NCBI RefSeq assembly: GCF_019665785.1
Contig: NZ_CP081149.1
Location: 124,001-188,000, forward strand
Direction of reading: 5' to 3'
From: Deefgea piscis
GTDB lineage: Bacteria; Pseudomonadota; Gammaproteobacteria; Burkholderiales; Chitinibacteraceae
DNA: 64,000 nt
The notes below the pieces were generated by a model. That model was given only the letters and a program-made list of their open reading frames with translations, did no database searches and was not told where the DNA came from. Position numbers and translations under genes: made by a program. Shown piece by piece: positions 1-64,000 of the stretch; positions within the stretch are counted from its first letter, which is position 1, and every line of letters begins with the position of its first letter.

Positions 1-1
1 A

Positions 2-580
2 CACGCCAAGTTTCCGGTATGTATGGGCAATATTGATCAAGTGATTGGTTATGTCGATTCGCAAGATATTTTAAGTAATGTGTTACGCGGTGAAAGCATT
101 TCATTGCGCGGCGATGGGCTATTGCGCAATGCGCTGATTTTACCCGAATCGCTGACGCTAGCTGAAATCATGGCGCACTTTAAAGCGGCGCGCGAAGACT
201 TTGCCGTCATCATCAATGAATATGCTTTAGTCGTTGGTCTGATTACGATGAATGACATTACCGGCATGCTGATGGGCGATCAATACATCGCCCCTGACGA
301 AGAGCAAATCGTCCAGCGCGATGAAAACTCGTGGTTGGTTGATGGTATTACCGCGATTGGTGATTTAGAGCGCGTCTTACAAATCGACGCTTTTCCCGAT
401 GATGACCAATACGAAACCATTGCCGGTTTTATGATGTATATCTTACGCAAAGTGCCCAAGCGCACCGATTGCGTGATTCATGCTGGGTTTAAATTTGAAG
501 TGGTCGATATCGATCATTATAAAATTGACCAATTGCTCGTCACCCGCGTGCAAAACGAGAATTCAAGCTCATCCGTTTAA
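2..580 (+). CDS. HlyC/CorC-family CBS-domain protein, C-terminal part
   Basis: The reading frame is open from base 2, so the gene starts before the window and only about 192 C-terminal residues are present. What remains is the second half of a CBS-domain pair (the stretch with VIGYVDSQDIL, then EDFAVIINEYALVVGLITMNDI) followed by a CorC_HlyC domain (WLVDGITAIGDLERVL ... DDQYETIAGFMMYIL). In this family the missing N-terminal part is a DUF21/CNNM transmembrane domain linked to Mg2+/Co2+ transport or resistance. The fragment cannot tell a CorB-like membrane protein from a soluble CorC. An inverted repeat follows the stop codon. Confidence 0.85.
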   Translation, partial: HAKFPVCMGNIDQVIGYVDSQDILSNVLRGESISLRGDGLLRNALILPESLTLAEIMAHFKAAREDFAVIINEYALVVGLITMNDITGMLMGDQYIAPDEEQIVQRDENSWLVDGITAIGDLERVLQIDAFPDDDQYETIAGFMMYILRKVPKRTDCVIHAGFKFEVVDIDHYKIDQLLVTRVQNENSSSSV

Positions 581-587
581 CTCGGCC

Positions 588-615
588 AGCAGCGCTGATT
601 ATCCTCAGCGCTGCT
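588..615. terminator. Inverted repeat after the CorC-like gene
   Basis: An 11-bp perfect stem (agcagcgctga / tcagcgctgct) around a 6-base loop begins 8 bases after the stop at 580. No T-run follows on the plus strand, so it may be a weak terminator or an mRNA-stabilising hairpin. Confidence 0.4.
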
Positions 616-796
616 GCGCGTCTACATTCCAAATCCAGCTTACTGTGGCTAAATTTACTTAAAATATTATTTTCATGTAATTTACATGACAAATAAACGA
701 ACAGTAATATACCATTTACGTAACAATATATTGAGCTGCTGTGACAGTGTGTATCACAGGCAGGCTGCGGCTTATGGCTTCAAAAAAGGATAAAGA

Positions 797-1357
797 ATGA
801 ATTTTCTGATTGTTCCCGGTTTGAATGGTTCTAATGAAGCACATTGGCAAAGTCGCTGGGAAAAAACCAATAGCAACTTCAGTCGCGTTGAGCAAGCCAA
901 CTGGGATTGTCCGCAACATGATGCTTGGCTGGCTAATTTAGACGCGGCAGTACAACGCTCAGGGCCAGACACGATCTTAATCGCTCATAGTTTAGGTTGT
1001 TTACTCGTTGCCAATTGGGCGGCACAAACCACTAAATCAATCCGTGGTGCTTTGCTGGTCGCGCCGCCCGATCCAGATAGCCCCCATTTCCCAACGGCAG
1101 CGATCGGTTTTGATGCGCTTTCAAAAGCGCCACTGCCCTTTCCTAGCATGGTCGTCACCAGCAGTAATGATCCTTATGCTTCACTCGAATTTGCCATCCA
1201 CACGGCAACGGCTTGGGGCAGTAGCTGGAAAAACCTCGGCGCTTACGGCCATATCAATGTGGAGAGTGGTTTTGGTGATTGGCCCGCAGGACTCGCTTTA
1301 CTCAATCAATTACTCAGCCAATGCCAACAACTGGAATTAAGCGCTAATTTGGCTTAG
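797..1357 (+). CDS. RBBP9/YdeN-family serine hydrolase
   Basis: A 186-residue single-domain alpha/beta hydrolase, the normal size for the RBBP9/YdeN family. The N-terminus MNFLIVPGLNGSNEAHWQ is the family signature. The nucleophile elbow is AHSLG with Ser65; Asp125 (SSNDPY) and His152 (GHIN) complete a plausible triad. It has no signal peptide and should be cytoplasmic. Known relatives are esterases or have unknown substrates. The gene stands alone: AAAGGATAAAGA before the ATG is a good ribosome site, and a bidirectional terminator separates it from the convergent downstream gene. Confidence 0.85.
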   Translation: MNFLIVPGLNGSNEAHWQSRWEKTNSNFSRVEQANWDCPQHDAWLANLDAAVQRSGPDTILIAHSLGCLLVANWAAQTTKSIRGALLVAPPDPDSPHFPTAAIGFDALSKAPLPFPSMVVTSSNDPYASLEFAIHTATAWGSSWKNLGAYGHINVESGFGDWPAGLALLNQLLSQCQQLELSANLA

Positions 1358-1382
1358 GGTCAGCGCTGGTTTGATGGGCAAA

Positions 1383-1415
1383 AATAAAGCGAGCGCCATT
1401 GGCACTCGCTTTATT
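1383..1415. terminator. Bidirectional intrinsic terminator
   Basis: Stem aataaagcgag / ctcgctttatt with an 11-base loop, lying between two convergent genes. It has T-rich flanks on the plus strand and A-rich flanks on the other side, so it can serve both. Confidence 0.75.
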
Positions 1416-1437
1416 CATTTGTGCTGCATTAAACCAA

Positions 1438-1968
1438 TTAGAATTTCAAACCAACACCAGCGTACAAGCCGTCCGCTACAGTACGGGTGTAGCGATCATG
1501 AAACTCGGCTTGGCTAAAACGGTAACCAAAATCAATTGCGATGGGCTTGCTGATATTAAAGCGAACACCAACAGAAGAATCAACATAGCTAGTCAAGCTG
1601 CCTGAAGATGCAAAGCTTGGTGCCCAATAGGCGCTGCCGTAAATTGAGAATTGCTGAGTCAATGGGATGGTCAAATCGCCACCAAATGACAGCGCATATT
1701 CTGTATCGCTGTAATTAAAGTCGAGCAAATTGGCCTTAGCACCCACCGTCAAGGTATTGTCACCGAGTGGAATATTCTTACCCAAGCCGATATTGGCAAT
1801 CGTATTTTCGTGATCGTAGTTGTATAACAAATCAGCCGAAAGCTTGAGTTGATTGATGTTATTACTGTAATGCGCACCGACGTATTCATGACCAATTGAA
1901 GATGAAAAATCGCTTGCATGTGCGCCAACAGAAAGTGCTAAAGCACAGGCAGTGATATAAAAACGCAT
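1438..1968 (-). CDS. YfaZ-like outer membrane beta-barrel protein
   Basis: The internal ATG at 1968 is preferred to the upstream one at 2001, because it puts a standard signal peptide (MRFYITACALALSVGAHA) at the N-terminus, giving 176 residues. The rest alternates polar and hydrophobic residues in short strands (KLSADLLYNY, YALSFGGDLT, IAIDFGYRF) and ends GLYAGVGLKF with a C-terminal Phe, typical of an outer membrane barrel recognised by BAM. It resembles YfaZ-family proteins, whose function is not established. The gene is monocistronic. Confidence 0.7.
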   Translation of the reverse strand: MRFYITACALALSVGAHASDFSSSIGHEYVGAHYSNNINQLKLSADLLYNYDHENTIANIGLGKNIPLGDNTLTVGAKANLLDFNYSDTEYALSFGGDLTIPLTQQFSIYGSAYWAPSFASSGSLTSYVDSSVGVRFNISKPIAIDFGYRFSQAEFHDRYTRTVADGLYAGVGLKF

Positions 1969-2072
1969 GAAAATAGTATCCGACAGATAAATTGGCCGCA
2001 AAGCTTACAGTTTTTATGCGCGTCGCCGCTATGTACAAATGTACAGATCGGCACATTTGGCTGAATTTAGCG

Positions 2073-2972
2073 TTAAAACCACGGTAAACGCTGGCAATAA
2101 TGATCCAATAACAAAGCGGCAAACAGCCACGCTAAATAATAAATCGAATAGCGAAACAGCGCTTTGGCCAATGCATCACTGGGCTGACGATACAATTGCC
2201 ACGCTCGGCGCAAAAACCCGGCATTGAGCCAAATCGCGGCCAGAGCATACACGCCAGCAGAAAATCCCAAAGCCAATGGCAATAAAGTCGTTGCCGCCAA
2301 AATCCATGAATACAACCAAATGGCTAATTGCGTAAAAGCGCGGCCATGCGTCACCGGCAACATGGGCAAGCCAACACGGCGATAATCATCTAGTCGATAT
2401 AAAGCTAAGGCCCAAAAATGCGGTGGTGTCCAAGCATAAATAATCAAAAACAACACTGCCGCCTCGGGCGGAACTGAATTAGTCATTGCTGCCCAACCGA
2501 GCACTGGCGGCATCGCGCCCGCAGCGCCACCAATGACAATATTCTGCGGCGTTAGTGGCTTTAACCAATGGGTATACACCACTGAATAAGCAAAAAAGGT
2601 AGCTAGCGTTAAATACATAGTGAGTGTATTTACAAACAAGCCCAATATCACTAAACCCAAGCAGGTGCAAAACAGCGCATAGGCAGCCGCCCATTGCCAA
2701 GATAAATGCCCTTGCGGCAATGGCCGCAAATGCGTTCTCACCATTAAGGCATCGCGCTGGCGTTCCAAAATACAGTTAGCGGCAGCAGCGCCAGTTGCCA
2801 CCAAAGCAATGCCAACACAAGCGGCAAACAATGCTGACCATTGCATACTGCTGGGCATGGCCAAGAGCATCCCAATCAAGGCGCAAAAAACAATCAGCGC
2901 CACCACACGCGGCTTACCCAAACGCAATAAATCACTGCCGCGATGCGATACAACGATGGCCAAGCTATTCAT
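2073..2972 (-). CDS. ctaB: Protoheme IX farnesyltransferase (heme O synthase)
   Basis: A UbiA-superfamily prenyltransferase of 299 residues that converts heme b to heme O in the inner membrane, the first step towards the heme A of cytochrome aa3. The first Asp-rich region is shifted to the family-typical NCILERQRDALMVRT; TPPHFWALALYRLDDYR is the second conserved loop. Multiple hydrophobic helices are evident. The ATG at 2972 overlaps the ctaA stop as ATGA and is preceded by AGGAG, so translation is probably coupled; the six codons upstream of this ATG are discounted. It is the last gene of the oxidase operon. Confidence 0.95.
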   Translation of the reverse strand: MNSLAIVVSHRGSDLLRLGKPRVVALIVFCALIGMLLAMPSSMQWSALFAACVGIALVATGAAAANCILERQRDALMVRTHLRPLPQGHLSWQWAAAYALFCTCLGLVILGLFVNTLTMYLTLATFFAYSVVYTHWLKPLTPQNIVIGGAAGAMPPVLGWAAMTNSVPPEAAVLFLIIYAWTPPHFWALALYRLDDYRRVGLPMLPVTHGRAFTQLAIWLYSWILAATTLLPLALGFSAGVYALAAIWLNAGFLRRAWQLYRQPSDALAKALFRYSIYYLAWLFAALLLDHYCQRLPWF

Positions 2973-3976
2973 ATCGAGCTCCTGACCCACGCCGCTTCAA
3001 GGCGCGCAGTCGCAGTGTATTGAGCCGCCGGCACGCGCGCGGCGATAAAAACCAAGATCGCTAACAACAACGCAGCGCCGCCGTTATGCGCCACAGCCAA
3101 AGGCAATGGCAATGAAAACAGCACATTGCTAATCCCAAGACTCACTTGCAGCAATAATGCCGCCGCCAACGGCAACGCAAAACGACTTGAGCGCTGATGT
3201 AATAAATAAATTAAGCGCCCAATCACCAGCAGCACCAGCATGGCGCCAAGGCGATGCAAACTTTGGATTGCGGCGAGATGCACCAAGCTTAAAGATGCGC
3301 CATCGGCCGTTTGCCCCAATACGCGATCAGGGCGAAATGCATCCCATACGCTGCTATGCCCAGCGAGCTCGTTTTGGCAAAACACCGAAGTTGAACACGC
3401 CAAGCCAGCATAATTAGTCGAGACCCAACCGCCCAAAATAATCTGTCCAGTGAGCAGTAAAAGCGCCAGATAACAAGCCGATCGCACCTCAGCAAAAACC
3501 GCCGGCAGCGGGGTGGCGATACGGCCTGCCATCGCGACCAATAAAGCCAGCAAACTCATACCCCCCAATAAATGCGCCGTGACTACCGCTGGCATGAGTT
3601 TTAAAGTTACCGTCCACATGCCAAGCAGCGCTTGAAAAACGATCAGCAATACCGGCAAAACAATCAACCATCTTGGCAAACGATCTGGCCGCTGCCGCCA
3701 CAATACCATCGCCAAAACCAACACCAGCACGCCTAAACCGGCGGCCACATAACGGTGCAGCATTTCTTTACTGCCTTTGCCTGAATGCACTTCACCGCCA
3801 AAGGTTTGCTCGGCTTGGGTAATTTCGTGCGGCTCATCGGGTGCGGTGAGTTGCCCGTAGCAACCGGGCCAATCAGGACAGCCTAATCCGGCATCGCTTA
3901 AGCGCACATACGCTCCCAGCATCAGTAAGGCGAACGTCCAGATAATGGTCAATAGCAATAGCGCTCGAATCATCAT
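2969..3976 (-). CDS. ctaA: Heme A synthase (COX15/CtaA)
   Basis: A 335-residue polytopic protein that oxidises the C8 methyl of heme O to a formyl group, giving heme A. Visible are the N-terminal motif GAYVRLSDAGLGCPDWPGCYG with its cysteine pair, conserved membrane histidines (EMLHRY, VTAHLLGG, LHRLGA, AVAHNGGA) and about eight hydrophobic helices. It has the size of proteobacterial type-2 COX15. Its stop codon overlaps the ctaB start by 4 bases. Confidence 0.95.
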   Translation of the reverse strand: MMIRALLLLTIIWTFALLMLGAYVRLSDAGLGCPDWPGCYGQLTAPDEPHEITQAEQTFGGEVHSGKGSKEMLHRYVAAGLGVLVLVLAMVLWRQRPDRLPRWLIVLPVLLIVFQALLGMWTVTLKLMPAVVTAHLLGGMSLLALLVAMAGRIATPLPAVFAEVRSACYLALLLLTGQIILGGWVSTNYAGLACSTSVFCQNELAGHSSVWDAFRPDRVLGQTADGASLSLVHLAAIQSLHRLGAMLVLLVIGRLIYLLHQRSSRFALPLAAALLLQVSLGISNVLFSLPLPLAVAHNGGAALLLAILVFIAARVPAAQYTATARLEAAWVRSSI

Positions 3977-4070
3977 TCACCTCAAGTAAAGTCGATAGAC
4001 CAAAGTTTTCTTGCCTCGTTGTCTCGTCTGGTCGTACTCAAGTACTGCCGGCAGCTGCAACGCCTTGTCG

Positions 4071-4538
4071 TTAAACTTTTGTACTGAGACTTAAACCACG
4101 ATTGTTTTTTAAAATCGTCGCAATCTCTTGAATGGTTTTTTGCCGCCCAGCGACGTCTTGCAACAACGTTGGCGGATAAAAAATCACCGCATTGCCATGC
4201 GGATCGATCAGATATAAACCCGAGGCAAAATGCGTCGGCAATGGCATAGCACACGCCGCAACACTGCGAATCCGCCCACGCTCGCGGCCTTGGGCAATTT
4301 GCAATTGCTGAGCGCTCTTCATCAATTGAGTGGCCAAATCGCTGCAGCCAGCAGCGTCATGCGCCACCAAGCGCCATTGCTGATCGGCAGCTACCACCGG
4401 TTGCGCCAATAACTGCCCGTAGCTTTCGCCGCCTTTAACGTCACCGCTAACCCAAAACCATTGCGCCAATAACACTGGTGAGATACATAGCGCCAGTATC
4501 GATATCAAAACAAATCTGGATCTAGCCTTTGCTGACAT
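4071..4538 (-). CDS. Uncharacterised cytochrome oxidase assembly protein
   Basis: A 155-residue protein starting at the internal ATG at 4538, which has AAGGAGGGGGT directly before it; the 18 upstream codons are discounted. An N-terminal membrane anchor (FVLISILALCISPVLLAQWFWV) is followed by a periplasmic domain with WRLVAHDAAGCSDLA and a late DPHGNAVIFYPP segment. Proteins in this position between SURF1 and COX15 occur widely in betaproteobacterial oxidase operons and look like distant SCO/thioredoxin-fold relatives. No CxxxC copper motif is present here. It overlaps the SURF1 stop by 17 bases. Confidence 0.75.
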   Translation of the reverse strand: MSAKARSRFVLISILALCISPVLLAQWFWVSGDVKGGESYGQLLAQPVVAADQQWRLVAHDAAGCSDLATQLMKSAQQLQIAQGRERGRIRSVAACAMPLPTHFASGLYLIDPHGNAVIFYPPTLLQDVAGRQKTIQEIATILKNNRGLSLSTKV

Positions 4539-5253
4539 ACCCCCTCCTTGCGGCCAAATAAAACTGCCACCATAAATACGCCCCCAAAGCACTCATCAGC
4601 CACCAACTAAGGGCATACGCCAAATGCCGCGCCACCCCCATCGGTCTATCCACCGTTAAAGGATAAATACCTGCAGGCGCGTCTAGTGCAACACCATAAG
4701 CCATTGGCATGGGTAAATGCGCCCAAGCGGCAAAACGGCCAAGATCTAAATTTTGAAATACCCGCCCCTGAATCGGCGTCGCGCCCAGCTCAATAAAACG
4801 CGGCCATGGCTGAATCGTGACCCGTGGCGCTTCTGTCGCCGCTGGTGGCAGCATCAGCTCGCCTGGCGACCACCAACCGCGGTTGACCATCACAATCGAG
4901 CCGTCTTTTAAGCGAAAAGGCGTAATCAGGTGATAACCCAACTTACCATCCAGCATGCGTTGATCCAGCATGATTTCAGCGTGGTTAAGCCACTCGCCAT
5001 CGAGCAATAAAACCCGCCATGCTGGCGGACTTCCTTGCGACCAAGTGAGTTCGGGTAAGCGTTGTTGGGTGGAGATTTGTTCGATTAAGCTTTGTTTTTG
5101 ATTAGCCCGCCACAGCTGCCAAGCGCCTAAAACGAAAGTTAAACAAACTAAACCGGCCAGAAAAATCAAAGCGGCATACTGCCGTTTGCGCAAAATCTGT
5201 TGATTTGGCTTAAGCTGATGAGCTGGAGGATTGGGAATGAAAATCGTACTCAT
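4522..5253 (-). CDS. SURF1-family oxidase assembly protein
   Basis: SURF1 proteins help insert heme A into subunit I of cytochrome c oxidase. The 243-residue product has the two terminal membrane helices of the family (AALIFLAGLVCLTFVLGAWQLWRA near the start, LAYALSWWLMSALGAYLWWQF near the end). The periplasmic loop contains the family motifs MLDQRMLDGKLGYHLITPF, VNRGWW and GRVFQN. The ATG at 5253 has AGGAG seven bases upstream and is chosen over the one at 5274. Its 5' end overlaps the divergent DUF2909 gene by 17 bp. Confidence 0.93.
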   Translation of the reverse strand: MSTIFIPNPPAHQLKPNQQILRKRQYAALIFLAGLVCLTFVLGAWQLWRANQKQSLIEQISTQQRLPELTWSQGSPPAWRVLLLDGEWLNHAEIMLDQRMLDGKLGYHLITPFRLKDGSIVMVNRGWWSPGELMLPPAATEAPRVTIQPWPRFIELGATPIQGRVFQNLDLGRFAAWAHLPMPMAYGVALDAPAGIYPLTVDRPMGVARHLAYALSWWLMSALGAYLWWQFYLAARRGYVSKG

Positions 5254-5413
5254 AGGACTGCTCCTAACCATCATGGCACTACTTGCTCTGGCTTTAACTC
5301 AGCTAATCCGTGGTGGATCACAACGCTTATTGACCTTACTCGCATGGCGAGTTGCTTTATCGATTGGTTTATTTTTATTCTTGATGCTCAGTCGCTTTAT
5401 GGGATGGATTTAA
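5237..5413 (+). CDS. DUF2909 twin-transmembrane protein
   Basis: A 58-residue protein consisting almost only of two membrane helices (IVLIGLLLTIMALLALALTQLI and LLAWRVALSIGLFLFLMLSRFMGWI) with a short positively charged turn. This matches the DUF2909 'twin transmembrane' family, which usually sits opposite SURF1 in betaproteobacterial aa3 oxidase loci. The ATG at 5237 with GGAGGA six bases before it is preferred over the TTG at 5231. Its start region overlaps that of the SURF1 gene on the other strand. Function unknown; a role in oxidase assembly is only a contextual guess. Confidence 0.8.
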   Translation: MKIVLIGLLLTIMALLALALTQLIRGGSQRLLTLLAWRVALSIGLFLFLMLSRFMGWI

Positions 5414-5480
5414 TCCAAGATTGAAGCAATTTAATCTGGCCCAGCGTGCTGAGCAGCTCAGGCGAGACCAAACCACCGAC

Positions 5481-6347
5481 TTAGAGCCAATACACCAGAA
5501 TAAACAACAATAACCACACCACATCGACAAAATGCCAATACCAAATCGCCGCCTCAAAACCAAAATGAGCTTGCGGTGTAAAGTGCCCTTTTTGTACGCG
5601 AAACCACATCACCGCCAAAATAATCGTTCCTACCAACACATGCATGCCATGAAAACCGGTCAGCATATAAAACGTCGCGCCATAAGCACCTGAAGCCAAA
5701 GTTAAATGTAGCTCATTCCATGCATGACGATACTCATACGCCTGCAAACACAAAAACAGCGAACCGAGCAAAACGGTAATGCCTAAGCCCAGACTGAGTT
5801 GCTGCCGTTTGTTTTGCATTAATCCCCAATGCGCCCACGTTAACGTCAGGCCCGACGTCAATAAAATCGCGGTATTAAGCGCCGGTAAACCCATTGCACC
5901 CATCGTGTGATAAGCATCTGTGGTTGGCCCAGTTGCCATCGGCCAATTGGCTGTAAACTCTGGCCACAGCATGCTTTGCGTATCGCTAAAAAAGCCCAGT
6001 TCAGGCACTGAAATTACCCGGGTATAAAATAAAGCGCCAAAAAAAGCGGCAAAAAACATCACTTCAGAAAAAATAAACCAGCTCATTCCCCAACGAAATG
6101 AATAATCCACCTGCTGACCATATTGCTGTGCCGTTGACTCTTTCACCACGTCGCCAAACCAGCCAAAGAGCATCCAAATTAAAATCGCCGCGCCCAGCAA
6201 TAAGCTCCAAGTGCCCAGCGAAATTTGATTCAGACTCAGTGCCGCCCCCAAGCCCATAAAAAACAAGGCCACCGCTCCAACCACGGGCCAGCGCGAAGGG
6301 GGCGGCACGAAATAATGTGCATCGTGAACGCCGTTTTCTACATTCAT
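5481..6347 (-). CDS. coxC: Cytochrome c oxidase subunit III
   Basis: A 288-residue subunit III of the aa3 oxidase with seven hydrophobic helices. Family motifs include YFVPPPSRWPVVGA near the start, FSEVMFFAAFFGALFY (with the conserved acidic residue) and HGMHVLVGTI ... YWHFVDVVWLLLFI near the end. The ATG at 6347 follows AGGTGGAG and overlaps the DUF2970 stop as ATGA; the 21 codons upstream are discounted because they read into that gene. Confidence 0.96.
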   Translation of the reverse strand: MNVENGVHDAHYFVPPPSRWPVVGAVALFFMGLGAALSLNQISLGTWSLLLGAAILIWMLFGWFGDVVKESTAQQYGQQVDYSFRWGMSWFIFSEVMFFAAFFGALFYTRVISVPELGFFSDTQSMLWPEFTANWPMATGPTTDAYHTMGAMGLPALNTAILLTSGLTLTWAHWGLMQNKRQQLSLGLGITVLLGSLFLCLQAYEYRHAWNELHLTLASGAYGATFYMLTGFHGMHVLVGTIILAVMWFRVQKGHFTPQAHFGFEAAIWYWHFVDVVWLLLFILVYWL

Positions 6348-6529
6348 GCTCCACCTCTCACTAAATACCTTGCCAAAGCCAACAAGAGCGCCGCCAGCAA
6401 TAGCGCGCACATCACCGCAGCGGCGATTAAATAAGGCAATTTAAGCGGCGCTCGCTCGGCGTTTTTGCGACTTCTTACACCAAAAAATCCCGCCAGCACC
6501 GCCAATATCGTCGCCCATAAGGTCTTCAT
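6344..6529 (-). CDS. DUF2970 small membrane protein
   Basis: A 61-residue protein with two hydrophobic helices (TLWATILAVLAGFFGV and IAAAVMCALLLAALLLALARYLV) joined by a basic loop RSRKNAERAP. This is the DUF2970 pattern, found in the same position between ctaG and coxC in many betaproteobacteria. It overlaps both neighbours by 4 bases (ATGA junctions), so it is translationally coupled. Function unknown. Confidence 0.85.
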   Translation of the reverse strand: MKTLWATILAVLAGFFGVRSRKNAERAPLKLPYLIAAAVMCALLLAALLLALARYLVRGGA

Positions 6530-7029
6530 GGCGGGGCTATTTTTTGCAAACTATATGACAAAGTCGCAGCCCCCATTTCGGCGGGCAATTGATCGGCGAC
6601 TAATAACACCACCGTCACTTCACGGCGCTCTTTGGCCGCTATTTGCAATTGATCAAAACAAAAGCATTCTAATTTTTGTAATAAGCCAGCCGCTCGAACC
6701 GGGGCAAAGCTCGGTACTGCACGCACCTGTAACACTTGATCTGATTGGTTTTGCAGTACAAAGCGCGCTTTAACAACTCCGCCGGCTTTGGCCATCACCA
6801 CCGGATCTAAAGCTTGCATCGTCATCGGTAAATCAGCTGCCACATTGCTATCAAACTCTAAGCGCAAAGCCGCGCCCGGCAGAGTAATGTCCGCCTGCGC
6901 ACGATCCAAGCCGATGGCTTTACAAAATGCGCTATACAGCGGCGACAAGGCGTAGCCAAACCCAAACATCAACACCGCCACCGCCATTAAGCGTAGTGCC
7001 AAACGCTGATTTTTTTGCGTTAAATCCAT
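6526..7029 (-). CDS. ctaG: Cytochrome c oxidase assembly factor CtaG/Cox11
   Basis: Cox11/CtaG delivers copper to the CuB site of subunit I. The 167-residue protein has one N-terminal membrane helix (ALRLMAVAVLMFGFGYALSPLYSAFCKAIG) that includes the conserved YSAFCKAIG motif, and a periplasmic immunoglobulin-like domain with the copper-binding CFCF motif (KLECFCFDQLQI). It is slightly shorter than many homologues at the C-terminus. Its stop overlaps the DUF2970 start. Confidence 0.94.
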   Translation of the reverse strand: MDLTQKNQRLALRLMAVAVLMFGFGYALSPLYSAFCKAIGLDRAQADITLPGAALRLEFDSNVAADLPMTMQALDPVVMAKAGGVVKARFVLQNQSDQVLQVRAVPSFAPVRAAGLLQKLECFCFDQLQIAAKERREVTVVLLVADQLPAEMGAATLSYSLQKIAPP

Positions 7030-7052
7030 CGTTGATCCTTGCTGATGCGAGG

Positions 7053-7148
7053 TTAAACAGTGAAATAAACCTGTCTGAGCATCACGGCGATAAAAAACAA
7101 CGCCGCCAGCAAGACCAGTTTTAGAGCCGTTTTATGATTGCGTGTCAT
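7053..7148 (-). CDS. 31-residue cytochrome oxidase small assembly protein
   Basis: A very short ORF with one hydrophobic helix: a basic start (MTRNHKTALK), then LVLLAALFFIAVML and a short polar tail RQVYFTV. Its ATG overlaps the coxA stop as ATGA and it lies directly upstream of ctaG. That is the position and form of the small assembly protein seen between coxA and ctaG in many betaproteobacteria. The evidence is position, coupling and shape; sequence conservation could not be tested. Confidence 0.7.
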   Translation of the reverse strand: MTRNHKTALKLVLLAALFFIAVMLRQVYFTV

Positions 7149-8770
7149 TCATCGTTCTCCAAACCTTGCGCACGTAAACCGCGCTGCACAGTCGCCAAAT
7201 CCGGCGGCGTTTCCCAAGTATGATGTGGCGCAGGCGAAGGCACTTCCCACTCCAAGGTATTACCGCCCTCCCATGGCCGACTCGGCGCGGGACCAACACC
7301 GCCGCGAATGGTGTGAATCACATTGAATAAAAAGAACACCTGACCAAGACCAAAACACATCGCGCCGATGCTGGCGATGGCATTAAAGTCAGTAAATTGC
7401 AGCGCGTAATCGGGAATCCGCCGTGGCATGCCAGCGAGCCCCAAAAAGTGCATCGGGAAAAACGTCACGTTAAACCACAGCATCGACCACCAAAAATGAA
7501 ACTTGCCGCGCCCCTCGTGGTACATAAAGCCAGTCCATTTTGGTAACCAGTAGTATGTGGCTGCAAACAAGCTAAATAGCGCCCCAGCGACCAATACATA
7601 GTGAAAATGCGCGACGACATAATAAGTGTCTTGCATTTGCGTATCGACAGGCGCAATCGACAAAATCAATCCCGAAAAGCCACCCACGGTGAATAAGCAA
7701 ACAAAACCAATCGCAAACAGCATTGGCGTTTCAAACGTCATACTGCCTTGCCACATCGTCGCAATCCAGTTAAAGACCTTCACCCCTGTTGGCACCGCAA
7801 TCAGCATGGTTAAAAACATAAAAAACAACTGCGCTGTCGCGGGCATGCCGACGGCAAACATATGATGCCCCCAAACCATAAACGACAAAATGGCAATCGA
7901 GCAGGTGGCATAGACCATTGAAACGTAACCAAACAAAGGCTTTCGCGCGAATACAGGGATGATTTGGCTGACAATCCCAAACGCCGGCAGCGCCATGATG
8001 TACACCTCGGGATGGCCGAAAAACCAAAAAATATGCTGAAACAGCACCGGATCACCACCGCCTGCGGCTTTAAAAAAATGCGTGCCAAAATGCCGATCCG
8101 TCAGCAACATCGTGACCGCGCCAGCCAACACCGGAGCGACTGCAATTAATAAATACGCAGTCACTAAGGACGTCCAAGCAAACAAAGGCATTTTCAATAG
8201 CGGCATCCCCGGCGCGCGCATATTCAATACCGTCGTAATAATATTAATCGAGCCCATAATCGACGATAAACCGAGCAAATGAATGCTAAAAATCGCCAAA
8301 TCCATACCCATGCCACTTTGAATCGATAGTGGCGGGTATAAAGTCCAGCCGCCGCCGGCTGCGCCACCGGGTACCAATAAAGAAATCAGCAATAAAGCGG
8401 CTGCGGGAGGTAATAGCCAAAAACTCCAGTTATTCATCCGCGCAAATGCCATATCCGGCGCGCCAAGCATTAAAGGCAGCATCCAATTGGCCAAACCGGT
8501 AAATGCCGGCATGATCGCACCAAAAACCATGATAATGCCGTGTAATGTGGTCAATTGATTAAAAAACTCAGGCTGCCAATACTGCAATCCCGGCTGAAAT
8601 AACTCCGCCCGAATACACAAAGCCATAATGCCACCGACAAAAAACATCGCTAAAGCAAAAAACAAATACAGCGTGCCGATGTCTTTATGATTGGTGGCAT
8701 ACAACCAGCGCCGCCAGCCGTGATCCATCGCGTCGTGCCCATGATTTAAGTGCTCTGTCGCTATCATCAT
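7145..8770 (-). CDS. coxA: Cytochrome c oxidase subunit I
   Basis: The 541-residue catalytic subunit of the aa3 oxidase, reducing O2 to water at the heme a3-CuB site and pumping protons. Clear family motifs are WLYATNHKDIGTLYLFFA at the N-terminus, HGIIMVFGAIMPAF (low-spin heme ligand), WFFGHPEVYI (CuB His and the cross-linked Tyr), WGHHMFAVGM (CuB His pair) and VVAHFHYVLVAGALF (heme a3 and a ligands). The start overlaps the coxB stop (ATGA at 8770). Confidence 0.98.
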   Translation of the reverse strand: MMIATEHLNHGHDAMDHGWRRWLYATNHKDIGTLYLFFALAMFFVGGIMALCIRAELFQPGLQYWQPEFFNQLTTLHGIIMVFGAIMPAFTGLANWMLPLMLGAPDMAFARMNNWSFWLLPPAAALLLISLLVPGGAAGGGWTLYPPLSIQSGMGMDLAIFSIHLLGLSSIMGSINIITTVLNMRAPGMPLLKMPLFAWTSLVTAYLLIAVAPVLAGAVTMLLTDRHFGTHFFKAAGGGDPVLFQHIFWFFGHPEVYIMALPAFGIVSQIIPVFARKPLFGYVSMVYATCSIAILSFMVWGHHMFAVGMPATAQLFFMFLTMLIAVPTGVKVFNWIATMWQGSMTFETPMLFAIGFVCLFTVGGFSGLILSIAPVDTQMQDTYYVVAHFHYVLVAGALFSLFAATYYWLPKWTGFMYHEGRGKFHFWWSMLWFNVTFFPMHFLGLAGMPRRIPDYALQFTDFNAIASIGAMCFGLGQVFFLFNVIHTIRGGVGPAPSRPWEGGNTLEWEVPSPAPHHTWETPPDLATVQRGLRAQGLENDE

Positions 8771-9882
8771 TTACCCTTTGCTCGCGCCGCACGAATTTCT
8801 GCTGGCATCACCAGATCAGCCTGATTACCCCAAGCCGTACGCTCGTAACTAATTGCCGCAGCCAGCTCGACATCCGACAAGGTGCCCCAACTTGGCATCG
8901 CATTTTTACCGTTGAGCACAATACGGATATGTTCAGCTTTTGCACCGTTGGCGATTTTAGACCCGGCTAAAGCAGGGAATGCGCCGCCACCGGCACCATC
9001 GACCTTATGGCATGCAGCGCAATTGGCTTCATAAGCTTGCTTGCCACGTTGCAATAATTCATCGCGGGTCCAGACCTTATTCGGATCATCGCGCGCAGCT
9101 TTGGCTCTGGCTTGCTGCTGCGCCAACCACAAATCAAAATCTGCCTGTGACACCACATTGACCACAATCGGCATAAAACCGTGATCTTTACCGCACAGCT
9201 CAACGCACTGCCCACGATACGTACCGATCTTGTCGGCTTTAAACCAAGTGTCGCGAATAAAGCCAGGAATCGCATCTTGTTTGACGCCAAAAGCAGGTAC
9301 GCCCCAGCTATGAATCACATCATTGCTAGTAGTTAAAATCCGAATTTTTTTACCCACCGGCACCACCAAGGGCTGATCGACCTCAAGCAGATACTGTGGA
9401 TTTTTTGCCTCGCCTTGACTCTGGTAATTCTCGATTTGCCCGCGAGGCGTCGCCAATCGACTTTTAAACCCGAAACCATGATCCAAATAGTCGTAAGCCC
9501 AGTACCACTGATGACCAGTTGCCTTAATCGTAAAATCAGCATCGTGGGTGTTTTTTTGCGCCAAAATAACGCTGGCAGCAGGCCAAGCCATGCCCAATAA
9601 AATGAGCGCTGGAATCAGCGTCCATAAAATTTCAACGAGGGTATTTTCATGAAACGGTTTGGCCACATGGCCGAGTGATTTTCTATGCCGCAAAATGGCA
9701 TAAAACATAAAGCCAAAAACCAAGACAAAAATCAGCAGAATCAGCAGCATCAACCAACTGTGTAAGGATTCGATTTGTTGCGCAATGCCCGTTACAGGTG
9801 GCTGAAATGTCCAGAACTCACCACTTGCCTTGGCATTTGCTGTCAACAGCACTGCCATTACTCCAGATAAACGCCAAAGCAT
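8767..9882 (-). CDS. coxB: Cytochrome c oxidase subunit II with fused cytochrome c domain
   Basis: A 371-residue subunit II. In order: signal peptide (MLWRLSGVMAVLLTANAKASG), two membrane helices, the cupredoxin domain with the CuA ligand set GQCVELCGKDHGFM, and a C-terminal class I cytochrome c domain with CAACHK heme attachment and a late Met in NAMPSWGTLSD. This is the caa3-like subunit II common in betaproteobacteria. The ATG at 9882 follows GGGAGGAAAAATCA and is preferred to the one at 9903. It is the first gene of the operon, so the promoter should lie in the 184-bp gap before the divergent DUF2189 gene. Confidence 0.97.
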   Translation of the reverse strand: MLWRLSGVMAVLLTANAKASGEFWTFQPPVTGIAQQIESLHSWLMLLILLIFVLVFGFMFYAILRHRKSLGHVAKPFHENTLVEILWTLIPALILLGMAWPAASVILAQKNTHDADFTIKATGHQWYWAYDYLDHGFGFKSRLATPRGQIENYQSQGEAKNPQYLLEVDQPLVVPVGKKIRILTTSNDVIHSWGVPAFGVKQDAIPGFIRDTWFKADKIGTYRGQCVELCGKDHGFMPIVVNVVSQADFDLWLAQQQARAKAARDDPNKVWTRDELLQRGKQAYEANCAACHKVDGAGGGAFPALAGSKIANGAKAEHIRIVLNGKNAMPSWGTLSDVELAAAISYERTAWGNQADLVMPAEIRAARAKGK

Positions 9883-10066
9883 TGATTTTTCCTCCCAACT
9901 CACGCTTTCACACTAGCCGAGTTTTACTCAGGCGCAAGTCAGCAAAAGCAAATAAAAATGCGGCATTGCAGCAAAATCCGCCTATCTGAAAGCAAAGCTA
10001 ATCACATGAAAACTGGCTATGAAAAAATAGCTGTTTTTTTACACTGCGTCTTGGGAGTGCCTCACC

Positions 10067-10834
10067 ATGGACTTACATTTAAATGAACTGGATCAGCATT
10101 TCACGCTACCTGTAACGCGAAAAGTCGGCTTTCTTCGCCCTTTAGCGTGGATCAAAATGGGCTGGCAAGATCTCCTTAAACACCCAGCGCCCAGCCTGCT
10201 GTACGGGCTGATTATTTCAGTCACCGGTGCTTTATTACTACTGTTTACGCTGCAAGATGTACACCTCTATACCACCGCAATTACTGGCTTTTTACTGCTG
10301 GCACCGCTGGGCGCTGCTGGTATTTATGAACTCACCAGTGAGCGAGATGAAGGCCGTGAAACATCCTTTATCCAGTCGATTCATGACCTGTATAAAAATG
10401 GCGGTCAGTTGGCGTTTTTAGGCGTGATTTTGGCTTTTATCGCCATCTCTTGGGAGCGAACTTCGGCGGTCTTGTTTGCCCTAATGTACTCAGGACAAAT
10501 CATCGAAAAACAATCCATTTGGCAGGCTTTAAGCGGTGAATTTCTACCCTTTACACTGGCATGGCTTGCCGGTGGTTTTGTATTAGCCTGCTTTGTATTT
10601 GCACTCACCGCAGTCTCAATTCCACTGCTGGCTGATCGAGAATTAGATAGCGTAACAGCGATGATGACTAGCTTGCGTGCAGTGGCCGAAAACATCCCGG
10701 CAATGGTCTTATGGGCTGCCATCATCGTGGCATTGACCGCATTGGGATTTGCCACATTTTTAATTGGCTTAATCGTCATATTTCCCTTGCTGGGACACGC
10801 AACTTGGTATGCTTACAAAGAACTGATTGAGTAA
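10067..10834 (+). CDS. DUF2189 integral membrane protein
   Basis: A 255-residue polytopic protein with about six hydrophobic helices. The N-terminal VGFLRPLAWIKMGWQDLLKHPAPSLLYG is the DUF2189 signature, and the ending IVIFPLLGHATWYAYKEL is also typical. DUF2189 proteins are often found next to aa3 oxidase operons in this group and have no proven function. The start follows GGGAG. It is divergent from coxB and shares the 184-bp promoter region. Confidence 0.85.
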   Translation: MDLHLNELDQHFTLPVTRKVGFLRPLAWIKMGWQDLLKHPAPSLLYGLIISVTGALLLLFTLQDVHLYTTAITGFLLLAPLGAAGIYELTSERDEGRETSFIQSIHDLYKNGGQLAFLGVILAFIAISWERTSAVLFALMYSGQIIEKQSIWQALSGEFLPFTLAWLAGGFVLACFVFALTAVSIPLLADRELDSVTAMMTSLRAVAENIPAMVLWAAIIVALTALGFATFLIGLIVIFPLLGHATWYAYKELIE

Positions 10835-10929
10835 AATTACACCAATACTGCATCTTGACGTAAATTAAAAACACTGAAGCAGTGCGGGATAATCCTGATG
10901 TGGAGTTCACTACTTAGCTATTAGCATGG

Positions 10930-10956
10930 GCCGTAAGATTGATATCAATCTACGGC
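10930..10956 (+). terminator. Stem-loop before dppA
   Basis: Inverted repeat gccgtaagattg / caatctacggc (one bulged base) followed by cattttctttt. It can end transcription from the DUF2189 gene or act in the dppA leader. Confidence 0.5.
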
Positions 10957-10985
10957 TCATTTTCTTTTAAGCGGAGTAATACTCA

Positions 10986-12584
10986 ATGCATCTCGAAGTA
11001 CGCAAACTGATGTTAGCCACCACGCTGGCCCTGATGGCTGGCACCAGCATGGCAGCGAATAAAACGCTGATTTATTGCTCCGAAGCCAGCCCATCCGGTT
11101 TTGACCCAACCCGCCAAGTGACTGGTGGCGATTTTGACGCGTCAGCCGAAACGATCTTTAACCGCCTTACCGAATTCGAGCGTGGTTCGACACAAATTCG
11201 TCCAGGTTTGGCCGAAAAATGGGATGTTTCGCCCGACAATTTGACTTACACGTTCACACTGAGAAAAGGCGTTAAATTCCACACCACGCCGTACTTCAAA
11301 CCAAGTCGTGATTTTAATGCCGATGACGTGATCTTTACCGTGCAACGAATGATTGATAAAAATCATCCATTCAATAAAGCCGCGCCGGCTGATTTTCCTT
11401 ATGTTTCTGACATGAGTCTGGATACCAATATTGCCGCAGTCGAAAAACTCGACGCCAATACCGTCCGCATTAAACTCAAAACAGTCGACGCCGCTTTCTT
11501 GCAAAATTTGGCCATGTCATTTGCCTCGATTCACTCCGCTGAATACGCCGATCAATTACTCAAATCTGGCAAAGCCAATCAAATCAATACCCAGCCAATT
11601 GGTACTGGCCCTTTTGTATTTCGCAGCTATCAAAAAGACGCCAATATCCGTTTTGATGGCAACAGCCAATATTGGCGCAAAGGCGACGTTCAGCTAGATA
11701 AATTGATTTTTGCGATTACCACTGACGCGTCGGTTCGTTATCAAAAATTGCAAAAAAATGAATGCCAAGTGATGGCTTATCCTCGCCCAGCAGATATCAA
11801 AGCGATTCAAGCCAATCCAAAACTCAACTTGCTACAGCAAGCTGGTTTTAACTTAGGTTGGCTCAGCTACAACGTACAGAAAAAGCCTTTTGATAAGCTG
11901 GAAGTGCGCCAAGCACTCGATATGGCGATCAATAAACCCGCCATTTTAGCCGCGGTGTATCAAGGTGCTGGCCAGCCAGCGACCAATCCAATGGCACCAA
12001 CACAATGGTCTTACAACAAAAAGCTCAAAGACGCGCCATTTGATCCAGCCAAAGCCAAAGCCATGCTCGCCAAAGCCGGCGTTGCCGAAGGCACTGAAAT
12101 CACCTTGTGGGCGATGCCAGTACAACGCGCCTATAACCCGAATGCCAAATTAATGGCCGAGATGATTCAATCTGATTGGGCAAAAATCGGCATTAAAGCC
12201 AAGATTGTCAGCTACGAATGGGGCGAATACATCAAGCGCGCTAAAGCCGGCGAGCATGATTCATTGATGATTGGTTGGACTGGTGATAATGGTGATCCAG
12301 ACAACTGGCTTGGCGTGAACTTAGGCTGCGAAGCCGTCGGCGGCAATAATTATTCACGATGGTGCAATAAAGAGTTTGATACTTTAGTGGTCAAAGCACG
12401 CACGCTGAGCAATCAAGCCGAGCGCACTAAGCTGTACGAAAAAGCCCAAGAAGTATTCAAGCGCGAATTACCATTTACCCCCATCGCCCACTCGACGGTG
12501 TATCAACCACTGAGCAAATCAGTACAAGGCTTCAAAGTCAGCCCATTTGGCCTGAATTCCTTTTATGGCGTGACCGTCAAATAA
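10986..12584 (+). CDS. dppA: Dipeptide ABC transporter substrate-binding protein
   Basis: A 532-residue periplasmic family-5 solute-binding protein. The signal peptide (KLMLATTLALMAGTSMAA) is followed by the DppA-like start NKTLIYCSEASPSGFDPT; other motifs are LTYTFTLRKGVKFH and GTGPFVFRSYQKD. It presents di- or oligopeptides (or related ligands such as heme in some species) to DppBC. It is first in dppABCDF and separated from dppB by a stem-loop, which in such operons helps give more binding protein than permease. A paralogue lies at 29167-30747. Confidence 0.93.
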   Translation: MHLEVRKLMLATTLALMAGTSMAANKTLIYCSEASPSGFDPTRQVTGGDFDASAETIFNRLTEFERGSTQIRPGLAEKWDVSPDNLTYTFTLRKGVKFHTTPYFKPSRDFNADDVIFTVQRMIDKNHPFNKAAPADFPYVSDMSLDTNIAAVEKLDANTVRIKLKTVDAAFLQNLAMSFASIHSAEYADQLLKSGKANQINTQPIGTGPFVFRSYQKDANIRFDGNSQYWRKGDVQLDKLIFAITTDASVRYQKLQKNECQVMAYPRPADIKAIQANPKLNLLQQAGFNLGWLSYNVQKKPFDKLEVRQALDMAINKPAILAAVYQGAGQPATNPMAPTQWSYNKKLKDAPFDPAKAKAMLAKAGVAEGTEITLWAMPVQRAYNPNAKLMAEMIQSDWAKIGIKAKIVSYEWGEYIKRAKAGEHDSLMIGWTGDNGDPDNWLGVNLGCEAVGGNNYSRWCNKEFDTLVVKARTLSNQAERTKLYEKAQEVFKRELPFTPIAHSTVYQPLSKSVQGFKVSPFGLNSFYGVTVK

Positions 12585-12594
12585 TCTGCAATGC

Positions 12595-12622
12595 GCCCAG
12601 CCTAAATGATTTTAGGCTGGGC
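12595..12622 (+). terminator. Intercistronic stem-loop between dppA and dppB
   Basis: A perfect 12-bp stem (gcccagcctaaa / tttaggctgggc) with a 4-base loop and a following tttct. It lies 10 bases after the dppA stop and is likely a partial terminator or mRNA-end protector that sets the dppA:dppBCDF ratio. Confidence 0.75.
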
Positions 12623-12676
12623 TTTCTCCGTCCTATCGTCTAACCGCCCGTGCCTTTTCTCACGGGGAGAATGCCC

Positions 12677-13687
12677 ATGTTCAGCTTTATCATTAAGCGT
12701 ATTTCAGTCGCAATTCCCACCTTTTTGGGCGTCACGCTACTGGCTTTCGCCCTCATTCATATGATCCCCGGTGATCCAGTATTACTGCTGGTTGGCGAGC
12801 GCCGACTGGACCCTGAATTTTATCGCGCCGCCATGCAGCGCCTAGGCCTTGATCAGCCACTCTATGTGCAATATTGGGAGTATTTGCGCCAATTGCTGCA
12901 AGGTAATTTGGGCGAATCGATCGTGACGCACGAGCCGGTGATGAGCGAATTTCTTAAATTATTCCCCGCGACTGTCGAGCTGTCGATGGCGGCGATGCTG
13001 TTTGCCGTGGTGTGTGGCCTCGCTGCCGGCATGCTGGCGGCAACCAAACGCGGCACCGTGATTGATCACACCGTGATGGGTGCGGCACTCACTGGCTATT
13101 CAATGCCGATTTTTTGGTGGGGGCTGATTCTGATTATGGTGTTCTCAGTTCACCTTGACTGGACGCCGGTTTCTGGCCGCATTGCCTTGGAATACGACAT
13201 CCCAGCAGTCACTGGCTTTATGCTGATAGACACCTTGCTCTCCGGTGAAGAAGGCGCATTTAAATCCGCAGTCATGCATTTGATTTTGCCAGCCATTGTT
13301 TTAGGCACCATTCCAATGGCAGTGATTGCGCGCATGACGCGCTCATCGATGCTCGAAGTATTGCGCGAAGACTATATCCGCACCGCGCGCGCCAAAGGGC
13401 TGAGCCGCACGCGGATTATTATTGTGCATGCACTGCGTAATGCCTTAATTCCCGTCGTCACCGTGATTGGTCTGCAAGTGGGCACCTTGCTCGCCGGCGC
13501 CGTGCTCACCGAGACGATTTTCTCTTGGCCGGGCATTGGTAAATGGCTAATTGACTCGATTTCTCGCCGTGATTATCCGGTCGTTCAAGGCGGTATTTTG
13601 CTCATCGCCACGCTGATTATTTTTGTTAACTTGCTGGTCGACATCCTCTATGGGGTGATCAATCCACGTATTCGCCATTCGAGATAA
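12677..13687 (+). CDS. dppB: Dipeptide ABC transporter permease DppB
   Basis: A 336-residue inner membrane permease with six helices, close to the E. coli DppB length. Family motifs are MFSFIIKRISVAIPTFLGVTLLAF at the start, HMIPGDPV, and the EAA loop DYIRTARAKGLSRTRIIIVHALRNALIPV that docks on the ATPases. The ATG at 12677 has GGGGAG seven bases upstream; the ATGs at 12650 and 12671 are less well placed. Confidence 0.95.
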   Translation: MFSFIIKRISVAIPTFLGVTLLAFALIHMIPGDPVLLLVGERRLDPEFYRAAMQRLGLDQPLYVQYWEYLRQLLQGNLGESIVTHEPVMSEFLKLFPATVELSMAAMLFAVVCGLAAGMLAATKRGTVIDHTVMGAALTGYSMPIFWWGLILIMVFSVHLDWTPVSGRIALEYDIPAVTGFMLIDTLLSGEEGAFKSAVMHLILPAIVLGTIPMAVIARMTRSSMLEVLREDYIRTARAKGLSRTRIIIVHALRNALIPVVTVIGLQVGTLLAGAVLTETIFSWPGIGKWLIDSISRRDYPVVQGGILLIATLIIFVNLLVDILYGVINPRIRHSR

Positions 13688-13693
13688 GCTTTT

Positions 13694-14599
13694 ATGACTA
13701 CCCCGACCATTGTTGTTGAAGCCCCGTTTTCTCACCCCTCGCCATGGACTGAGTTTTGGCAATCGTTTCGCGCCAACCGTGGCGCGCTGATTGCGTTAAT
13801 TTATTTTGTTAGCTTGGTTTTAGTGGCGGTATTTGCCCCTATCCTTGCGCCACACAGCCCTATCGAGCAATACCGTGATGCATTTTTAACGCCACCGGCT
13901 TGGCTAGAAGGCGGCTCGTGGCAATTTATTCTGGGCACTGATGAAGTCGGCCGCGATATTTTATCGCGCCTGATGTATGGCGCACGCCTCTCGCTCACCA
14001 TTGGCTTGGTATCGGTCTTGCTGTCGTTAATTCCCGGTGTGATTTTGGGGCTGATTGCCGCGTTTTATCCGGGCAAAATTGGCGACGCCATTATGCGTTT
14101 CATGGATGTCATGCTGGCCTTGCCTTCATTGCTGCTGGCCGTCGCAATTGTTGCGGTACTCGGGCCTGGCCTCACCAATACCATGCTGGCGATTGCCGTG
14201 GTGTCGTTGCCATCGTATGTGCGCTTAGCGCGCGCTTCAGCGATGACCGAGCTACACAAAGACTATGTGATTGCCAGCCGCTTAGCTGGCGCAGGCCAAT
14301 TGCGTTTGATGTTTAACACCGTGTTGCCTAACTGTATGGCACCGTTAATTGTGCAAGCGACGCTGGGGTTTTCGGCGGCGATTTTAGATGCTGCGGCGCT
14401 CGGCTTTTTGGGTTTAGGTGCACAACCACCGCTACCTGAATGGGGCACGATGCTCGCCTCGGCGCGTGATTACATCGAAAGCGCTTGGTGGGTGGTCACT
14501 ATGCCCGGACTTGCGATCTTGATCACCGTGATTGCCTTAAATTTGATGGGCGACGGTCTGCGCGATGCGCTCGATCCTAAATTAAAAAAATTAGCGTAA
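13694..14599 (+). CDS. dppC: Dipeptide ABC transporter permease DppC
   Basis: A 301-residue permease partner of DppB. The N-terminal segment [29 protein letters not shown] and the sequence [21 protein letters not shown] are diagnostic of the DppC/OppC branch. The EAA loop is [21 protein letters not shown]. It starts 6 bases after dppB. Confidence 0.95.
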
Positions 14600-14607
14600 G
14601 GCAAGGT

Positions 14608-15591
14608 ATGAGTTTATTAGACATTCGCAAGCTCAACGTGACCTTTGGCCACGGCAGCAATCCATTTCGGGCGGTATCTGGGCTCGATCTGAGCATCAAT
14701 AGCGGTGAAATTTTAGGTATCGTCGGCGAATCGGGCTCAGGCAAATCAGTCACCATGCTGGCGATGATGGGCCTGATTGACGCGCCCGGCATTGTCACCG
14801 CCGACACTTTAAGTTTTGCCGGTCAAGATTTAATTGGCATGAAACCGGCGCAAAAAAGGCAAATCATTGGCCGCGATATTGCAATGATTTTTCAAGACGC
14901 GCTCACCAGCCTCAACCCCGCGTATACCGTGGGCGACCAATTAATAGAAACGCTCAAGCAACATACCCCACTACGCGGGGCGGCACTCAAAGCGCGTGCT
15001 TTAGAATTACTTGAGCAAGTTGAAATCCCCGACGCCAAATCGCGCCTCAATGCCTATCCGCATCAACTATCAGGCGGAATGAGCCAGCGCGTGATGATTG
15101 CGATGGCGATTGCCTGTAAGCCCAAATTGCTGATTGCCGACGAGCCCACCACCGCGCTCGACGTAACGGTGCAAGCGCAGATTATGGAATTATTGGTTAA
15201 TCTGCAAAAACAAAACGATATGGCGCTGATTTTAATCACCCACGATCTGGCGGTGGTCGCTGAAATCGCGCAAGAAATGGTCGTTATGTACGCCGGTGAA
15301 GTCGTCGAAACCAGCGCCACCGACACGCTATTTGCCACGCCACGTCATCCGTATACGCAAGCGCTGCTCAGCTCGATTCCAGAGCACAGCAAAGGTGCGC
15401 GCCGCTTAAATACCCTCGCTGGTGTGGTACCGGGACAATACGATAGGCCGGCAGGTTGCTTACTCAGCCCGCGCTGCCTATATGCCAGCGCACAATGTGC
15501 ATCGCAGCACCCACCCCTAATACCTATGGCAGGTACTAGTGTGCGCTGCTTTACTCCATTAGATTCCAACGGTATACCTAGTCATGAGTAA
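14608..15591 (+). CDS. dppD: Dipeptide ABC transporter ATPase DppD
   Basis: A 327-residue ATPase with Walker [10 protein letters not shown]-loop [16 protein letters not shown], signature [14 protein letters not shown], Walker [13 protein letters not shown] and the H-loop THDLAVV. The C-terminal oligopeptide-transporter extension contains the cysteine cluster ([15 protein letters not shown]) associated with an Fe-S cluster in DppD/DppF proteins. It overlaps dppF by 8 bases. Confidence 0.95.
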
Positions 15592-16564
15592 AAATAATAT
15601 AAGCCCTATTCTGCGCGCTCAACACCTATCGCGGCACTATCAAGTTGGCGGTGGACTCTGGAAAAGCGCCGCCACCGTCAAAGCACTCAATGACGTTTCA
15701 TTTGAACTGTTTGCCGGCAAAACGCTGGCCGTAGTGGGCGAATCGGGCTGTGGTAAATCCACGCTGGCGCGCCAGCTCACCTTAATTGAAAGTCCTAGCG
15801 CCGGTCATTTAATTATCGACGGCATTGATATCGCCAGCGCCGATGCCAGCCAACTCAAAACACTGCGCCCTAAAGTGCAAATGGTGTTTCAAAATCCATT
15901 TGCCAGCTTAAACCCGCGCAAAACCATTGGCGACATGCTCAGCGAGCCTTTATTACTCAATACCGAGCTCACTACCAGCGAGCGCAAAGCCCGCGTGCAC
16001 GACATGCTCAAAACGGTTGGCCTGCGCCCAGAGCACTATCATCGCTATCCGCATATGTTTTCGGGTGGCCAGCGCCAACGCGTCGCCATTGCCCGCGCCA
16101 TGATGCTGCAACCGGCGATTTTGGTCGCCGACGAGCCAACCTCGGCGCTCGACGTTTCCATCCAAGCGCAAATTCTGAATCTATTTATGGATTTGCAAGA
16201 ACAACTGGGCACTGCCTATGTGTTTGTCAGCCACAATCTGGCCGTGGTTGAACACGTCGCCGACGATGTGATGGTGATGTACTTTGGTAGCACCGTTGAA
16301 TACGGTCCAAAAACCAGTATTTTTGCGCAACCCTTGCACCCGTACACCCGAGCCTTAATGTCGGCAACGCCGGCGATTCGCGCCGAAAATCGACGAGAAA
16401 AAGTTAAATTAATCGGCGAGCTGCCATCGCCAATTAATCCGCCATCGGGCTGCACCTTCCATACGCGTTGCCCCTACGCCAATGCCCACTGCCAAACCGC
16501 CGTCCCAGAGTTACGCCCCTTTGCCGGCAGAATGGTCGCCTGCCACCGTATAGAAGAAATCTAA
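15584..16564 (+). CDS. dppF: Dipeptide ABC transporter ATPase DppF
   Basis: A 326-residue ATPase, the second motor subunit. Walker A GESGCGKS, signature [14 protein letters not shown], Walker [13 protein letters not shown] and H-loop SHNLAVV are intact. The C-terminal cysteine motif is [16 protein letters not shown]. It is the last gene of the transporter; just after it lies a GC-rich hairpin (gccgcg / cgcggc, about 16571-16590) and then the 7-bp repeat tract. Confidence 0.95.
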
Positions 16565-16854
16565 GCCCCACCCGCCGCGCAACTCGCGGCGGCTCCGGCG
16601 CATTCCGCGCCTCGCACCCTGCACTCCCCACTCCCCACTCCCCACTCCCCACTCCCCACTCCCCACTCCCCACTCCCCACTCCCCACTCCCCACTCCCCA
16701 CTCCCCACTCCCCACTCCCCACTCCCCACTCCCGGCAGTATTCACATTTTTAATTCATCCGACTGCACTTGCTGTCTTGAATGGCAAGGTGCAGAATGTG
16801 TTTTGTTTAGCCAAAAACTCAAACAACTAAACACCATTACAAAGGGATGTAATC
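16565..16854. other. Intergenic region between dppF and the mannoside locus
   Basis: Holds a GC-rich hairpin, the heptamer tract at 16623-16733 and about 120 bases of leader for the glycosidase gene. AAAGGGA before the ATG at 16855 is the ribosome site. I see no additional gene; short ORFs across the tract translate only the repeat. Confidence 0.6.
16623..16733. repeat. Perfect heptamer tandem repeat (ACTCCCC)
   Basis: About 15.9 uninterrupted copies of the 7-mer ACTCCCC with no visible mismatch, in the gap between dppF and the glycosidase operon. Seven is not a multiple of three, and the tract is outside genes, so copy-number change would alter spacing, not a reading frame. Confidence 0.97.
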
Positions 16855-19800
16855 ATGGCAATGCTGGCTTTTTACGACGCTGATTTTCCTTTTTCGGGGG
16901 TGAGGCCTAGCCACATGCCGCAGCATGCTGTGATGCATTGCGCTGATACGCTGAGCGACGCCTTAAATCGCGCAACGATGCCGGCGGTTTTTGTGCATTT
17001 ACACGGCCGCTATTTCCCGCAAGCAGCATGGCCTGCCTTACTCGACTTTTTGGCGCGTGGTGGCAATATGCTCACTTTAGGCCAAGCCGTATTTAGTGAA
17101 CCAGTCGACGCCAATGGCCAGCACCAGCCACAAGCGGCGCTATTTCGCCAGCTCGATATTCATGAAATCCAAAGCGTAGAAGCGTCGCACAGCACCCACC
17201 TTGCTGCCGGCGCCAACTTCCCTTGGTTGAGCGACAAGCTCGCGCAATTCAATCTGAACCTCACTGCCAGCACCGACAGCTTGGTGCTGATGCCAACCAA
17301 AACCAAAGATCAGCCACTCGATTCGGGTTCAGCCGGGCCAATGGATGCACGAATTTATCCTTTGCTGATGGCGATGGAAGGACAGCAGCACATCGCCAGC
17401 CCGATTGTGATGATTGAGCGCTTGCGCGGTGCAATGGCTGGGTCGCGACAAATATTTGCCAATATCACGCCAGATGAAACGTTCTGGCAGCAAGGCGGTA
17501 TGGCCTTGCTCGAACAACTCGCCGAGCACGCTAGCCACGGCGTGACCGAATGCTGGCTCAAACCCGACTTTGCTTGCTATGAACCGGGCGAGCACGCAAC
17601 GATCACCTTGCAAGCCGAGGCGATCGGTGCTGCCATCGGGCAAAACTGGACCGCGACCATCACAACGAGGTATCGCGATGCAGTCATTGATCAACAAAAG
17701 CTGCAGCTCAATACCCAGCAATCCGGCCTGCAAAGCTTGCGCTTTGCCTTACCGACAACGATTGAAGCAGGGCTGTATACGCTGTACGCCGAACTCAAAA
17801 GCGAACAAGGCGAAGTGATTGATTTGCAACAAGGTTTTTGGGGACGCGATGCCGAGTTACTCGCACGCGGTACGCGAATGCGCGCTGGCCGCGATTATTT
17901 TATTCGCGACGACAAAACCACGCCGATTGTCGGCATGACGTATATGGCGAGCGACGTACATCGCAAATTCCTGCATCTACCGAATGTCGCAGTCTGGCAG
18001 CAAGACATGGCGACGCTGGCGATTATGGGCGTCAATTATTTGCGCACCGGCATTTGGACTGCGTGGCGGCAATTGATGTTTGTCGATGGCCACGCCAATG
18101 AAGCGCTACTGCGCGCGATTGATGCGTTTATTTTGACCGCCGCCAGCCATGACTTGGAAAGCTGCTTTACCTTTTTTGCTTTTACCCCCGAGGCGTGGGA
18201 AGGCCGCAATCCCTACCTCGATCCACGCAGCCGCAGCGCGCAAAAACGCTTTATCCGCAGCATCATCAGCCGCCACACGCAAACCACGCGCGTGCATTGG
18301 GATCTCATCAATGAACCATCGATGTTTGATCCACAGCGGATTTTTGTCGGCCCGCGCAGCTTGGGTGATGAATTTGAAACGCGCGCCTTTATCCAGCATT
18401 TGCAGGCAATCAACTCCGATATTGCTCATTGGCAACGTGCATGGGATTTAAGCCCAGCACAGCTGGCCGATTGGTCGGCAGTTCGGCCACCGCAGCCGGA
18501 AGACATCGGCTTTAACACCACCGAAATCGCCGTTAAACAGCATGGGCAGTGGCTGGATTACGCGCTATTTACGCAGGCGGTGCACCGCGAATGGGCGGCA
18601 GATTTAGCAGCGAGCATTAAGACCCTGATTCCAGACGTGATGGTGTGCGTCGGCCAAGACGAAGCGCTGGGCCAGCAGCGCCCCTCGCCGTTTTTCTTTG
18701 CCGATGCCGTCGATTACACCAGCGTGCACAGTTGGTGGCTCAACGACGCGCTGGGCTGGGATAGCCTGTTTAGCAAAACGCCCAACACGCCGAACTTAAT
18801 CCAAGAAACCGGCATCATGCACGTGGCCCGCGCCAACGGCCGCTCGCGCCGCAATGAGACCGAGCTGATGCAGCTATTAGAGCGTAAATACGCCTATGCC
18901 TTTGCCTACGGCAACGCCGGTGCGGTGCAATGGATCTGGAATTGCAATTACCATATGGACAATATCAACGAGTCGCATATCGGTGCATGCCGTGCCGATG
19001 GCTCGCAAAAACCCGAGGCCAGCATTACCGCAGCATTTGGGCAGTTCATCAAAAAAACTGGGGTATTGCTAGAAAACCGAAAACTAGCAGAGATTGCCGT
19101 CGTATACCCATTTAGCAATGACTATAGCAATCGCCGCTCAACACTCGCAGCCACGCAAGCAATGGTGCGCAATCTGGCGTTTGAATTTGGCGTGAATCTA
19201 CGCGCGGTGGGCGAGCATGATTTAAGTAGCCTATTTGCTGCGCCGCCTCAGTTGCTATTACTGCCTTGCCCGCAAAACTTGGATGCCGCGTGCTGGCAGC
19301 AAATCGAGCAATTACTCGCTGAGCACGCGATTACCGTGCTGCTCACGGGGCCGGCGACGCTGGATTGTTATTTCAATCCTTGCCAGCGCGCGCCGTTTAG
19401 CAACGCTAGTACGCGCAACTTAAGCCGCGAAGAAACGCTACAGATTGGCGAGCAAACCTATCGCGCCAGCTACATCGGCGAAGCCATTGCGCAACTCGAT
19501 ACCGGTTGCGATGCCGCCGGTCAGGCGGAGCAAATCGAACACTTCTCACTCGGCCAAGGGCAAATCATTTGGTGCCCGCTACCGCTAGAACTCAATGCCA
19601 ATCCCGAGACTTTAAGCGCGCTATATCAATACGCGATGCGCGCCGCCAACATTCAGCCTACTTGGCGCTGGATTGGAAACGAGAAAGCGCCAGCGGGTAT
19701 TTTCATGCAACAACAGCAGTTTGCCGCACATACACTGTGGATTGCGGTCAACGAAAGCAGTCGCGCGCACGCGCTGCATTGGCAAGCGGACGCTCACACC

Positions 19801-19902
19801 TACCGCACCGACCTCGCCGCTGGCCGCGCACTGCTGTGGCTGACCGATCAACACGGCGTCGTCATCGACAGCCTATGGCAACACCCAGTGGAGAAACTAT
19901 GA
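16855..19902 (+). CDS. Clan GH-A-type glycoside hydrolase, probably acting on mannosides
   Basis: A 1015-residue cytoplasmic protein without a signal peptide. A GATase-like N-terminal region (AWPALLDFLARGGNMLTLG) is followed by a beta-sandwich part and then a TIM barrel. The barrel carries the acid/base motif WDLINEPS (Glu487) and a later LIQETGIM (Glu651) as likely nucleophile, the clan GH-A arrangement. The C-terminal third has a second GATase-like segment (LLLLPCPQNLDAACWQQIEQLL), recalling the build of GH42/GH164-like enzymes; I cannot fix the family. The neighbours suggest a beta-mannosidase or other mannoside hydrolase. Its stop overlaps the GH125 start (ATGA). Confidence 0.75.
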   Translation: MAMLAFYDADFPFSGVRPSHMPQHAVMHCADTLSDALNRATMPAVFVHLHGRYFPQAAWPALLDFLARGGNMLTLGQAVFSEPVDANGQHQPQAALFRQLDIHEIQSVEASHSTHLAAGANFPWLSDKLAQFNLNLTASTDSLVLMPTKTKDQPLDSGSAGPMDARIYPLLMAMEGQQHIASPIVMIERLRGAMAGSRQIFANITPDETFWQQGGMALLEQLAEHASHGVTECWLKPDFACYEPGEHATITLQAEAIGAAIGQNWTATITTRYRDAVIDQQKLQLNTQQSGLQSLRFALPTTIEAGLYTLYAELKSEQGEVIDLQQGFWGRDAELLARGTRMRAGRDYFIRDDKTTPIVGMTYMASDVHRKFLHLPNVAVWQQDMATLAIMGVNYLRTGIWTAWRQLMFVDGHANEALLRAIDAFILTAASHDLESCFTFFAFTPEAWEGRNPYLDPRSRSAQKRFIRSIISRHTQTTRVHWDLINEPSMFDPQRIFVGPRSLGDEFETRAFIQHLQAINSDIAHWQRAWDLSPAQLADWSAVRPPQPEDIGFNTTEIAVKQHGQWLDYALFTQAVHREWAADLAASIKTLIPDVMVCVGQDEALGQQRPSPFFFADAVDYTSVHSWWLNDALGWDSLFSKTPNTPNLIQETGIMHVARANGRSRRNETELMQLLERKYAYAFAYGNAGAVQWIWNCNYHMDNINESHIGACRADGSQKPEASITAAFGQFIKKTGVLLENRKLAEIAVVYPFSNDYSNRRSTLAATQAMVRNLAFEFGVNLRAVGEHDLSSLFAAPPQLLLLPCPQNLDAACWQQIEQLLAEHAITVLLTGPATLDCYFNPCQRAPFSNASTRNLSREETLQIGEQTYRASYIGEAIAQLDTGCDAAGQAEQIEHFSLGQGQIIWCPLPLELNANPETLSALYQYAMRAANIQPTWRWIGNEKAPAGIFMQQQQFAAHTLWIAVNESSRAHALHWQADAHTYRTDLAAGRALLWLTDQHGVVIDSLWQHPVEKL

Positions 19903-21287
19903 ACTCGCCCGCAGAGCAGTTTAATCAGAGCAATCCGGCAGCAGCGCGGCCAAGCACGCGGCGCTTTTCATCCGCGGCTGTCGAGGCCAAAATAGCAGCG
20001 ATTAGCGAGCAAATCAGCGATCCACAATTGCGTGCGTTATTTAGCAATTGCTATCCCAATACACTCGATACCACGGTGTTTCACCAAGAAAACGTCAACG
20101 GCAAACCCGATACCTTTGTCATTACCGGCGATATTCATGCGCTATGGCTGCGCGATAGTTGTGCGCAAGTTTGGCCTTACTTGCCACTCGCCCAACAAGA
20201 CCCGACTTTGGCACGAATGATTGCGGGTCTGATTCACCGCCAAACGCAATGCATTTTGCTCGACCCTTACGCCAACGCGTTTAACGATGGCCCTGGGGAC
20301 AGCGAATGGCAAAACGATCACACCACCATGCGTCCCGAAATTCATGAGCGTAAATGGGAACTCGATTCGCTGTGTTACGCCATTCGCCTCACGCATGGCT
20401 ATTGGCAAACGACGCAAGACGCCAGTGTTTTCGACGCTGATTGGCTGGCGGCAATGGAATTAACCGTCGCCACGATGCAAGAGCAGCAGCGCAAAACCGA
20501 TGCTGGCCCTTATCGCTTTACGCGCCAAACGCATTGGCAGTCAGATACCTTGCCGTGTAATGGCATGGGCAATCCGCTAAAACCCATTGGGCTGATTGCA
20601 TCGATGTTTCGTCCTTCGGACGACGCGTGTATTTTGCCGTTTTTGGTGCCGAGCAATCATTTTGCCGTCGTTAGCCTGCGCCAGTTAGCCAGCTTGCTGG
20701 ACATACATTATCCACAAGTGAGTTTGGCAAAAACGTGTCGTCAGCTGGCCGATGAAGTAGAAACTGCACTACTGGCCTACGCCCGCGTGCAGCATCCCAA
20801 ATACGGCACGATCTGGGCGTATGAAGTCGATGGTTTTGGCAATGCGCTGATGATGGATGACGCCAATGTGCCCAGCCTCTTATCGCTACCGTATCTGGGT
20901 GTATGCAGCGTTGATGATCCGCTTTACCTTAATACCCGTCGCTTTATTTTATCAAGTGATAATCCTTGGTATTTCAGCAGCAGCGATGAGCAGCTCAGTG
21001 GCGTTGGCAGCCCGCATACCCTCGCACCACGAATTTGGCCTATGAGCCTGATTATGCAAGCACTGACCAGCAACGATGCCGATGAAATTGCGCGCTGCCT
21101 GACGATGCTCAAACTCAGCGATGGCGGCTCTTCGTTGATGCACGAATCCTTCTTGCCCGACGATCCCAGCGACTTCACGCGCAGCTGGTTTGCTTGGGCC
21201 AATACCCTCTTTGGCGAGCTGATTTTGCGCGTAGCGCAAGACTTCCCGGCATTGCTGCAATCTCACACCGCGCGAGTTGCAAAATGA
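19899..21287 (+). CDS. GH125 exo-alpha-1,6-mannosidase
   Basis: A 462-residue protein whose true start is the ATG at 19899, overlapping the previous stop; the longer frame open from 19506 only shadows the glycosidase. The motif FVITGDIHALWLRDSCAQVWPYL is the hallmark of GH125 (metal-independent exo-alpha-1,6-mannosidases), supported by NDGPGDSEWQNDHTTMRPEIHERKWELDSLCYAIRL and MHESFLPDDPSDFTRSWFAWANTLFGELI. It should release mannose from the non-reducing end of alpha-1,6-linked mannosides. No signal peptide, so it works on imported oligosaccharides. The stop overlaps the lacI-type start. Confidence 0.9.
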   Translation: MNSPAEQFNQSNPAAARPSTRRFSSAAVEAKIAAISEQISDPQLRALFSNCYPNTLDTTVFHQENVNGKPDTFVITGDIHALWLRDSCAQVWPYLPLAQQDPTLARMIAGLIHRQTQCILLDPYANAFNDGPGDSEWQNDHTTMRPEIHERKWELDSLCYAIRLTHGYWQTTQDASVFDADWLAAMELTVATMQEQQRKTDAGPYRFTRQTHWQSDTLPCNGMGNPLKPIGLIASMFRPSDDACILPFLVPSNHFAVVSLRQLASLLDIHYPQVSLAKTCRQLADEVETALLAYARVQHPKYGTIWAYEVDGFGNALMMDDANVPSLLSLPYLGVCSVDDPLYLNTRRFILSSDNPWYFSSSDEQLSGVGSPHTLAPRIWPMSLIMQALTSNDADEIARCLTMLKLSDGGSSLMHESFLPDDPSDFTRSWFAWANTLFGELILRVAQDFPALLQSHTARVAK

Positions 21288-22273
21288 GTATCAGCCTCAG
21301 AGAACTCGCCCAAGCCGCAGGGGTGTCGGTTGGCACCGCCTCGCGGGCGCTCAAACACCAAGCCGGTGTTTCCGAGCAACAACGCCAGCATGTGCAACAG
21401 CTCGCGGCAGAACTCGGCTACGACATCTCGCGTTTACAGCGCCAGCCGATTCGCCACATTTTGTTTTTACTGCACGCGCAGCACACCACCGCCAGCGCCA
21501 GCCCGTTTTATGCCGAAGTCGAACGCGGCGCACGTCTGGCATGTTTAGACAAGGGTATTGAGCTGCAGCCATTTAGTGTCAATGCCAATAGCTCAATACG
21601 TCGGCAATTACTGCAGCAAGAAGCCGATGCGATTGTCTGCGTAGGTTTTATCGAGCCTGAAATTCTGGCCGTGGTGCAAGCGCTAGGCAAACCCACTACC
21701 TTGATCGACGCCTGTGCGCCGCAATTGGCCAGCGTGAACCCAGACAACCAAGCTGGAACGCGCTTAATGACCGAGCAATTCATTGCGCAAGGTCGGCAAC
21801 GGATTGCTTTTTTATCCGGCTCGCTGGCGCATCATTCAATCCGCCTGCGTGAGCGCGGCTATCGCCAAGCCTTATTTAACGCTGGTCGCCTTGCCGATCC
21901 TGCCTTAGAAGCACTGATTGCGCCCGGCCTCGATTTAGCCAGTGGTACGCGATTAGCACTCGATGAATTACTCAACTTAGCGCAGCCGCCCGACGCGATT
22001 ATTGCGTTTAACGACGCCTGCGCGCTCATCGTTCAAGCCGCTTGCCTTGAGCGCGGCATGACACTGCCAGACGATCTTTGGATTGGCGGCTTTGACGATA
22101 TTACTGCCGCCAAAGCTGCGCAACTCACTACCATCGCCGTCGATAAAGCCGCACTCGGCGCAGCCGGCATCGAGCAACTCTTAGCGCTTACCGAGCATCA
22201 AGCGATTGCCGACACACTGCAACCCGTAACACTTATTTTGCGCGCCAGCAGCGGCGCAATCAGTACCCAGTGA
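21284..22273 (+). CDS. LacI-family transcriptional regulator
   Basis: A 329-residue repressor. The HTH is at the very N-terminus (ISLRELAQAAGVSVGTASRALK) followed by a hinge and a periplasmic-binding-protein-like sensor domain (DAIVCVGFIEPEILAVVQALG, GRQRIAFLSG, DAIIAFNDACALIVQ). It starts at 21284 within the GH125 stop (ATGA); frame extensions upstream are shadows. It probably controls this sugar locus. Its operator could not be identified with confidence. Confidence 0.92.
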   Translation: MSISLRELAQAAGVSVGTASRALKHQAGVSEQQRQHVQQLAAELGYDISRLQRQPIRHILFLLHAQHTTASASPFYAEVERGARLACLDKGIELQPFSVNANSSIRRQLLQQEADAIVCVGFIEPEILAVVQALGKPTTLIDACAPQLASVNPDNQAGTRLMTEQFIAQGRQRIAFLSGSLAHHSIRLRERGYRQALFNAGRLADPALEALIAPGLDLASGTRLALDELLNLAQPPDAIIAFNDACALIVQAACLERGMTLPDDLWIGGFDDITAAKAAQLTTIAVDKAALGAAGIEQLLALTEHQAIADTLQPVTLILRASSGAISTQ

Positions 22274-22352
22274 ACACCGTAGCCGTTATAAAACGCGGCG
22301 CAGCAACAAAGCCGAAGCACTTGGGCCTTGTTACTTCAACAGGAGTCAGCCA

Positions 22353-23546
22353 ATGAAATTGCCGAACTTTCAACACCGCGACACTTTACTGGCGCATATT
22401 GCCCAAACAATGCACTTTTATCACCCACGCGCCATCGATGCCAGCGGTGGCTTTTATCATTTCTTTCTCGATGACGGCACAATTTACGACGCGCACACGC
22501 GGCATTTGGTCAGCAGCACGCGCTTTGTTTTCAACTATGCCATGGCCTATCGGCAGTTTGGCAACGCCGAATACCTCAGCGCCACTCGGCATGGCTTAGC
22601 CTTTTTGCGCGACGTGCATCGCGACCCGGTCAGCGGCGGCTATGCCTGGCAATTGCAATGGCAGCAAGGGCAAAAAACGCTGGATGACGACACCAACCAT
22701 TGCTACGGTTTGGCTTTTGTTTTGCTCGCTTACGCCCACGGCGTAATGGCCGGAATTGATGAAGCACGCGCTTGGTTAGAAGAAACGTGGCAGTTAATGG
22801 AACAACGTTTCTGGGATAGCGAATATGGTCTTTATGCTGACGAAGCCAGCGCGGATTGGGCGCTAAAACCCTACCGTGGCCAAAACGCCAATATGCATGC
22901 TTGCGAAGCGCTGCTCGCTGCATTTGAAGCGACGGGGGACTCCAAGTTTCTGGATCGCGCCGAGCTGCTCGCCAGCCATATCACGCAAAGACAAGCGGCA
23001 CTCGCTAATGGCCTCATCTGGGAGCATTACCACGCCGATTGGACTATTGATTGGGATTACAACCGCGACGACAAAAGCAATATTTTCCGTCCTTGGGGTT
23101 TTCAACCCGGCCATCTGACTGAATGGGCCAAATTGCTGCTGATTTTAGATCGCCACCGCCCACTACCGTGGCTCAAACCACGCGCCGAGCAGCTATTTAA
23201 TACCGCGATGGAACGCGCTTGGGATCACGAACACGGCGGTCTGTATTATGGTTTTGGGCCAGAAAACGAAATTTGCGATAGCGATAAATATTTTTGGGTA
23301 CAAGCCGAAAGCATCGCCACCGCCGCACTCTTGGCGACACGTACCGGCAATCCTAATTATTGGGATGACTACCAACGCTTGTGGGCTTACGCATGGCAGC
23401 ATTTCGTTGATCATCAATACGGCGGCTGGTGGCGAATTTTGCGGGCGGATAATCAAAAATACAGCAATGAAAAAAGCCCCGCCGGCAAAGTCGACTACCA
23501 CACCATGGGCGCGTGTTATGAAGTGCTCAATGTATTAGCGCCATAG
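22353..23546 (+). CDS. AGE-family epimerase/isomerase, likely mannose isomerase
   Basis: A 397-residue protein of the N-acylglucosamine 2-epimerase (AGE) superfamily, an (alpha/alpha)6 barrel. Diagnostic stretches are GGFYHFFLDDG, STRFVFNYAMAYR, GGYAWQLQW, NMHACEALLAAFEATGD, GFQPGHLTEWAKLLLIL and KYFWVQAESIATAALL, with the conserved catalytic histidines. Members interconvert aldoses and ketoses (mannose/fructose, as in YihS) or epimerise sugars. With a mannosidase upstream and a fructokinase-like gene downstream, mannose to fructose is the simplest reading. CAGGAGT precedes the ATG. Confidence 0.85.
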   Translation: MKLPNFQHRDTLLAHIAQTMHFYHPRAIDASGGFYHFFLDDGTIYDAHTRHLVSSTRFVFNYAMAYRQFGNAEYLSATRHGLAFLRDVHRDPVSGGYAWQLQWQQGQKTLDDDTNHCYGLAFVLLAYAHGVMAGIDEARAWLEETWQLMEQRFWDSEYGLYADEASADWALKPYRGQNANMHACEALLAAFEATGDSKFLDRAELLASHITQRQAALANGLIWEHYHADWTIDWDYNRDDKSNIFRPWGFQPGHLTEWAKLLLILDRHRPLPWLKPRAEQLFNTAMERAWDHEHGGLYYGFGPENEICDSDKYFWVQAESIATAALLATRTGNPNYWDDYQRLWAYAWQHFVDHQYGGWWRILRADNQKYSNEKSPAGKVDYHTMGACYEVLNVLAP

Positions 23547-23611
23547 TGGGGCAAGGCGCCGCAATGGCAAGTTAACCACACTGCAATCCTGTGCCAACGA
23601 GAGGGAACAGC

Positions 23612-24517
23612 ATGACTTTTCCACAATTTATTTCCGCCGGTGAAGCGCTCACCGACATGATTCGCAGTAGCGATGGGCTCTGGCAAGAAAAAGTCGGCGG
23701 CGCGACGTGGAATGTCGCGCGTGTAATGAGTCAGCTCGGCATCCGTAGCGCCTTTGCGGGTGCAGTCAGCCAAGATTGCTTTGGCGATGCACTGATTGCG
23801 GCCAGCCGTGCAGCCGATTTAGATTTGCGCTTTATGCAGCAACTGCCGTTTTCGCCGCTATTGGCCATGGTGCATCAAACGCAGCCACCAGCGTATTTTT
23901 TTGTTGGCGACAATAGCGCCGATCTGCATTTTGACCCAGCGCGCCTACCTGAAGGTTGGCTCAGCGATAGCGTGTGGCTACATTTTGGCGGCATTAGTCT
24001 GGCTCGCCCACAGCTAGCCAAAAAGCTATTACAAATTGCGCGTGCGGCAAAACAAGCTGGCGCCAAAATCAGCTTTGATCCCAACTTTAGAGTGCTGATG
24101 GATGAGGCGTACGACCCCACCTTGCAAGCAATGGCGCAATTGGCCGATGTGATTAAAGTTTCTGACGAAGATTTACGCGGCCTATTTCGTACCGATGACG
24201 AAGCCAATGCACTAGCTACTTTGCGCCACTGGCAGCCCGAAGCAATGGTGCTCTACACCCGCGGCGCAGCAGGAGCTAGCCTTTATCACCAAGACGCACA
24301 TTGGCAACAAACCCCGCCGCAACTGCAAGTCGTCGATACCGTCGGCGCGGGTGACGCCAGTATGGGCGGCTTAATCTGGAGTTTATTGCAATATCCCACA
24401 GCCAATGGCGACACGCATTTACGCCACGCCGTCGCCGCAGGCAGTTTGGCATGCACCCAAGCCGGAGCCAATCCACCCGAGGCCAGCGCTTTAATACAAT
24501 TAGCCCAACAAATTTAA
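23612..24517 (+). CDS. PfkB-family sugar kinase (fructokinase-like)
   Basis: A 301-residue ribokinase-fold kinase. The N-terminal ISAGEALTDMI, the substrate region EKVGGATWNVARVMSQLG, SFDPNFR and the C-terminal anion-hole/base motif DTVGAGDASMGGL (Asp as catalytic base) are all present. GAGAGGGA precedes the ATG at 23612, preferred to the one at 23591. With the AGE isomerase it would turn mannose-derived fructose into fructose 6-phosphate; 2-keto-3-deoxygluconate kinase activity cannot be excluded by sequence. Confidence 0.85.
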   Translation: MTFPQFISAGEALTDMIRSSDGLWQEKVGGATWNVARVMSQLGIRSAFAGAVSQDCFGDALIAASRAADLDLRFMQQLPFSPLLAMVHQTQPPAYFFVGDNSADLHFDPARLPEGWLSDSVWLHFGGISLARPQLAKKLLQIARAAKQAGAKISFDPNFRVLMDEAYDPTLQAMAQLADVIKVSDEDLRGLFRTDDEANALATLRHWQPEAMVLYTRGAAGASLYHQDAHWQQTPPQLQVVDTVGAGDASMGGLIWSLLQYPTANGDTHLRHAVAAGSLACTQAGANPPEASALIQLAQQI

Positions 24518-24802
24518 ATAATGCCTCGTGCATAATTTTATTATGCACGATTTATAAAACATTCTTAATTAATTCATTATGCAAAATTAATTTAAAAAAC
24601 CCAATACTAAAAAGTCAACAAAACTCAAGCAATTCAACAATAAATGCGAATTTTAAAAAATCGCATCGACATTTGCTGCGCAAAAAAAACAAAAACAAAG
24701 TGTGAAAATTACACAGCAATTCAACTTAACAAATAAAAATAATTAGCGCATTATTTTCTCAGAACAAAAATCATTCATCAATTTACCCAGGATGTCGATA
24801 TC
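24518..24802. other. AT-rich gap before the sugar-binding protein gene
   Basis: Contains the hairpin at 24526-24550 and then a strongly AT-rich stretch that probably holds the promoter of the binding-protein gene. I cannot assign -35/-10 boxes with confidence. An ORF running through it (24451-24705) has no protein-like features. Confidence 0.5.
24526..24550 (+). terminator. Intrinsic terminator after the kinase gene
   Basis: A 10-bp perfect stem (tcgtgcataa / ttatgcacga) with a 5-base T-rich loop, followed by tttataaa, 8 bases after the kinase stop. Confidence 0.65.
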
Positions 24803-26047
24803 ATGAAAATAAAAACCAGTACCCTATTATGCGCCAGTGTATTTTTATCTACGGCATTAAGCGCCAATGCCAGCGTTGAAGTTGAGTTTTGGTCGCATGC
24901 CTTAGGTGGAACGTATGATGCTTATCATAAACAAATTGTTGATCAATTTAATCAATCACAAAAAGAAATTATCTTAGTTCATAAAGATATGAACTGGGGC
25001 GGTATGAAACCTGCAATTGTAGCGTCAGTCGCTGAAGGTAAAGTACCTGGTCTAGCGATGGTGCCAACCGAATGGATGAATGAAATGTCATCTAAATTAT
25101 TAATGCCGGTGACGAAAGAAATTGCACCATTTAAATCGCAATACACCGATGCGGCATTACAAAATGCCACCGCCCATGGCCAGATTTATGGATTTCCATC
25201 GTATCAAGTGACTGCGGTTATGGTTTACAACAAAGATATGTTGGCCAAATCCGGGGTAAAACCGGTATTTAATACCATGGATGATGTATTTGCTGCCGCC
25301 AAAAAAATTAAAGATCACACCGGCAAACCCGGCTGGGCACCTAAATTACAAGATGGTTTTCAAACTTGGTTTTTATTTCAAGGCCTGCCTTTAGTTAAAG
25401 ACAATAAAGCCGTATTTAATAGCCCAGCACACGCCGCATTAGTACAAAAATTTGCCGATGCGTATAAAGCCGGCATTATTGTTAAAGACGTTGATCTCAC
25501 CTTTGATAAACAAATCGCTGCATTTGCCAACAATAGCATTGGCATGTTTGCCGAAGGTGGCCATGCAGTTAAAAAAATTAACGAAGCCAATCCACGCGCA
25601 TACGCCGCAGCGGGTGTGACCAGCTTTCCGCTGAACGACGCAAAAACCGCTGCATTTGGCGGCTGGAGCACGATGTATGTCGTACCCAAAGGGCAAAAAA
25701 ACATGGCAGCCGTTGCTAAAGCGGCGCAATACCTGACGAGTGACGAAGTGCAAATGGCATTTGCAAAATCATCCAACACCTTTGCCTCGACCAAAAAAGC
25801 CAATGCCCAGCTCGCTAACGACCCATCGATGAATGATCCAAAAGATCTCGGCAAAGTGGCGTTTAAAATGGGAACGCAAGTGATCGATAAGTCACGGCAT
25901 TTTATGATTCGTGATGTACCCGATGAAGCCATTATGCATAAATTGATGAACGATAAAATCGACGCCGCAATTCAAGGCCGAATTCCAGTGCAAAAAGCCC
26001 TCGATGAAGCCGTCGCGGCTTGGAATAAACGTTTAGCCAAAAAATAA
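24803..26047 (+). CDS. Sugar ABC transporter substrate-binding protein (family 1)
   Basis: A 414-residue periplasmic binding protein resembling UgpB/MalE. A signal peptide (MKIKTSTLLCASVFLSTALSANA) precedes VEVEFWSHALGGTYDAYHKQIVDQFN; NSIGMFAEGGHAVKKI and AAFGGWSTMYVVPKG are typical of the family. It lies downstream of the mannoside enzymes and so likely binds a mannoside or related sugar. Permease genes normally follow directly; here only a stub remains (26073-26138), so the transporter is incomplete in this window. Confidence 0.9.
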   Translation: MKIKTSTLLCASVFLSTALSANASVEVEFWSHALGGTYDAYHKQIVDQFNQSQKEIILVHKDMNWGGMKPAIVASVAEGKVPGLAMVPTEWMNEMSSKLLMPVTKEIAPFKSQYTDAALQNATAHGQIYGFPSYQVTAVMVYNKDMLAKSGVKPVFNTMDDVFAAAKKIKDHTGKPGWAPKLQDGFQTWFLFQGLPLVKDNKAVFNSPAHAALVQKFADAYKAGIIVKDVDLTFDKQIAAFANNSIGMFAEGGHAVKKINEANPRAYAAAGVTSFPLNDAKTAAFGGWSTMYVVPKGQKNMAAVAKAAQYLTSDEVQMAFAKSSNTFASTKKANAQLANDPSMNDPKDLGKVAFKMGTQVIDKSRHFMIRDVPDEAIMHKLMNDKIDAAIQGRIPVQKALDEAVAAWNKRLAKK

Positions 26048-26072
26048 AAATCACGCCAACAGGAGCGAGCTT

Positions 26073-26138
26073 ATGCTGCGAAATTGGCCTAAGCTCGCGA
26101 ACCGACTTTTGTTCAGCGCACTGCAAGCTCGCGCCTAA
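26073..26138 (+). pseudogene. Truncated start of an ABC sugar permease
   Basis: A 21-codon ORF (MLRNWPKLANRLLFSALQARA) with the ribosome site AGGAG eight bases upstream, 25 bases after the binding-protein stop. The first 18 residues look like the N-terminal start of a UgpA/MalF-type permease just before its first helix; the frame then reads QARA and stops. I interpret it as the left edge of a deletion that removed the permease genes. It could also be a chance short ORF. Confidence 0.5.
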
Positions 26139-26237
26139 GTCATTGTGAATTAATCTATTTTTATAACGTTAATCGACCTACTCGATAAAAAAGCATTGAC
26201 GTAACGATATATCCAATATATAGTTCGGCCTCTCTGT

Positions 26238-26313
26238 CGCGGGATGGAGCAGTTGGCAGCTCGTCGGGCTCATAACCCGAAGGTCACAGGTTCGAGTCCT
26301 GTTCCCGCAACCA
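26238..26313 (+). tRNA. tRNA-fMet (CAT), copy 1
   Basis: A 76-base initiator tRNA with CCA encoded. It has the C1:A72 mismatch (CGCGGG ... CCCGCA), the three consecutive G-C pairs in the anticodon stem (GGG CTCATAA CCC) and a CAT anticodon. The T-stem is ACAGG/CCTGT, differing from the other two copies by compensatory pairs. Confidence 0.95.
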
Positions 26314-26360
26314 GACGGACTTCGCAAGCCAAGTCGAAGTTTGTAGAGCAACAAAACAGT

Positions 26361-26436
<76 letters not shown>

Positions 26437-26523
26437 AATATCTAAGCCACTGATTCATGCTTAATGGGTTGGTGGTTTTTTAGTTTCTGCTCGTCGTATT
26501 TTGCAGCAGAAACCCAGTACAGA

Positions 26524-26599
26524 CGCGGGATGGAGCAGTTGGCAGCTCGTTGGGCTCATAACCCAAAGGTCGTAGGTTCGAGTCCTACTCCCGCAACCA
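26524..26599 (+). tRNA. tRNA-fMet (CAT), copy 3
   Basis: Initiator tRNA with anticodon stem TTGGG/CCCAA, a compensated change relative to copies 1 and 2, and T-stem GTAGG/CCTAC. CCA is encoded. A terminator follows directly, so the three genes probably form one transcript. Confidence 0.95.
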
Positions 26600-26607
26600 A
26601 AACGAAA

Positions 26608-26638
26608 AAACCTAGCTTTTTGAGCTAGGTTTTTTTGC
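26608..26638 (+). terminator. Terminator of the tRNA cluster
   Basis: Stem aacctagc / gctaggtt around a short loop, followed by a run of seven T, starting about 9 bases after tRNA copy 3. Confidence 0.9.
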
Positions 26639-26873
26639 GTTCTGACTATCGATAAAGTCGATGTATTGCTAGCTACTGCTTATTAAACAAGAAGTATCGG
26701 CATATACCTCAAGCTCGCGGATCAACTTCAATGAGTCATTGCCTCTGCCAATAGCTCGCGTGTGCAAGCTCATATTGCACACGCCTTTTCTTTATTCACC
26801 ACAAAAATCACGCTCGAATTCAACTTTGTTCGCTTTAGATCGAACCAGCAAAACTCAAACGTGAACTCGCAAC

Positions 26874-29057
26874 TTAGTAGCCGTAGCAAGTTTTCAGTGC
26901 GGCAAAATTATAAAACTTACTCGTTGGGCTGATTTTGGCGCTGTCACATGCCGCTTTAAAGTCAGTTTCTTTTTCGTTGTACAGCATTTTAACCAATACC
27001 CTTCCTTCGGCATTTTTGTAAACATCCCATTGCATATTGGCAGCCATCGGTGAGATGGCTTCACCACGCCATGGATTGCTTGCATAGCTAAAGGTTTGTG
27101 CCAAAGGCACTTGCTGTACCGCATTTTTTAAGCCGATTCGAGTCGCCAATGGAATGATGATTTCAGCGTGGGCAAAGCGGATTTTTGCCGCATTACTTGA
27201 ACGATTACTTACCACGTCATCGACTTCTTTAAACACATCATCGACTAAAATTTGCGCCATTTTGTGGGTGACATCGCCTTTTTCGGTGATGCTTGGGCCT
27301 TTGTCATAAAAGTCCGATGCGTCATTTAAGGCCGCAAAATACCGCGCCTGCGCTGCAGGTAGATACGGAATAAAATCAACCCCGGCTTCGGCTCTCATTG
27401 CTGGCGCAATCACATACAACTCATACATCAGGCTACCGGCATCTGCGAGCGATGCAATTTTAGTTTTACCATCGCCCGTTAAGGTTGAGGTCAACTTGCC
27501 ATCATCACTCACATAACTAAAGGTGCCGGTATTGGCAAAGCTGTGACTACCTGCATCAATTTTGTCGACAAATGCTTTCGTAAATAAACGCTCTAAGATC
27601 GCACGACCAGCCGCTTTAGCCTCCAATGTGCCGAACAAAGCCTTTTGTTTCGCCAGCAAATCACCGTCGTCTTTATATGCTTGATACGCTTGGCTGTCCA
27701 AATAAGTGCGGTACAAAGGATTTTTTACATCGCTCACTAAGTCAGTGGTTTTTTGTAATTTATGGAAATACAACAAAAAGCGATTGGTGCCGGCAGTTTG
27801 AGGAACCGCAACAGCATTATCCGGATAAGGCCCAGGCGCCGCAGGTTTGTCGATCAAGCCAGCCAAAGCGGCATTTTGCTGCGCTAATGCTTGCACAAAG
27901 TAATTGCCACTATCGACGGCACGATCGACGCCAGAAGTAACAAAAATAATTTTGCGCGGCGAGCTGCTGGCCGTTTTGGCGACTTGCTGCCAAAAGTCGG
28001 GTTGACGTTGCAACATTCGCACGGCCAGTTGCTGATGCTCCTCAATCCCGACTTGGGTTTCATTGCCATAGCCGGGCTTACTAATGCCAGCAACGTTGTG
28101 ACCCAATAAGAAATTAGCCTTCATGATTTTCAGCACATCCGCGCCAAGTTTTTCACCCAAAGGCGTTAAAGCGCCCTCTTCTTTGGCCTTGCTCCACATA
28201 TTGTAAACGGCCAAATCGTATTTCAAGCTCGATAGTCCACGCGAGCCATGGCGGGCAATCAACTGCGTATTCACCACATTAAAACCCGCTGGTGCAGCTT
28301 CATAACTTGAGCGGTCTTGTTGTGGGCGATACGGTGTTTTGGTTTGATAGTAACGATCAGTTTGCGTACTTTCGGCGAGTAGTTTTTTAAGATCGCTATC
28401 GGCACTCTTGCCAGCTATTGCCGCTTGAATCCGTCGAATGCCATCATCAGATGCCGCCTTCAGCGCCGCCTTATTGCCTGCATCGGTTTCAAGATTAAAG
28501 TCCGCAAGTAGCTTATTGGCTGGCACGGCCAAAGCATTGGCGACTTTCTTCACTGCATCATCAAAACTTAAACCCTGATTTTCCATCTCACTGACCACCG
28601 ACGTCGTGTGCAGGCTAATCGTGGTCGGCCATTCTTTTGGCGCACGCAAAATCAGCGCTTGAGTCAGCGCAGTTTCGGTTTTGGTATCAGGATCATATCT
28701 TTTGGCATCGAGCCCGATTTCAGCCACTAGCGGCGCACGGCTACCGCTGAGCTTAAATTGGCCATTGCTGTCTGTTCGGGTACTGACTTCATTGTTATCG
28801 CACTGGCCATTATTATTTTCGTCAAAACAAACCTTCGCATTGCGAAAATAACTACCGAGCACCACGCCCGTACTCACCACAGGCGCATCTGTTGGTTTGG
28901 GTGTTGGCGCTAGCGATGGCGCAGGACTACTCCCCACACCCCCGCCACTGTTGCCACCATCAGCGCCACCACCACATGCAGCCAGTGCGCCACTCACGAG
29001 TACCGCCAGCGAGGCACGCTTAAATTGAACCATAGAGACAAAAAACAATCGAGACAT
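26874..29057 (-). CDS. Histidine-acid-phosphatase lipoprotein
   Basis: A 727-residue protein. A lipoprotein signal peptide ends in the lipobox LAAC, followed by a Gly/Ser/Pro-rich linker, so it should be membrane-anchored. Next comes a small domain with GSYFRNAKVCFDENNNGQCDNNE and FKLSG, like a carboxypeptidase-regulatory/Ca2+-loop module. The C-terminal ~450 residues carry the branch-2 histidine phosphatase motifs LIARHGSRG (catalytic His about residue 270) and FAHAEIIIP (HAE proton donor). Phytase-like or multiple-inositol-polyphosphate-phosphatase-like activity is plausible. The ATG at 29033 (MVQFKRASLAVLVSGALAAC) is an alternative start; neither has a strong ribosome site. Monocistronic. 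Confidence 0.85.
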   Translation of the reverse strand: MSRLFFVSMVQFKRASLAVLVSGALAACGGGADGGNSGGGVGSSPAPSLAPTPKPTDAPVVSTGVVLGSYFRNAKVCFDENNNGQCDNNEVSTRTDSNGQFKLSGSRAPLVAEIGLDAKRYDPDTKTETALTQALILRAPKEWPTTISLHTTSVVSEMENQGLSFDDAVKKVANALAVPANKLLADFNLETDAGNKAALKAASDDGIRRIQAAIAGKSADSDLKKLLAESTQTDRYYQTKTPYRPQQDRSSYEAAPAGFNVVNTQLIARHGSRGLSSLKYDLAVYNMWSKAKEEGALTPLGEKLGADVLKIMKANFLLGHNVAGISKPGYGNETQVGIEEHQQLAVRMLQRQPDFWQQVAKTASSSPRKIIFVTSGVDRAVDSGNYFVQALAQQNAALAGLIDKPAAPGPYPDNAVAVPQTAGTNRFLLYFHKLQKTTDLVSDVKNPLYRTYLDSQAYQAYKDDGDLLAKQKALFGTLEAKAAGRAILERLFTKAFVDKIDAGSHSFANTGTFSYVSDDGKLTSTLTGDGKTKIASLADAGSLMYELYVIAPAMRAEAGVDFIPYLPAAQARYFAALNDASDFYDKGPSITEKGDVTHKMAQILVDDVFKEVDDVVSNRSSNAAKIRFAHAEIIIPLATRIGLKNAVQQVPLAQTFSYASNPWRGEAISPMAANMQWDVYKNAEGRVLVKMLYNEKETDFKAACDSAKISPTSKFYNFAALKTCYGY

Positions 29058-29166
29058 AGCCGCAGATTCTGTAAGAAGAAAAGCTGGCTACAGTAGCGTC
29101 CCCCTATGACAGTCGTATTACCTGCCTATTCGCTCAACAACATTGGCTACAGTAAGCAACACTGGC

Positions 29167-30747
29167 TTACTTCACCGCCACATTCGCCCATGACTGTCGG
29201 CCAAATGGATTGACAACGTAGCCACTCACTTTATCGGTGGTGATCACCGACGTTAGTGGATGCGCGAGTGGGATCCACAGTGCTTGTTGGCGGATGATTT
29301 TTTGCGCGGCTTGATAATGCTGAGTGCGCTCGGCCAGTTTGGCGGTGGTTTTGCCTGATCGGATCAAGCCATCGAGTTGCGGCTGGCAAAAGCGGGCAAA
29401 ATTAAGCCCAGATTCCACCGAAGCACACGCGAACTGTGGGGTTAAAAAATTATCCGGATCGCCATTATCGCCAGTCCAGCCCATAAACAGCAGGTCATGC
29501 TCGCCCGCTTTGGCGCGCTTAATGAGTTCGGCCCATTCTATGGTTTTAATTTCGGCCCGCACGCCGATTTTGGCCAAATCCGCCTGCAGCATTTCGGCGC
29601 CCATGCGCGGATTAGGGTTCAAAGTGCTGCCGCTAGGGCGCACCCAAATTGTCGTTTCAAAGCCCTTGGGCAAACCCGCCTTGGTCAAAAGTGCTTTGGC
29701 TTTGCTTAGATTTTGTGCTTCATGATTGCCAGACAAATAGCTCCACGTTGCAGGCGGAAAAGGCCCTTGCGCTGCGCTGGCCGTGCCTTCAAACACCGCC
29801 GCCAGATAGGCTTTTTGATCAAATGCCAATTGCAGCGCTTGGCGAACTTCTACTTTATCCAATGGTTTGTGCTGGGTATTGATCGCAACAAACGCTGTCG
29901 CAAACATGGGCGTACTCAAGACCTTGAGCTTTTTATCGTTACGCGCGGCAATGATGTCTTGCGGCTTCACGCCCAGCGCAACTTGGCATTCACCCGCTTT
30001 AACTTTTTGTACTCGCACCACCGGATCGGCGGTGATGGCGTAAATCAGTTTGTCTGACTTGGGCTTGCCGGCAAAATAATTAGGATGCGCGTCGTAACGA
30101 ATCACTGCGTCTTTTTGAAAACTTTTCAGCGCAAAAGGCCCGGTGCCAATCGGTTTAGTATTTAACTGCCCCTGTTGATTGGCCGCCAGCAATTGATCGG
30201 CGTATTGCGCCGAATAAATCGACGTAAATCCCATACTGAGCAGCGGCAAAAAAGTCGCATCGGCTTGTTTAAGCTGAATCACTACTGTGTCATCGGCGGT
30301 TTTTTTAATACTCGCAATCAATTTAGCCAAGCCAAAAGATTGCGCGTGCGGATAGCCGTTGGGGGCGCTGGCATACCACGGATGATTTGGGTCGAGCATG
30401 CGCTGAAAACTAAACAACACATCATCGGCGTTTAAAGCGCGGCTGGGCTGAAAGTAATCGGTTTTTTGAAAGGCGACGTTTTTGCGTAATTTAAACGTGT
30501 ATTGCAACTGATCGTCACTCACCTGCCACGATTGCGCCAAGCTCGGAACCAGCTTGCCTGTCGCAGCATCGTATTCGAGCAAGCGATTAAAAATCGGATC
30601 GGCTGCCGCATTGGTATTGGTGAGCGAATTGTATTGCACCACATCAAAGCCATCAGGGCTGGCCTCAGTGCATACGGTAAGCGGCTTAGCGCTCACAGCA
30701 CCCGCGACCAGTATTGCCACCAATGCAGCGATTTGATTTAGCTTCAT
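29167..30747 (-). CDS. Second DppA-like peptide-binding protein
   Basis: A 526-residue family-5 solute-binding protein, paralogous to the dppA product: signal peptide (MKLNQIAALVAILVAGAVSA), KPLTVCTEASPDGFD, YTFKLRKNVAF, GTGPFALKSFQKD and AKAGEHDLLFMGWTGDNGDPDN recur. No permease or ATPase genes adjoin it, so it may feed DppBCDF with a different ligand range. TTGGAG precedes the ATG. Confidence 0.92.
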   Translation of the reverse strand: MKLNQIAALVAILVAGAVSAKPLTVCTEASPDGFDVVQYNSLTNTNAAADPIFNRLLEYDAATGKLVPSLAQSWQVSDDQLQYTFKLRKNVAFQKTDYFQPSRALNADDVLFSFQRMLDPNHPWYASAPNGYPHAQSFGLAKLIASIKKTADDTVVIQLKQADATFLPLLSMGFTSIYSAQYADQLLAANQQGQLNTKPIGTGPFALKSFQKDAVIRYDAHPNYFAGKPKSDKLIYAITADPVVRVQKVKAGECQVALGVKPQDIIAARNDKKLKVLSTPMFATAFVAINTQHKPLDKVEVRQALQLAFDQKAYLAAVFEGTASAAQGPFPPATWSYLSGNHEAQNLSKAKALLTKAGLPKGFETTIWVRPSGSTLNPNPRMGAEMLQADLAKIGVRAEIKTIEWAELIKRAKAGEHDLLFMGWTGDNGDPDNFLTPQFACASVESGLNFARFCQPQLDGLIRSGKTTAKLAERTQHYQAAQKIIRQQALWIPLAHPLTSVITTDKVSGYVVNPFGRQSWANVAVK

Positions 30748-31057
30748 TCATATACTCCAATAAATTAACCAGAATGACGCTATAGCGCCCAAGAAAAAAA
30801 CGTCAACAGCCCTTAGCTACTTAGCTTGATCTTTTGCCTTAAAAAGAACATTCAAATACGCCAGCACCTTGCTGCTGACCACGCTTTAAACCTTTCACGA
30901 TGTTTTCTAACTCAATAGATTATTAACGTGCAGGCCAAAAAATAGCGAATTATTTTTAATTCGCTGTGTTAACACCAATCGCTGAGCCGCAACCCAGCGA
31001 TTTGATCATTGCCAACAGCATCAGCGCCAGCTTTCGCTCGCACCAATGCTGCGACGT
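30748..31057. other. Intergenic region without a recognisable gene
   Basis: 310 bases between the binding-protein start and the chemoreceptor stop. It should hold the binding-protein promoter, but I see no convincing promoter boxes, RNA gene or ORF. Confidence 0.4.
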
Positions 31058-32641
31058 TTAGAGTGATTTTTCAAAATACGCCAGCAGCAGATGCAAAGAA
31101 TGCGCTGATGATTGCAGCTGGGTGGCGCAAGTTTTAGTCCTTTGAATACCTTGATGATTTTCCTCGGTCAAGACACTCACCGCCTCCATACTTTGCGCAA
31201 CATCAGTCGTCGCCTTCACTTGCTGCGCCAGCATATTGGCCACTTCACCCGCAGCAATCACAATCAAAGCACTCGATTGCCGCAGGCTATCTAAGCTTGC
31301 AACTGTTTGATCAATTTGCTGATTGGCCTGTTCACTACTAAGTGAAACAGTGTTGATTTGCTCTTGCGTTGCCAACACTTGCGCGCGCAAGGCCAAAATC
31401 GCTTGCGAAATATCACTGATATTACTGCCGGTACTCTCGGCGAGTTTTCTCACCTCATCAGCCACCACCGAAAAACCACGGCCATGCTCGCCAGCGCGAG
31501 CCGCCTCGATGCTCGCGTTCAGCGCCAATAAATTGGTGCGATCAGCGATTTGATTAATCACCGCAGTAATCGATTCAATTTGCTGCGCCACTGCATTGAG
31601 CTCACCAATGGCGGTGCACGACATCCTTACTTGCTCGCTCACCGCGTCATTGGCTAATTTCGATTGCGTCATTTTTTGCGCGCCAACGCTCACTTGCTGG
31701 CAAGCCTCATTGGCGCTCTGCTCAGAGCGCTGCGTGGTTTCAGAAATATCCTCAACCGACACCGACAGCTCCTCTAAAGCGGCAGCAATCCGAGTAATTT
31801 CTTCTGCTGTTTTCCCCGAGCGTAACTCCACCTGCTGCGCTTCTAACTTGGCCGTCTGCGCCGCTTGCGCCACTTCACGCCCTGTCATCACCACATCGGC
31901 GAGCAAAGCCCGCAAATTAATCCGCATTGATTCAAGCCGCATCAATACGCTTTTCATTTCCCTAAAGCCACTTGGCGTTAAGGAATGACTAAACTGCCCT
32001 TCAGCAAACAAAGCCAATGCCGACGCCGCCTGCTGTAAGCCCTGAGCGGCTTGCCGCGTTAACCACCACACCCCGCCAGCAATCCACAGCATCAACGCCA
32101 CAGCCCACAGCCAAGCACTTGGCACCATCCAGCACAGACTGATCAAGAGCAATAAAATCGGTAAGCAAAACATCAATCCCAACTGCGCCAACGAAAAACC
32201 CGGCCGCGCCAAACTCACCGGCAACGTTGCCTGCCGCTGATTTACGGCTTGGTATAGAGCCTGCGCGGCGCGTTTTTCAGCTTCGCTTGGCATTGATCGC
32301 ACCGACATATAGCCGATCTTGATCCCGTTTTCATACAAGCAAGTAACGTAGGCGTGCACCCAATAAAAATCACCCGACTTAGTTCGATTTTTAACCATGC
32401 CCTGCCAAGGCTGATCGGCCTTAAGCGAGCGCCACATATCAAAAAACGCCGCCTCAGGCATAAAAGGATGACGCACCATATTGTGCGATTGGCCGATTAA
32501 TTCGCTCTCAGTAAACCCGCTAATTTCAATAAAACTGCGGTTTGCATAGCTAATCACGCCCTTTAAATCTGTTTTGGTCACTAACGGTCGATCTTTACTC
32601 ACCAACACTTCATGTTCTGTTATCGGAAAATTTGTTTTCAC
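31058..32641 (-). CDS. aer: Aer-type chemoreceptor with PAS domain
   Basis: A methyl-accepting chemotaxis protein of 527 residues. I place the start at the GTG at 32641 (GGAG five bases upstream), giving the Aer-like N-terminus [14 protein letters not shown]; the 124 codons further upstream are not protein-like and cross a terminator hairpin. Domains in order: PAS ([19 protein letters not shown] ... [17 protein letters not shown] ... WVHAYVTC), two membrane helices about residues 155-205 ([34 protein letters not shown]), a HAMP-like segment, and the signalling hairpin ([37 protein letters not shown]). Aer proteins sense redox through FAD bound to PAS; FAD binding is not provable here. Confidence 0.88.
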
Positions 32642-32733
32642 CACAGCTCCAGATCTTATTTTTATTTGATATAAACCAAACCCGGCTGGATTTTGCCATA
32701 GCGAAATACCATCAACACGCGGGTTATCCCCCA

Positions 32734-32770
32734 TTAAAAAACACCGCGCACCCGCGTGTGCTCGGTGTTT
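32734..32770 (-). terminator. Hairpin upstream of the chemoreceptor gene
   Basis: Stem AAACACCG / CGGTGTTT with a partly paired GC-rich interior, followed on the minus strand by a run of T. It would stop read-through from ridA before the chemoreceptor gene. Confidence 0.55.
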
Positions 32771-33001
32771 GCACATCAACCCTGAAACGAAAGTGAAAGC
32801 AAATAAAACATAGGTATATATTACAAAGACATACAAATAAGCAGTTAGATAAATATACCCAACGATATATAAGCAAGCGCCGCAAAAATGCTGACAAAAA
32901 AATGTAACAATTTTGAAATAAAATACCGACTGTTGTATTTCAGAAACGGCAAAAACCTCGCATGCCAAGCTAATTTGAACGAACCAACAAAAGCACCGCG
33001 C

Positions 33002-33051
33002 AAAAAAAATCACCGCTAAGCCATCTTTTGTATGATGGTTTAGCGGTGATT
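33002..33051 (-). terminator. Strong intrinsic terminator of the ridA operon
   Basis: An 18-bp stem (aatcaccgctaagccatc / gatggtttagcggtgatt, one G-T type position) with an 8-base loop. Reading on the minus strand it is followed by eight T. It starts 36 bases past the ridA stop. Confidence 0.9.
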
Positions 33052-33087
33052 GGATTGATTTCGCGCCTAGCGCGTTAAATTAAAACC

Positions 33088-33468
33088 TTAAACGCGATAC
33101 GCGATGGCTTCTACTTCGACCAAGACATTTTTTGGCAAGGTTTTTACTGCAACGCAAGAGCGCGCTGGAACGCCAGCACCAAAGTACTCGGTGTAGATCA
33201 CGTTAAACGCGGCAAAATCGGCCATATCGGCCAAAAAGCACGTGGTTTTCAACACATTGTCGAGCGAGCTATTGCCTTGCTGCAACACCGCTTTCAGGTT
33301 TTCCAACGCTTGGCGCGCTTGCACCGATACATCACCGGCAATCACTTCACCCGTTGCTGGTACTAATGGAATTTGGCCCGAAGTAAAAATCAGGTTTCCA
33401 AACGCAGTCGCTTGTGAATACGGACCAATAGCTGCTGGTGCGGCGTCGGTAAAAATAATTTCCTTCAT
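33088..33468 (-). CDS. ridA: RidA-family enamine/imine deaminase
   Basis: A 126-residue Rid-family protein. Canonical motifs are AAPAAIGPYSQA, FTSGQIPLVPATGEV, QARQALENLKAVL, VLKTTCFLADMADFAAFN and PARSCVAVKTLPKNVLVEVEAIA (with the substrate-binding Arg). RidA hydrolyses 2-aminoacrylate, the toxic enamine released by PLP or Fe-S serine/cysteine lyases, to pyruvate and ammonia. The second ATG (33468) is six bases after AAGGA and is chosen. It lies directly downstream of the cysteine desulfidase gene, which produces just that enamine. Confidence 0.95.
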   Translation of the reverse strand: MKEIIFTDAAPAAIGPYSQATAFGNLIFTSGQIPLVPATGEVIAGDVSVQARQALENLKAVLQQGNSSLDNVLKTTCFLADMADFAAFNVIYTEYFGAGVPARSCVAVKTLPKNVLVEVEAIAYRV

Positions 33469-33546
33469 CTTCATTCCTTTAAAATATTAAAACTGAAATC
33501 AAACTCAGTACGAGCCAACATTCACTCGCTCAATCCTACTCTGGCA

Positions 33547-34851
33547 TTATTTTGCTTGTTTATGCAGCATAATTTGCAAAATCTGTACGTCAGTTTGTAT
33601 CATGCCCTGACAGGCCAATTGCCCTAAATTATTGATCGATTGATCAATATCATGCGCCACAATCCCTTCATTGCCCGTTACGCCCACGCCATCCATCGCC
33701 ATTAAGACTGATTTATACAGCGATTGCGCCGACGTCGAGACCTTCATCGCGCAGCTATTAGATGCGCCATCGCATACCATGCCGGACAAATCGCCAATCA
33801 TGCTCGAGATCGCCATGCTCACGGTTTTAAAGTTGCCTGTCAGCAGCCATGCCACACCCGCGGCTGCGCCCATCGATGCCGTCGTCACCGCGCACAATGC
33901 CGATAGTTTCGGTAGTTTGCTGTGGATGTAAATCGCCATTAAATGCGACAACATCAATGCGCGAGTTAATTGCTCTTTACTGGCCTGTATATGCTCAGCC
34001 ACCACCACCACCGGCATCGTCGCGGCAATACCCTGATTACCCGAGCCAGAATTACTCATCGCTGGCAACGTTGCACCCCCCATTCGGGCGTCTGACGCAG
34101 CGGTGGTGCGAATCAAAATATTACTTAACAAGCCTTCCGACATCAGGCCCGTTGCGATTTGCCGCTGCAATGTCGCGCCAATGTGTAAACCAAACGTACC
34201 CTTCATGCCTTCTTGCGACAAAGCATCATTGAGCACACCAGCAGCGTCGATAAAATCAATCATCTCTAAGGGTGCCAGCGTGGCAAAATCATAAACATCT
34301 TGCGCCATCGCACTGGCAATATCGTAAGCAGCGGCAGCCGTTGCCGCACCCACATCAGCCAATTCAAAAATAACTCGGCCATTGTGCTCAATATAAACAA
34401 CCCGCGTATGGCTATCGGCAATACGCACTTTGGCCCATTCGTCACCGTGAAACACACACGCTTCCGAATACAAAATATGCGGCACATTGGCAATCGATAA
34501 TTCAACGCGCTGCTCGGCAATCATCGCCTTACCCGCATCGACTTGCGCCTGTGTTAAACCTTTGAGTACTTCCAATTTGCCATCTGGATTACCCGCCAAT
34601 GCCCCCACCGCCGCGGCAATTTTTAAGCCAACGGTACCCGTACCCGGTACTGTCACCCCCATGCCGTTTTTCATTAAATTGGCCGACACCTTGGCCTCAA
34701 TGCGCTCAGGGGTTTTGGCTAAATGCTGCGCAGCAATCGCCGAGGCTAATGCCAAAGAAATTGGCTCAGTACAGCCCAAGGCAGGCGCTACTTCGTGCTG
34801 AACTGCTTTAATAAATTCTGGCCATAGGGCGTGTGAAGAAGACATATTCAT
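33547..34851 (-). CDS. cyuA: UPF0597/YhaM-type L-cysteine desulfidase
   Basis: A 434-residue protein of the UPF0597 (YhaM/CyuA) family, related to the alpha subunit of Fe-S L-serine dehydratase. Likely cluster ligands are in [13 protein letters not shown] (near the N-terminus) and [32 protein letters not shown] is also typical. Characterised relatives degrade L-cysteine to H2S, ammonia and pyruvate via 2-aminoacrylate. It sits between its likely regulator and ridA. Confidence 0.87.
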
Positions 34852-34919
34852 GCGTTTTAAGACCTTTTAATGTCAAATATCTAAGCATGCTGCTGCGCTG
34901 GTGGCGTGCCGCACTGGAT

Positions 34920-35561
34920 TTAATGGGTATTGGTTTTTAGGTAGCGATACAGTGTGGGCTCGGAAATCTCCAAAATCGCCGCCGTTTTGGCAACAAAGCC
35001 ACGTATTGAAAACAAGCCTCGTTGCTCTAAATCTTTAACGACTTGGGATTTCTCATCGGCCGACATGCGCGATGGCGTGATCGGGTATTGCTCTAGCACA
35101 CTGTGTAAAATTTCTTGCCCAACATCGTCGACCGAAGCCGACAACAATTCTTGATGCTGCTCGGCCATATCCGCTGGGAGCAGCCGATTGACCGACTCTT
35201 GCAACTCAAGCAAGCGCTTGTCATCGGTATTCACGCAGAGCATGGCTGCGGCTTGACCATTCTCACCTTTAATAATCAAGGTGGAAGAGCGCAGCAAAAC
35301 ACCACCTCGCGTCTTACTGCGGTAATTGAGTTTGTAACTCACATCGCTCGCCTGCATACATTCTTGCAGCATGCGCAGCGCCAGATCCGTCGCCGGTGCG
35401 CCAACAGTACGACCCGATAAATGGCCATGGCTAATCGCCGCAAGCGACGCATTCACATCGGATAAATCATGCACGACGACTTCAGAATCTTCACCCAAAA
35501 CGGCGGCAATAAAGTCGACCAATAATTGGGCATCTATTTGTATTTTCATCACGTCGTGCAC
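34920..35561 (-). CDS. YheO/DauR-like PAS-HTH transcriptional regulator
   Basis: A 213-residue regulator with a YheO-like PAS sensor (LGEDSEVVVHDLSDVNASLAAISHGHLSGRTVGAPATDLAL, then YRSKTRGGVLLRSSTLIIKGENGQAAAMLCVNTD) and a C-terminal HTH (SQVVKDLEQRGLFSIRGFVAKTAAILEISEPTLYRYLK). Proteins of this build include DauR, a repressor of D-arginine use. Here the adjacent genes point to control of cysteine breakdown. An internal ATG four codons in (MKIQIDAQLL) is an alternative start. Confidence 0.87.
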   Translation of the reverse strand: MHDVMKIQIDAQLLVDFIAAVLGEDSEVVVHDLSDVNASLAAISHGHLSGRTVGAPATDLALRMLQECMQASDVSYKLNYRSKTRGGVLLRSSTLIIKGENGQAAAMLCVNTDDKRLLELQESVNRLLPADMAEQHQELLSASVDDVGQEILHSVLEQYPITPSRMSADEKSQVVKDLEQRGLFSIRGFVAKTAAILEISEPTLYRYLKTNTH

Positions 35562-35935
35562 AATAAAATTTATCTCATCGAAAGTATATCAATCTTAATG
35601 ATAAAAAATCAATCACAACTTGACGGTAAATATTGTTACTTTTTCGTGCTTTTTCTTCACAAAATACTGATAAATCCTGCATCTAGATTGATTTCCTGCC
35701 CGAGTCTGCCCATCGCCTACCAAACTGAGCAACATACTCAAACCATGAGAAAAATAAATAATTATTCTCACGAAATTATATCTATCGACTTCCGCCAGCC
35801 AGTGCGGCCACTCGCAACGCAGGCGAATCGACATCACTCGCTCGGCTCGCCTATCAAAAGAGCAAAAAAAACCCGCGTGGTTTAACGCGGGTTTGAGCGA
35901 GCCATTTCACAATTAAAAATCGGTGTGAATCCAAT
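35562..35935. other. Intergenic region upstream of the YheO-like regulator gene
   Basis: 374 bases holding the AT-rich upstream (promoter) region of the regulator gene and, at its far end, the cadA terminator. The plus-strand ORF that spans it has no protein-like character and runs into the terminator. No other element recognised. Confidence 0.5.
35863..35894 (-). terminator. Terminator of cadA
   Basis: A 10-bp perfect stem (aaacccgcgt / acgcgggttt) followed on the minus strand by a run of seven or more T, about 40 bases after the cadA stop. Confidence 0.9.
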
Positions 35936-38197
35936 TTATTCGCTTTTAAACAAAGCATCACTGCGCAGCAATCGCAAACCATTGGCCACCACCAATAAAC
36001 TCGCGCCCACGTCGGCAAAAACCGCCATCCACATACTGCCGTAGCCGAGCAAAGTTAAGATTAAAAACAGCAATTTAATCCCTAGCGCCAAGGCGATGTT
36101 TTGTTGCAAAATGCGGTGTGTTTGCTGCGATAAGCGGATAAAACGCGGCAATTTACGTAAATCATCGTCCATTAACGCTACATCAGCGGTTTCAATCGCT
36201 GTGCCGCTTCCAGCCGCGCCCATCGCAAAACCAATATCAGCGCGCGCCAAAGCGGGCGCGTCATTAATTCCATCCCCGACCATGCCGATCTTTTGCTTAG
36301 CGCTCAGCTCGGATTGTTGCGCCACAATCAGCTCTAATTTATCCGTCGGCAATAAATCACCTCGGGCTTCATCAATGCCCACTTGCGCGGCAATACTGCG
36401 CGCGGTGTGGGCATTGTCTCCCGTGAGCATAATGGTTTTGACGCCCAGCGCATGCAGCTCGGCAATCGCTTGGCGGCTACTGTCTTTGACCGTATCGGCA
36501 ACGGCAAACAAGGCCAAAACGCCGTGTTCACTGGCCAATAAAATCACGCTTTTACCTTGCGCCTCGAGTGGCAACAATTGCGCTTCCAGCTCGGCCGAGC
36601 ACCAGCCTTGTTGGTGGATCAAACGATGATTACCTAAATAATACGTCTGCCCGGCCATTTGCCCCTTAACGCCCAAGCCAAGCAAAGCGGTAAAATCACT
36701 CACCGCCAACAGCTGCACATCTTGGCCAGCCAGCGCCAAAGCCCGCGATACCGGATGATCTGAGCGCTGCGCCAAACTCACTGCCAACTGTTCAACCGCA
36801 ATCCCTTGCGCGGCGCTGGCTATTTGCTGCGCCTCAGTTTGCAAATCAATAAAATCGGTTTGCACTGGCTTGCCATACGTCAGCGTGCCGGTTTTATCTA
36901 GCGCAATACACGCCAGCTTGCGGCCTTCTTCTAAATACACCCCACCCTTAATCAAAATACCGTGCCGCGCTGCCGCCGCCAAACCACTGACAATCGTCAC
37001 CGGCGTTGAAATCACCAAAGCGCATGGGCAAGCAATCACCAATAACACCAAGGCTTTGTAAATCCAAGCCAGCCAATCCCCAGCAAAAAATAATGGCGGC
37101 AGTATCGCCACCAAGAGCGCAATGGCAAAGACGATAGGGGTATATACCCTAGCAAATTGATCAATAAAGCGTTGAATCGGCGCGCGCGTTCCTTGCGCAG
37201 CTTCCACCGCATGAATAATCCGCGCCAAAGTGCTATTACTGGCCAGCGCGGTGACGGTAAATTCAAAAGAACCGGCCTCATTAATACTGCCGGCAAACAC
37301 CGAATCACCCACGCCCTTATCCACCGCCAAACTCTCACCAGTAATCGGCGCTTGATTAATCGTCGATTGCCCAGCGCAAATTTGCCCATCCACCGCGATT
37401 TGCTCGCCCGGTTTAACCCGAACGCGCTGACCAATTAGCAGCGATTGGGCAGGGACATCCAACCACCGACCATCGTCTTGCAGCACAGTAGCTTTATCCG
37501 GCGCCAGTCGTAGCAATCCTTGAATGGCATTGCGCGCCCGATCAAGCGATTTGGCCTCGATCAATTCGGCCACGGTAAACAGCACCATCACCATCGCCGC
37601 CTCAGGCCATTGGCCAATGACCATCGCGCCCGTTACGGCAATACTCATCAAAGCATTGATATTTAAATTGCCATTGCGTAGCGCAATCCAGCCTTTTTTA
37701 TACGTCGTTAAGCCGCAAGCCAAAACCGCGAGCAGCGCAAGGCCCGCGACCAATAGCATTGGCCCATCGAGCCAATGCGTTACTTCGGCGGCCAATGCTG
37801 CAAGCCCCGCTAGCGCCAAAGGCCACCATGGTTTTGCCGGTGCATCAGTCGCCATTGCCTCACCCAGCTCGGGCGCAAAGCCCAAGCTGCGAATCGCCGC
37901 CAAGATCGCCTCTAGCGCCGCGGGCTGATGCTGCACCGTCAGCACCCGCTGCATTAAGTTAAACTCCAAACCCGAAACGTCCGGCATCGCGCCGAGTTTT
38001 TGCCGCAATAAAGCTTCTTCGGTCGGGCAATCCATTTGCATAATCCGAATTGGCGTTTGCGCCCAACCATCGGCACTTAACTCCGCCGCAGCCAAAGTGG
38101 TCAATGCCTCACCCGCGCTGTGCACCGCACAACACGCCGCATGGGCCGCCGATGAATGCGGTGCATGCGCGGAAGAATGTTGACGATATTGCGACAT
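35936..38197 (-). CDS. cadA: Heavy-metal P-type ATPase (Cd/Pb/Zn exporter)
   Basis: A 753-residue P1B-type ATPase. The start at 38197 has GGAG eight bases upstream; the 13 codons before it are discounted. Order: a His/Cys-rich N-tail (HSSAHAPHSSAAHAACCAVH), an HMA-like domain with IMQMDCPTEEALLRQKL (one Cys plus the Glu pair seen in ZntA/CadA relatives), membrane helices, the actuator TGES, the transmembrane metal motif VIACPCALVIS, the phosphorylation site DKTGTLT, then MLTGDNAHTA and MVGDGINDAPALA. The CPC motif with a CPTEE-type domain points to Zn2+/Cd2+/Pb2+ efflux, not copper. It is divergent from a MerR-family regulator gene. Confidence 0.94.
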   Translation of the reverse strand: MSQYRQHSSAHAPHSSAAHAACCAVHSAGEALTTLAAAELSADGWAQTPIRIMQMDCPTEEALLRQKLGAMPDVSGLEFNLMQRVLTVQHQPAALEAILAAIRSLGFAPELGEAMATDAPAKPWWPLALAGLAALAAEVTHWLDGPMLLVAGLALLAVLACGLTTYKKGWIALRNGNLNINALMSIAVTGAMVIGQWPEAAMVMVLFTVAELIEAKSLDRARNAIQGLLRLAPDKATVLQDDGRWLDVPAQSLLIGQRVRVKPGEQIAVDGQICAGQSTINQAPITGESLAVDKGVGDSVFAGSINEAGSFEFTVTALASNSTLARIIHAVEAAQGTRAPIQRFIDQFARVYTPIVFAIALLVAILPPLFFAGDWLAWIYKALVLLVIACPCALVISTPVTIVSGLAAAARHGILIKGGVYLEEGRKLACIALDKTGTLTYGKPVQTDFIDLQTEAQQIASAAQGIAVEQLAVSLAQRSDHPVSRALALAGQDVQLLAVSDFTALLGLGVKGQMAGQTYYLGNHRLIHQQGWCSAELEAQLLPLEAQGKSVILLASEHGVLALFAVADTVKDSSRQAIAELHALGVKTIMLTGDNAHTARSIAAQVGIDEARGDLLPTDKLELIVAQQSELSAKQKIGMVGDGINDAPALARADIGFAMGAAGSGTAIETADVALMDDDLRKLPRFIRLSQQTHRILQQNIALALGIKLLFLILTLLGYGSMWMAVFADVGASLLVVANGLRLLRSDALFKSE

Positions 38198-38227
38198 AAG
38201 GCAGCTCCAACGATTAAACTTAAACGC

Positions 38228-38258
38228 ATTACACACCCTGAAGTTACTATAGAGTCAA
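38228..38258 (-). promoter_or_regulatory. MerR-type metal-responsive promoter of cadA
   Basis: Read on the minus strand: -35 TTGACT (38258-38253), a 19-base spacer and -10 TGTAAT (38233-38228). The spacer is filled by an imperfect dyad, ACTCTATAG ... CTTCAGGGT. The overlong spacer with a dyad between the boxes is the hallmark of promoters activated by MerR/ZntR/CadR/PbrR proteins through DNA distortion. Confidence 0.92.
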
Positions 38259-38392
38259 CCGCTAAAATTATCGATGTGCAGTATTTCAAAAATTGATTCG
38301 GTAGATCGTGAAAATGTGATCGTAGAGCGTGCGAATCGCAGGGTTTATGCACGCCGCCCCATTGCAACTGATTCACCTAAACGCCTATGACC

Positions 38393-38422
38393 GGTGGAAC
38401 GCGCTGCGCTTGTTCCACCCTA
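38393..38422. repeat. Palindromic dispersed repeat (ggtggaac...gttccaccctac type)
   Basis: Arms ggtggaac and gttccacc flank a GC-rich core and end in ctac, just upstream of the MerR-type gene. Related copies lie at 53080-53110 and 53241-53270. Confidence 0.75.
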
Positions 38423-38449
38423 CCTATACTGGTTCAAAGGAGTCAAAAA

Positions 38450-38878
38450 ATGAAAATCGGCGAACTAGCCAAGCTGGCGCAATGCTCGGTTGAAACTATT
38501 CGGTTTTATGAAAAAGAAGGGCTACTGCCCACGACGGAGCGAACGCAGGGTAATTTTCGGGTCTATGGCTCCGCGCATATTGAGCGCCTGCGTTTTATCC
38601 GCAATTGCCGCGCCCTCGATATGAGCCACGAAGAAATCCACACCTTGCTGCGCTTGGCCGATCAAGGTGGCGATGGTTGTAGCGCGATTAATGATGTGTT
38701 TGACGAGCACATCGCCCACGTAGACACCCGCATCAAAGAACTCGAACAGCTCAAACAACAACTCGCCGAGCTACGCCAAAACTGCCAAAGCAATCACAAC
38801 CCTTGCGGTATTTTGCAAGGATTAGCCGAAATGGAAACCCCCAGCAAACCCGACAAAAAACGCACGCATCTTGGGTGA
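38450..38878 (+). CDS. cadR: MerR-family Cd(II)/Pb(II)-responsive regulator
   Basis: A 142-residue MerR-family activator starting at the ATG at 38450 (AAAGGAGT upstream); earlier codons are discounted. The N-terminal winged HTH reads MKIGELAKLAQCSVETIRFYEKEGLLP. Metal ligands likely include Cys in GGDGCSAIND and the C-terminal NCQSNHNPCGIL, matching the CadR/PbrR cysteine pattern. It would activate cadA from the promoter at 38228-38258. Confidence 0.92.
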   Translation: MKIGELAKLAQCSVETIRFYEKEGLLPTTERTQGNFRVYGSAHIERLRFIRNCRALDMSHEEIHTLLRLADQGGDGCSAINDVFDEHIAHVDTRIKELEQLKQQLAELRQNCQSNHNPCGILQGLAEMETPSKPDKKRTHLG

Positions 38879-39610
38879 CATTTAAGGATTTGATTTAAAA
38901 CTATCGTGTGACGTACAAATCCTCAGGGTTTGCGTACACCGCACCATCGCAACCGCGTGCGCCAAGGCGCACCCTACACAATCACGCACACCCACAAACC
39001 GCATATCGTAGGGTGTGCAAATCCACAAGATTTGCGCACGCCGCACCATCGCAACCGCGCCAAGGCGCACCCTACACAATCACGCATACACAAACCGCAT
39101 TATCGTAGGGTGTGCAAATCCGCAGGGTTTGCGCACGCTGATGCGTCGTAAGTTCATAGCGACCACAAAACCTACATCTTCCTACCATCGCGAAAAACTC
39201 GCGATCAAAACAGCAAATATCAAATTCTCCGCTCGCCCATAAAGGTCAACAATTAAAATTGTTACTATTCAAATGCGAAAAAGCAAAAAATCCTCATTCG
39301 CCTGATTCACGTCACATTCTGTGCGACAAAATGAAATTACCCATGAAGTAAACATCAAGCAGTGTTAAAATTTGATGACAATTTTTAACATTCAAATTTG
39401 ATTGGATTGTGCGCCCAAGCATTCGTAGTTAAAAACACCGATTTCTCATTGATGCATCGACCACGCGGGGTAGATAGTCCCCGATATCGTCGCAAAAAAA
39501 TAATCGTCTGTTGCCAATTACTTCAACTGATTTAAATTTTATTTCATTTAGAAATTTATATTTAAAGATGTGGTCCAAGACTTATTAGATCAAAAAAGCA
39601 ATTAATCTCA
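38879..39610. other. Long intergenic region before the PKS gene
   Basis: 732 bases. The first third is a tandem array of a dispersed repeat (38926-39140). The rest, from about 39230, is AT-rich and presumably the promoter and leader of the PKS operon; I see no certain promoter boxes and no clear ribosome site before the ATG at 39611 (only aatctca). ORFs across the repeats are shadows. Confidence 0.5.
38926..39140. repeat. Tandem copies of a ~90-bp dispersed repeat
   Basis: Two near-complete units and a third partial one share the segments 'caaatcc.ca.g.tttgcg', 'ccgcaccatcgcaaccgcg', 'gccaaggcgcaccctacac' and 'cgtagggtgtgcaaatcc'. Each unit contains outward-facing gcgcaccctac / gtagggtg palindromic edges. 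A related copy lies inside a coding sequence at about 49300-49395. Confidence 0.85.
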
Positions 39611-42600
39611 ATGACAAAACGCGTTGCCATCCTCGGTTATTCTCACAGACTGCCTAATTCAACCGGTAATAGCTACTGGGATAATCTTCTGAATGAAGAA
39701 GATCTAATTACCGAAGTCGAGGCTGGCCGCTGGTCTAAAGAAGCATTTCTCCACGCCAATAAAAACCACGCTGGCACCAGCTACACCTTTAAAGCCGGTT
39801 CAATTGGCGATATTTCTGGTTTTGACGCGGGCTTTTTTGGTATTGCCCCGCGCGAAGCGGCGCAAATGGACCCGCAACAACGCATTTTGCTTGAGCTCAG
39901 TTGGGAAGCCTTAGAAAACGCAGGCATCAAGCCATCAACGATTCGTGGCAGCCAGTGCGGCGTATATATTGGCATTGCCAGCGCAGATTATTCCTATCGT
40001 TTAGCCGACGATTTAGCCGCGATTGATTCAGCCGTTGCCACCGGTAACACCGCCAGCATTGCCGCCAACCGACTCTCCTACGCGCTGGATTTACGTGGCC
40101 CGAGCATGGCGATTGATACCGCCTGTTCGTCCTCAATGGTGGCTTTTCATCAAGCCTGCCAATCGATTATTTCTGGTGAAAACACCCAAGCCTTAGCGGG
40201 CGGCATCAGCCTGCATTTGCACCCTTATGGCTTTATTATTTTCTCCAAAGCCTCAATGCTGTCCAAAAAAGGCCATTGCAATGTCTTTGATGAAGCAGGC
40301 GATGGCTATGTGCGCTCAGAAGGCGGCGGGATTTTTGTCTTAAAAGATTATGATTTAGCCCTTGCCGATGGCGATCCGATTATTGCCGTGGTCGCGCATT
40401 CGGGCGTCAATACCGACGGCAAAAAAAATGGCCTCACCGTACCTAGCTGCACCGCGCAAGCCGAGCTACTTAAGCAAACCTACGCCAAAGCCGGCATCGC
40501 GGCCAGCGAGATTGATTATCTTGAAGCACACGGCACCGGCACTGCAGTCGGCGATCCAATCGAAACCCGCGCCATTGGCCTCGCACTTGGCCAACACCGC
40601 AGCAGCGAATCGCCATTACTCATTGGCTCGGTCAAAAGTAATCTTGGCCATTTAGAAGCCGCCTCGGGCGTAGCGGGTTTAGTCAAAGCCTTGCATTGCA
40701 TCCAATACCGCTTGGTGCCAGCAACGATTGGCATTAAAAAACTCAATCCAAAAATTAAATTTACTGAGCTCAACCTTAAAGTCGTCACCCAAGCGCAGCC
40801 ATTAAAAGCCACTGGCCGCTTAGTGATTGGCGTGAATTCCTTTGGTTTTGGTGGCGCCAATGCCCATGTGATTTTAGAAAGCGCACCACCAGCTACTGCC
40901 AGCGCGTCAGCAACGCCAGCGCAAGCATTGCCAATTATTTTAAGCGCTCGCGCTGCCGCCGCCTTGCCTGCTGCTGCGAGCGATCTAAATGACTACCTCG
41001 CCAAAACGCCCGATTACAACGTTTATGATCTGGCTTACCAGCTGGCATTGCGCCGCGAGCAACACCCGCATCAAGTGATGGCGTTTTGCCAAACGCCAAG
41101 CGAAGTCAGTGCATTTTTAAGTCAAGTGATTGAGCAATCTGAGCAAGTTCTTGGCGGAAAAAGCATCGCCAAAGCCCAAGGGCCGGTGTTTGTTTTCTCG
41201 GGCAATGGCTCGCAATGGGCCAGCATGGGCCGATCTTTACTCGCCAGCAACGCCGTATTTCAACAAGCGATTGCCGAAGTTGACGCGCATTTTATGCCGC
41301 TCAGCGGCTATGGATTACAAGACGAAATCGCCGGGCGCAATGGTCAAGATAGCGACAATCGCTATGCACAAACCGAGATCGCCCAACCGGCACTGTTTGC
41401 GATTCAAGTAGGCCTAGTGCAAATGCTGCGCAGCCAAGGCATTACGCCAAGCGCCGTAACTGGGCATAGCGTGGGTGAAGTGGCTGCCGCGTGGGCCGCT
41501 GGCGCGCTAACGCTCAAAGACGCCACCGCAGTGATTTATCATCGCAGCCGTATGCAAGGCCAAACCAAAGGCAGCGGACAAATGACCGCCGTCGCCATGA
41601 GCGAAAGCGAAATGCATGCGCTATTAGCCGAATGCGGCCTCAACATTGCCATTGCTGGCATTAATAGCACACGGGGTATTACGCTGGCTGGCGAAGTAAA
41701 TGCATTAACTCAAATCGAAGCACAACTCGCTCTGCGTAATATCCGCTTTAAACGCCTTGATTTGGATTACGCATTTCACAGCGCAAAAATGGATCCAATT
41801 GAAGACGATTTAATTGCCGCACTAAGCCACATTAAACCGCAATTAAATAGCATTGCATTTTATTCCACTGTAACCGGTGAATTACTCAGCGGCGAACAAC
41901 TCAATGCCCAATATTGGTGGCATAACATCCGCCAACCGGTGCAATTTGAAAATGCCATTAATGCGATTAATCAAACTGGTGCAAATGTCTTTTTAGAAGT
42001 CGGCCCACATAGCGTATTGCGCTCGTATATTTTAGAAACGCTAAAAAATAATGCTTGCGAAGGTTTGGTCGTTGGCACATTAAGCAAAACCGAACACGGC
42101 GAAAATAAAGTCTTTAGCGCCATGGCCAGCATCATCGCCAGTGGCTGTGACATCGACTGGGCGACGCAATTTCCAACGCCCGGGCAATTTATGCAATTAC
42201 CCAATTACCCGTGGCAACGCGAACGCTTATGGATCAATACCAGCACCGAATCCATCGGCCAACTGAGCCGCGATATGCTGCACCCCTTGCTGGGCTACGC
42301 GCTCAAGCAACACACTAGCAGCTGGGAAAACCAACTCGACACCATCAAAAACACCGTACTGGCCGATCATATCGTTGGCGACGCGGTGGTTTTCCCTGGC
42401 ACTGGCTATGTGGAGCTGGCGCTGGCAGCGGCCAACCAGCACACCCAAAGTGCACTGATTGAAATTGAAGAATTAGAAATCCTCGCGCCGCTGATTTTAG
42501 CCGAATCCCCGGCCAAGCTCGTTCGCACCGTGATTAGCGGGCAACAAATCCACATCAGTGCGCGGGACTATTGTGGTGAAGACGTCTGGACCAGCCATGC

Positions 42601-45600
42601 CAAAGCGCGCATTAAGCCCGAACCTAATGCGCTGTTACTCGCGCAAAGCCACATTCAAATTCCGCAGCGCGGCGTCGATTTTAATTGCGCCAGCCATCAA
42701 GCGCTGACTCAAGCGGCGGGGCTGGATTACGGCGCGGCGTTTTTGTGTGTTGAGCACGGCTGGATCGATGGCAATCAAGTGATTGCCAAGCTGCAATACC
42801 CAAGCGAGCTGCAAGTCGAGCTGGCCGATTATCACTTGCACCCAGCGCTGCTCGACTGCACATTCCAGCTGATTATTCAGCTATTGCAAGACGAAATGGC
42901 GGCGCTATCAGGCGTGGCATTTGTGCCGACCAAAATTGGCCGCATTGCTTTTGCCAGCAACGCCAATCCACCGGCTTTTGCCCAGCTCACCTTAATTCAA
43001 CGTGCGCCGCATTCTTTAACCGCAGATTTCATTATTTGCGACGCGGCGGGTGATGTGATTGTTGCGATTAAAGAAGCGCGCTTTCGCAGCGTTCGGCTGC
43101 GGAAAACCCAACACGATGCACTGCATCTGCTGCACTATCGTGGCCAAGCCGCGCCTTTACCGGCACAGCAATTACCACAACTACCAGTGAGCGCACTGGC
43201 GGCTAGCTTGCAGCAACACGTTGCCAGCTTAAGCGAGCAAGCCGAGTTTAATCGCTATTTAAACGAAGTTGAGCCACTGCTCGACAGCCTTGCTAGCCAT
43301 AGCAATATTGAGCTACTGGGCGAACTTGATACCACCAACAACTCAGAGCGCTATCTCAACTGCTTGGCGATTGCCGCCAAAGATCAGCTGATCGAGCGCC
43401 ATGGCGAGCAATGGCAACGCAGCGCCAATTGCGACGACGGCATTAGCGCCAATGCCATTTGGCAAGTCTTGGTCAGCGAATACAGCGCGTATTTCCACAG
43501 CATTCATGCGATTGGTTTGGCCAAAATTCGCCATCAAGCCGATTTTGATCCGAGCGCAGCGCAGCCGCAACTGGCCGCCAGCGATTATCCAGCCCTGTGG
43601 CGCGCCGCTTTAGGTGGTCAGCGCCAACAAGCGCTAGCCAAACAGATCGCCGATTTACTCGCCGAGCACGCCGCAAAGCTCGATATTGGCCAACGCCTGA
43701 GTATTTTAGAAGTTGCCGCAGGCGCACCGATTTTTGCCCAAGAAGCCGCCAGCCAACTCGATTTAGCCCACTGCGACTATGGGTTTGCCACGCCATCGGA
43801 TGACACTTTGGCCGAGCTCGCGCAATGGCGGCAGCAGCTGCCAGATTTACGCATCGAGAAAATCCCAGCCATCGATCAAATCGAGCGCACCGTGCCACTC
43901 GGCGTTGATCTAGCGATAGTGAGTCTGGATTTTAGTGATGTCAGCAGCGCCAAAGCCGCTATCGCTTACGCCAGCGCGCAATTGGCTCCGCAAGGCAAGC
44001 TCTTGCTGATCGGTCGTCATCGTTCGCAATGGCTGGATTTTGTTTGCGCCGATCTCGCTCAGCCACTGGAAAACCCAAGCGAATACTGGGCAAACCACCT
44101 CAGCCAGCAAGGGTATTGCTGTGCAGACGTCATTGAAGTTGCGCCTGATCGCTATACCGACTTGTTCTTCCAAATCGCCAGCATCGATCAAGCTGCGCCG
44201 ATTGCAGTAGCTGCTAGCGCAAAAACGCCTTGCCTCGTGCTCATCGAGCCAACGCAAATCGACGATGCCGCGCATAAACTATGGCTAACTGAACTGCAAC
44301 AACAACTGAGCGTGCAAGGCATTGATGCCGAGCTGCATCAGGCCAACAGCGATCAACCGCTCAATGCCGTTGTCAGCCAATTATTTAGCGCGCAACGCGG
44401 GCATATTATTGTTCACCCAGGGTATAGCCCTGCGAGCGACAGCTTAAGCGTGCTGGCGCAACAAACCCAACGCTGCGGGCAATTGGCGCAATTACTCAAC
44501 GCCGTCGAGCAAAGCCAATGCGCTGCCGACTGCTGGATTATCACTCAAGGTGCCACCGATCTAACCCCAACAGCACCGGCGTTAGATCGCGCCGACAGTG
44601 CGCTGTGGGGTTTTGCCCGCACCTTGCTTAATGAAGCCAGCGATGCTGCGTTTCACTTAATCGACTTTGCCAGCAATAACCCGGCGATTCAGACCGCCGC
44701 ATTGGCGCGAGAAATCACCGCGCACAGTCCCGAGCAAGAAGTCATTATCGACGCCAATGGCGCGCGCTTTGTGCCGCGCCTACAGTTAGTGCCAGCAGCG
44801 CATAGCGAAAAAACCGCCGCCAGCGACGGCGAAATCATCCAGCTTGGTTTTGAATTCCCCGGCCAATTACGCAATCTACGCTGGGCCACCACCACGCCTG
44901 CCCCGCTGGCTGCCGATCAAATCGACATCGACGTGGTGGCGACTGGGCTTAACTTTCGCGATGTGATGTATGCGCTGGGTTTACTCTCGGATGAAGCGGT
45001 CGAAAACGGTTTTGCTGGCCCGACCCTAGGGCTTGAATTTGCTGGCGTGGTGCGCCAAGTGGGCGCCGACGTGGTGGGTTATCAAGTTGGTGATGAAGTC
45101 GTCGGTTTTGGACCATCGAGCTTTGCCAATCGGGTGCGCACCCAGAGCAGCGCCATTGCTAAAATCCCCGCTGGCATTTCATTTGCTGCCGCAGCGACGA
45201 TTCCTAGCGTGTTTTTCACCGTGTATTACGCGCTGCAGCATCTGGCGCGCTTAGAGCCGGGCGAAAAAATCTTAATTCATGGTGCTGCCGGTGGCGTGGG
45301 CATTGCCGCGATTCAATTGGCCAAGCACTTAGGCGCAGAAATTTACGCCACAGCCGGTTCGGACGAAAAACGCGCCTTCTTGCAGCAAATGGGTGTGCAG
45401 CATATTTATGATTCGCGCTCGCTGAGCTACGCCGATGAAATCTTGCGCGACACCGCTGATTTAGGCGTGGATGTGGTGCTCAATTCGCTGGCCGGTGAAG
45501 CGATTAATCGCAATTTCTCGGTACTCAAACCGTTTGGCCGCTTCTTGGAATTAGGCAAACGCGACTTTTACGAAAACAGCAAAATCGGCCTGCGGCCATT

Positions 45601-47077
45601 CCGTAATAACATCAGTTATTTCGGTATTGATGCCGACCAAATGATGCAAGTGCGTCCAGCGCTCACCCAGCGTTTGTTTACTGAAGTGATGGCGCTGTTT
45701 GGCGAGGGTGTATTGTCGCCATTGCCGTATCAAGTGTTTGACGCCGAGCAGATTGTCGACGCCTTCCGCCATATGCAGCAGGCCAAACAAATCGGCAAAA
45801 TTGTCGTCACTTATTCGCACGGCCTGATGGCGCAGCATGCCGCGCCGCAGCCAGCCGCATTGCAACTCTCGGCAGAGGGCAGCTATTTAGTCACTGGCGG
45901 TTTAGCCGGATTTGGCCTTAAAACCGCGCAATGGTTAGCGGATAAAGGCGCTAAAAACCTGGTGTTAATAAGCCGCAGCGGCCCAAGCGCACCCGAAGCG
46001 CAAGCGGCGATTGCCGCGCTGCGTTTGCGCGGTGTGAAGGTGTTGCCACTGGCTTGCGACGTGACCCAATTGGCAGAACTGGCCCAAGTATTTGCCCACT
46101 TTGGCCAAACCATGCCGCCGCTCAAAGGCATTGTGCATGCTGCGGTAGTGATTGATGACGCGCTGATTCGCAATACCGAGCCGGCGCAAATCAATAAAGT
46201 GCTCGCTCCCAAAATGCTGGGCGCAGATTATTTGCATCAACTGAGCGCGCCGCTCGATTTAGATTTCTTTGTGCTGTATTCATCGGCAACGACGATTTTT
46301 GGTAATCCGGGCCAAGCGAGCTATGTCGCCGCCAATCATTATATGGAAGCGCTAGCGCAGCAACGCCGCGCCCAAGGCCTACCCGCCACCAGCGTTTGCT
46401 GGGGTGCGATTGACGACGTGGGCTTTTTGGCGCGTAACGAAAAAATCAAAGATGCGCTACAAAACCGCATGGGCGGCAAGGCGCTGAGCTCCGATCAAGC
46501 ACTCAATTATTTAGAGCAAATGCTGATCGAGCAAAGCTCGGGCTTGAGCGTATTAGAGCTAGATTGGCCTGCTTTGGCGCGCTTTTTACCGAGCGCCAAA
46601 ACGCCAAAATTTAGCGCCATCGCCCGCCGCATGCAAACATCCGAACAAAATGACGAATCAGGCGATATTCAAAGCCTGATCGATACGCTCAGCGATACTG
46701 AGCTGCACGCCACTTTTGTTAGCATGCTCAAGCAAGAAGTCGCGCAGATTTTGCGCGTGAATGCCGACAAAATCGACGCTAGCGGCTCTTTATACGACAT
46801 CGGTTTAGATTCGCTGATGGGCGTTGAACTCGTCGTTGCGCTAGAAGAGCGTTTTGGTACTCGCCTGCCGGTGATGGCATTAAGCGAAAGCCCAACGATT
46901 AACAAACTCGCCGATCGCTTGATTTTGCAGCTCAAACACCACGATGCCGCCAACGACGACGCCACGCTGGCGCAAGTGCAGCATTTGTCGGCCGTACACG
47001 GCGCAAGTAGCGAAACCGATTCACACGCTTTAGCCAGCCAAATCAGCCAGCAAAGCACTACGCGGATTATTCAATGA
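39611..47077 (+). CDS. Highly reducing type I polyketide synthase (RkpA-like)
   Basis: A 2488-residue single-module PKS. Domains in order: KS (Cys172 in DTACSSS, His307 in EAHGTGT, His347 in NLGHLE); AT (Ser620 in GHSVGE); DH (His920 in DHIVGDAVVFPG, a D at the usual second Gly, then LHPALLDCTFQ); a methyltransferase-like region about 1220-1480 with a poor SAM motif (LEVAAGAP); ER (NFRDVMYALGL, LIHGAAGGVGIAAIQLA); KR (YLVTGGLAGFGL, catalytic SYVAANHYMEAL); and ACP (Ser2401 in GLDSLMGVEL). There is no thioesterase. KR, DH and ER together predict a fully reduced acyl chain from iterative use. Start overlap with the next gene is ATGA at 47074. Size and neighbours match RkpA of Sinorhizobium capsule loci. 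Confidence 0.92.
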   Translation: MTKRVAILGYSHRLPNSTGNSYWDNLLNEEDLITEVEAGRWSKEAFLHANKNHAGTSYTFKAGSIGDISGFDAGFFGIAPREAAQMDPQQRILLELSWEALENAGIKPSTIRGSQCGVYIGIASADYSYRLADDLAAIDSAVATGNTASIAANRLSYALDLRGPSMAIDTACSSSMVAFHQACQSIISGENTQALAGGISLHLHPYGFIIFSKASMLSKKGHCNVFDEAGDGYVRSEGGGIFVLKDYDLALADGDPIIAVVAHSGVNTDGKKNGLTVPSCTAQAELLKQTYAKAGIAASEIDYLEAHGTGTAVGDPIETRAIGLALGQHRSSESPLLIGSVKSNLGHLEAASGVAGLVKALHCIQYRLVPATIGIKKLNPKIKFTELNLKVVTQAQPLKATGRLVIGVNSFGFGGANAHVILESAPPATASASATPAQALPIILSARAAAALPAAASDLNDYLAKTPDYNVYDLAYQLALRREQHPHQVMAFCQTPSEVSAFLSQVIEQSEQVLGGKSIAKAQGPVFVFSGNGSQWASMGRSLLASNAVFQQAIAEVDAHFMPLSGYGLQDEIAGRNGQDSDNRYAQTEIAQPALFAIQVGLVQMLRSQGITPSAVTGHSVGEVAAAWAAGALTLKDATAVIYHRSRMQGQTKGSGQMTAVAMSESEMHALLAECGLNIAIAGINSTRGITLAGEVNALTQIEAQLALRNIRFKRLDLDYAFHSAKMDPIEDDLIAALSHIKPQLNSIAFYSTVTGELLSGEQLNAQYWWHNIRQPVQFENAINAINQTGANVFLEVGPHSVLRSYILETLKNNACEGLVVGTLSKTEHGENKVFSAMASIIASGCDIDWATQFPTPGQFMQLPNYPWQRERLWINTSTESIGQLSRDMLHPLLGYALKQHTSSWENQLDTIKNTVLADHIVGDAVVFPGTGYVELALAAANQHTQSALIEIEELEILAPLILAESPAKLVRTVISGQQIHISARDYCGEDVWTSHAKARIKPEPNALLLAQSHIQIPQRGVDFNCASHQALTQAAGLDYGAAFLCVEHGWIDGNQVIAKLQYPSELQVELADYHLHPALLDCTFQLIIQLLQDEMAALSGVAFVPTKIGRIAFASNANPPAFAQLTLIQRAPHSLTADFIICDAAGDVIVAIKEARFRSVRLRKTQHDALHLLHYRGQAAPLPAQQLPQLPVSALAASLQQHVASLSEQAEFNRYLNEVEPLLDSLASHSNIELLGELDTTNNSERYLNCLAIAAKDQLIERHGEQWQRSANCDDGISANAIWQVLVSEYSAYFHSIHAIGLAKIRHQADFDPSAAQPQLAASDYPALWRAALGGQRQQALAKQIADLLAEHAAKLDIGQRLSILEVAAGAPIFAQEAASQLDLAHCDYGFATPSDDTLAELAQWRQQLPDLRIEKIPAIDQIERTVPLGVDLAIVSLDFSDVSSAKAAIAYASAQLAPQGKLLLIGRHRSQWLDFVCADLAQPLENPSEYWANHLSQQGYCCADVIEVAPDRYTDLFFQIASIDQAAPIAVAASAKTPCLVLIEPTQIDDAAHKLWLTELQQQLSVQGIDAELHQANSDQPLNAVVSQLFSAQRGHIIVHPGYSPASDSLSVLAQQTQRCGQLAQLLNAVEQSQCAADCWIITQGATDLTPTAPALDRADSALWGFARTLLNEASDAAFHLIDFASNNPAIQTAALAREITAHSPEQEVIIDANGARFVPRLQLVPAAHSEKTAASDGEIIQLGFEFPGQLRNLRWATTTPAPLAADQIDIDVVATGLNFRDVMYALGLLSDEAVENGFAGPTLGLEFAGVVRQVGADVVGYQVGDEVVGFGPSSFANRVRTQSSAIAKIPAGISFAAAATIPSVFFTVYYALQHLARLEPGEKILIHGAAGGVGIAAIQLAKHLGAEIYATAGSDEKRAFLQQMGVQHIYDSRSLSYADEILRDTADLGVDVVLNSLAGEAINRNFSVLKPFGRFLELGKRDFYENSKIGLRPFRNNISYFGIDADQMMQVRPALTQRLFTEVMALFGEGVLSPLPYQVFDAEQIVDAFRHMQQAKQIGKIVVTYSHGLMAQHAAPQPAALQLSAEGSYLVTGGLAGFGLKTAQWLADKGAKNLVLISRSGPSAPEAQAAIAALRLRGVKVLPLACDVTQLAELAQVFAHFGQTMPPLKGIVHAAVVIDDALIRNTEPAQINKVLAPKMLGADYLHQLSAPLDLDFFVLYSSATTIFGNPGQASYVAANHYMEALAQQRRAQGLPATSVCWGAIDDVGFLARNEKIKDALQNRMGGKALSSDQALNYLEQMLIEQSSGLSVLELDWPALARFLPSAKTPKFSAIARRMQTSEQNDESGDIQSLIDTLSDTELHATFVSMLKQEVAQILRVNADKIDASGSLYDIGLDSLMGVELVVALEERFGTRLPVMALSESPTINKLADRLILQLKHHDAANDDATLAQVQHLSAVHGASSETDSHALASQISQQSTTRIIQ

Positions 47078-48384
47078 GTATCACCAGCAAATTGAAAGAC
47101 CAGCTGATTCAGCAAGCGCTAGAGCGCAAGCTTAAAAACGCCGAAGCGCCCATCGCTCGCCCCGCTGCGCGCGACGATATCCCCGAAGCGTTTTATCGTT
47201 TTCATCTGCATCCGGGCTATTTGCAGCTGCGTATCATCAATGAAGGCGCCAAAAAAATGGGCATTGCCAGCCCATTTTTTAAGCAACACGACGGCATCGC
47301 TGGCGCGGTCAGCCAAATCGACGGCCAGCCGTTTATCAACTTTGCCAGCTACAACTACCTCGATTTAAATCAGCACCCCGCAGTGCACCAAGCAGCCAAA
47401 GACGCGATTGATCAATATGGCGTTTCGGTCTCGGCCAGCCGCGTGGTCTCTGGCGAGCGGCCTATTCACCGTGAGCTGGAGCGCGCCATTGCCGATGCCT
47501 ATGGCGTCGATGATGCAGTGACTTTTGTTAGTGGCCACGCCACCAATGTCAGCACCATCGGCCATTTATTTGGCCCTAAAGACTTGGTGCTGCATGACGA
47601 ACTAATTCACAACAGCGCCTTGCAAGGCATTTTGCTGTCGGGCGCCAAACGCCTACCGTTTGCCCACAATAATTACGCCGCGCTGGACGAAATTCTCAGC
47701 ACACAGCGCCGCCAATTTGAGCGCGTCTTGATTGTGGTTGAAGGCATTTACAGCATGGACGGGGATTTTCCCGATCTGCCTAAACTCATCGAAATCAAAA
47801 ATCGTCACCGCGCCTTGCTGATGGTCGATGAAGCGCATTCATTTGGCGTAATGGGGCCAACCGGCATGGGCATCCGCGAGCATTTTGGCATTGCCGGGCA
47901 AGACGTTGATATCTGGATGGGCACACTGAGCAAAACGCTATCGGCGTGCGGCGGCTATATCGCAGGCGAAGCAGCGTTGATCGAGCATTTAAAGTTTTTG
48001 GCACCCGGATTTTTATACAGCGTGGGCATGCCAGCGCCTGTTGCCGCTGCGGCCTTGGCGGCGCTCAACTGCATGCAGCAAGAAAACCAACGCGTGCAAA
48101 CGCTACAAGCACGCGGCCAATACTTTTTGACGCAAGCCAAACAACGCGGCATCGACACCGGCCACAGCGCAGGCTTGGCGATTATCCCTGCGATTGTTGG
48201 CAGCTCACTCAAAGCCGCGCGTTTATCAGCAGCGCTATTTGCGCAAGGGATGAATGTGCAGCCGATTCTTTACCCCGCCGTGCCAGAAAAAGCCGCGCGA
48301 CTGCGATTTTTTATTAGCTGCGAGCACAGCGAGCAACAAATCGACGCCACGCTCGACGCACTGCAAGCAGCATTACGCACTTAA
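47074..48384 (+). CDS. Alpha-oxoamine synthase (RkpG-like, PLP-dependent)
   Basis: A 436-residue fold-type I PLP enzyme of the 8-amino-7-oxononanoate synthase / KBL / serine palmitoyltransferase group. Lys287 in TLSKTLSACGGY is the PLP lysine; VDEAHSFGVMGPTGMGI and YNYLDLNQHP are family motifs. An extra ~65 N-terminal residues distinguish it from BioF. Members join an acyl thioester to an amino acid with loss of CO2. Coupled to the PKS gene by an ATGA overlap, it may release the PKS chain as an alpha-aminoketone; acyltransfer without condensation is an alternative. Confidence 0.9.
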   Translation: MSITSKLKDQLIQQALERKLKNAEAPIARPAARDDIPEAFYRFHLHPGYLQLRIINEGAKKMGIASPFFKQHDGIAGAVSQIDGQPFINFASYNYLDLNQHPAVHQAAKDAIDQYGVSVSASRVVSGERPIHRELERAIADAYGVDDAVTFVSGHATNVSTIGHLFGPKDLVLHDELIHNSALQGILLSGAKRLPFAHNNYAALDEILSTQRRQFERVLIVVEGIYSMDGDFPDLPKLIEIKNRHRALLMVDEAHSFGVMGPTGMGIREHFGIAGQDVDIWMGTLSKTLSACGGYIAGEAALIEHLKFLAPGFLYSVGMPAPVAAAALAALNCMQQENQRVQTLQARGQYFLTQAKQRGIDTGHSAGLAIIPAIVGSSLKAARLSAALFAQGMNVQPILYPAVPEKAARLRFFISCEHSEQQIDATLDALQAALRT

Positions 48385-49203
48385 ATGGCCAAGTATTCGC
48401 TGATTTTTCGGCAGCTGATCACCGAACTATTGGCGGCCAAAGCGCCCGCCATCGAACAAAAAATCCCGGTCGAGCGCCACCTGATCGAGGATATTTTGCG
48501 CGAAGGTCGGCGCAAAAATAATATCCACCTAGTGAGCGAATTTTGCAGCGACACCGCGCAGCAATACCGCAAAGAGCACGGCATCTCACTCACCAGCTGG
48601 ATTGCCAAAGGCTTGGCGTGCGCAATTCATGAAGATTTGGCGATTCAGTCGAGTTTGCGTGGCAAAAGCACGCGGGTGATTTTTCAAGATGTTGATATCG
48701 CCGTGATGATAGAACGGCAACTCGCCGACCAATCCTACCAGCCCCTGCATTACATCATTCGCAACGCGGGCAGCAAAAGTCTAGCGCAAATCCAAGCCGA
48801 ATTAAGCCAAGCCAAAACCGGCGAAATCGGCAACGGCGGGCCACTCACCGCCTTAGAATTGGCGTTTTTTAAGCTGCCTAGCTGGCTTAGAAAACCAGTG
48901 TGGTGGTGGCTGCGCTATGACCCCTATTCGCGCAAGCAAATGCTCGGCACTGTGGGTATTACCTCAAACGGCATGTTTGCCAAAGGCGCAGCGGTGATAC
49001 TCCCCATATCGCCACTGAGCCTCAGTTTGTCCATCGGCGGCGCCAGCCAGCGCATCGTCGCCAGCGGCGAGCAATTTAAAACCAGCGAATATATACAGCT
49101 CAACCTCACCGCCGACCACGACGTCACCGACGGCGCCCCCCTCATGCGCTTCGCCACCCGCCTCACCACGATCCTAGAACAAGGTCACTCGGAACTGCGG
49201 TAA
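48385..49203 (+). CDS. CAT/E2-fold acyltransferase
   Basis: A 272-residue protein with the chloramphenicol-acetyltransferase / 2-oxoacid dehydrogenase E2 catalytic fold but no lipoyl domain. The active-site motif HDVTDG is at residues 245-250 (catalytic His245), and the late segment ILPISPLSLSLSIGGASQR matches the family core. It starts immediately after the oxoamine synthase stop, so it is co-translated. It could N- or O-acylate the lipid made by the two preceding enzymes. It is not part of the classical rkpA/G/H/I/J set. Confidence 0.78.
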   Translation: MAKYSLIFRQLITELLAAKAPAIEQKIPVERHLIEDILREGRRKNNIHLVSEFCSDTAQQYRKEHGISLTSWIAKGLACAIHEDLAIQSSLRGKSTRVIFQDVDIAVMIERQLADQSYQPLHYIIRNAGSKSLAQIQAELSQAKTGEIGNGGPLTALELAFFKLPSWLRKPVWWWLRYDPYSRKQMLGTVGITSNGMFAKGAAVILPISPLSLSLSIGGASQRIVASGEQFKTSEYIQLNLTADHDVTDGAPLMRFATRLTTILEQGHSELR

Positions 49204-49216
49204 TTCAAACCAAGCT

Positions 49217-50851
49217 TTAGCGACCAAAAGCCTGTAACACCTCACCAGCCAATTGATGCGCGGCGATGGTGTGATTCGATTTGGCCGCATCCGCGTGAGC
49301 AATCCATGGTGCGCAAATGCGCACCCTACGTGATGCTGATTCGTAACGCTTGTAGGGTGCGCCTTGGCGCACGCGGTGGCGATGGGAGTGCGTTTTGTCT
49401 GGGGTTTGCCAAATAAAATAATCTGTGTTGCCGCTGGGCGCGCCGTGGGTGGCGTAGACCTTGGGGAGGATGGGCACATGGTCGCCGTACCAACACAAGG
49501 TGGCAGGTCTGGCTAAGGCCATGAGTTGCTCGCGTAGCTGCGCCAACATCCGATTGGCGTTGACTTGGTGGCGCAAATAAATCGTTAATTCTTCGCCGTC
49601 TTGTGGCGCTGCGCCGTGAAACACCTGCTCGGCGTCACCCTCTGCCAATTGCTCTAAATGCAATGGGCCGTGGTTTTCCATGGTGATGACAAAAATAAAC
49701 GTCGGCTGCGTGGCTTGCGCCAGCACCTCACCCATTTTGGTCGCCACTTGCAAATCATCCACATACGGCATGCCTGCGGGCGGTGGCGCAAAAGCGCTGA
49801 TGTCGATAAATTCATCAAAACCCAATTGCGGATACAAGGCATCGCGGTGGTAAAAACTAGCCGCATACGGGTGAATGCACACGGTGCGATAACCCTGCTG
49901 GCGCAACTGCGCCGCCAATGACGCCGAATACTGACGGGCAAAACGGCGGTAAGGATTAAATTGATGCACGCCCAATTGCTGCGGCGATAAGCCCGACAAA
50001 AAAGCAAATTCGCTACGCACGGTATTTGCGCCCCAAGCCGGTACTTCCAGCTGGCCATACTGCAAAGACTCGGCGCAAAACCGATCATATTCGCTCAAAA
50101 TATCCGGGCGAATTTGCGGATAATAGCGCCGAAAATCAACAAAAGACTCGCTTTGCACCACCAATAAATGCGGCAAAACACCATGATTTGGCTGCGGCAT
50201 CGGCCACGCTGGCGGCGTTAACTCGGGCTGGTGTTGCTCGGCCCAATAGTACGCAAATAAAGTCGCAAAAAAGCCAAACTGTTGCTGATCCCGCGTTGGG
50301 CAAAACTGCATCGGCGGCACGGCGCGGCGCAATAACTGCACCGCCAGCCAAACCGCCAACACCAAGCCCGCCCACGCCGACCAATACACCGCGTAGCTGA
50401 CTGAATTGAGTACCGAATCTTCTAGCGCCACGCCCAAATACAGCAGCGCAAAAAACAGCGCGGTACAAACCAGCGCCTTCGCCACGCCAAAAAAAGGCAG
50501 ATACAAGCGTGGATGGCGAATCGCATCGGCGATGTATTCAAAATCTTGCACAATAAATGGCTCGCGCAAGCTGTGAAACTTACTATTGCTAATCAATACC
50601 AGCAGCAACAACAAGCCCGTTGCCAACACCGCCGCAAACGCTGGGCGCTGAAACAAAGCCAGCTCAAAACAAAACAATCCCGTCCAAGCGCACACCAACA
50701 AAGCATTCATCGCCCAAGGTCGCCGCCAAATTGCCTGTGGCCGAGGCTGGGCCAAACGCTCAATCAGCACCGTCGCAAGCAGCCCCAACGCCACCGGCCA
50801 AGCGCACGCCAACGCCAACAACTGCAACCCTGCAAACAATCCATCAAACAC
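49217..50851 (-). CDS. LTA-synthase-like phosphoglycerol transferase / sulfatase-fold protein (RkpI-like)
   Basis: A 544-residue inner-membrane protein with five N-terminal helices and a periplasmic alkaline-phosphatase-fold domain. Metal and nucleophile motifs of the LtaS/OpgB type are VVQSESFVD, WGANTVRSEFAFLSG (Thr nucleophile), MENHGPLH and WYGDHVPILP. It likely transfers a phospho-alcohol group onto a lipid or glycan. Near the C-terminus about 35 residues (after FIWQTPDKTH, to IAHADA) are encoded by a dispersed repeat that entered the gene in frame. It overlaps the SDR stop by 8 bases. Confidence 0.85.
   Translation of the reverse strand: MFDGLFAGLQLLALACAWPVALGLLATVLIERLAQPRPQAIWRRPWAMNALLVCAWTGLFCFELALFQRPAFAAVLATGLLLLLVLISNSKFHSLREPFIVQDFEYIADAIRHPRLYLPFFGVAKALVCTALFFALLYLGVALEDSVLNSVSYAVYWSAWAGLVLAVWLAVQLLRRAVPPMQFCPTRDQQQFGFFATLFAYYWAEQHQPELTPPAWPMPQPNHGVLPHLLVVQSESFVDFRRYYPQIRPDILSEYDRFCAESLQYGQLEVPAWGANTVRSEFAFLSGLSPQQLGVHQFNPYRRFARQYSASLAAQLRQQGYRTVCIHPYAASFYHRDALYPQLGFDEFIDISAFAPPPAGMPYVDDLQVATKMGEVLAQATQPTFIFVITMENHGPLHLEQLAEGDAEQVFHGAAPQDGEELTIYLRHQVNANRMLAQLREQLMALARPATLCWYGDHVPILPKVYATHGAPSGNTDYFIWQTPDKTHSHRHRVRQGAPYKRYESASRRVRICAPWIAHADAAKSNHTIAAHQLAGEVLQAFGR
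49300..49395. repeat. Dispersed repeat copy inside the LTA-synthase-like gene
   Basis: Contains cgtagggtgcgcatttgcgc-like and gccaaggcgcaccctac-like segments plus ccatcgccaccgcgtgc (read on the minus strand), matching the tandem units at 38926-39140. It adds codons near the gene end without breaking the frame. Confidence 0.8.
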
Positions 50852-51608
50852 GATAACCGATCCAACCTAAAACTCGCTGCGACAACGCCGCCGGCAATAC
50901 CGCCAACCACCAACTGCCCCAATTAAGCGGAAAAGGAAAACTAATCCGCGCCCGATTGCGCTGCAAACCGCGCTGAATATACGCCGCCGCGCGCTCGGGC
51001 GACCATAGCCAAGGCTTAGGCCCGGGCATGGCCTCGCACATTGGCGAAGTTACATAGCCCGGCATAATTACATTCACCGCAATGCCCTCATCAGCCAATA
51101 AAGCGCGTAAACCCTCGCCATACGCCTTAATCGCCGCCTTACTGGCGCTATAACTTGGCGTCATCGGCAAGCCAAAATACGCCGCCAACGAGCTGACCAA
51201 AGCAATCTGCCCCGATCCGCGCTGGCGCATCGCCGGTAAAAAAGCATTCACCAAGGCCAAGGTGGCCAATACATTCACCTCAAACAAGCGCTGCATATCG
51301 GCCCACAACTCGCCCTCGGCGGTATCGGATACATTAATATTGACCCCGGCATTAGCAATCAATAAATCCGGCACGTCGTCCACCAAGCAGCGCGCCGCCC
51401 ACGCTTGCAAAGCGTCAATATCGCGGCAATCGAGCACCACCGGCAGCACACTCGCGCCTTGCTCGCGGCAAGCTTGCGCCACCGCCTCCAAGCGATCTGC
51501 ACGCTGGCCGAGCAAAATCAAACGCACCCCGCTCGCGGCATACGCCAGCGCCAAAGCGCCACCAATCGCGCCCGTAGCGCCGGTAATTAAAATGGATTGA
51601 GCAGACAT
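50844..51608 (-). CDS. Short-chain dehydrogenase/reductase (RkpH-like)
   Basis: A 254-residue classical SDR. Cofactor motif TGATGAIGGALA, NAG motif ANAGVN, catalytic Ser in LVSSLAAYFG and YSASK. A C-terminal hydrophobic segment (SWWLAVLPAALSQRVLGWIGY) may tie it to the membrane. An Arg after the first strand (LGQRADRLEA) suggests NADPH. RkpH-type role: reduction of the keto group on the lipid product, consistent with an oxoamine synthase in the same locus. Confidence 0.88.
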   Translation of the reverse strand: MSAQSILITGATGAIGGALALAYAASGVRLILLGQRADRLEAVAQACREQGASVLPVVLDCRDIDALQAWAARCLVDDVPDLLIANAGVNINVSDTAEGELWADMQRLFEVNVLATLALVNAFLPAMRQRGSGQIALVSSLAAYFGLPMTPSYSASKAAIKAYGEGLRALLADEGIAVNVIMPGYVTSPMCEAMPGPKPWLWSPERAAAYIQRGLQRNRARISFPFPLNWGSWWLAVLPAALSQRVLGWIGYRV

Positions 51609-51690
51609 AAAAGCTTTGTTTAGATGATGGTGTTAAGTGCCTAGGCGGTTTAGCGTCGCAGTTCACTGCAGCGCTAAACATCAAAAAGCC

Positions 51691-51780
51691 AACGCAGAGG
51701 CGCAGAGCAAAAAATCAGCACAGGTTTAAAGCGTTTAAGTTCTAACTCGGCCTTTCTCTGCGTCTTTACGTCTCTGCGTC
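51691..51780. repeat. Inverted acgcagag/ctctgcgt repeat overlapping the kpsS 3' end
   Basis: aacgcagaggcgcagag (from 51691) and ctctgcgtctttacgtctctgcgtc-type sequence (51756-51780) face each other and can pair into a hairpin. The right arm lies inside kpsS and encodes its last residues (TQRRKDAEK). Confidence 0.7.
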
Positions 51781-53045
51781 AAAAGGTTTTCCTTCACAGT
51801 ATTAAGAGGATATTTCTCAATTAATTGCGCCAAAGCCGAGCGCTCGGCGCTCAGTTGCGCGGTGCTGGCAGCCATAGCCAGCTGGATGCTTTCATTACAA
51901 TAAAATCCGCCATTCACTTGCGAGGCCTGCATGATGGTGGCGCGAAAGCGCGCAAATAATTCGGTCGATGGCGCAATGCCATTAGCCCAAAAATCATCCA
52001 GCGCCCCCTGAAAAGTCAGCCCAGCCACATTGTAAATTGGATTACTTAGCGTAATGGTTGGGCAGCCCAATTCAATCGCCAAACTACCCGCCGTGCTATT
52101 AACAGTGACCATGCCGCTGGCGCGCTCAATTAAATAATTAATCACCCCGCCCTCTAAATACACAATGCGCTGGGCGACATCAAATTGCGCGGCGGCTTGC
52201 GCCACAAAATCAGCGTAATTTTCTAAACCATAATCTAAAGGATGATTTTTAATCACCAACAAACTATCGCTAGGCGCATGGCGGGCAAACGATTGCATCA
52301 CATGCAAAATAAACTGCTGCATATGCTCAAATTGCGAATGCTGGCGAATTTGCGCATCGCTATTGAGCTGCAAAGGCATTAAATAAAACGGCGTAGTCGA
52401 ATGCAATAACTGCGCTATTTTGGCCGATTCGGTTTTTTTATTTATTTTGGCCAATAAATTACGCCGCAAAAATCCGGCATATTCAATCGGCGCAATCACC
52501 GGTGCATGCGTTTGATAGCCCGGATACAAAATTGGATTCCAGCAACCGGCCAAATGATAAGCCACATCGTGTACCGATCTAACTTTGAATTTGGTTCTAA
52601 ACATTTGATATTCAAATGAATGCTGCGCCAATAAATCTTGCCCCACTTGCCAATACCAATCGGCATCACGCGGCAACATAGAATTAGCATTCACCCCACC
52701 GCGCTCTAAGGTAATCCAATGCGGGCGAAAATAGCCTTCTTCAAAAGCATGCACCTCAATGCCAAGCTGCTTGGCCAAAGCAATCGCCGGCAAATGCACT
52801 GGCCGGCAATCCCCAAACACCACAATATCGCTAATCGAAAATTGCTGATATTTGTGCGCCAAATAGTCGCCCAAATCATTCACATCACCGCGATAATGCC
52901 AAGCAGGCATGCGCCAATACAAATCATCACCGGCATTAAAATTAAGCTTATAAACCGTATGCCCAGCCGCACGCAAATGCAGCGCCAAATCTCTAAAAAA
53001 TGGCGAACAAATACCCTGCAATAAAAGAAATACTTTTGTATTCAT
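51735..53045 (-). CDS. kpsS: Capsule Kdo transferase KpsS
   Basis: A 436-residue cytoplasmic capsule protein. The start FLLLQGICSPFFRDLALHLRAAGHTVYKLNFNAGD, the acidic motif AFEEGYFRPHWITLERGGVNANS and LGCPTITLSNPIYNVAGLTFQG are KpsS signatures. KpsS adds the first beta-Kdo to a lipid (phosphatidylglycerol in E. coli), beginning the poly-Kdo linker of group 2 type capsules. The ATG at 53045 with GGGAT upstream is chosen. The final ~12 residues come from an intergenic-type repeat. RkpJ of Sinorhizobium belongs to the same family. Confidence 0.93.
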   Translation of the reverse strand: MNTKVFLLLQGICSPFFRDLALHLRAAGHTVYKLNFNAGDDLYWRMPAWHYRGDVNDLGDYLAHKYQQFSISDIVVFGDCRPVHLPAIALAKQLGIEVHAFEEGYFRPHWITLERGGVNANSMLPRDADWYWQVGQDLLAQHSFEYQMFRTKFKVRSVHDVAYHLAGCWNPILYPGYQTHAPVIAPIEYAGFLRRNLLAKINKKTESAKIAQLLHSTTPFYLMPLQLNSDAQIRQHSQFEHMQQFILHVMQSFARHAPSDSLLVIKNHPLDYGLENYADFVAQAAAQFDVAQRIVYLEGGVINYLIERASGMVTVNSTAGSLAIELGCPTITLSNPIYNVAGLTFQGALDDFWANGIAPSTELFARFRATIMQASQVNGGFYCNESIQLAMAASTAQLSAERSALAQLIEKYPLNTVKENLLTQRRKDAEKGRVRT

Positions 53046-53079
53046 TAGATCCCAAAACAAGCCAACACATACAGTTTAC

Positions 53080-53110
53080 GTAGGGTGGAATAAGCAAAGC
53101 GCATTCCACC
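53080..53110. repeat. Palindromic repeat, copy A
   Basis: Begins gtagggtggaataagc and ends gcgcattccacc; ggtggaat and attccacc pair. A type of short dispersed repeat seen in many proteobacterial genomes. Confidence 0.8.
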
Positions 53111-53240
53111 AAAACCAACGCACACCCATGCCCTCACCGAGCAACGCCGCCCAATCGGTGAACGGCGGGGTGAATGCGAGCGAACAAAGAATGCGGGGGG
53201 AACGGTGCGGGTAGTGATGCGGTTGGTGGTGCGCTTAGTG

Positions 53241-53270
53241 GTGGAATGCGCTTCGCTTATTCCACCCTAC
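53241..53270. repeat. Palindromic repeat, copy B (inverted)
   Basis: gtggaatgcgcttcgctt ... attccaccctac, the reverse complement of copy A with two changes. Copies A and B bracket about 130 bases. Confidence 0.8.
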
Positions 53271-53290
53271 TCCTAATTCCACCCTACACC

Positions 53291-53412
53291 TCAATCCTCA
53301 ATCCTCAATCCTCAATCCCCAATCCCCAATCCCCAATCCCCAATCCCCAATCCCCAATCCCTAAATCCCCAATCCCCAATCCCCAATCCCCAATCCCCAA
53401 TCCCTAAATCCC
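53291..53412. repeat. Imperfect heptamer tandem repeat (TCAATCC / CCAATCC)
   Basis: About 17 units of a 7-mer: four TCAATCC, then CCAATCC copies, broken twice by ctaaatcc. Related in form to the ACTCCCC tract at 16623-16733 (shared CCCC-A core), in a different context. Confidence 0.95.
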
Positions 53413-53413
53413 C

Positions 53414-54421
53414 CTACTCATCGGCCAAGGCCATGGCGCGGCGGATGATGTCGGGGGCGATTTCTCGTGGCTCGCCGCCGTGGCCGGATTCGTGCTCATA
53501 CACCAACGATTCAATCGGCCCGGCGCGATCGCGCGCCAAGCTGGCGTCCAACTTAAAATGCGCGCAAAGCGGCACAAAATACTGCTTAAAATGAAAAACA
53601 TCCTGCGTGTTTTGCACATACAAACACCGCATATCGGGGCTGGATTCAATCGCCACAATCGCATTAAATTGCGGATCGCCCTGCGCCAAAACGCTGGGAT
53701 TATTTTTATTCGGAAAGCATTTTTCAACAAAATTGGTAAACAAACGCGCAGGCTGAATTTGCCACAAATGCGTTTGCGTATTAATCGCCACGGCGGTGGC
53801 GTTTTTTAATCGCGCCGCCAATTGCATCGCCGCAAACCCACCCGCCGACGAGCCATAACTAATCACCTGCTTTGAGCTCAAACCCAATGATTGCGCCACA
53901 TGCTGGGTAATCTGCGTTAAACCATTCAGGCCATCAATCGATTCCGTGCCCAAATACCACGCCGTTTGCGGCCCGGCGGGCAAATAATGGCAAGGATCAG
54001 AAATATACAAAACGCTACCGGGGAATAAATGCGTAAACGTCAGCCGATCAAACTTGGGAATCGGGTGCCGATTGGGCGTGCGCAAGCCCGACAGCACCAC
54101 AAACAAATGCTCGCCTTTTTGCGGCGCAAACATGCAATCGAAGCGCAAACCATCCATCGCCACACTAAATCGACCATGCGGAATAATCGCTTGGCTAAAC
54201 TGCGCAAAACTAGCGAAATGACACTGCTCTGGCTCTAATAAAAACAACAACTCGCGGCGCAGCTTTTGTTTTTGATTCCTCAGCGCCGTCGTTTCTACCT
54301 GCCGCATCAAAGCCCACAATTGCTTGGACTTATGATAAATCGGCATCGCATTACGCAGTATTGACCTGCACTGCTCAAACCAGCGCCGCCCGTAGGCTAT
54401 ACCCCTGACTTTTAGATTCAA
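53414..54421 (-). CDS. Capsule-locus alpha/beta hydrolase
   Basis: A 335-residue protein with an alpha/beta-hydrolase core. The nucleophile elbow is ISYGSSAGGFAAMQLA, and the likely catalytic His is in YEHESGHGGEP near the C-terminus; the strand LFVVLSGL and SVLYISDP precede. It starts inside the kpsC stop (ATGA at 54421), so it is co-translated with kpsC. Hydrolases of this build occur in capsule and glycan loci with unclear roles, perhaps deacylation or trimming. The N-terminal ~80 residues are basic and lack recognisable motifs. Confidence 0.7.
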   Translation of the reverse strand: MNLKVRGIAYGRRWFEQCRSILRNAMPIYHKSKQLWALMRQVETTALRNQKQKLRRELLFLLEPEQCHFASFAQFSQAIIPHGRFSVAMDGLRFDCMFAPQKGEHLFVVLSGLRTPNRHPIPKFDRLTFTHLFPGSVLYISDPCHYLPAGPQTAWYLGTESIDGLNGLTQITQHVAQSLGLSSKQVISYGSSAGGFAAMQLAARLKNATAVAINTQTHLWQIQPARLFTNFVEKCFPNKNNPSVLAQGDPQFNAIVAIESSPDMRCLYVQNTQDVFHFKQYFVPLCAHFKLDASLARDRAGPIESLVYEHESGHGGEPREIAPDIIRRAMALADE

Positions 54422-56454
54422 AATTGCGCCAACCCCATCAATTGCCGCCGAATCTTATGCCACCAGCGCGGCCTAGCCGCTGGCGTATCACGCCACGCCA
54501 TTAATTCATTCAGCACCTGCTCGGGCGACGTATATTGCCCAGTAATCCGGCTGATATAGCTCGGATACAAAATCAACGCCGCCGCCACCAGCTCATCCAA
54601 ATTGCGCCGAGTAGTGCGCCGTGGGCACTGCATCTTGTCGTCCGTAAGCCCCCAACCGGCATAAAACGGCATACCCCACACCACCACCGGCACCTGCCGC
54701 AGCAAAGCCTCAAAACCGGTGAGCGAGGTAATCACATGCACCTCATCCACCTGCGCAAATAAATCGGTAACCGCAATATGCTCCACCACCTCGTCGCACC
54801 ATTGCTCGGCCGCATGCTCATCCAAACCTTGCGCGCGCAAGCCCGCCAACACATCGGGATGCGGCTTATACACCACATACGCATCGGGATTAGCCGCGCG
54901 CACCGCCTGCAACAAACCCATATTGCTGCACACCTCGCCCGCGCCAAACCGAATCGACGCATCACCCTCAACCTGCCCTGCTACCAACAGCACCCGCTGT
55001 TGCGCTGCCGCAGTGGGACGATGCCACACCCCCGAGCCCACGTTGTATTTAGTCAGCCCCGCCCCCACAATCTGCTCGCGTAAACGCCGCGCCCGCAATT
55101 GCAAAGACTCATCCATTAGCTGATGCTGCAAAATATGCTCTAAATCAGACGGCTGAGTCGCATCAAAATAAATCCCACGGCGGTCAAACACCCAAGACAG
55201 CGGGCGAATCAAATCCGCCCCCAAACCCACCGAGCGCACAAAACCATCCTCAACTCGAATCATCGGATTGGGCAACTGAGCTTGATGCTCTAACGCTGTC
55301 GCCGCAGACTGGGGCGCAAATAAATGCGCATGCTTATTACCCCAAACCAACACCGGCCGCAAAGCCTCATGCTCGCTCGAAGGCGCCGCAATAAAATCCA
55401 CCGCTGCGCCCTGAGTAAAGGAGCGCATAATCGGCTGCTTCCATTTAGAAAACCCAAACGCATACACCGCTTGCGGCAAACGAGCGCGCATTTGCCGCTG
55501 CAAAGCCAAATGCGCAAGCACCGTTTCAACCTCACAGCGCTGCTGTGTTTCTGGATTGATATACCGCGGATACGCCACCAAAGCGGCATGAACCAACTGC
55601 AATAAACTCACATCACAACGCCGATCTGGCCTAGGTATATGATCGTGAGTAAGCCCCCACCCTGCATAAAAAGGCATACCAAAGCAAAACACCGGCACGC
55701 CCCACAGCAAGGCATCAAAACCCATTTGCGAAGTCACCACATACACCGACTGCGCCAGCGGCAATACATCGGCCGGATGCACATCATCCCCCAGCAATAC
55801 AATCCGAGGATTAACCCGCAAAACAACCAAATCAAAATGGCCCACCTTGCGCCCAGCCAAAACCTCGGGATGCACCTTAATCACCACCGGCAAATCGCTA
55901 TCGGCCAAAGCCGCCGCCAACATCGCATCAAAACTAGCTGCGCTAGCGCCGCCATACACAATGGCCGCATCGCCAAAAGTTTGGTCCACCACCAATACAA
56001 ATTGCGCTGGCAAATCAGGCAATGGCGCCGTTTGATGATTGTATTTAGAAACCTTGCCCGCCCGCCAAGCCGCAATCAGCGCGGTAGTACGCTGCAACTG
56101 CGCCTCATCTAATGCATTCGGGATCAACTGCTCTAGCCGGGATGACGAGCGCGCATCGTAATAAATGCCCACCTCATCAACCACAATCGACAAAGGCCGC
56201 TCGCCCTTACCCATACCCACCGAGCGCAAAAAGCCATCTTCCACCCGCCAGCAACCCACGCCATCCCGCGCCGCATATTTAGCCGCCCGCCCGCCGCTGC
56301 GCTTGCAACCCCAGCCCAACCAAGCTTTTTTGCCCTCAACTCGGCGCCACGGCGCAACCACGGCCAGCTCATGCTCAAAAAAAGCATTTAAATGTTTTTG
56401 CGTCCAAATCCCGTAATCAAGCAATGAAACAGCAGCCGCCACCTTAAACCCCAA
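54418..56454 (-). CDS. kpsC: Capsule Kdo transferase KpsC
   Basis: A 678-residue protein made of two homologous halves. Matching pairs show it: VEDGFLRSVGMG / VEDGFVRSVGLG, FDALLWGVPVFCFGMPFYAGWGLTHD / FEALLRQVPVVVWGMPFYAGWGLTDD, and VYVVTSQMG / VHVITSLTG. This is the dual KpsC arrangement, in which the two domains alternate beta-2,4 and beta-2,7 Kdo additions to build the poly-Kdo linker on the lipid. It overlaps the upstream glycosyltransferase gene by 11 bases and the hydrolase gene by 4. Confidence 0.95.
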   Translation of the reverse strand: MGFKVAAAVSLLDYGIWTQKHLNAFFEHELAVVAPWRRVEGKKAWLGWGCKRSGGRAAKYAARDGVGCWRVEDGFLRSVGMGKGERPLSIVVDEVGIYYDARSSSRLEQLIPNALDEAQLQRTTALIAAWRAGKVSKYNHQTAPLPDLPAQFVLVVDQTFGDAAIVYGGASAASFDAMLAAALADSDLPVVIKVHPEVLAGRKVGHFDLVVLRVNPRIVLLGDDVHPADVLPLAQSVYVVTSQMGFDALLWGVPVFCFGMPFYAGWGLTHDHIPRPDRRCDVSLLQLVHAALVAYPRYINPETQQRCEVETVLAHLALQRQMRARLPQAVYAFGFSKWKQPIMRSFTQGAAVDFIAAPSSEHEALRPVLVWGNKHAHLFAPQSAATALEHQAQLPNPMIRVEDGFVRSVGLGADLIRPLSWVFDRRGIYFDATQPSDLEHILQHQLMDESLQLRARRLREQIVGAGLTKYNVGSGVWHRPTAAAQQRVLLVAGQVEGDASIRFGAGEVCSNMGLLQAVRAANPDAYVVYKPHPDVLAGLRAQGLDEHAAEQWCDEVVEHIAVTDLFAQVDEVHVITSLTGFEALLRQVPVVVWGMPFYAGWGLTDDKMQCPRRTTRRNLDELVAAALILYPSYISRITGQYTSPEQVLNELMAWRDTPAARPRWWHKIRRQLMGLAQF

Positions 56455-57427
56455 TCACATCTTGAATTTGTTGCAAACGATGCGCCCAAGTATGGTGCTG
56501 CAACACATACTCGGCCCCAGCACGCGCCCGCTCTAAATCTTGCGGCGCAGGCCCATGGCGCAAACGATCAAACAAATCCTTGGCCTCAGCCATGTCTTGC
56601 ACCACATGACAATAATCGCGAAACAGCCCATCCACCGCTGGCGTAGGATTGGTCACTGCAATACCACCGCAGCCCAAAATCTCGACCAAGCGCCGCGAAA
56701 ACATCGTTGGCGAATCCTCAATCGTATTCACATTTAACGACACCAAAAAATCCCGATACAACTGCGCCGTTTGCCCATGCGGCACCGCAGGCAACACCTG
56801 CAAATTAGGCAAATCTGGAAACCGATAATGGCCAGCCTTACGCGCCGAATTGCGATCCACCACCGTTAAACCCAAGCCCGTATCGGCCGCCGCAGTAAAC
56901 AACATATCCTGCCAAGCGCGCCGCCGATCATGCACATGATGGCTATAACTACCGACAAAATTCGCCCGATGATGCTTAAAATCAAAACCACGAAAACCAT
57001 GCGTGCGCGGCTGAATCGCAAACATCAGCGTATGCACCGAAGCCTGCTCACCCATCACTGCCTTGTATTTGGCAACGCAATTGGAATCAACCGTAAACAC
57101 ATGATCAAACCATCGGGCGCTATCAATAAAGCGATCAAAATGCACGCCGTCTTCTTTATTCCAAAAAACCGTCGGAATCCCCCGATCACGCGCATACGCC
57201 ACCAAGCGCTGCAAACGCAAATTATTGCGCTTGGGATAATCGGGATAAGCCGCCACCCCAAACTTCCACGTATTACGCCAACCGGCCCAAGCCGACTCAA
57301 CCAACAAAAAATCGGGTCGAAACAAAGCCAATTGCGCGCGATACGTATAAGGAGTCAGGATGGAAACATTGGCATCCAAACGCACACTTGCGGTGGTTAA
57401 TTCATCTGCCAATAAGGCCAATCGCAT
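56444..57427 (-). CDS. CgeB-like glycosyltransferase
   Basis: A 327-residue putative glycosyltransferase of the CgeB/DUF3880 type. Key stretches are LLVESAWAGWRNTWK, GIPTVFWNKEDGVHFDRFID, FDHVFTVDSNCVAKYK, and the C-terminal SPTMFSRRLVEILGCGGIAVTNPTPAVDGLF, which is the nucleotide-sugar side of a GT-B fold. It is a shorter paralogue of the first catalytic domain in the 1456-residue protein upstream. GAAGG precedes the ATG. Confidence 0.8.
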   Translation of the reverse strand: MRLALLADELTTASVRLDANVSILTPYTYRAQLALFRPDFLLVESAWAGWRNTWKFGVAAYPDYPKRNNLRLQRLVAYARDRGIPTVFWNKEDGVHFDRFIDSARWFDHVFTVDSNCVAKYKAVMGEQASVHTLMFAIQPRTHGFRGFDFKHHRANFVGSYSHHVHDRRRAWQDMLFTAAADTGLGLTVVDRNSARKAGHYRFPDLPNLQVLPAVPHGQTAQLYRDFLVSLNVNTIEDSPTMFSRRLVEILGCGGIAVTNPTPAVDGLFRDYCHVVQDMAEAKDLFDRLRHGPAPQDLERARAGAEYVLQHHTWAHRLQQIQDVIGV

Positions 57428-57633
57428 ATATACCTTCTAAATCAAATGATATTGTTAGTTAACTATTTGCTTTAACAAAAATGGGAGCAATAAATAAACA
57501 TTAACCCTCAGCAAACAACAATATCACTCAATAAAATACTAGCTAAAACCATAAAATTAGTGCTAAACGATACAAAATAAAACAACAAATATTAATGATA
57601 ACATTCAATTATTTAATAGACCATCAAACAACA

Positions 57634-60600
57634 CTACTCTGTAATATTGATTACTGTTTCTTCAGCACCAACAAAAGAAAATCCTTCTGCACGGCTATAA
57701 AATAAACATTTTTCAAATTCATCATATCCAACATCGGTCCATCGACCGGGATGAACTTGCACAATAACAATTTTACTTTTTCTTCGCTTCAAACGCTCTA
57801 GATAAGCCGCATAATCAGGTTGCCCCGGGCCATCTTGGTTACGTTCAGGCGTGATATTTCTTTCAAATGCGTCTTCATAAACAACTGGAATACTGCACTC
57901 GGCTAATACCTCACGATTTGAATCATTAATTCGATTAAATGGCGCGCCATAAACTTTGCAATCAAGACCCCAAGTATCAAATATGGCAGCTTGAGTTTTA
58001 GTAATTTGCTCGACTTGCTGATTACGCTCTAGCTGAGTCATATCTTGATGGCTCCAAGAATGATTCCAAAGCTCAACCAAATCATTTCTCAACCATTTTT
58101 TTACAATCGCTTTTTGTTCGGCTGACCCACCCAAAATAGTATTGCCAATCACACCAATACTCACTTTTGCACCAAACTTACTACATAGATTGACCAATCG
58201 ATGAAATTGATCAAACGAATCATCTAGCCGTAAATCATCTGCTTTAATAATGATTGATCTATTATTTTTCTTTACATCGTTAGAAATAAAATACAGCTCT
58301 TGCTCGGTAATCCGAACTGACTCTCTAGAATCAACAACCGTTTGTTTTGCTAGTTTGCTTAATTTCAAAAATGATTTTTCATCATTAAACAATTTGACAA
58401 TATGCGCTGATAAGCCAACATAATCTTCTGATTCAGCCAGCGCACCACAATCACTATCAACAAACTCAGGAATGGCAGCCACTGCATTGGTAACTGGCAC
58501 CAAACCCGAGGCCATTGCTTCATCGCGCGATACGCCTTGGGTATCCATACGCGTTGGGCAAAGGAAAATACCGTATTGTTTATGTAATTCGGCAATTTCA
58601 ACTCGATTTAAAAAGCGGCGCTCAATAATCACGTTATTAAATTGTCGTAATGGTGCCAATGTTTCTTCAAACAATGGGCCATCGCCAATCATGCGAAACT
58701 CTAATTCATTAAAAAATGGCTCTTTCGCCAATTCTAAAATGGCTTTAACGCTTAAATCATTGGCGTAAATATTTGATGCATAAGGCCGAATCGATAAGAT
58801 TTTTTTTCTTTGCTCTACTGATTTAGGCAAGTAATTAAAATGCTCGGTATCAATTGGATTATGAATAATCGTGTATTGACCTTCGGGCACACGAAGTCCT
58901 AAATCTGCCATTGCCGTATCCGCAAGCCAGCGCGAAACAAAGACTAATTGCAAATTGGCAGGCATGGCCTGCAATACGCTACGCCAAAAGTTAAGGCGCA
59001 ATTCACTGCGTTGCCGTGCGGCTTGGTGCTGCGCGTCGGTTTCATGCATAAATGCGCGGCGATGATAAGCCTGTATCTCTGCGCCATGCACCCAAACCAC
59101 CACCTTAATGCGATCCACATATTGCTGCAGCACTTGCCACATCGCTTCATCAAGAAAATGCACCAATACACTTTGGTACTGGCCTTCTTGCAATAATTTG
59201 TGCAGCACTTCTGCGCCGCCCGTTACAACGTCGATATTTTCAAATTCGTGGTAGCTAGCGGCTTGCTCTGGGCGCAAACGGAATACATCACACGCCACGC
59301 CTTGCTGGCGATAAGCGCGCACTCGGCTATGCACAAAGCCATTGCGGTACAAATCGTCGTAGCTTGGGTAGTGATTGGTCAGCACCAAATGCTGACTTTG
59401 GCCAAACATCGTTCCCGGCTGCGGTGTTTTATGCCCAAGCAATAAGCTATGCACATTGGCGCTGCCGCTGGCATAGCAGCGTAAACCCAATTTTAAAAAT
59501 GCTGTTTCAGCTGGTATCTCAATCAGGTGATTGCGATTGGCGGTTTTAACCACATGGCCAATTCGCTGCGATTTGGCGTCTAAAAACAAAATCGTGAGCT
59601 GTAGATTTAGCCCCGGCGTAGCCTCTAAATGCAACGATAATTGCCCTTGCTGCGCGCACAATTCGGCCAAAGTATGCGTGCGATTAGCGTAAATATATTC
59701 ATGCTGACCATCTGGCAAGCTTGAGTTCGCAACCAAGCAGCCGCCTTGCTCATGCAGCGTAACTAAGGATTTAGCAGGCGCTTTAAATAGCTCGGCCAGC
59801 GCCACGCCGTTAATTTGTGGCAGCGTGCTACTGTCATTTTGCGCTGGTTCAATCGCTTCAGCTCGCTCGTGCATTTGCTGTAGCGACAAGCCCAAATCTA
59901 GCCCTGCTAAATCATTCACTACCGCTAAATCAGCCGCATCTAGCGTCGCACCATTTTTGCAGTAATTAAATTCATCAATCGCCAGCGCTTGTTCAAACTG
60001 CGCGGTGTACAGCGTGCGCACCCAATCGCGCAGCACAATTTCACCCTGCGTATCGATCTGCGCCACGCCAGATCGCGCCGCCACTGCGGCCACAGCATGA
60101 TACGCCTGCTCGCCGCCAAATAACTCTAAGCCCCGCGTAGCCGAGCCAACATAATGCGCGCCCTTACCAATCGCCTTGCTACCGGCGTAGCGCGTAGCCA
60201 GCATTAAATCTGTAAGGTAGTTTTCGCCATAATAATCATCGGCAATCATCACCCCCAGCCACGTATCGCCTTTGGCGAGATCAGCCAATTTAATCGTATC
60301 GGCCTCAGCCGCGCTAAACACCCGCACCGCCTCACCCGCAGGGATACCCTCTGGGGTAAATCCATTGGGCACAATCAAGATAAGTGTTTTATCAACATAC
60401 CCCTGGCGATTAAACGCAGCCAGCAGCGCATCGACTTGATTTTGGTCTTTGGCATGACTGGTAATCAGCACTTGAGGCAATAGCGACGGCGCGGCTTTGC
60501 CGCTCACTTTGCTCACCATATACGCCAAACGATCTTGGTAAGTATGCTCGCTCATGATTTTACGCAATGCCGCTAGCCGCAATTTGCGCGCCGCCACGTC

Positions 60601-62004
60601 GTCTTGCCCTAGCGCTTGTAGGCGCTGAACAATCTCGGCGCCATTGTCACTGGTCAGCACCAAATCGCCAAACATCAAGCGCACACCACGCGAATAATTG
60701 CTAATCGTGATGGTATTGCACGCCAATAATTCATACACTCGGCGCGCAAACATACTTTGCGATTGCTTAATCGAATTTAAATTAATCGCGTAGCGATAGC
60801 CTTTATACGCTTTATCAATCTCGGCATACGGTAGATTGCCAACAATAAACGGCTGATATTCACTAGGGAATTGATAGTCCGGATTGTCTTTACCAAAATT
60901 GCGATCATAAATTTCGAGTGGGCGAAACTCGGGTAAATTCACCGCAAAATCACCCAAATCACGCGTGCGCTCTGGATAGCGCGTGTAATACGCGCCAGCA
61001 AAGCAAAACGCATCTTTACGCTGATATTTTTCTAGCGGATTACTCTGGCGTGGCTGCGCAGCAAACGGCAAAAAATACACCCGATCATGCCCCAAAGCCG
61101 CTTTATAGCGATGGATGCAATCAATATCGGTGGTGAAAACAAAATCAAATAACTTGGCAGTGCTTAAAAAAGTCTCAAAGTGAACCGGGTCTTCTTTATT
61201 CCAAAACACAGTAGGCACTTGGTGATCGCGGCACCACTGCACAATACCCACCAATTCCTGACTACGATGGCCAACTTTATTGCCCCATAGTTCGTCTTTA
61301 CCTCGCCAAGCTGATTCAATCAGCAATAGCTCGGGCTGAAAGTTAATCAGCTCTTGCTGCCAATCAGCAGACGTAAGCTGCAATAGGCTGCATTCAGCGT
61401 GATACGAGCCATAAGTAAACTCATCCATAATCGCCGCCACCTTGAGCGACAATAAATGCTGAACAAACTGCTGACCATTGAGCTGCTGCAATTTTTTAAA
61501 CTGTTCAAAAACCAGCGGCAATTGCATTCGCGGAATATCGGCGGTGATAAATCGTATTGGCGCGCTAACGGATGGCAAGTAGCTGCTTGATACAGCCTTT
61601 TTTTGGCTACGCCGCTGAGCATCTTGATGAATCGCCCACAGCTTGCGCGGCAAACCACATAAAGCAGACCATGATTTAGTACCAAAAATCAGCGCATGCC
61701 CTAGCTGAAAAGACAGCGTATTTTTAGTTTTGGCCACTTGCTGATTAGCAAGCACCACTTGCTGGCGCAATTTTTCAATCTGTGTATTCGCCTCATTTAA
61801 CGCCAATTTATTGCGTAATGAATCGCGCTTAAGCTGCTCAAACAAAACGTTGCGTTGCGCGAGCTCTGCTTGCAATTTTAATAACTCAGCTACGAATACT
61901 TGCTCAGTTTTTAATAAAAACGTATTTTTTTCATTAGATTGAAAATCAGGCAATTCTTCAACATCGGAGAAATGACCTAATTCAATGATATCGTTTTTTT
62001 TCAT
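57634..62004 (-). CDS. Multidomain glycosyltransferase / polysaccharide deacetylase fusion
   Basis: A 1456-residue protein. An N-terminal coiled coil (about 30-95) leads to a CgeB-like GT domain about 180-500 (LLIESAWRGKDELWG, VPTVFWNKEDPVHFETFL, SQSMFARRVYELLACNTITISNYSRG). A linker region with a further Rossmann-like part about 510-720 follows, then a GT4-type domain about 890-1225 (MIGDGPLFEETLAPL, RMDTQGVSRDEAMASGLVPVTNAVAAIPEFV). The C-terminus is a NodB-like deacetylase about 1235-1456 (IIIKADDLRLDD with the catalytic Asp, WNHSWSHQDM as the metal-binding His pair, VQVHPGRWTD). It has no signal peptide. Such a protein could add two sugars and deacetylate one during capsule repeat synthesis. 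Confidence 0.85.
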   Translation of the reverse strand: MKKNDIIELGHFSDVEELPDFQSNEKNTFLLKTEQVFVAELLKLQAELAQRNVLFEQLKRDSLRNKLALNEANTQIEKLRQQVVLANQQVAKTKNTLSFQLGHALIFGTKSWSALCGLPRKLWAIHQDAQRRSQKKAVSSSYLPSVSAPIRFITADIPRMQLPLVFEQFKKLQQLNGQQFVQHLLSLKVAAIMDEFTYGSYHAECSLLQLTSADWQQELINFQPELLLIESAWRGKDELWGNKVGHRSQELVGIVQWCRDHQVPTVFWNKEDPVHFETFLSTAKLFDFVFTTDIDCIHRYKAALGHDRVYFLPFAAQPRQSNPLEKYQRKDAFCFAGAYYTRYPERTRDLGDFAVNLPEFRPLEIYDRNFGKDNPDYQFPSEYQPFIVGNLPYAEIDKAYKGYRYAINLNSIKQSQSMFARRVYELLACNTITISNYSRGVRLMFGDLVLTSDNGAEIVQRLQALGQDDVAARKLRLAALRKIMSEHTYQDRLAYMVSKVSGKAAPSLLPQVLITSHAKDQNQVDALLAAFNRQGYVDKTLILIVPNGFTPEGIPAGEAVRVFSAAEADTIKLADLAKGDTWLGVMIADDYYGENYLTDLMLATRYAGSKAIGKGAHYVGSATRGLELFGGEQAYHAVAAVAARSGVAQIDTQGEIVLRDWVRTLYTAQFEQALAIDEFNYCKNGATLDAADLAVVNDLAGLDLGLSLQQMHERAEAIEPAQNDSSTLPQINGVALAELFKAPAKSLVTLHEQGGCLVANSSLPDGQHEYIYANRTHTLAELCAQQGQLSLHLEATPGLNLQLTILFLDAKSQRIGHVVKTANRNHLIEIPAETAFLKLGLRCYASGSANVHSLLLGHKTPQPGTMFGQSQHLVLTNHYPSYDDLYRNGFVHSRVRAYRQQGVACDVFRLRPEQAASYHEFENIDVVTGGAEVLHKLLQEGQYQSVLVHFLDEAMWQVLQQYVDRIKVVVWVHGAEIQAYHRRAFMHETDAQHQAARQRSELRLNFWRSVLQAMPANLQLVFVSRWLADTAMADLGLRVPEGQYTIIHNPIDTEHFNYLPKSVEQRKKILSIRPYASNIYANDLSVKAILELAKEPFFNELEFRMIGDGPLFEETLAPLRQFNNVIIERRFLNRVEIAELHKQYGIFLCPTRMDTQGVSRDEAMASGLVPVTNAVAAIPEFVDSDCGALAESEDYVGLSAHIVKLFNDEKSFLKLSKLAKQTVVDSRESVRITEQELYFISNDVKKNNRSIIIKADDLRLDDSFDQFHRLVNLCSKFGAKVSIGVIGNTILGGSAEQKAIVKKWLRNDLVELWNHSWSHQDMTQLERNQQVEQITKTQAAIFDTWGLDCKVYGAPFNRINDSNREVLAECSIPVVYEDAFERNITPERNQDGPGQPDYAAYLERLKRRKSKIVIVQVHPGRWTDVGYDEFEKCLFYSRAEGFSFVGAEETVINITE

Positions 62005-62115
62005 ATATAAAATTACAGCAGCAAGTTATTGTAAAAAAGACTCCTTATGTAACTAAGGCTCAAACTAATGAAAATAATCTAAATTTTTATGAATTTTGAT
62101 TGAAATATAAAACTC

Positions 62116-64000
62116 TCACTTCTTATAACTTAAAACTAATTTTTCTAAAGACATCTCTAAATCTGTATTCCATGATCTAATTCCAATAGATATTGGACAA
62201 CCAGATGAAATATCAAGAGTAACTGTTGCATTAATCTTTCCAGGCTTAGTATTCAAATAACGATACCACCCGATTTCTGAAGATGCAGACTTTATAAAAT
62301 TCTTAATATTTGATGGTTCTTCTCCATCAAAAACCAATTTAACAAGCGCATTATTTCCGCGAATATCAGCAGGACAACTTAATTCATAACTAAGAATTAT
62401 TTGCTCAATTCCTCGACAACTATCAGGAATACTGAAGTAAATAAATTTAGATGATAACGATTTAATTTCATCACTCAAAACAATGCTTTCAATAGAACCT
62501 TCATTTGAGAATGGTGCTAACAAAGGAAACTTATCAAAAACATCATTTTTATTATTAACCAGCGAAAAACTATCCATATCTGCCAAAATAGCAGTCATAG
62601 GATCAGTTTTTTTAGCTGTTGTATCTTGAACAATAGATCGTATCCAGAAAAAACATTCAGATCGTGAATCCAATATGCAAGGATACATTTTATCTACTAA
62701 TACATGATTTACAGAGCCCGTAACCATTGACTCAGAGTAAAACTCCATATCTGCATGTTTTTTATTAACTCTCGCAAGTCCAATATTAATAAATGGTCGA
62801 TGAACCGATCGAATATTAGTCATTTGATGTGATGATGTTTCTAAAAATCCAGTAAACCCTAAGCCAAATGAAACATAGAATCCAACATTATTACTTGTAA
62901 TATACTGCGCAACGGAAATAAAATAATTTATATTAAGAAGGTCATCATCATCCAGATTTGCAACAGCAAATGTCTCATCAATTACTGTATTATCATTAAC
63001 TACCCTAATCACACTATCTTCTTCAACACAACACAATTTGATAAATTTGAATTCCAAATTAATTTTCTTTAGCGACTCTAAATATTGAGCAGGCAAAGTA
63101 TTTGAGTACTGAATCACATGCACGATATCACAATAATTTTGCCCCTCAGCGACAAGCGGAAGAGATAAATTAGAGAGAATATACAACCGTAAATCTAGTC
63201 TATCTGGACTATAAAGCTGATTAAAATATGAATCTTTATCGCCATTTTCAGTCTTAGATGCAACCCAACTTAAGCTACCTGGTTGAAAAATACTAAATCG
63301 CGTAACAAGAAACAACTTAGGTTTTTTATTCATTCTTTTAATTCGCCCTAAAACGTTATAGCCAAATTCATTATTAAAATGAAATGGTTGACATCCCCAC
63401 TTATGAACCAATGGCACATAGGCATTTATTTTATCAAAAACAATAACCTGCGATAATGGAACATCCTTTTTTACAATGGAATATATTCTATTAAGAATAT
63501 TATTATTTTTATCTACATGCCCAACATGAAACTTCTTTCCACAGTTTGTTTCTTTTGCCCAGAAAGGTGCATTAACAATGATCTTACTTTCACATCCTAG
63601 TTTAATTATCTCAGCCCAAAAATTATTCCAACCCAAGCAAAATAAATTAAATTTCTCATCTGAATCAGCAGCTATTCTTCGGCCTGAAGGAAGGATAAAA
63701 TTTGACTGCAATAATTCATCAGACAAGACAAATACTGCGCCATCATCAGTCAAAAAATAATCAAATCGCTCATCAATAAAATCCAAGATCAAAACATCAA
63801 ATTCAATACATTTTAAATCATTAATAAATTGATTATTAAGATCTCTAACTACAGCGCGTCGTCGAAATGGTGAGTTAATATCTACACCATCATAATCTAC
63901 AATCACGCCACCTGACGAATAAACACTGGCAAAACTAGAACGAGCAAAATAATCTTTTATTACAATACTGCCGTCCTTATCAAGTTCAAATATGTCACGA
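62116..64000 (-). CDS. DUF6270 plus rhamnosyltransferase-like protein, 5' end beyond the window
   Basis: The frame stays open from the GTG at 63906 to the window end and reads RDIFELDKDGS then YFARSSFASVYS, the conserved beginning of a DUF6270 domain (usually GSCV-RDxFE). So the GTG is not the start and the gene is cut by the window. After DUF6270 comes a Rhamno_transf-like region (KLFLVTRFSIFQPGSLSW, LDLRLYILSNLSLPLVAEGQNY, NTLPAQYLESLKKI, FAVANLDDDDLLN) and a C-terminal beta-rich domain. Visibly AT-rich compared with kpsC. Likely a capsule-decorating glycosyltransferase. Confidence 0.75.
   Translation of the reverse strand, partial: RDIFELDKDGSIVIKDYFARSSFASVYSSGGVIVDYDGVDINSPFRRRAVVRDLNNQFINDLKCIEFDVLILDFIDERFDYFLTDDGAVFVLSDELLQSNFILPSGRRIAADSDEKFNLFCLGWNNFWAEIIKLGCESKIIVNAPFWAKETNCGKKFHVGHVDKNNNILNRIYSIVKKDVPLSQVIVFDKINAYVPLVHKWGCQPFHFNNEFGYNVLGRIKRMNKKPKLFLVTRFSIFQPGSLSWVASKTENGDKDSYFNQLYSPDRLDLRLYILSNLSLPLVAEGQNYCDIVHVIQYSNTLPAQYLESLKKINLEFKFIKLCCVEEDSVIRVVNDNTVIDETFAVANLDDDDLLNINYFISVAQYITSNNVGFYVSFGLGFTGFLETSSHQMTNIRSVHRPFINIGLARVNKKHADMEFYSESMVTGSVNHVLVDKMYPCILDSRSECFFWIRSIVQDTTAKKTDPMTAILADMDSFSLVNNKNDVFDKFPLLAPFSNEGSIESIVLSDEIKSLSSKFIYFSIPDSCRGIEQIILSYELSCPADIRGNNALVKLVFDGEEPSNIKNFIKSASSEIGWYRYLNTKPGKINATVTLDISSGCPISIGIRSWNTDLEMSLEKLVLSYKK

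What the first reader, a model, noticed from the sequence alone, without database searches (positions are those of the whole stretch)
39611..51608. PKS + oxoamine synthase + CAT-fold acyltransferase + SDR: a possible sphingoid-like lipid pathway tied to capsule genes
Seen: a fully reducing PKS without thioesterase, translationally coupled to an alpha-oxoamine synthase, then a CAT/E2-fold acyltransferase; an SDR and an LTA-synthase-like gene face them, next to kpsS/kpsC. Known: oxoamine synthases such as serine palmitoyltransferase condense acyl thioesters with amino acids; an SDR reduces the ketone; N-acylation gives a ceramide. Inference: the module makes an amino-alcohol or ceramide-like lipid and the LTA-synthase-like enzyme modifies it. 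It could serve as capsule anchor in place of, or beside, lyso-PG.
Basis: partly seen in the sequence, partly recalled or inferred. Interest (0 to 1): 0.9.

Follow-up and report, generated by a model that had tools for sequence, protein, structure and literature searches.

The report
Sphingoid-lipid genes beside capsule-start genes
A bacterium carries genes that probably build a sphingosine-like lipid with a glycerol-phosphate head beside the genes that start a surface sugar coat; the same partnership recurs in distant bacteria and suggests that one class of bacterial capsules hangs on a sphingolipid instead of an ordinary phospholipid.

Summary
A fully reducing type I PKS without thioesterase (39611-47077) overlaps an alpha-oxoamine synthase (AOS) by 4 bases; an E2/CAT-fold acyltransferase, an LtaS-like transferase, an SDR, kpsS and kpsC follow. 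This is the RkpA/WcbR type of cluster, long proposed to make a capsule lipid carrier, and is homologous to PfSgaABC, reported in 2025 to make sphinganines and probable phosphoglycerol-sphinganines; that paper's main text does not mention capsule. I joined the two: among 398 Pseudomonadaceae genomes, the 7 with an AOS at least 76% identical to the query all have SDR, LtaS-like, kpsS and kpsC genes beside it. KpsS falls into two groups: 21 of 22 in one come with the LtaS-like/SDR genes, 0 of 11 in the other. Best reading: PKS+AOS+SDR make a sphinganine, the LtaS-like enzyme adds glycerol phosphate, and this lyso-PG look-alike is the KpsS acceptor. Shown: genes, motifs, linkage, KpsS split. Inferred: the chemistry here. 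Against: no Kps exporter was found in this genome, LtaS-type active sites face the periplasm, and some loci break the pattern. The acyltransferase's substrate is unknown.

The parts
39611..47077 (+). sgaA/rkpA/wcbR-type fully reducing type I PKS (KS-AT-DH-degenerate MT-ER-KR-ACP), no thioesterase
   Evidence: homologues
47074..48384 (+). sgaB/rkpG/wcbT-type alpha-oxoamine synthase (expected condensation of serine with the PKS-bound acyl chain); start overlaps the PKS stop by 4 bases
48385..49203 (+). stand-alone E2/CAT-fold acyltransferase, HxxxDG intact, no lipoyl domain; possible N-acyl or N-acetyl transferase
49217..50851 (-). LtaS/GacH-like phosphoglycerol transferase (wcbQ position), five TM-like segments, invariant Glu235/Thr277/Asp457/His458
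50844..51608 (-). SDR (sgaC/wcbP position), candidate 3-ketosphinganine reductase; TGATGAIG, NAG, YSASK
51735..53060 (-). kpsS-like beta-Kdo transferase, in the KpsS group linked to the lipid genes
53414..54421 (-). alpha/beta-hydrolase-like protein between kpsS and kpsC (weak Pfam match below cut-off), role unknown
54418..56454 (-). kpsC-like beta-Kdo transferase
56444..57427 (-). glycosyltransferase (PF13524) next to kpsC; a 59% identical gene lies by a kpsC-like gene in Neptunomonas japonica

Best explanation
The module makes a phosphoglycerol sphingolipid that stands in for lyso-phosphatidylglycerol as the lipid on which KpsS and KpsC start a Kdo-linked surface glycan. Steps: (1) the PKS builds a saturated long acyl chain on its ACP; (2) with no thioesterase, the oxoamine synthase releases it by decarboxylative condensation with serine, giving a 3-ketosphinganine; (3) the SDR reduces the ketone; (4) the LtaS-like enzyme moves glycerol phosphate from phosphatidylglycerol to the 1-OH, leaving the same terminal glycerol that lyso-PG offers; (5) KpsS adds the first beta-Kdo and KpsC extends it. 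In Deefgea the E2-fold enzyme may acylate the amine. Shown here: gene identity, intact motifs, conserved linkage, matching KpsS group. Shown elsewhere for the homologous SgaAB: dependence of sphinganines on both genes, serine use by SgaB in vitro; its phosphoglycerol products were inferred from mass. Inferred: all chemistry in this organism, above all steps 4 and 5 and the acyltransferase step.
For: PfSgaAB experiments (PMC12134224, sections 7-9 and 15 read). All 7 Pseudomonadaceae loci with an AOS at least 76% identical to the query hold SDR, LtaS-like, kpsS and kpsC; G849 and G837 nearly match published sgaA/sgaB end primers at the gene ends (2-4 mismatches) and G849's PKS ends in the six residues that the sgaA primer encodes. 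In 369 class-level genomes 7 of 9 with AOS at 55% or more have KpsS, against 16 of 369 overall, Fisher p 2e-9. Strong LtaS-like hits: 8 of 8 genomes with linked-group KpsS, 0 of 8 with the other group. KpsS tree: 21 of 22 against 0 of 11. Plasmids: at least 10 of 14 AOS records have kpsS, 2.6-11 kb away, and 11 of 14 an LtaS-like gene. Novosphingobium and Acidisoma loci keep LtaS-like+SDR+kpsS without PKS. Closest solved structure by sequence and by fold is the phosphoglycerol transferase GacH. KpsS adds Kdo to (lyso-)PG (passages of PMC7694667).
Against: No KpsM-type permease found in this genome: the one ABC2_membrane hit lies by a MlaA-like ORF and the one OPX gene in a distant EPS-like locus, so export here is unexplained. 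LtaS-type active sites are periplasmic while KpsS acts in the cytosol (recalled), so a flip is needed. Of 18 plasmid records with an LtaS-like gene, 3 (2 Roseomonas, 1 Paenibacillus) have it without AOS or listed kpsS. Cupriavidus USMAA2-4 KpsS sits in the linked group with no LtaS-like gene within 14 kb nor, at E<=1e-20, on the plasmid. G289 has PKS+AOS+SDR without LtaS-like or kps genes. Low-identity AOS loci (G004, G092, G197; three Pseudomonadaceae) lack LtaS-like, kpsS and kpsC. In G332 and G158 kpsS and the LtaS-like gene lie on another contig than PKS/AOS, and G314 has them without the AOS. The 154 Da head group was assigned by mass only. MYb115's own locus was not read here.
Confidence: 0.6

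Rival explanations
1. The PKS/AOS/SDR make the anchor lipid, but the LtaS-like enzyme decorates the polysaccharide with glycerol phosphate rather than the lipid.
For: Suggested in print for WcbQ of Cobetia marina, whose capsule has mannose-6-phosphoglycerol (passages of PMC11766843); the closest structure, GacH, decorates a polysaccharide (recalled); a periplasmic active site suits it.
Against: The gene tracks the KpsS group and mostly sits beside the SDR in many different loci; the related Sga strain makes lipids read as phosphoglycerol-sphinganine (PMC12134224).
Confidence: 0.2
2. The lipid is a free sphingolipid (signal or membrane lipid) and the capsule genes are only neighbours.
For: In MYb115 free sphinganines and their +154 Da forms are detected and correlate with a host effect (PMC12134224); no Kps exporter was found in this genome; G289 has the lipid genes without kps.
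Against: Linkage to kpsS in alpha-, beta- and gammaproteobacterial records and the split of KpsS itself; rkp-1 mutants are reported as K-antigen deficient (passages of PMC4881576).
Confidence: 0.13
3. The AOS uses another amino acid (glycine or alanine), so the product is an aminoketone or deoxysphingoid that cannot take a phosphoglycerol head at C1.
For: The AOS scores below the curated cut-offs of all 11 NCBIfam models it matches.
Against: PfSgaB showed virtually exclusive use of serine over alanine and glycine (PMC12134224); the LtaS-like gene calls for a hydroxyl to modify.
Confidence: 0.07

Closest known systems
PfSgaAB(C) of Pseudomonas fluorescens MYb115 (PMC12134224)
   Same: PKS + AOS + SDR; near relatives have LtaS-like, kpsS and kpsC genes beside them
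   Different: E2-fold acyltransferase here, GNAT and often PhyH in the Pseudomonas loci; capsule not mentioned in that paper's main text (supplement not seen)
Sinorhizobium rkp-1 (rkpA, rkpGHIJ)
   Same: A S. meliloti record has PKS, AOS, SDR, an LtaS-like stretch and kpsS in one run (called rkp-1 by me from its gene content); rkp-1 is described as making a K-antigen lipid carrier
   Different: No hit to the E2-fold acyltransferase; lipid not identified in the passages I saw
wcb-type operons (Burkholderia, Cobetia wcbPQRT)
   Same: Caballeronia and Paraburkholderia plasmids give SDR, LtaS-like, PKS, LpxC-like, AOS in a row (match to the wcb letters partly recalled)
   Different: They carry an LpxC-like gene, and KpsM/KpsT-type export genes lie close by, which were not found here
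E. coli group 2/3 KpsS-KpsC glycolipid terminus on (lyso-)PG
   Same: Same Kdo transferase families
   Different: The E. coli plasmid KpsS falls in the other KpsS group, without these lipid genes
Canonical bacterial SPT/ceramide pathway
   Same: Same oxoamine-synthase family
   Different: AOS below the SPT model cut-offs; the chain comes from a PKS

Membership tests
rkp-1/wcb capsule-lipid cluster | RkpA/WcbR-type PKS next to RkpG/WcbT-type AOS | tested here: met
   S. meliloti AOS 50-51% identical to the window AOS
rkp-1/wcb capsule-lipid cluster | SDR and LtaS-like gene in the same locus | tested here: met
rkp-1/wcb capsule-lipid cluster | kpsS in the same locus | tested here: met
rkp-1/wcb capsule-lipid cluster | Needed for capsule production | not testable with these tools
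   needs mutants
SgaABC sphinganine pathway | Fully reducing PKS without thioesterase + AOS + SDR | tested here: met
SgaABC sphinganine pathway | AOS condenses L-serine with an acyl thioester | not testable with these tools
   only by homology to PfSgaB
Group 2/3 ABC-dependent capsule | KpsS and KpsC | tested here: met
Group 2/3 ABC-dependent capsule | KpsM/T exporter with KpsE/D | tested here: not met
   two KpsM-like proteins do match PF01061; a divergent exporter is not excluded
Canonical bacterial SPT | Over the NCBIfam SPT cut-offs | tested here: not met
   292.6 of 640, 257 of 500, 195.2 of 670 bits
LtaS/GacH phosphoglycerol transferases | N-terminal membrane helices plus sulfatase-fold domain with catalytic Thr and metal ligands | tested here: met
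   (residue roles recalled); activity not tested
E2 acyltransferase of 2-oxoacid dehydrogenase complexes | Lipoyl domain with the catalytic domain | tested here: not met
   PF00198 only in 26 of 26; fold shared

The most novel reading that the evidence does not exclude
KpsS comes in two acceptor classes. One primes capsules on lyso-PG. The other, found in rhizobia, Burkholderiales, Pseudomonas, Neptunomonas, Deefgea and Novosphingobium, primes on phosphoglycerol-sphingoid lipids made by a dedicated PKS+AOS or, where the cell has another sphingoid source, without the PKS. The unidentified rkp-1/wcb lipid and the host-protective phosphoglycerol-sphinganines of P. fluorescens MYb115 would then be one thing: the capsule-anchor precursor.
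Probability: 0.5. Interest if true: 0.87.

Novelty: new variant of a known kind. Interest (0 to 1): 0.72.

Why it matters
The lipid carrier of rkp-1/wcb-type capsules has been postulated for decades, and in the passages I saw it still has no identity. Joining it to the Sga chemistry names a molecule, an enzyme for each step and a test. It would mean that a class of Gram-negative capsules is tethered by sphingolipids, would explain why bacteria without a classical SPT make them, and would recast a host-protective metabolite as a surface-glycan precursor. KpsS sequence alone might then tell the anchor type.

Tried and rejected
Rejected: BioF/KBL role for the AOS (below cut-offs, and coupled to a PKS). 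Rejected: pyruvate-dehydrogenase E2 role for the acyltransferase (no lipoyl domain). Near E. coli match: none. Weakened: ceramide as the general product; the gene after the AOS varies: the acyltransferase, a formyltransferase (L011, L012, L036, L038), a GNAT (L071), or neither. Weakened: a KpsM-exported capsule in this genome. Little result: residues that separate the two KpsS groups (1 column with a different residue in 80% or more of each); the acyltransferase in 120 genomes of the order (1 of 120, the window's own, so the other genome of the genus in that sample lacks it). Its homologues do seem to belong to the module: of 13 non-window homologues whose longest contig is 12 kb or more, 12 share that contig length with a listed AOS or LtaS-like protein (my comparison of the tables; the last two list 120 of 7880 and 120 of 2889).

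The count of four genes between AOS and SDR (PhyH, Kps, GNAT, LtaS-like) in G837 and the Pseudomonas plasmid equals the gap between MYb115 tags RS19800 and RS19775, but it varies among relatives: no PhyH hit in L102, L103, L108, no GNAT hit in L108, further ORFs after the AOS in L105 and L107. It is a hint only.

Literature: ten searches listed no paper that joins rkp/wcb/kps with sphingoid bases; lists were cut (for instance 12 of 626, 12 of 18, 20 of 65) and most subscription papers are not held, so absence from print is weakly supported.

Selection in the KpsS tree: one KpsS per locus; L034 and L037-L047 gave no row of their own (KpsS of G365, G363, G158 and G332 came from L054-L057). Of 99 plasmid KpsS records (60 listed) 12 were used; the 72 of Enterobacter, Klebsiella, Escherichia, Citrobacter, Serratia and Leclercia are represented by one E. 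coli and one Leclercia. The 7 Pseudomonadaceae loci were not added. Stretches of the unlinked genome rows were first short (4.5-9 kb) and then extended (6-20 kb), again without LtaS-like, SDR, PKS or AOS hits. Structure alignment A2 used 38 of 120 listed homologues, three locus proteins and the window protein.
Full report
WHAT IS THERE. The window is part of a one-contig 3.58 Mb genome; its AOS is 98% identical to that of Deefgea salmonis. The PKS has KS, AT, DH, ER, KR and ACP over Pfam cut-offs and no thioesterase, with intact active-site motifs. Its stop codon overlaps the AOS start (ATGA). The acyltransferase starts right after the AOS stop. On the other strand the LtaS-like and SDR genes overlap by 8 bases; kpsS, an alpha/beta-hydrolase-like gene, kpsC and a glycosyltransferase follow.

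WHAT IT IS RELATED TO. Two literatures describe this cluster apart. (a) RkpA/WcbR-type PKS genes occur in capsule loci (passages of PMC3908369 and PMC4245539); rkpA and rkpGHIJ are said to make, modify and transport a lipid that may be carrier or anchor for rhizobial K polysaccharide (passages of PMC3557214, PMC4881576), and wcbPQRT is called a capsule-lipid operon in Cobetia (passages of PMC11766843). Two original rhizobial papers were not held. (b) PfSgaAB of P. fluorescens MYb115 makes C24-C28 sphinganines and compounds 154 Da heavier, read as most likely phosphoglycerol sphingolipids; SgaB condenses acyl-CoA with L-serine; an SDR, SgaC, is the presumed ketoreductase (PMC12134224, sections 7-9 and 15 read). 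That main text has no occurrence of capsule, capsular, kps, wcb or polysaccharide; its supplement was not seen.

JOINING THEM. In 398 Pseudomonadaceae genomes, 10 have an AOS at E<=1e-90 to a Pseudomonas plasmid AOS. The 7 with at least 76% identity all have SDR, LtaS-like, kpsS and kpsC next to it, and 6 of 7 a GNAT; the 3 with 43-46% identity show no LtaS-like, kpsS or kpsC in the stretches read. G849 and G837 nearly match the published sgaA/sgaB end primers at the gene ends (G849: 3 of 22, 3 of 23 and 4 of 21 mismatches; G837: 2 of 22 at the start of sgaA and 4 of 23 at its end), and G849's PKS ends in the six residues that the sgaA end primer encodes. So MYb115's genes very probably belong to the kps-linked group, though its locus itself was not read.

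LINKAGE. In 369 genomes drawn from the class, 12 have the AOS at E<=1e-100, 9 of them at 55% identity or more; 43 match PF05159, 16 of them with a KpsS-type hit (E<=1e-60, my cut). Of the 9, 7 have KpsS (Fisher p 2e-9; 7 of 12 counting all AOS hits, p 5e-8), and 6 of 9 have kpsS or kpsC within 15 kb on the same contig. In G332 the AOS lies on another contig than kpsS. The two misses are G306, whose contig ends inside its LtaS-like gene, and G289, which has PKS, AOS and SDR beside what look by eye like a glycosyltransferase and a desaturase. Of six loci found in named genomes, five reach far enough to judge, and these five hold LtaS-like, SDR and kpsS; one of them is Deefgea salmonis, a near relative. 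On plasmids 14 of 72,556 records have the AOS; at least 10 of 14 have kpsS, at 2.6-11 kb (which lists 60 of its 99 records), and 11 of 14 an LtaS-like gene; the others are Caballeronia (LtaS-like and export genes beside it, no kpsS hit in 29 kb), two Streptomyces and Planktothrix. Read the other way, 15 of 18 plasmid records with an LtaS-like gene have the AOS or a listed kpsS; the 3 others are two Roseomonas and a Paenibacillus.

TWO KINDS OF KpsS. A maximum-likelihood tree of 33 KpsS proteins puts 22 on one side of a fully supported branch, 21 of them from loci or genomes with the LtaS-like and SDR genes (17 with PKS/AOS, 4 without PKS in the stretch), and 11 on the other side, none linked; 2 label changes against a shuffled mean of 10.1, 0 of 500 shuffles as low (25-row version). 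Both sides mix taxa: Sinorhizobium, Paraburkholderia, Deefgea, Pseudomonas on the linked side; E. coli, Cupriavidus CH34 and G224, which is of the window's own order, on the other. Genome-wide, strong LtaS-like hits (E<=1e-95) occur in 8 of 8 genomes with linked-group KpsS and 0 of 8 with the other group (G145 has only an 8e-11 hit). G314, an exception by AOS, has SDR and LtaS-like genes right after kpsS. The remaining exception is Cupriavidus USMAA2-4. The shuffles ignore relatedness, so this is strong but not proof.

A NATURAL SWAP. Novosphingobium plasmids carry LtaS-like, SDR, kpsS and a sterol-desaturase-family gene but no PKS or AOS in the stretch; Acidisoma has LtaS-like and kps genes plus its own AOS (42% to the window's), SDR and desaturase, again without PKS. 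Sphingomonads make sphingoid bases by the classical SPT (recalled, not tested). What stays is LtaS-like + SDR + kpsS; the source of the base changes.

THE LtaS-LIKE ENZYME. The best sequence match in the PDB is phosphoglycerol transferase GacH (E 1e-13) with the threonine aligned; the best fold match is GacH with bound glycerol phosphate. The model has long N-terminal helices and a sulfatase-type domain (mean pLDDT 87.7); five TM-like segments; Glu235, Thr277, Asp457 and His458 are invariant in 42 of 42 aligned proteins. A phosphoglycerol on sphinganine would present the same terminal glycerol as lyso-PG, the acceptor to which KpsS adds Kdo (passages of PMC7694667). That is the core inference.

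THE ACYLTRANSFERASE. It has an E2 catalytic fold (Foldseek E 5e-15, TM 0.56 by query length, rmsd 6.7 for the best match), PF00198 and no lipoyl domain in 26 of 26 homologues, with His245, Asp249 and Gly250 invariant. It is a local option: elsewhere a formyltransferase, a GNAT or neither follows the AOS, and Caballeronia and Paraburkholderia have an LpxC-like gene between PKS and AOS. Acylation of the sphingoid amine is the natural guess; but MYb115, whose relatives have a GNAT in the locus, yields free sphinganines, so the substrate is open.

WHAT DOES NOT FIT. The window genome has one PF01061 permease, beside a MlaA-like ORF (by eye), no KpsM match at E<=1e-5, no KpsE over cut-off, and one OPX gene 0.9 Mb away in what looks by eye like an exosortase-type EPS locus. 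Two KpsM-like proteins do match PF01061. So either a divergent exporter serves here, or the Kdo-glycolipid is used otherwise. The active site of LtaS-type enzymes lies outside the cytosol (recalled), which asks for a flip of the lipid back to KpsS.

VERDICT. The cluster is a real member of the conserved rkp/wcb/sga class, with a local acyltransferase and no Kps exporter found. The new content is the identity proposed for the anchor and the two-class KpsS test.

Noticed in passing
L034:13036-13962; L071:15043-15957; L011:3572-4435; L038:17641-18486: An LpxC-like gene (over the PRK13187 cut-off in Caballeronia) sits between PKS and AOS or near them; what it deacylates is unexplained.
   Followed up: partly
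L011:2731-3489, L012:11323-12132, L036:8538-9323, L038:16248-17042: A formyltransferase follows the AOS in four loci, as if an N-formyl group could replace an N-acyl group.
   Followed up: partly
L074 and L075 (Novosphingobium), L073 (Acidisoma): Capsule-type loci with LtaS-like, SDR, kpsS and a sterol-desaturase-family gene but no PKS.
   Followed up: yes
L012:15905-16417, L036:4278-4799, L037:8811-9329: Related proteins that look by eye like NusG/RfaH recur beside three loci (one family).
   Followed up: no
L115 and L116 (Roseomonas plasmids): LtaS-like homologues in a similar setting in both, without annotated capsule or sphingoid genes.
   Followed up: partly
L041 (G289): PKS+AOS+SDR with glycosyltransferase-like and desaturase-like neighbours (by eye) and no kps genes: a possible capsule-free relative; its AOS match has one stop inside.
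   Followed up: no
L032 (record CP090106.1): The S. meliloti record is labelled pSymB but is 3.7 Mb long and carries secD; it may be a mislabelled chromosome, which would fit the chromosomal rkp-1 of the literature.
   Followed up: no
window 35936-38878: A P-type-ATPase-like gene (by eye) facing a MerR regulator upstream of the PKS.
   Followed up: no
window 26238-26599: Three tRNA-Met (CAT) genes in a row.
   Followed up: no
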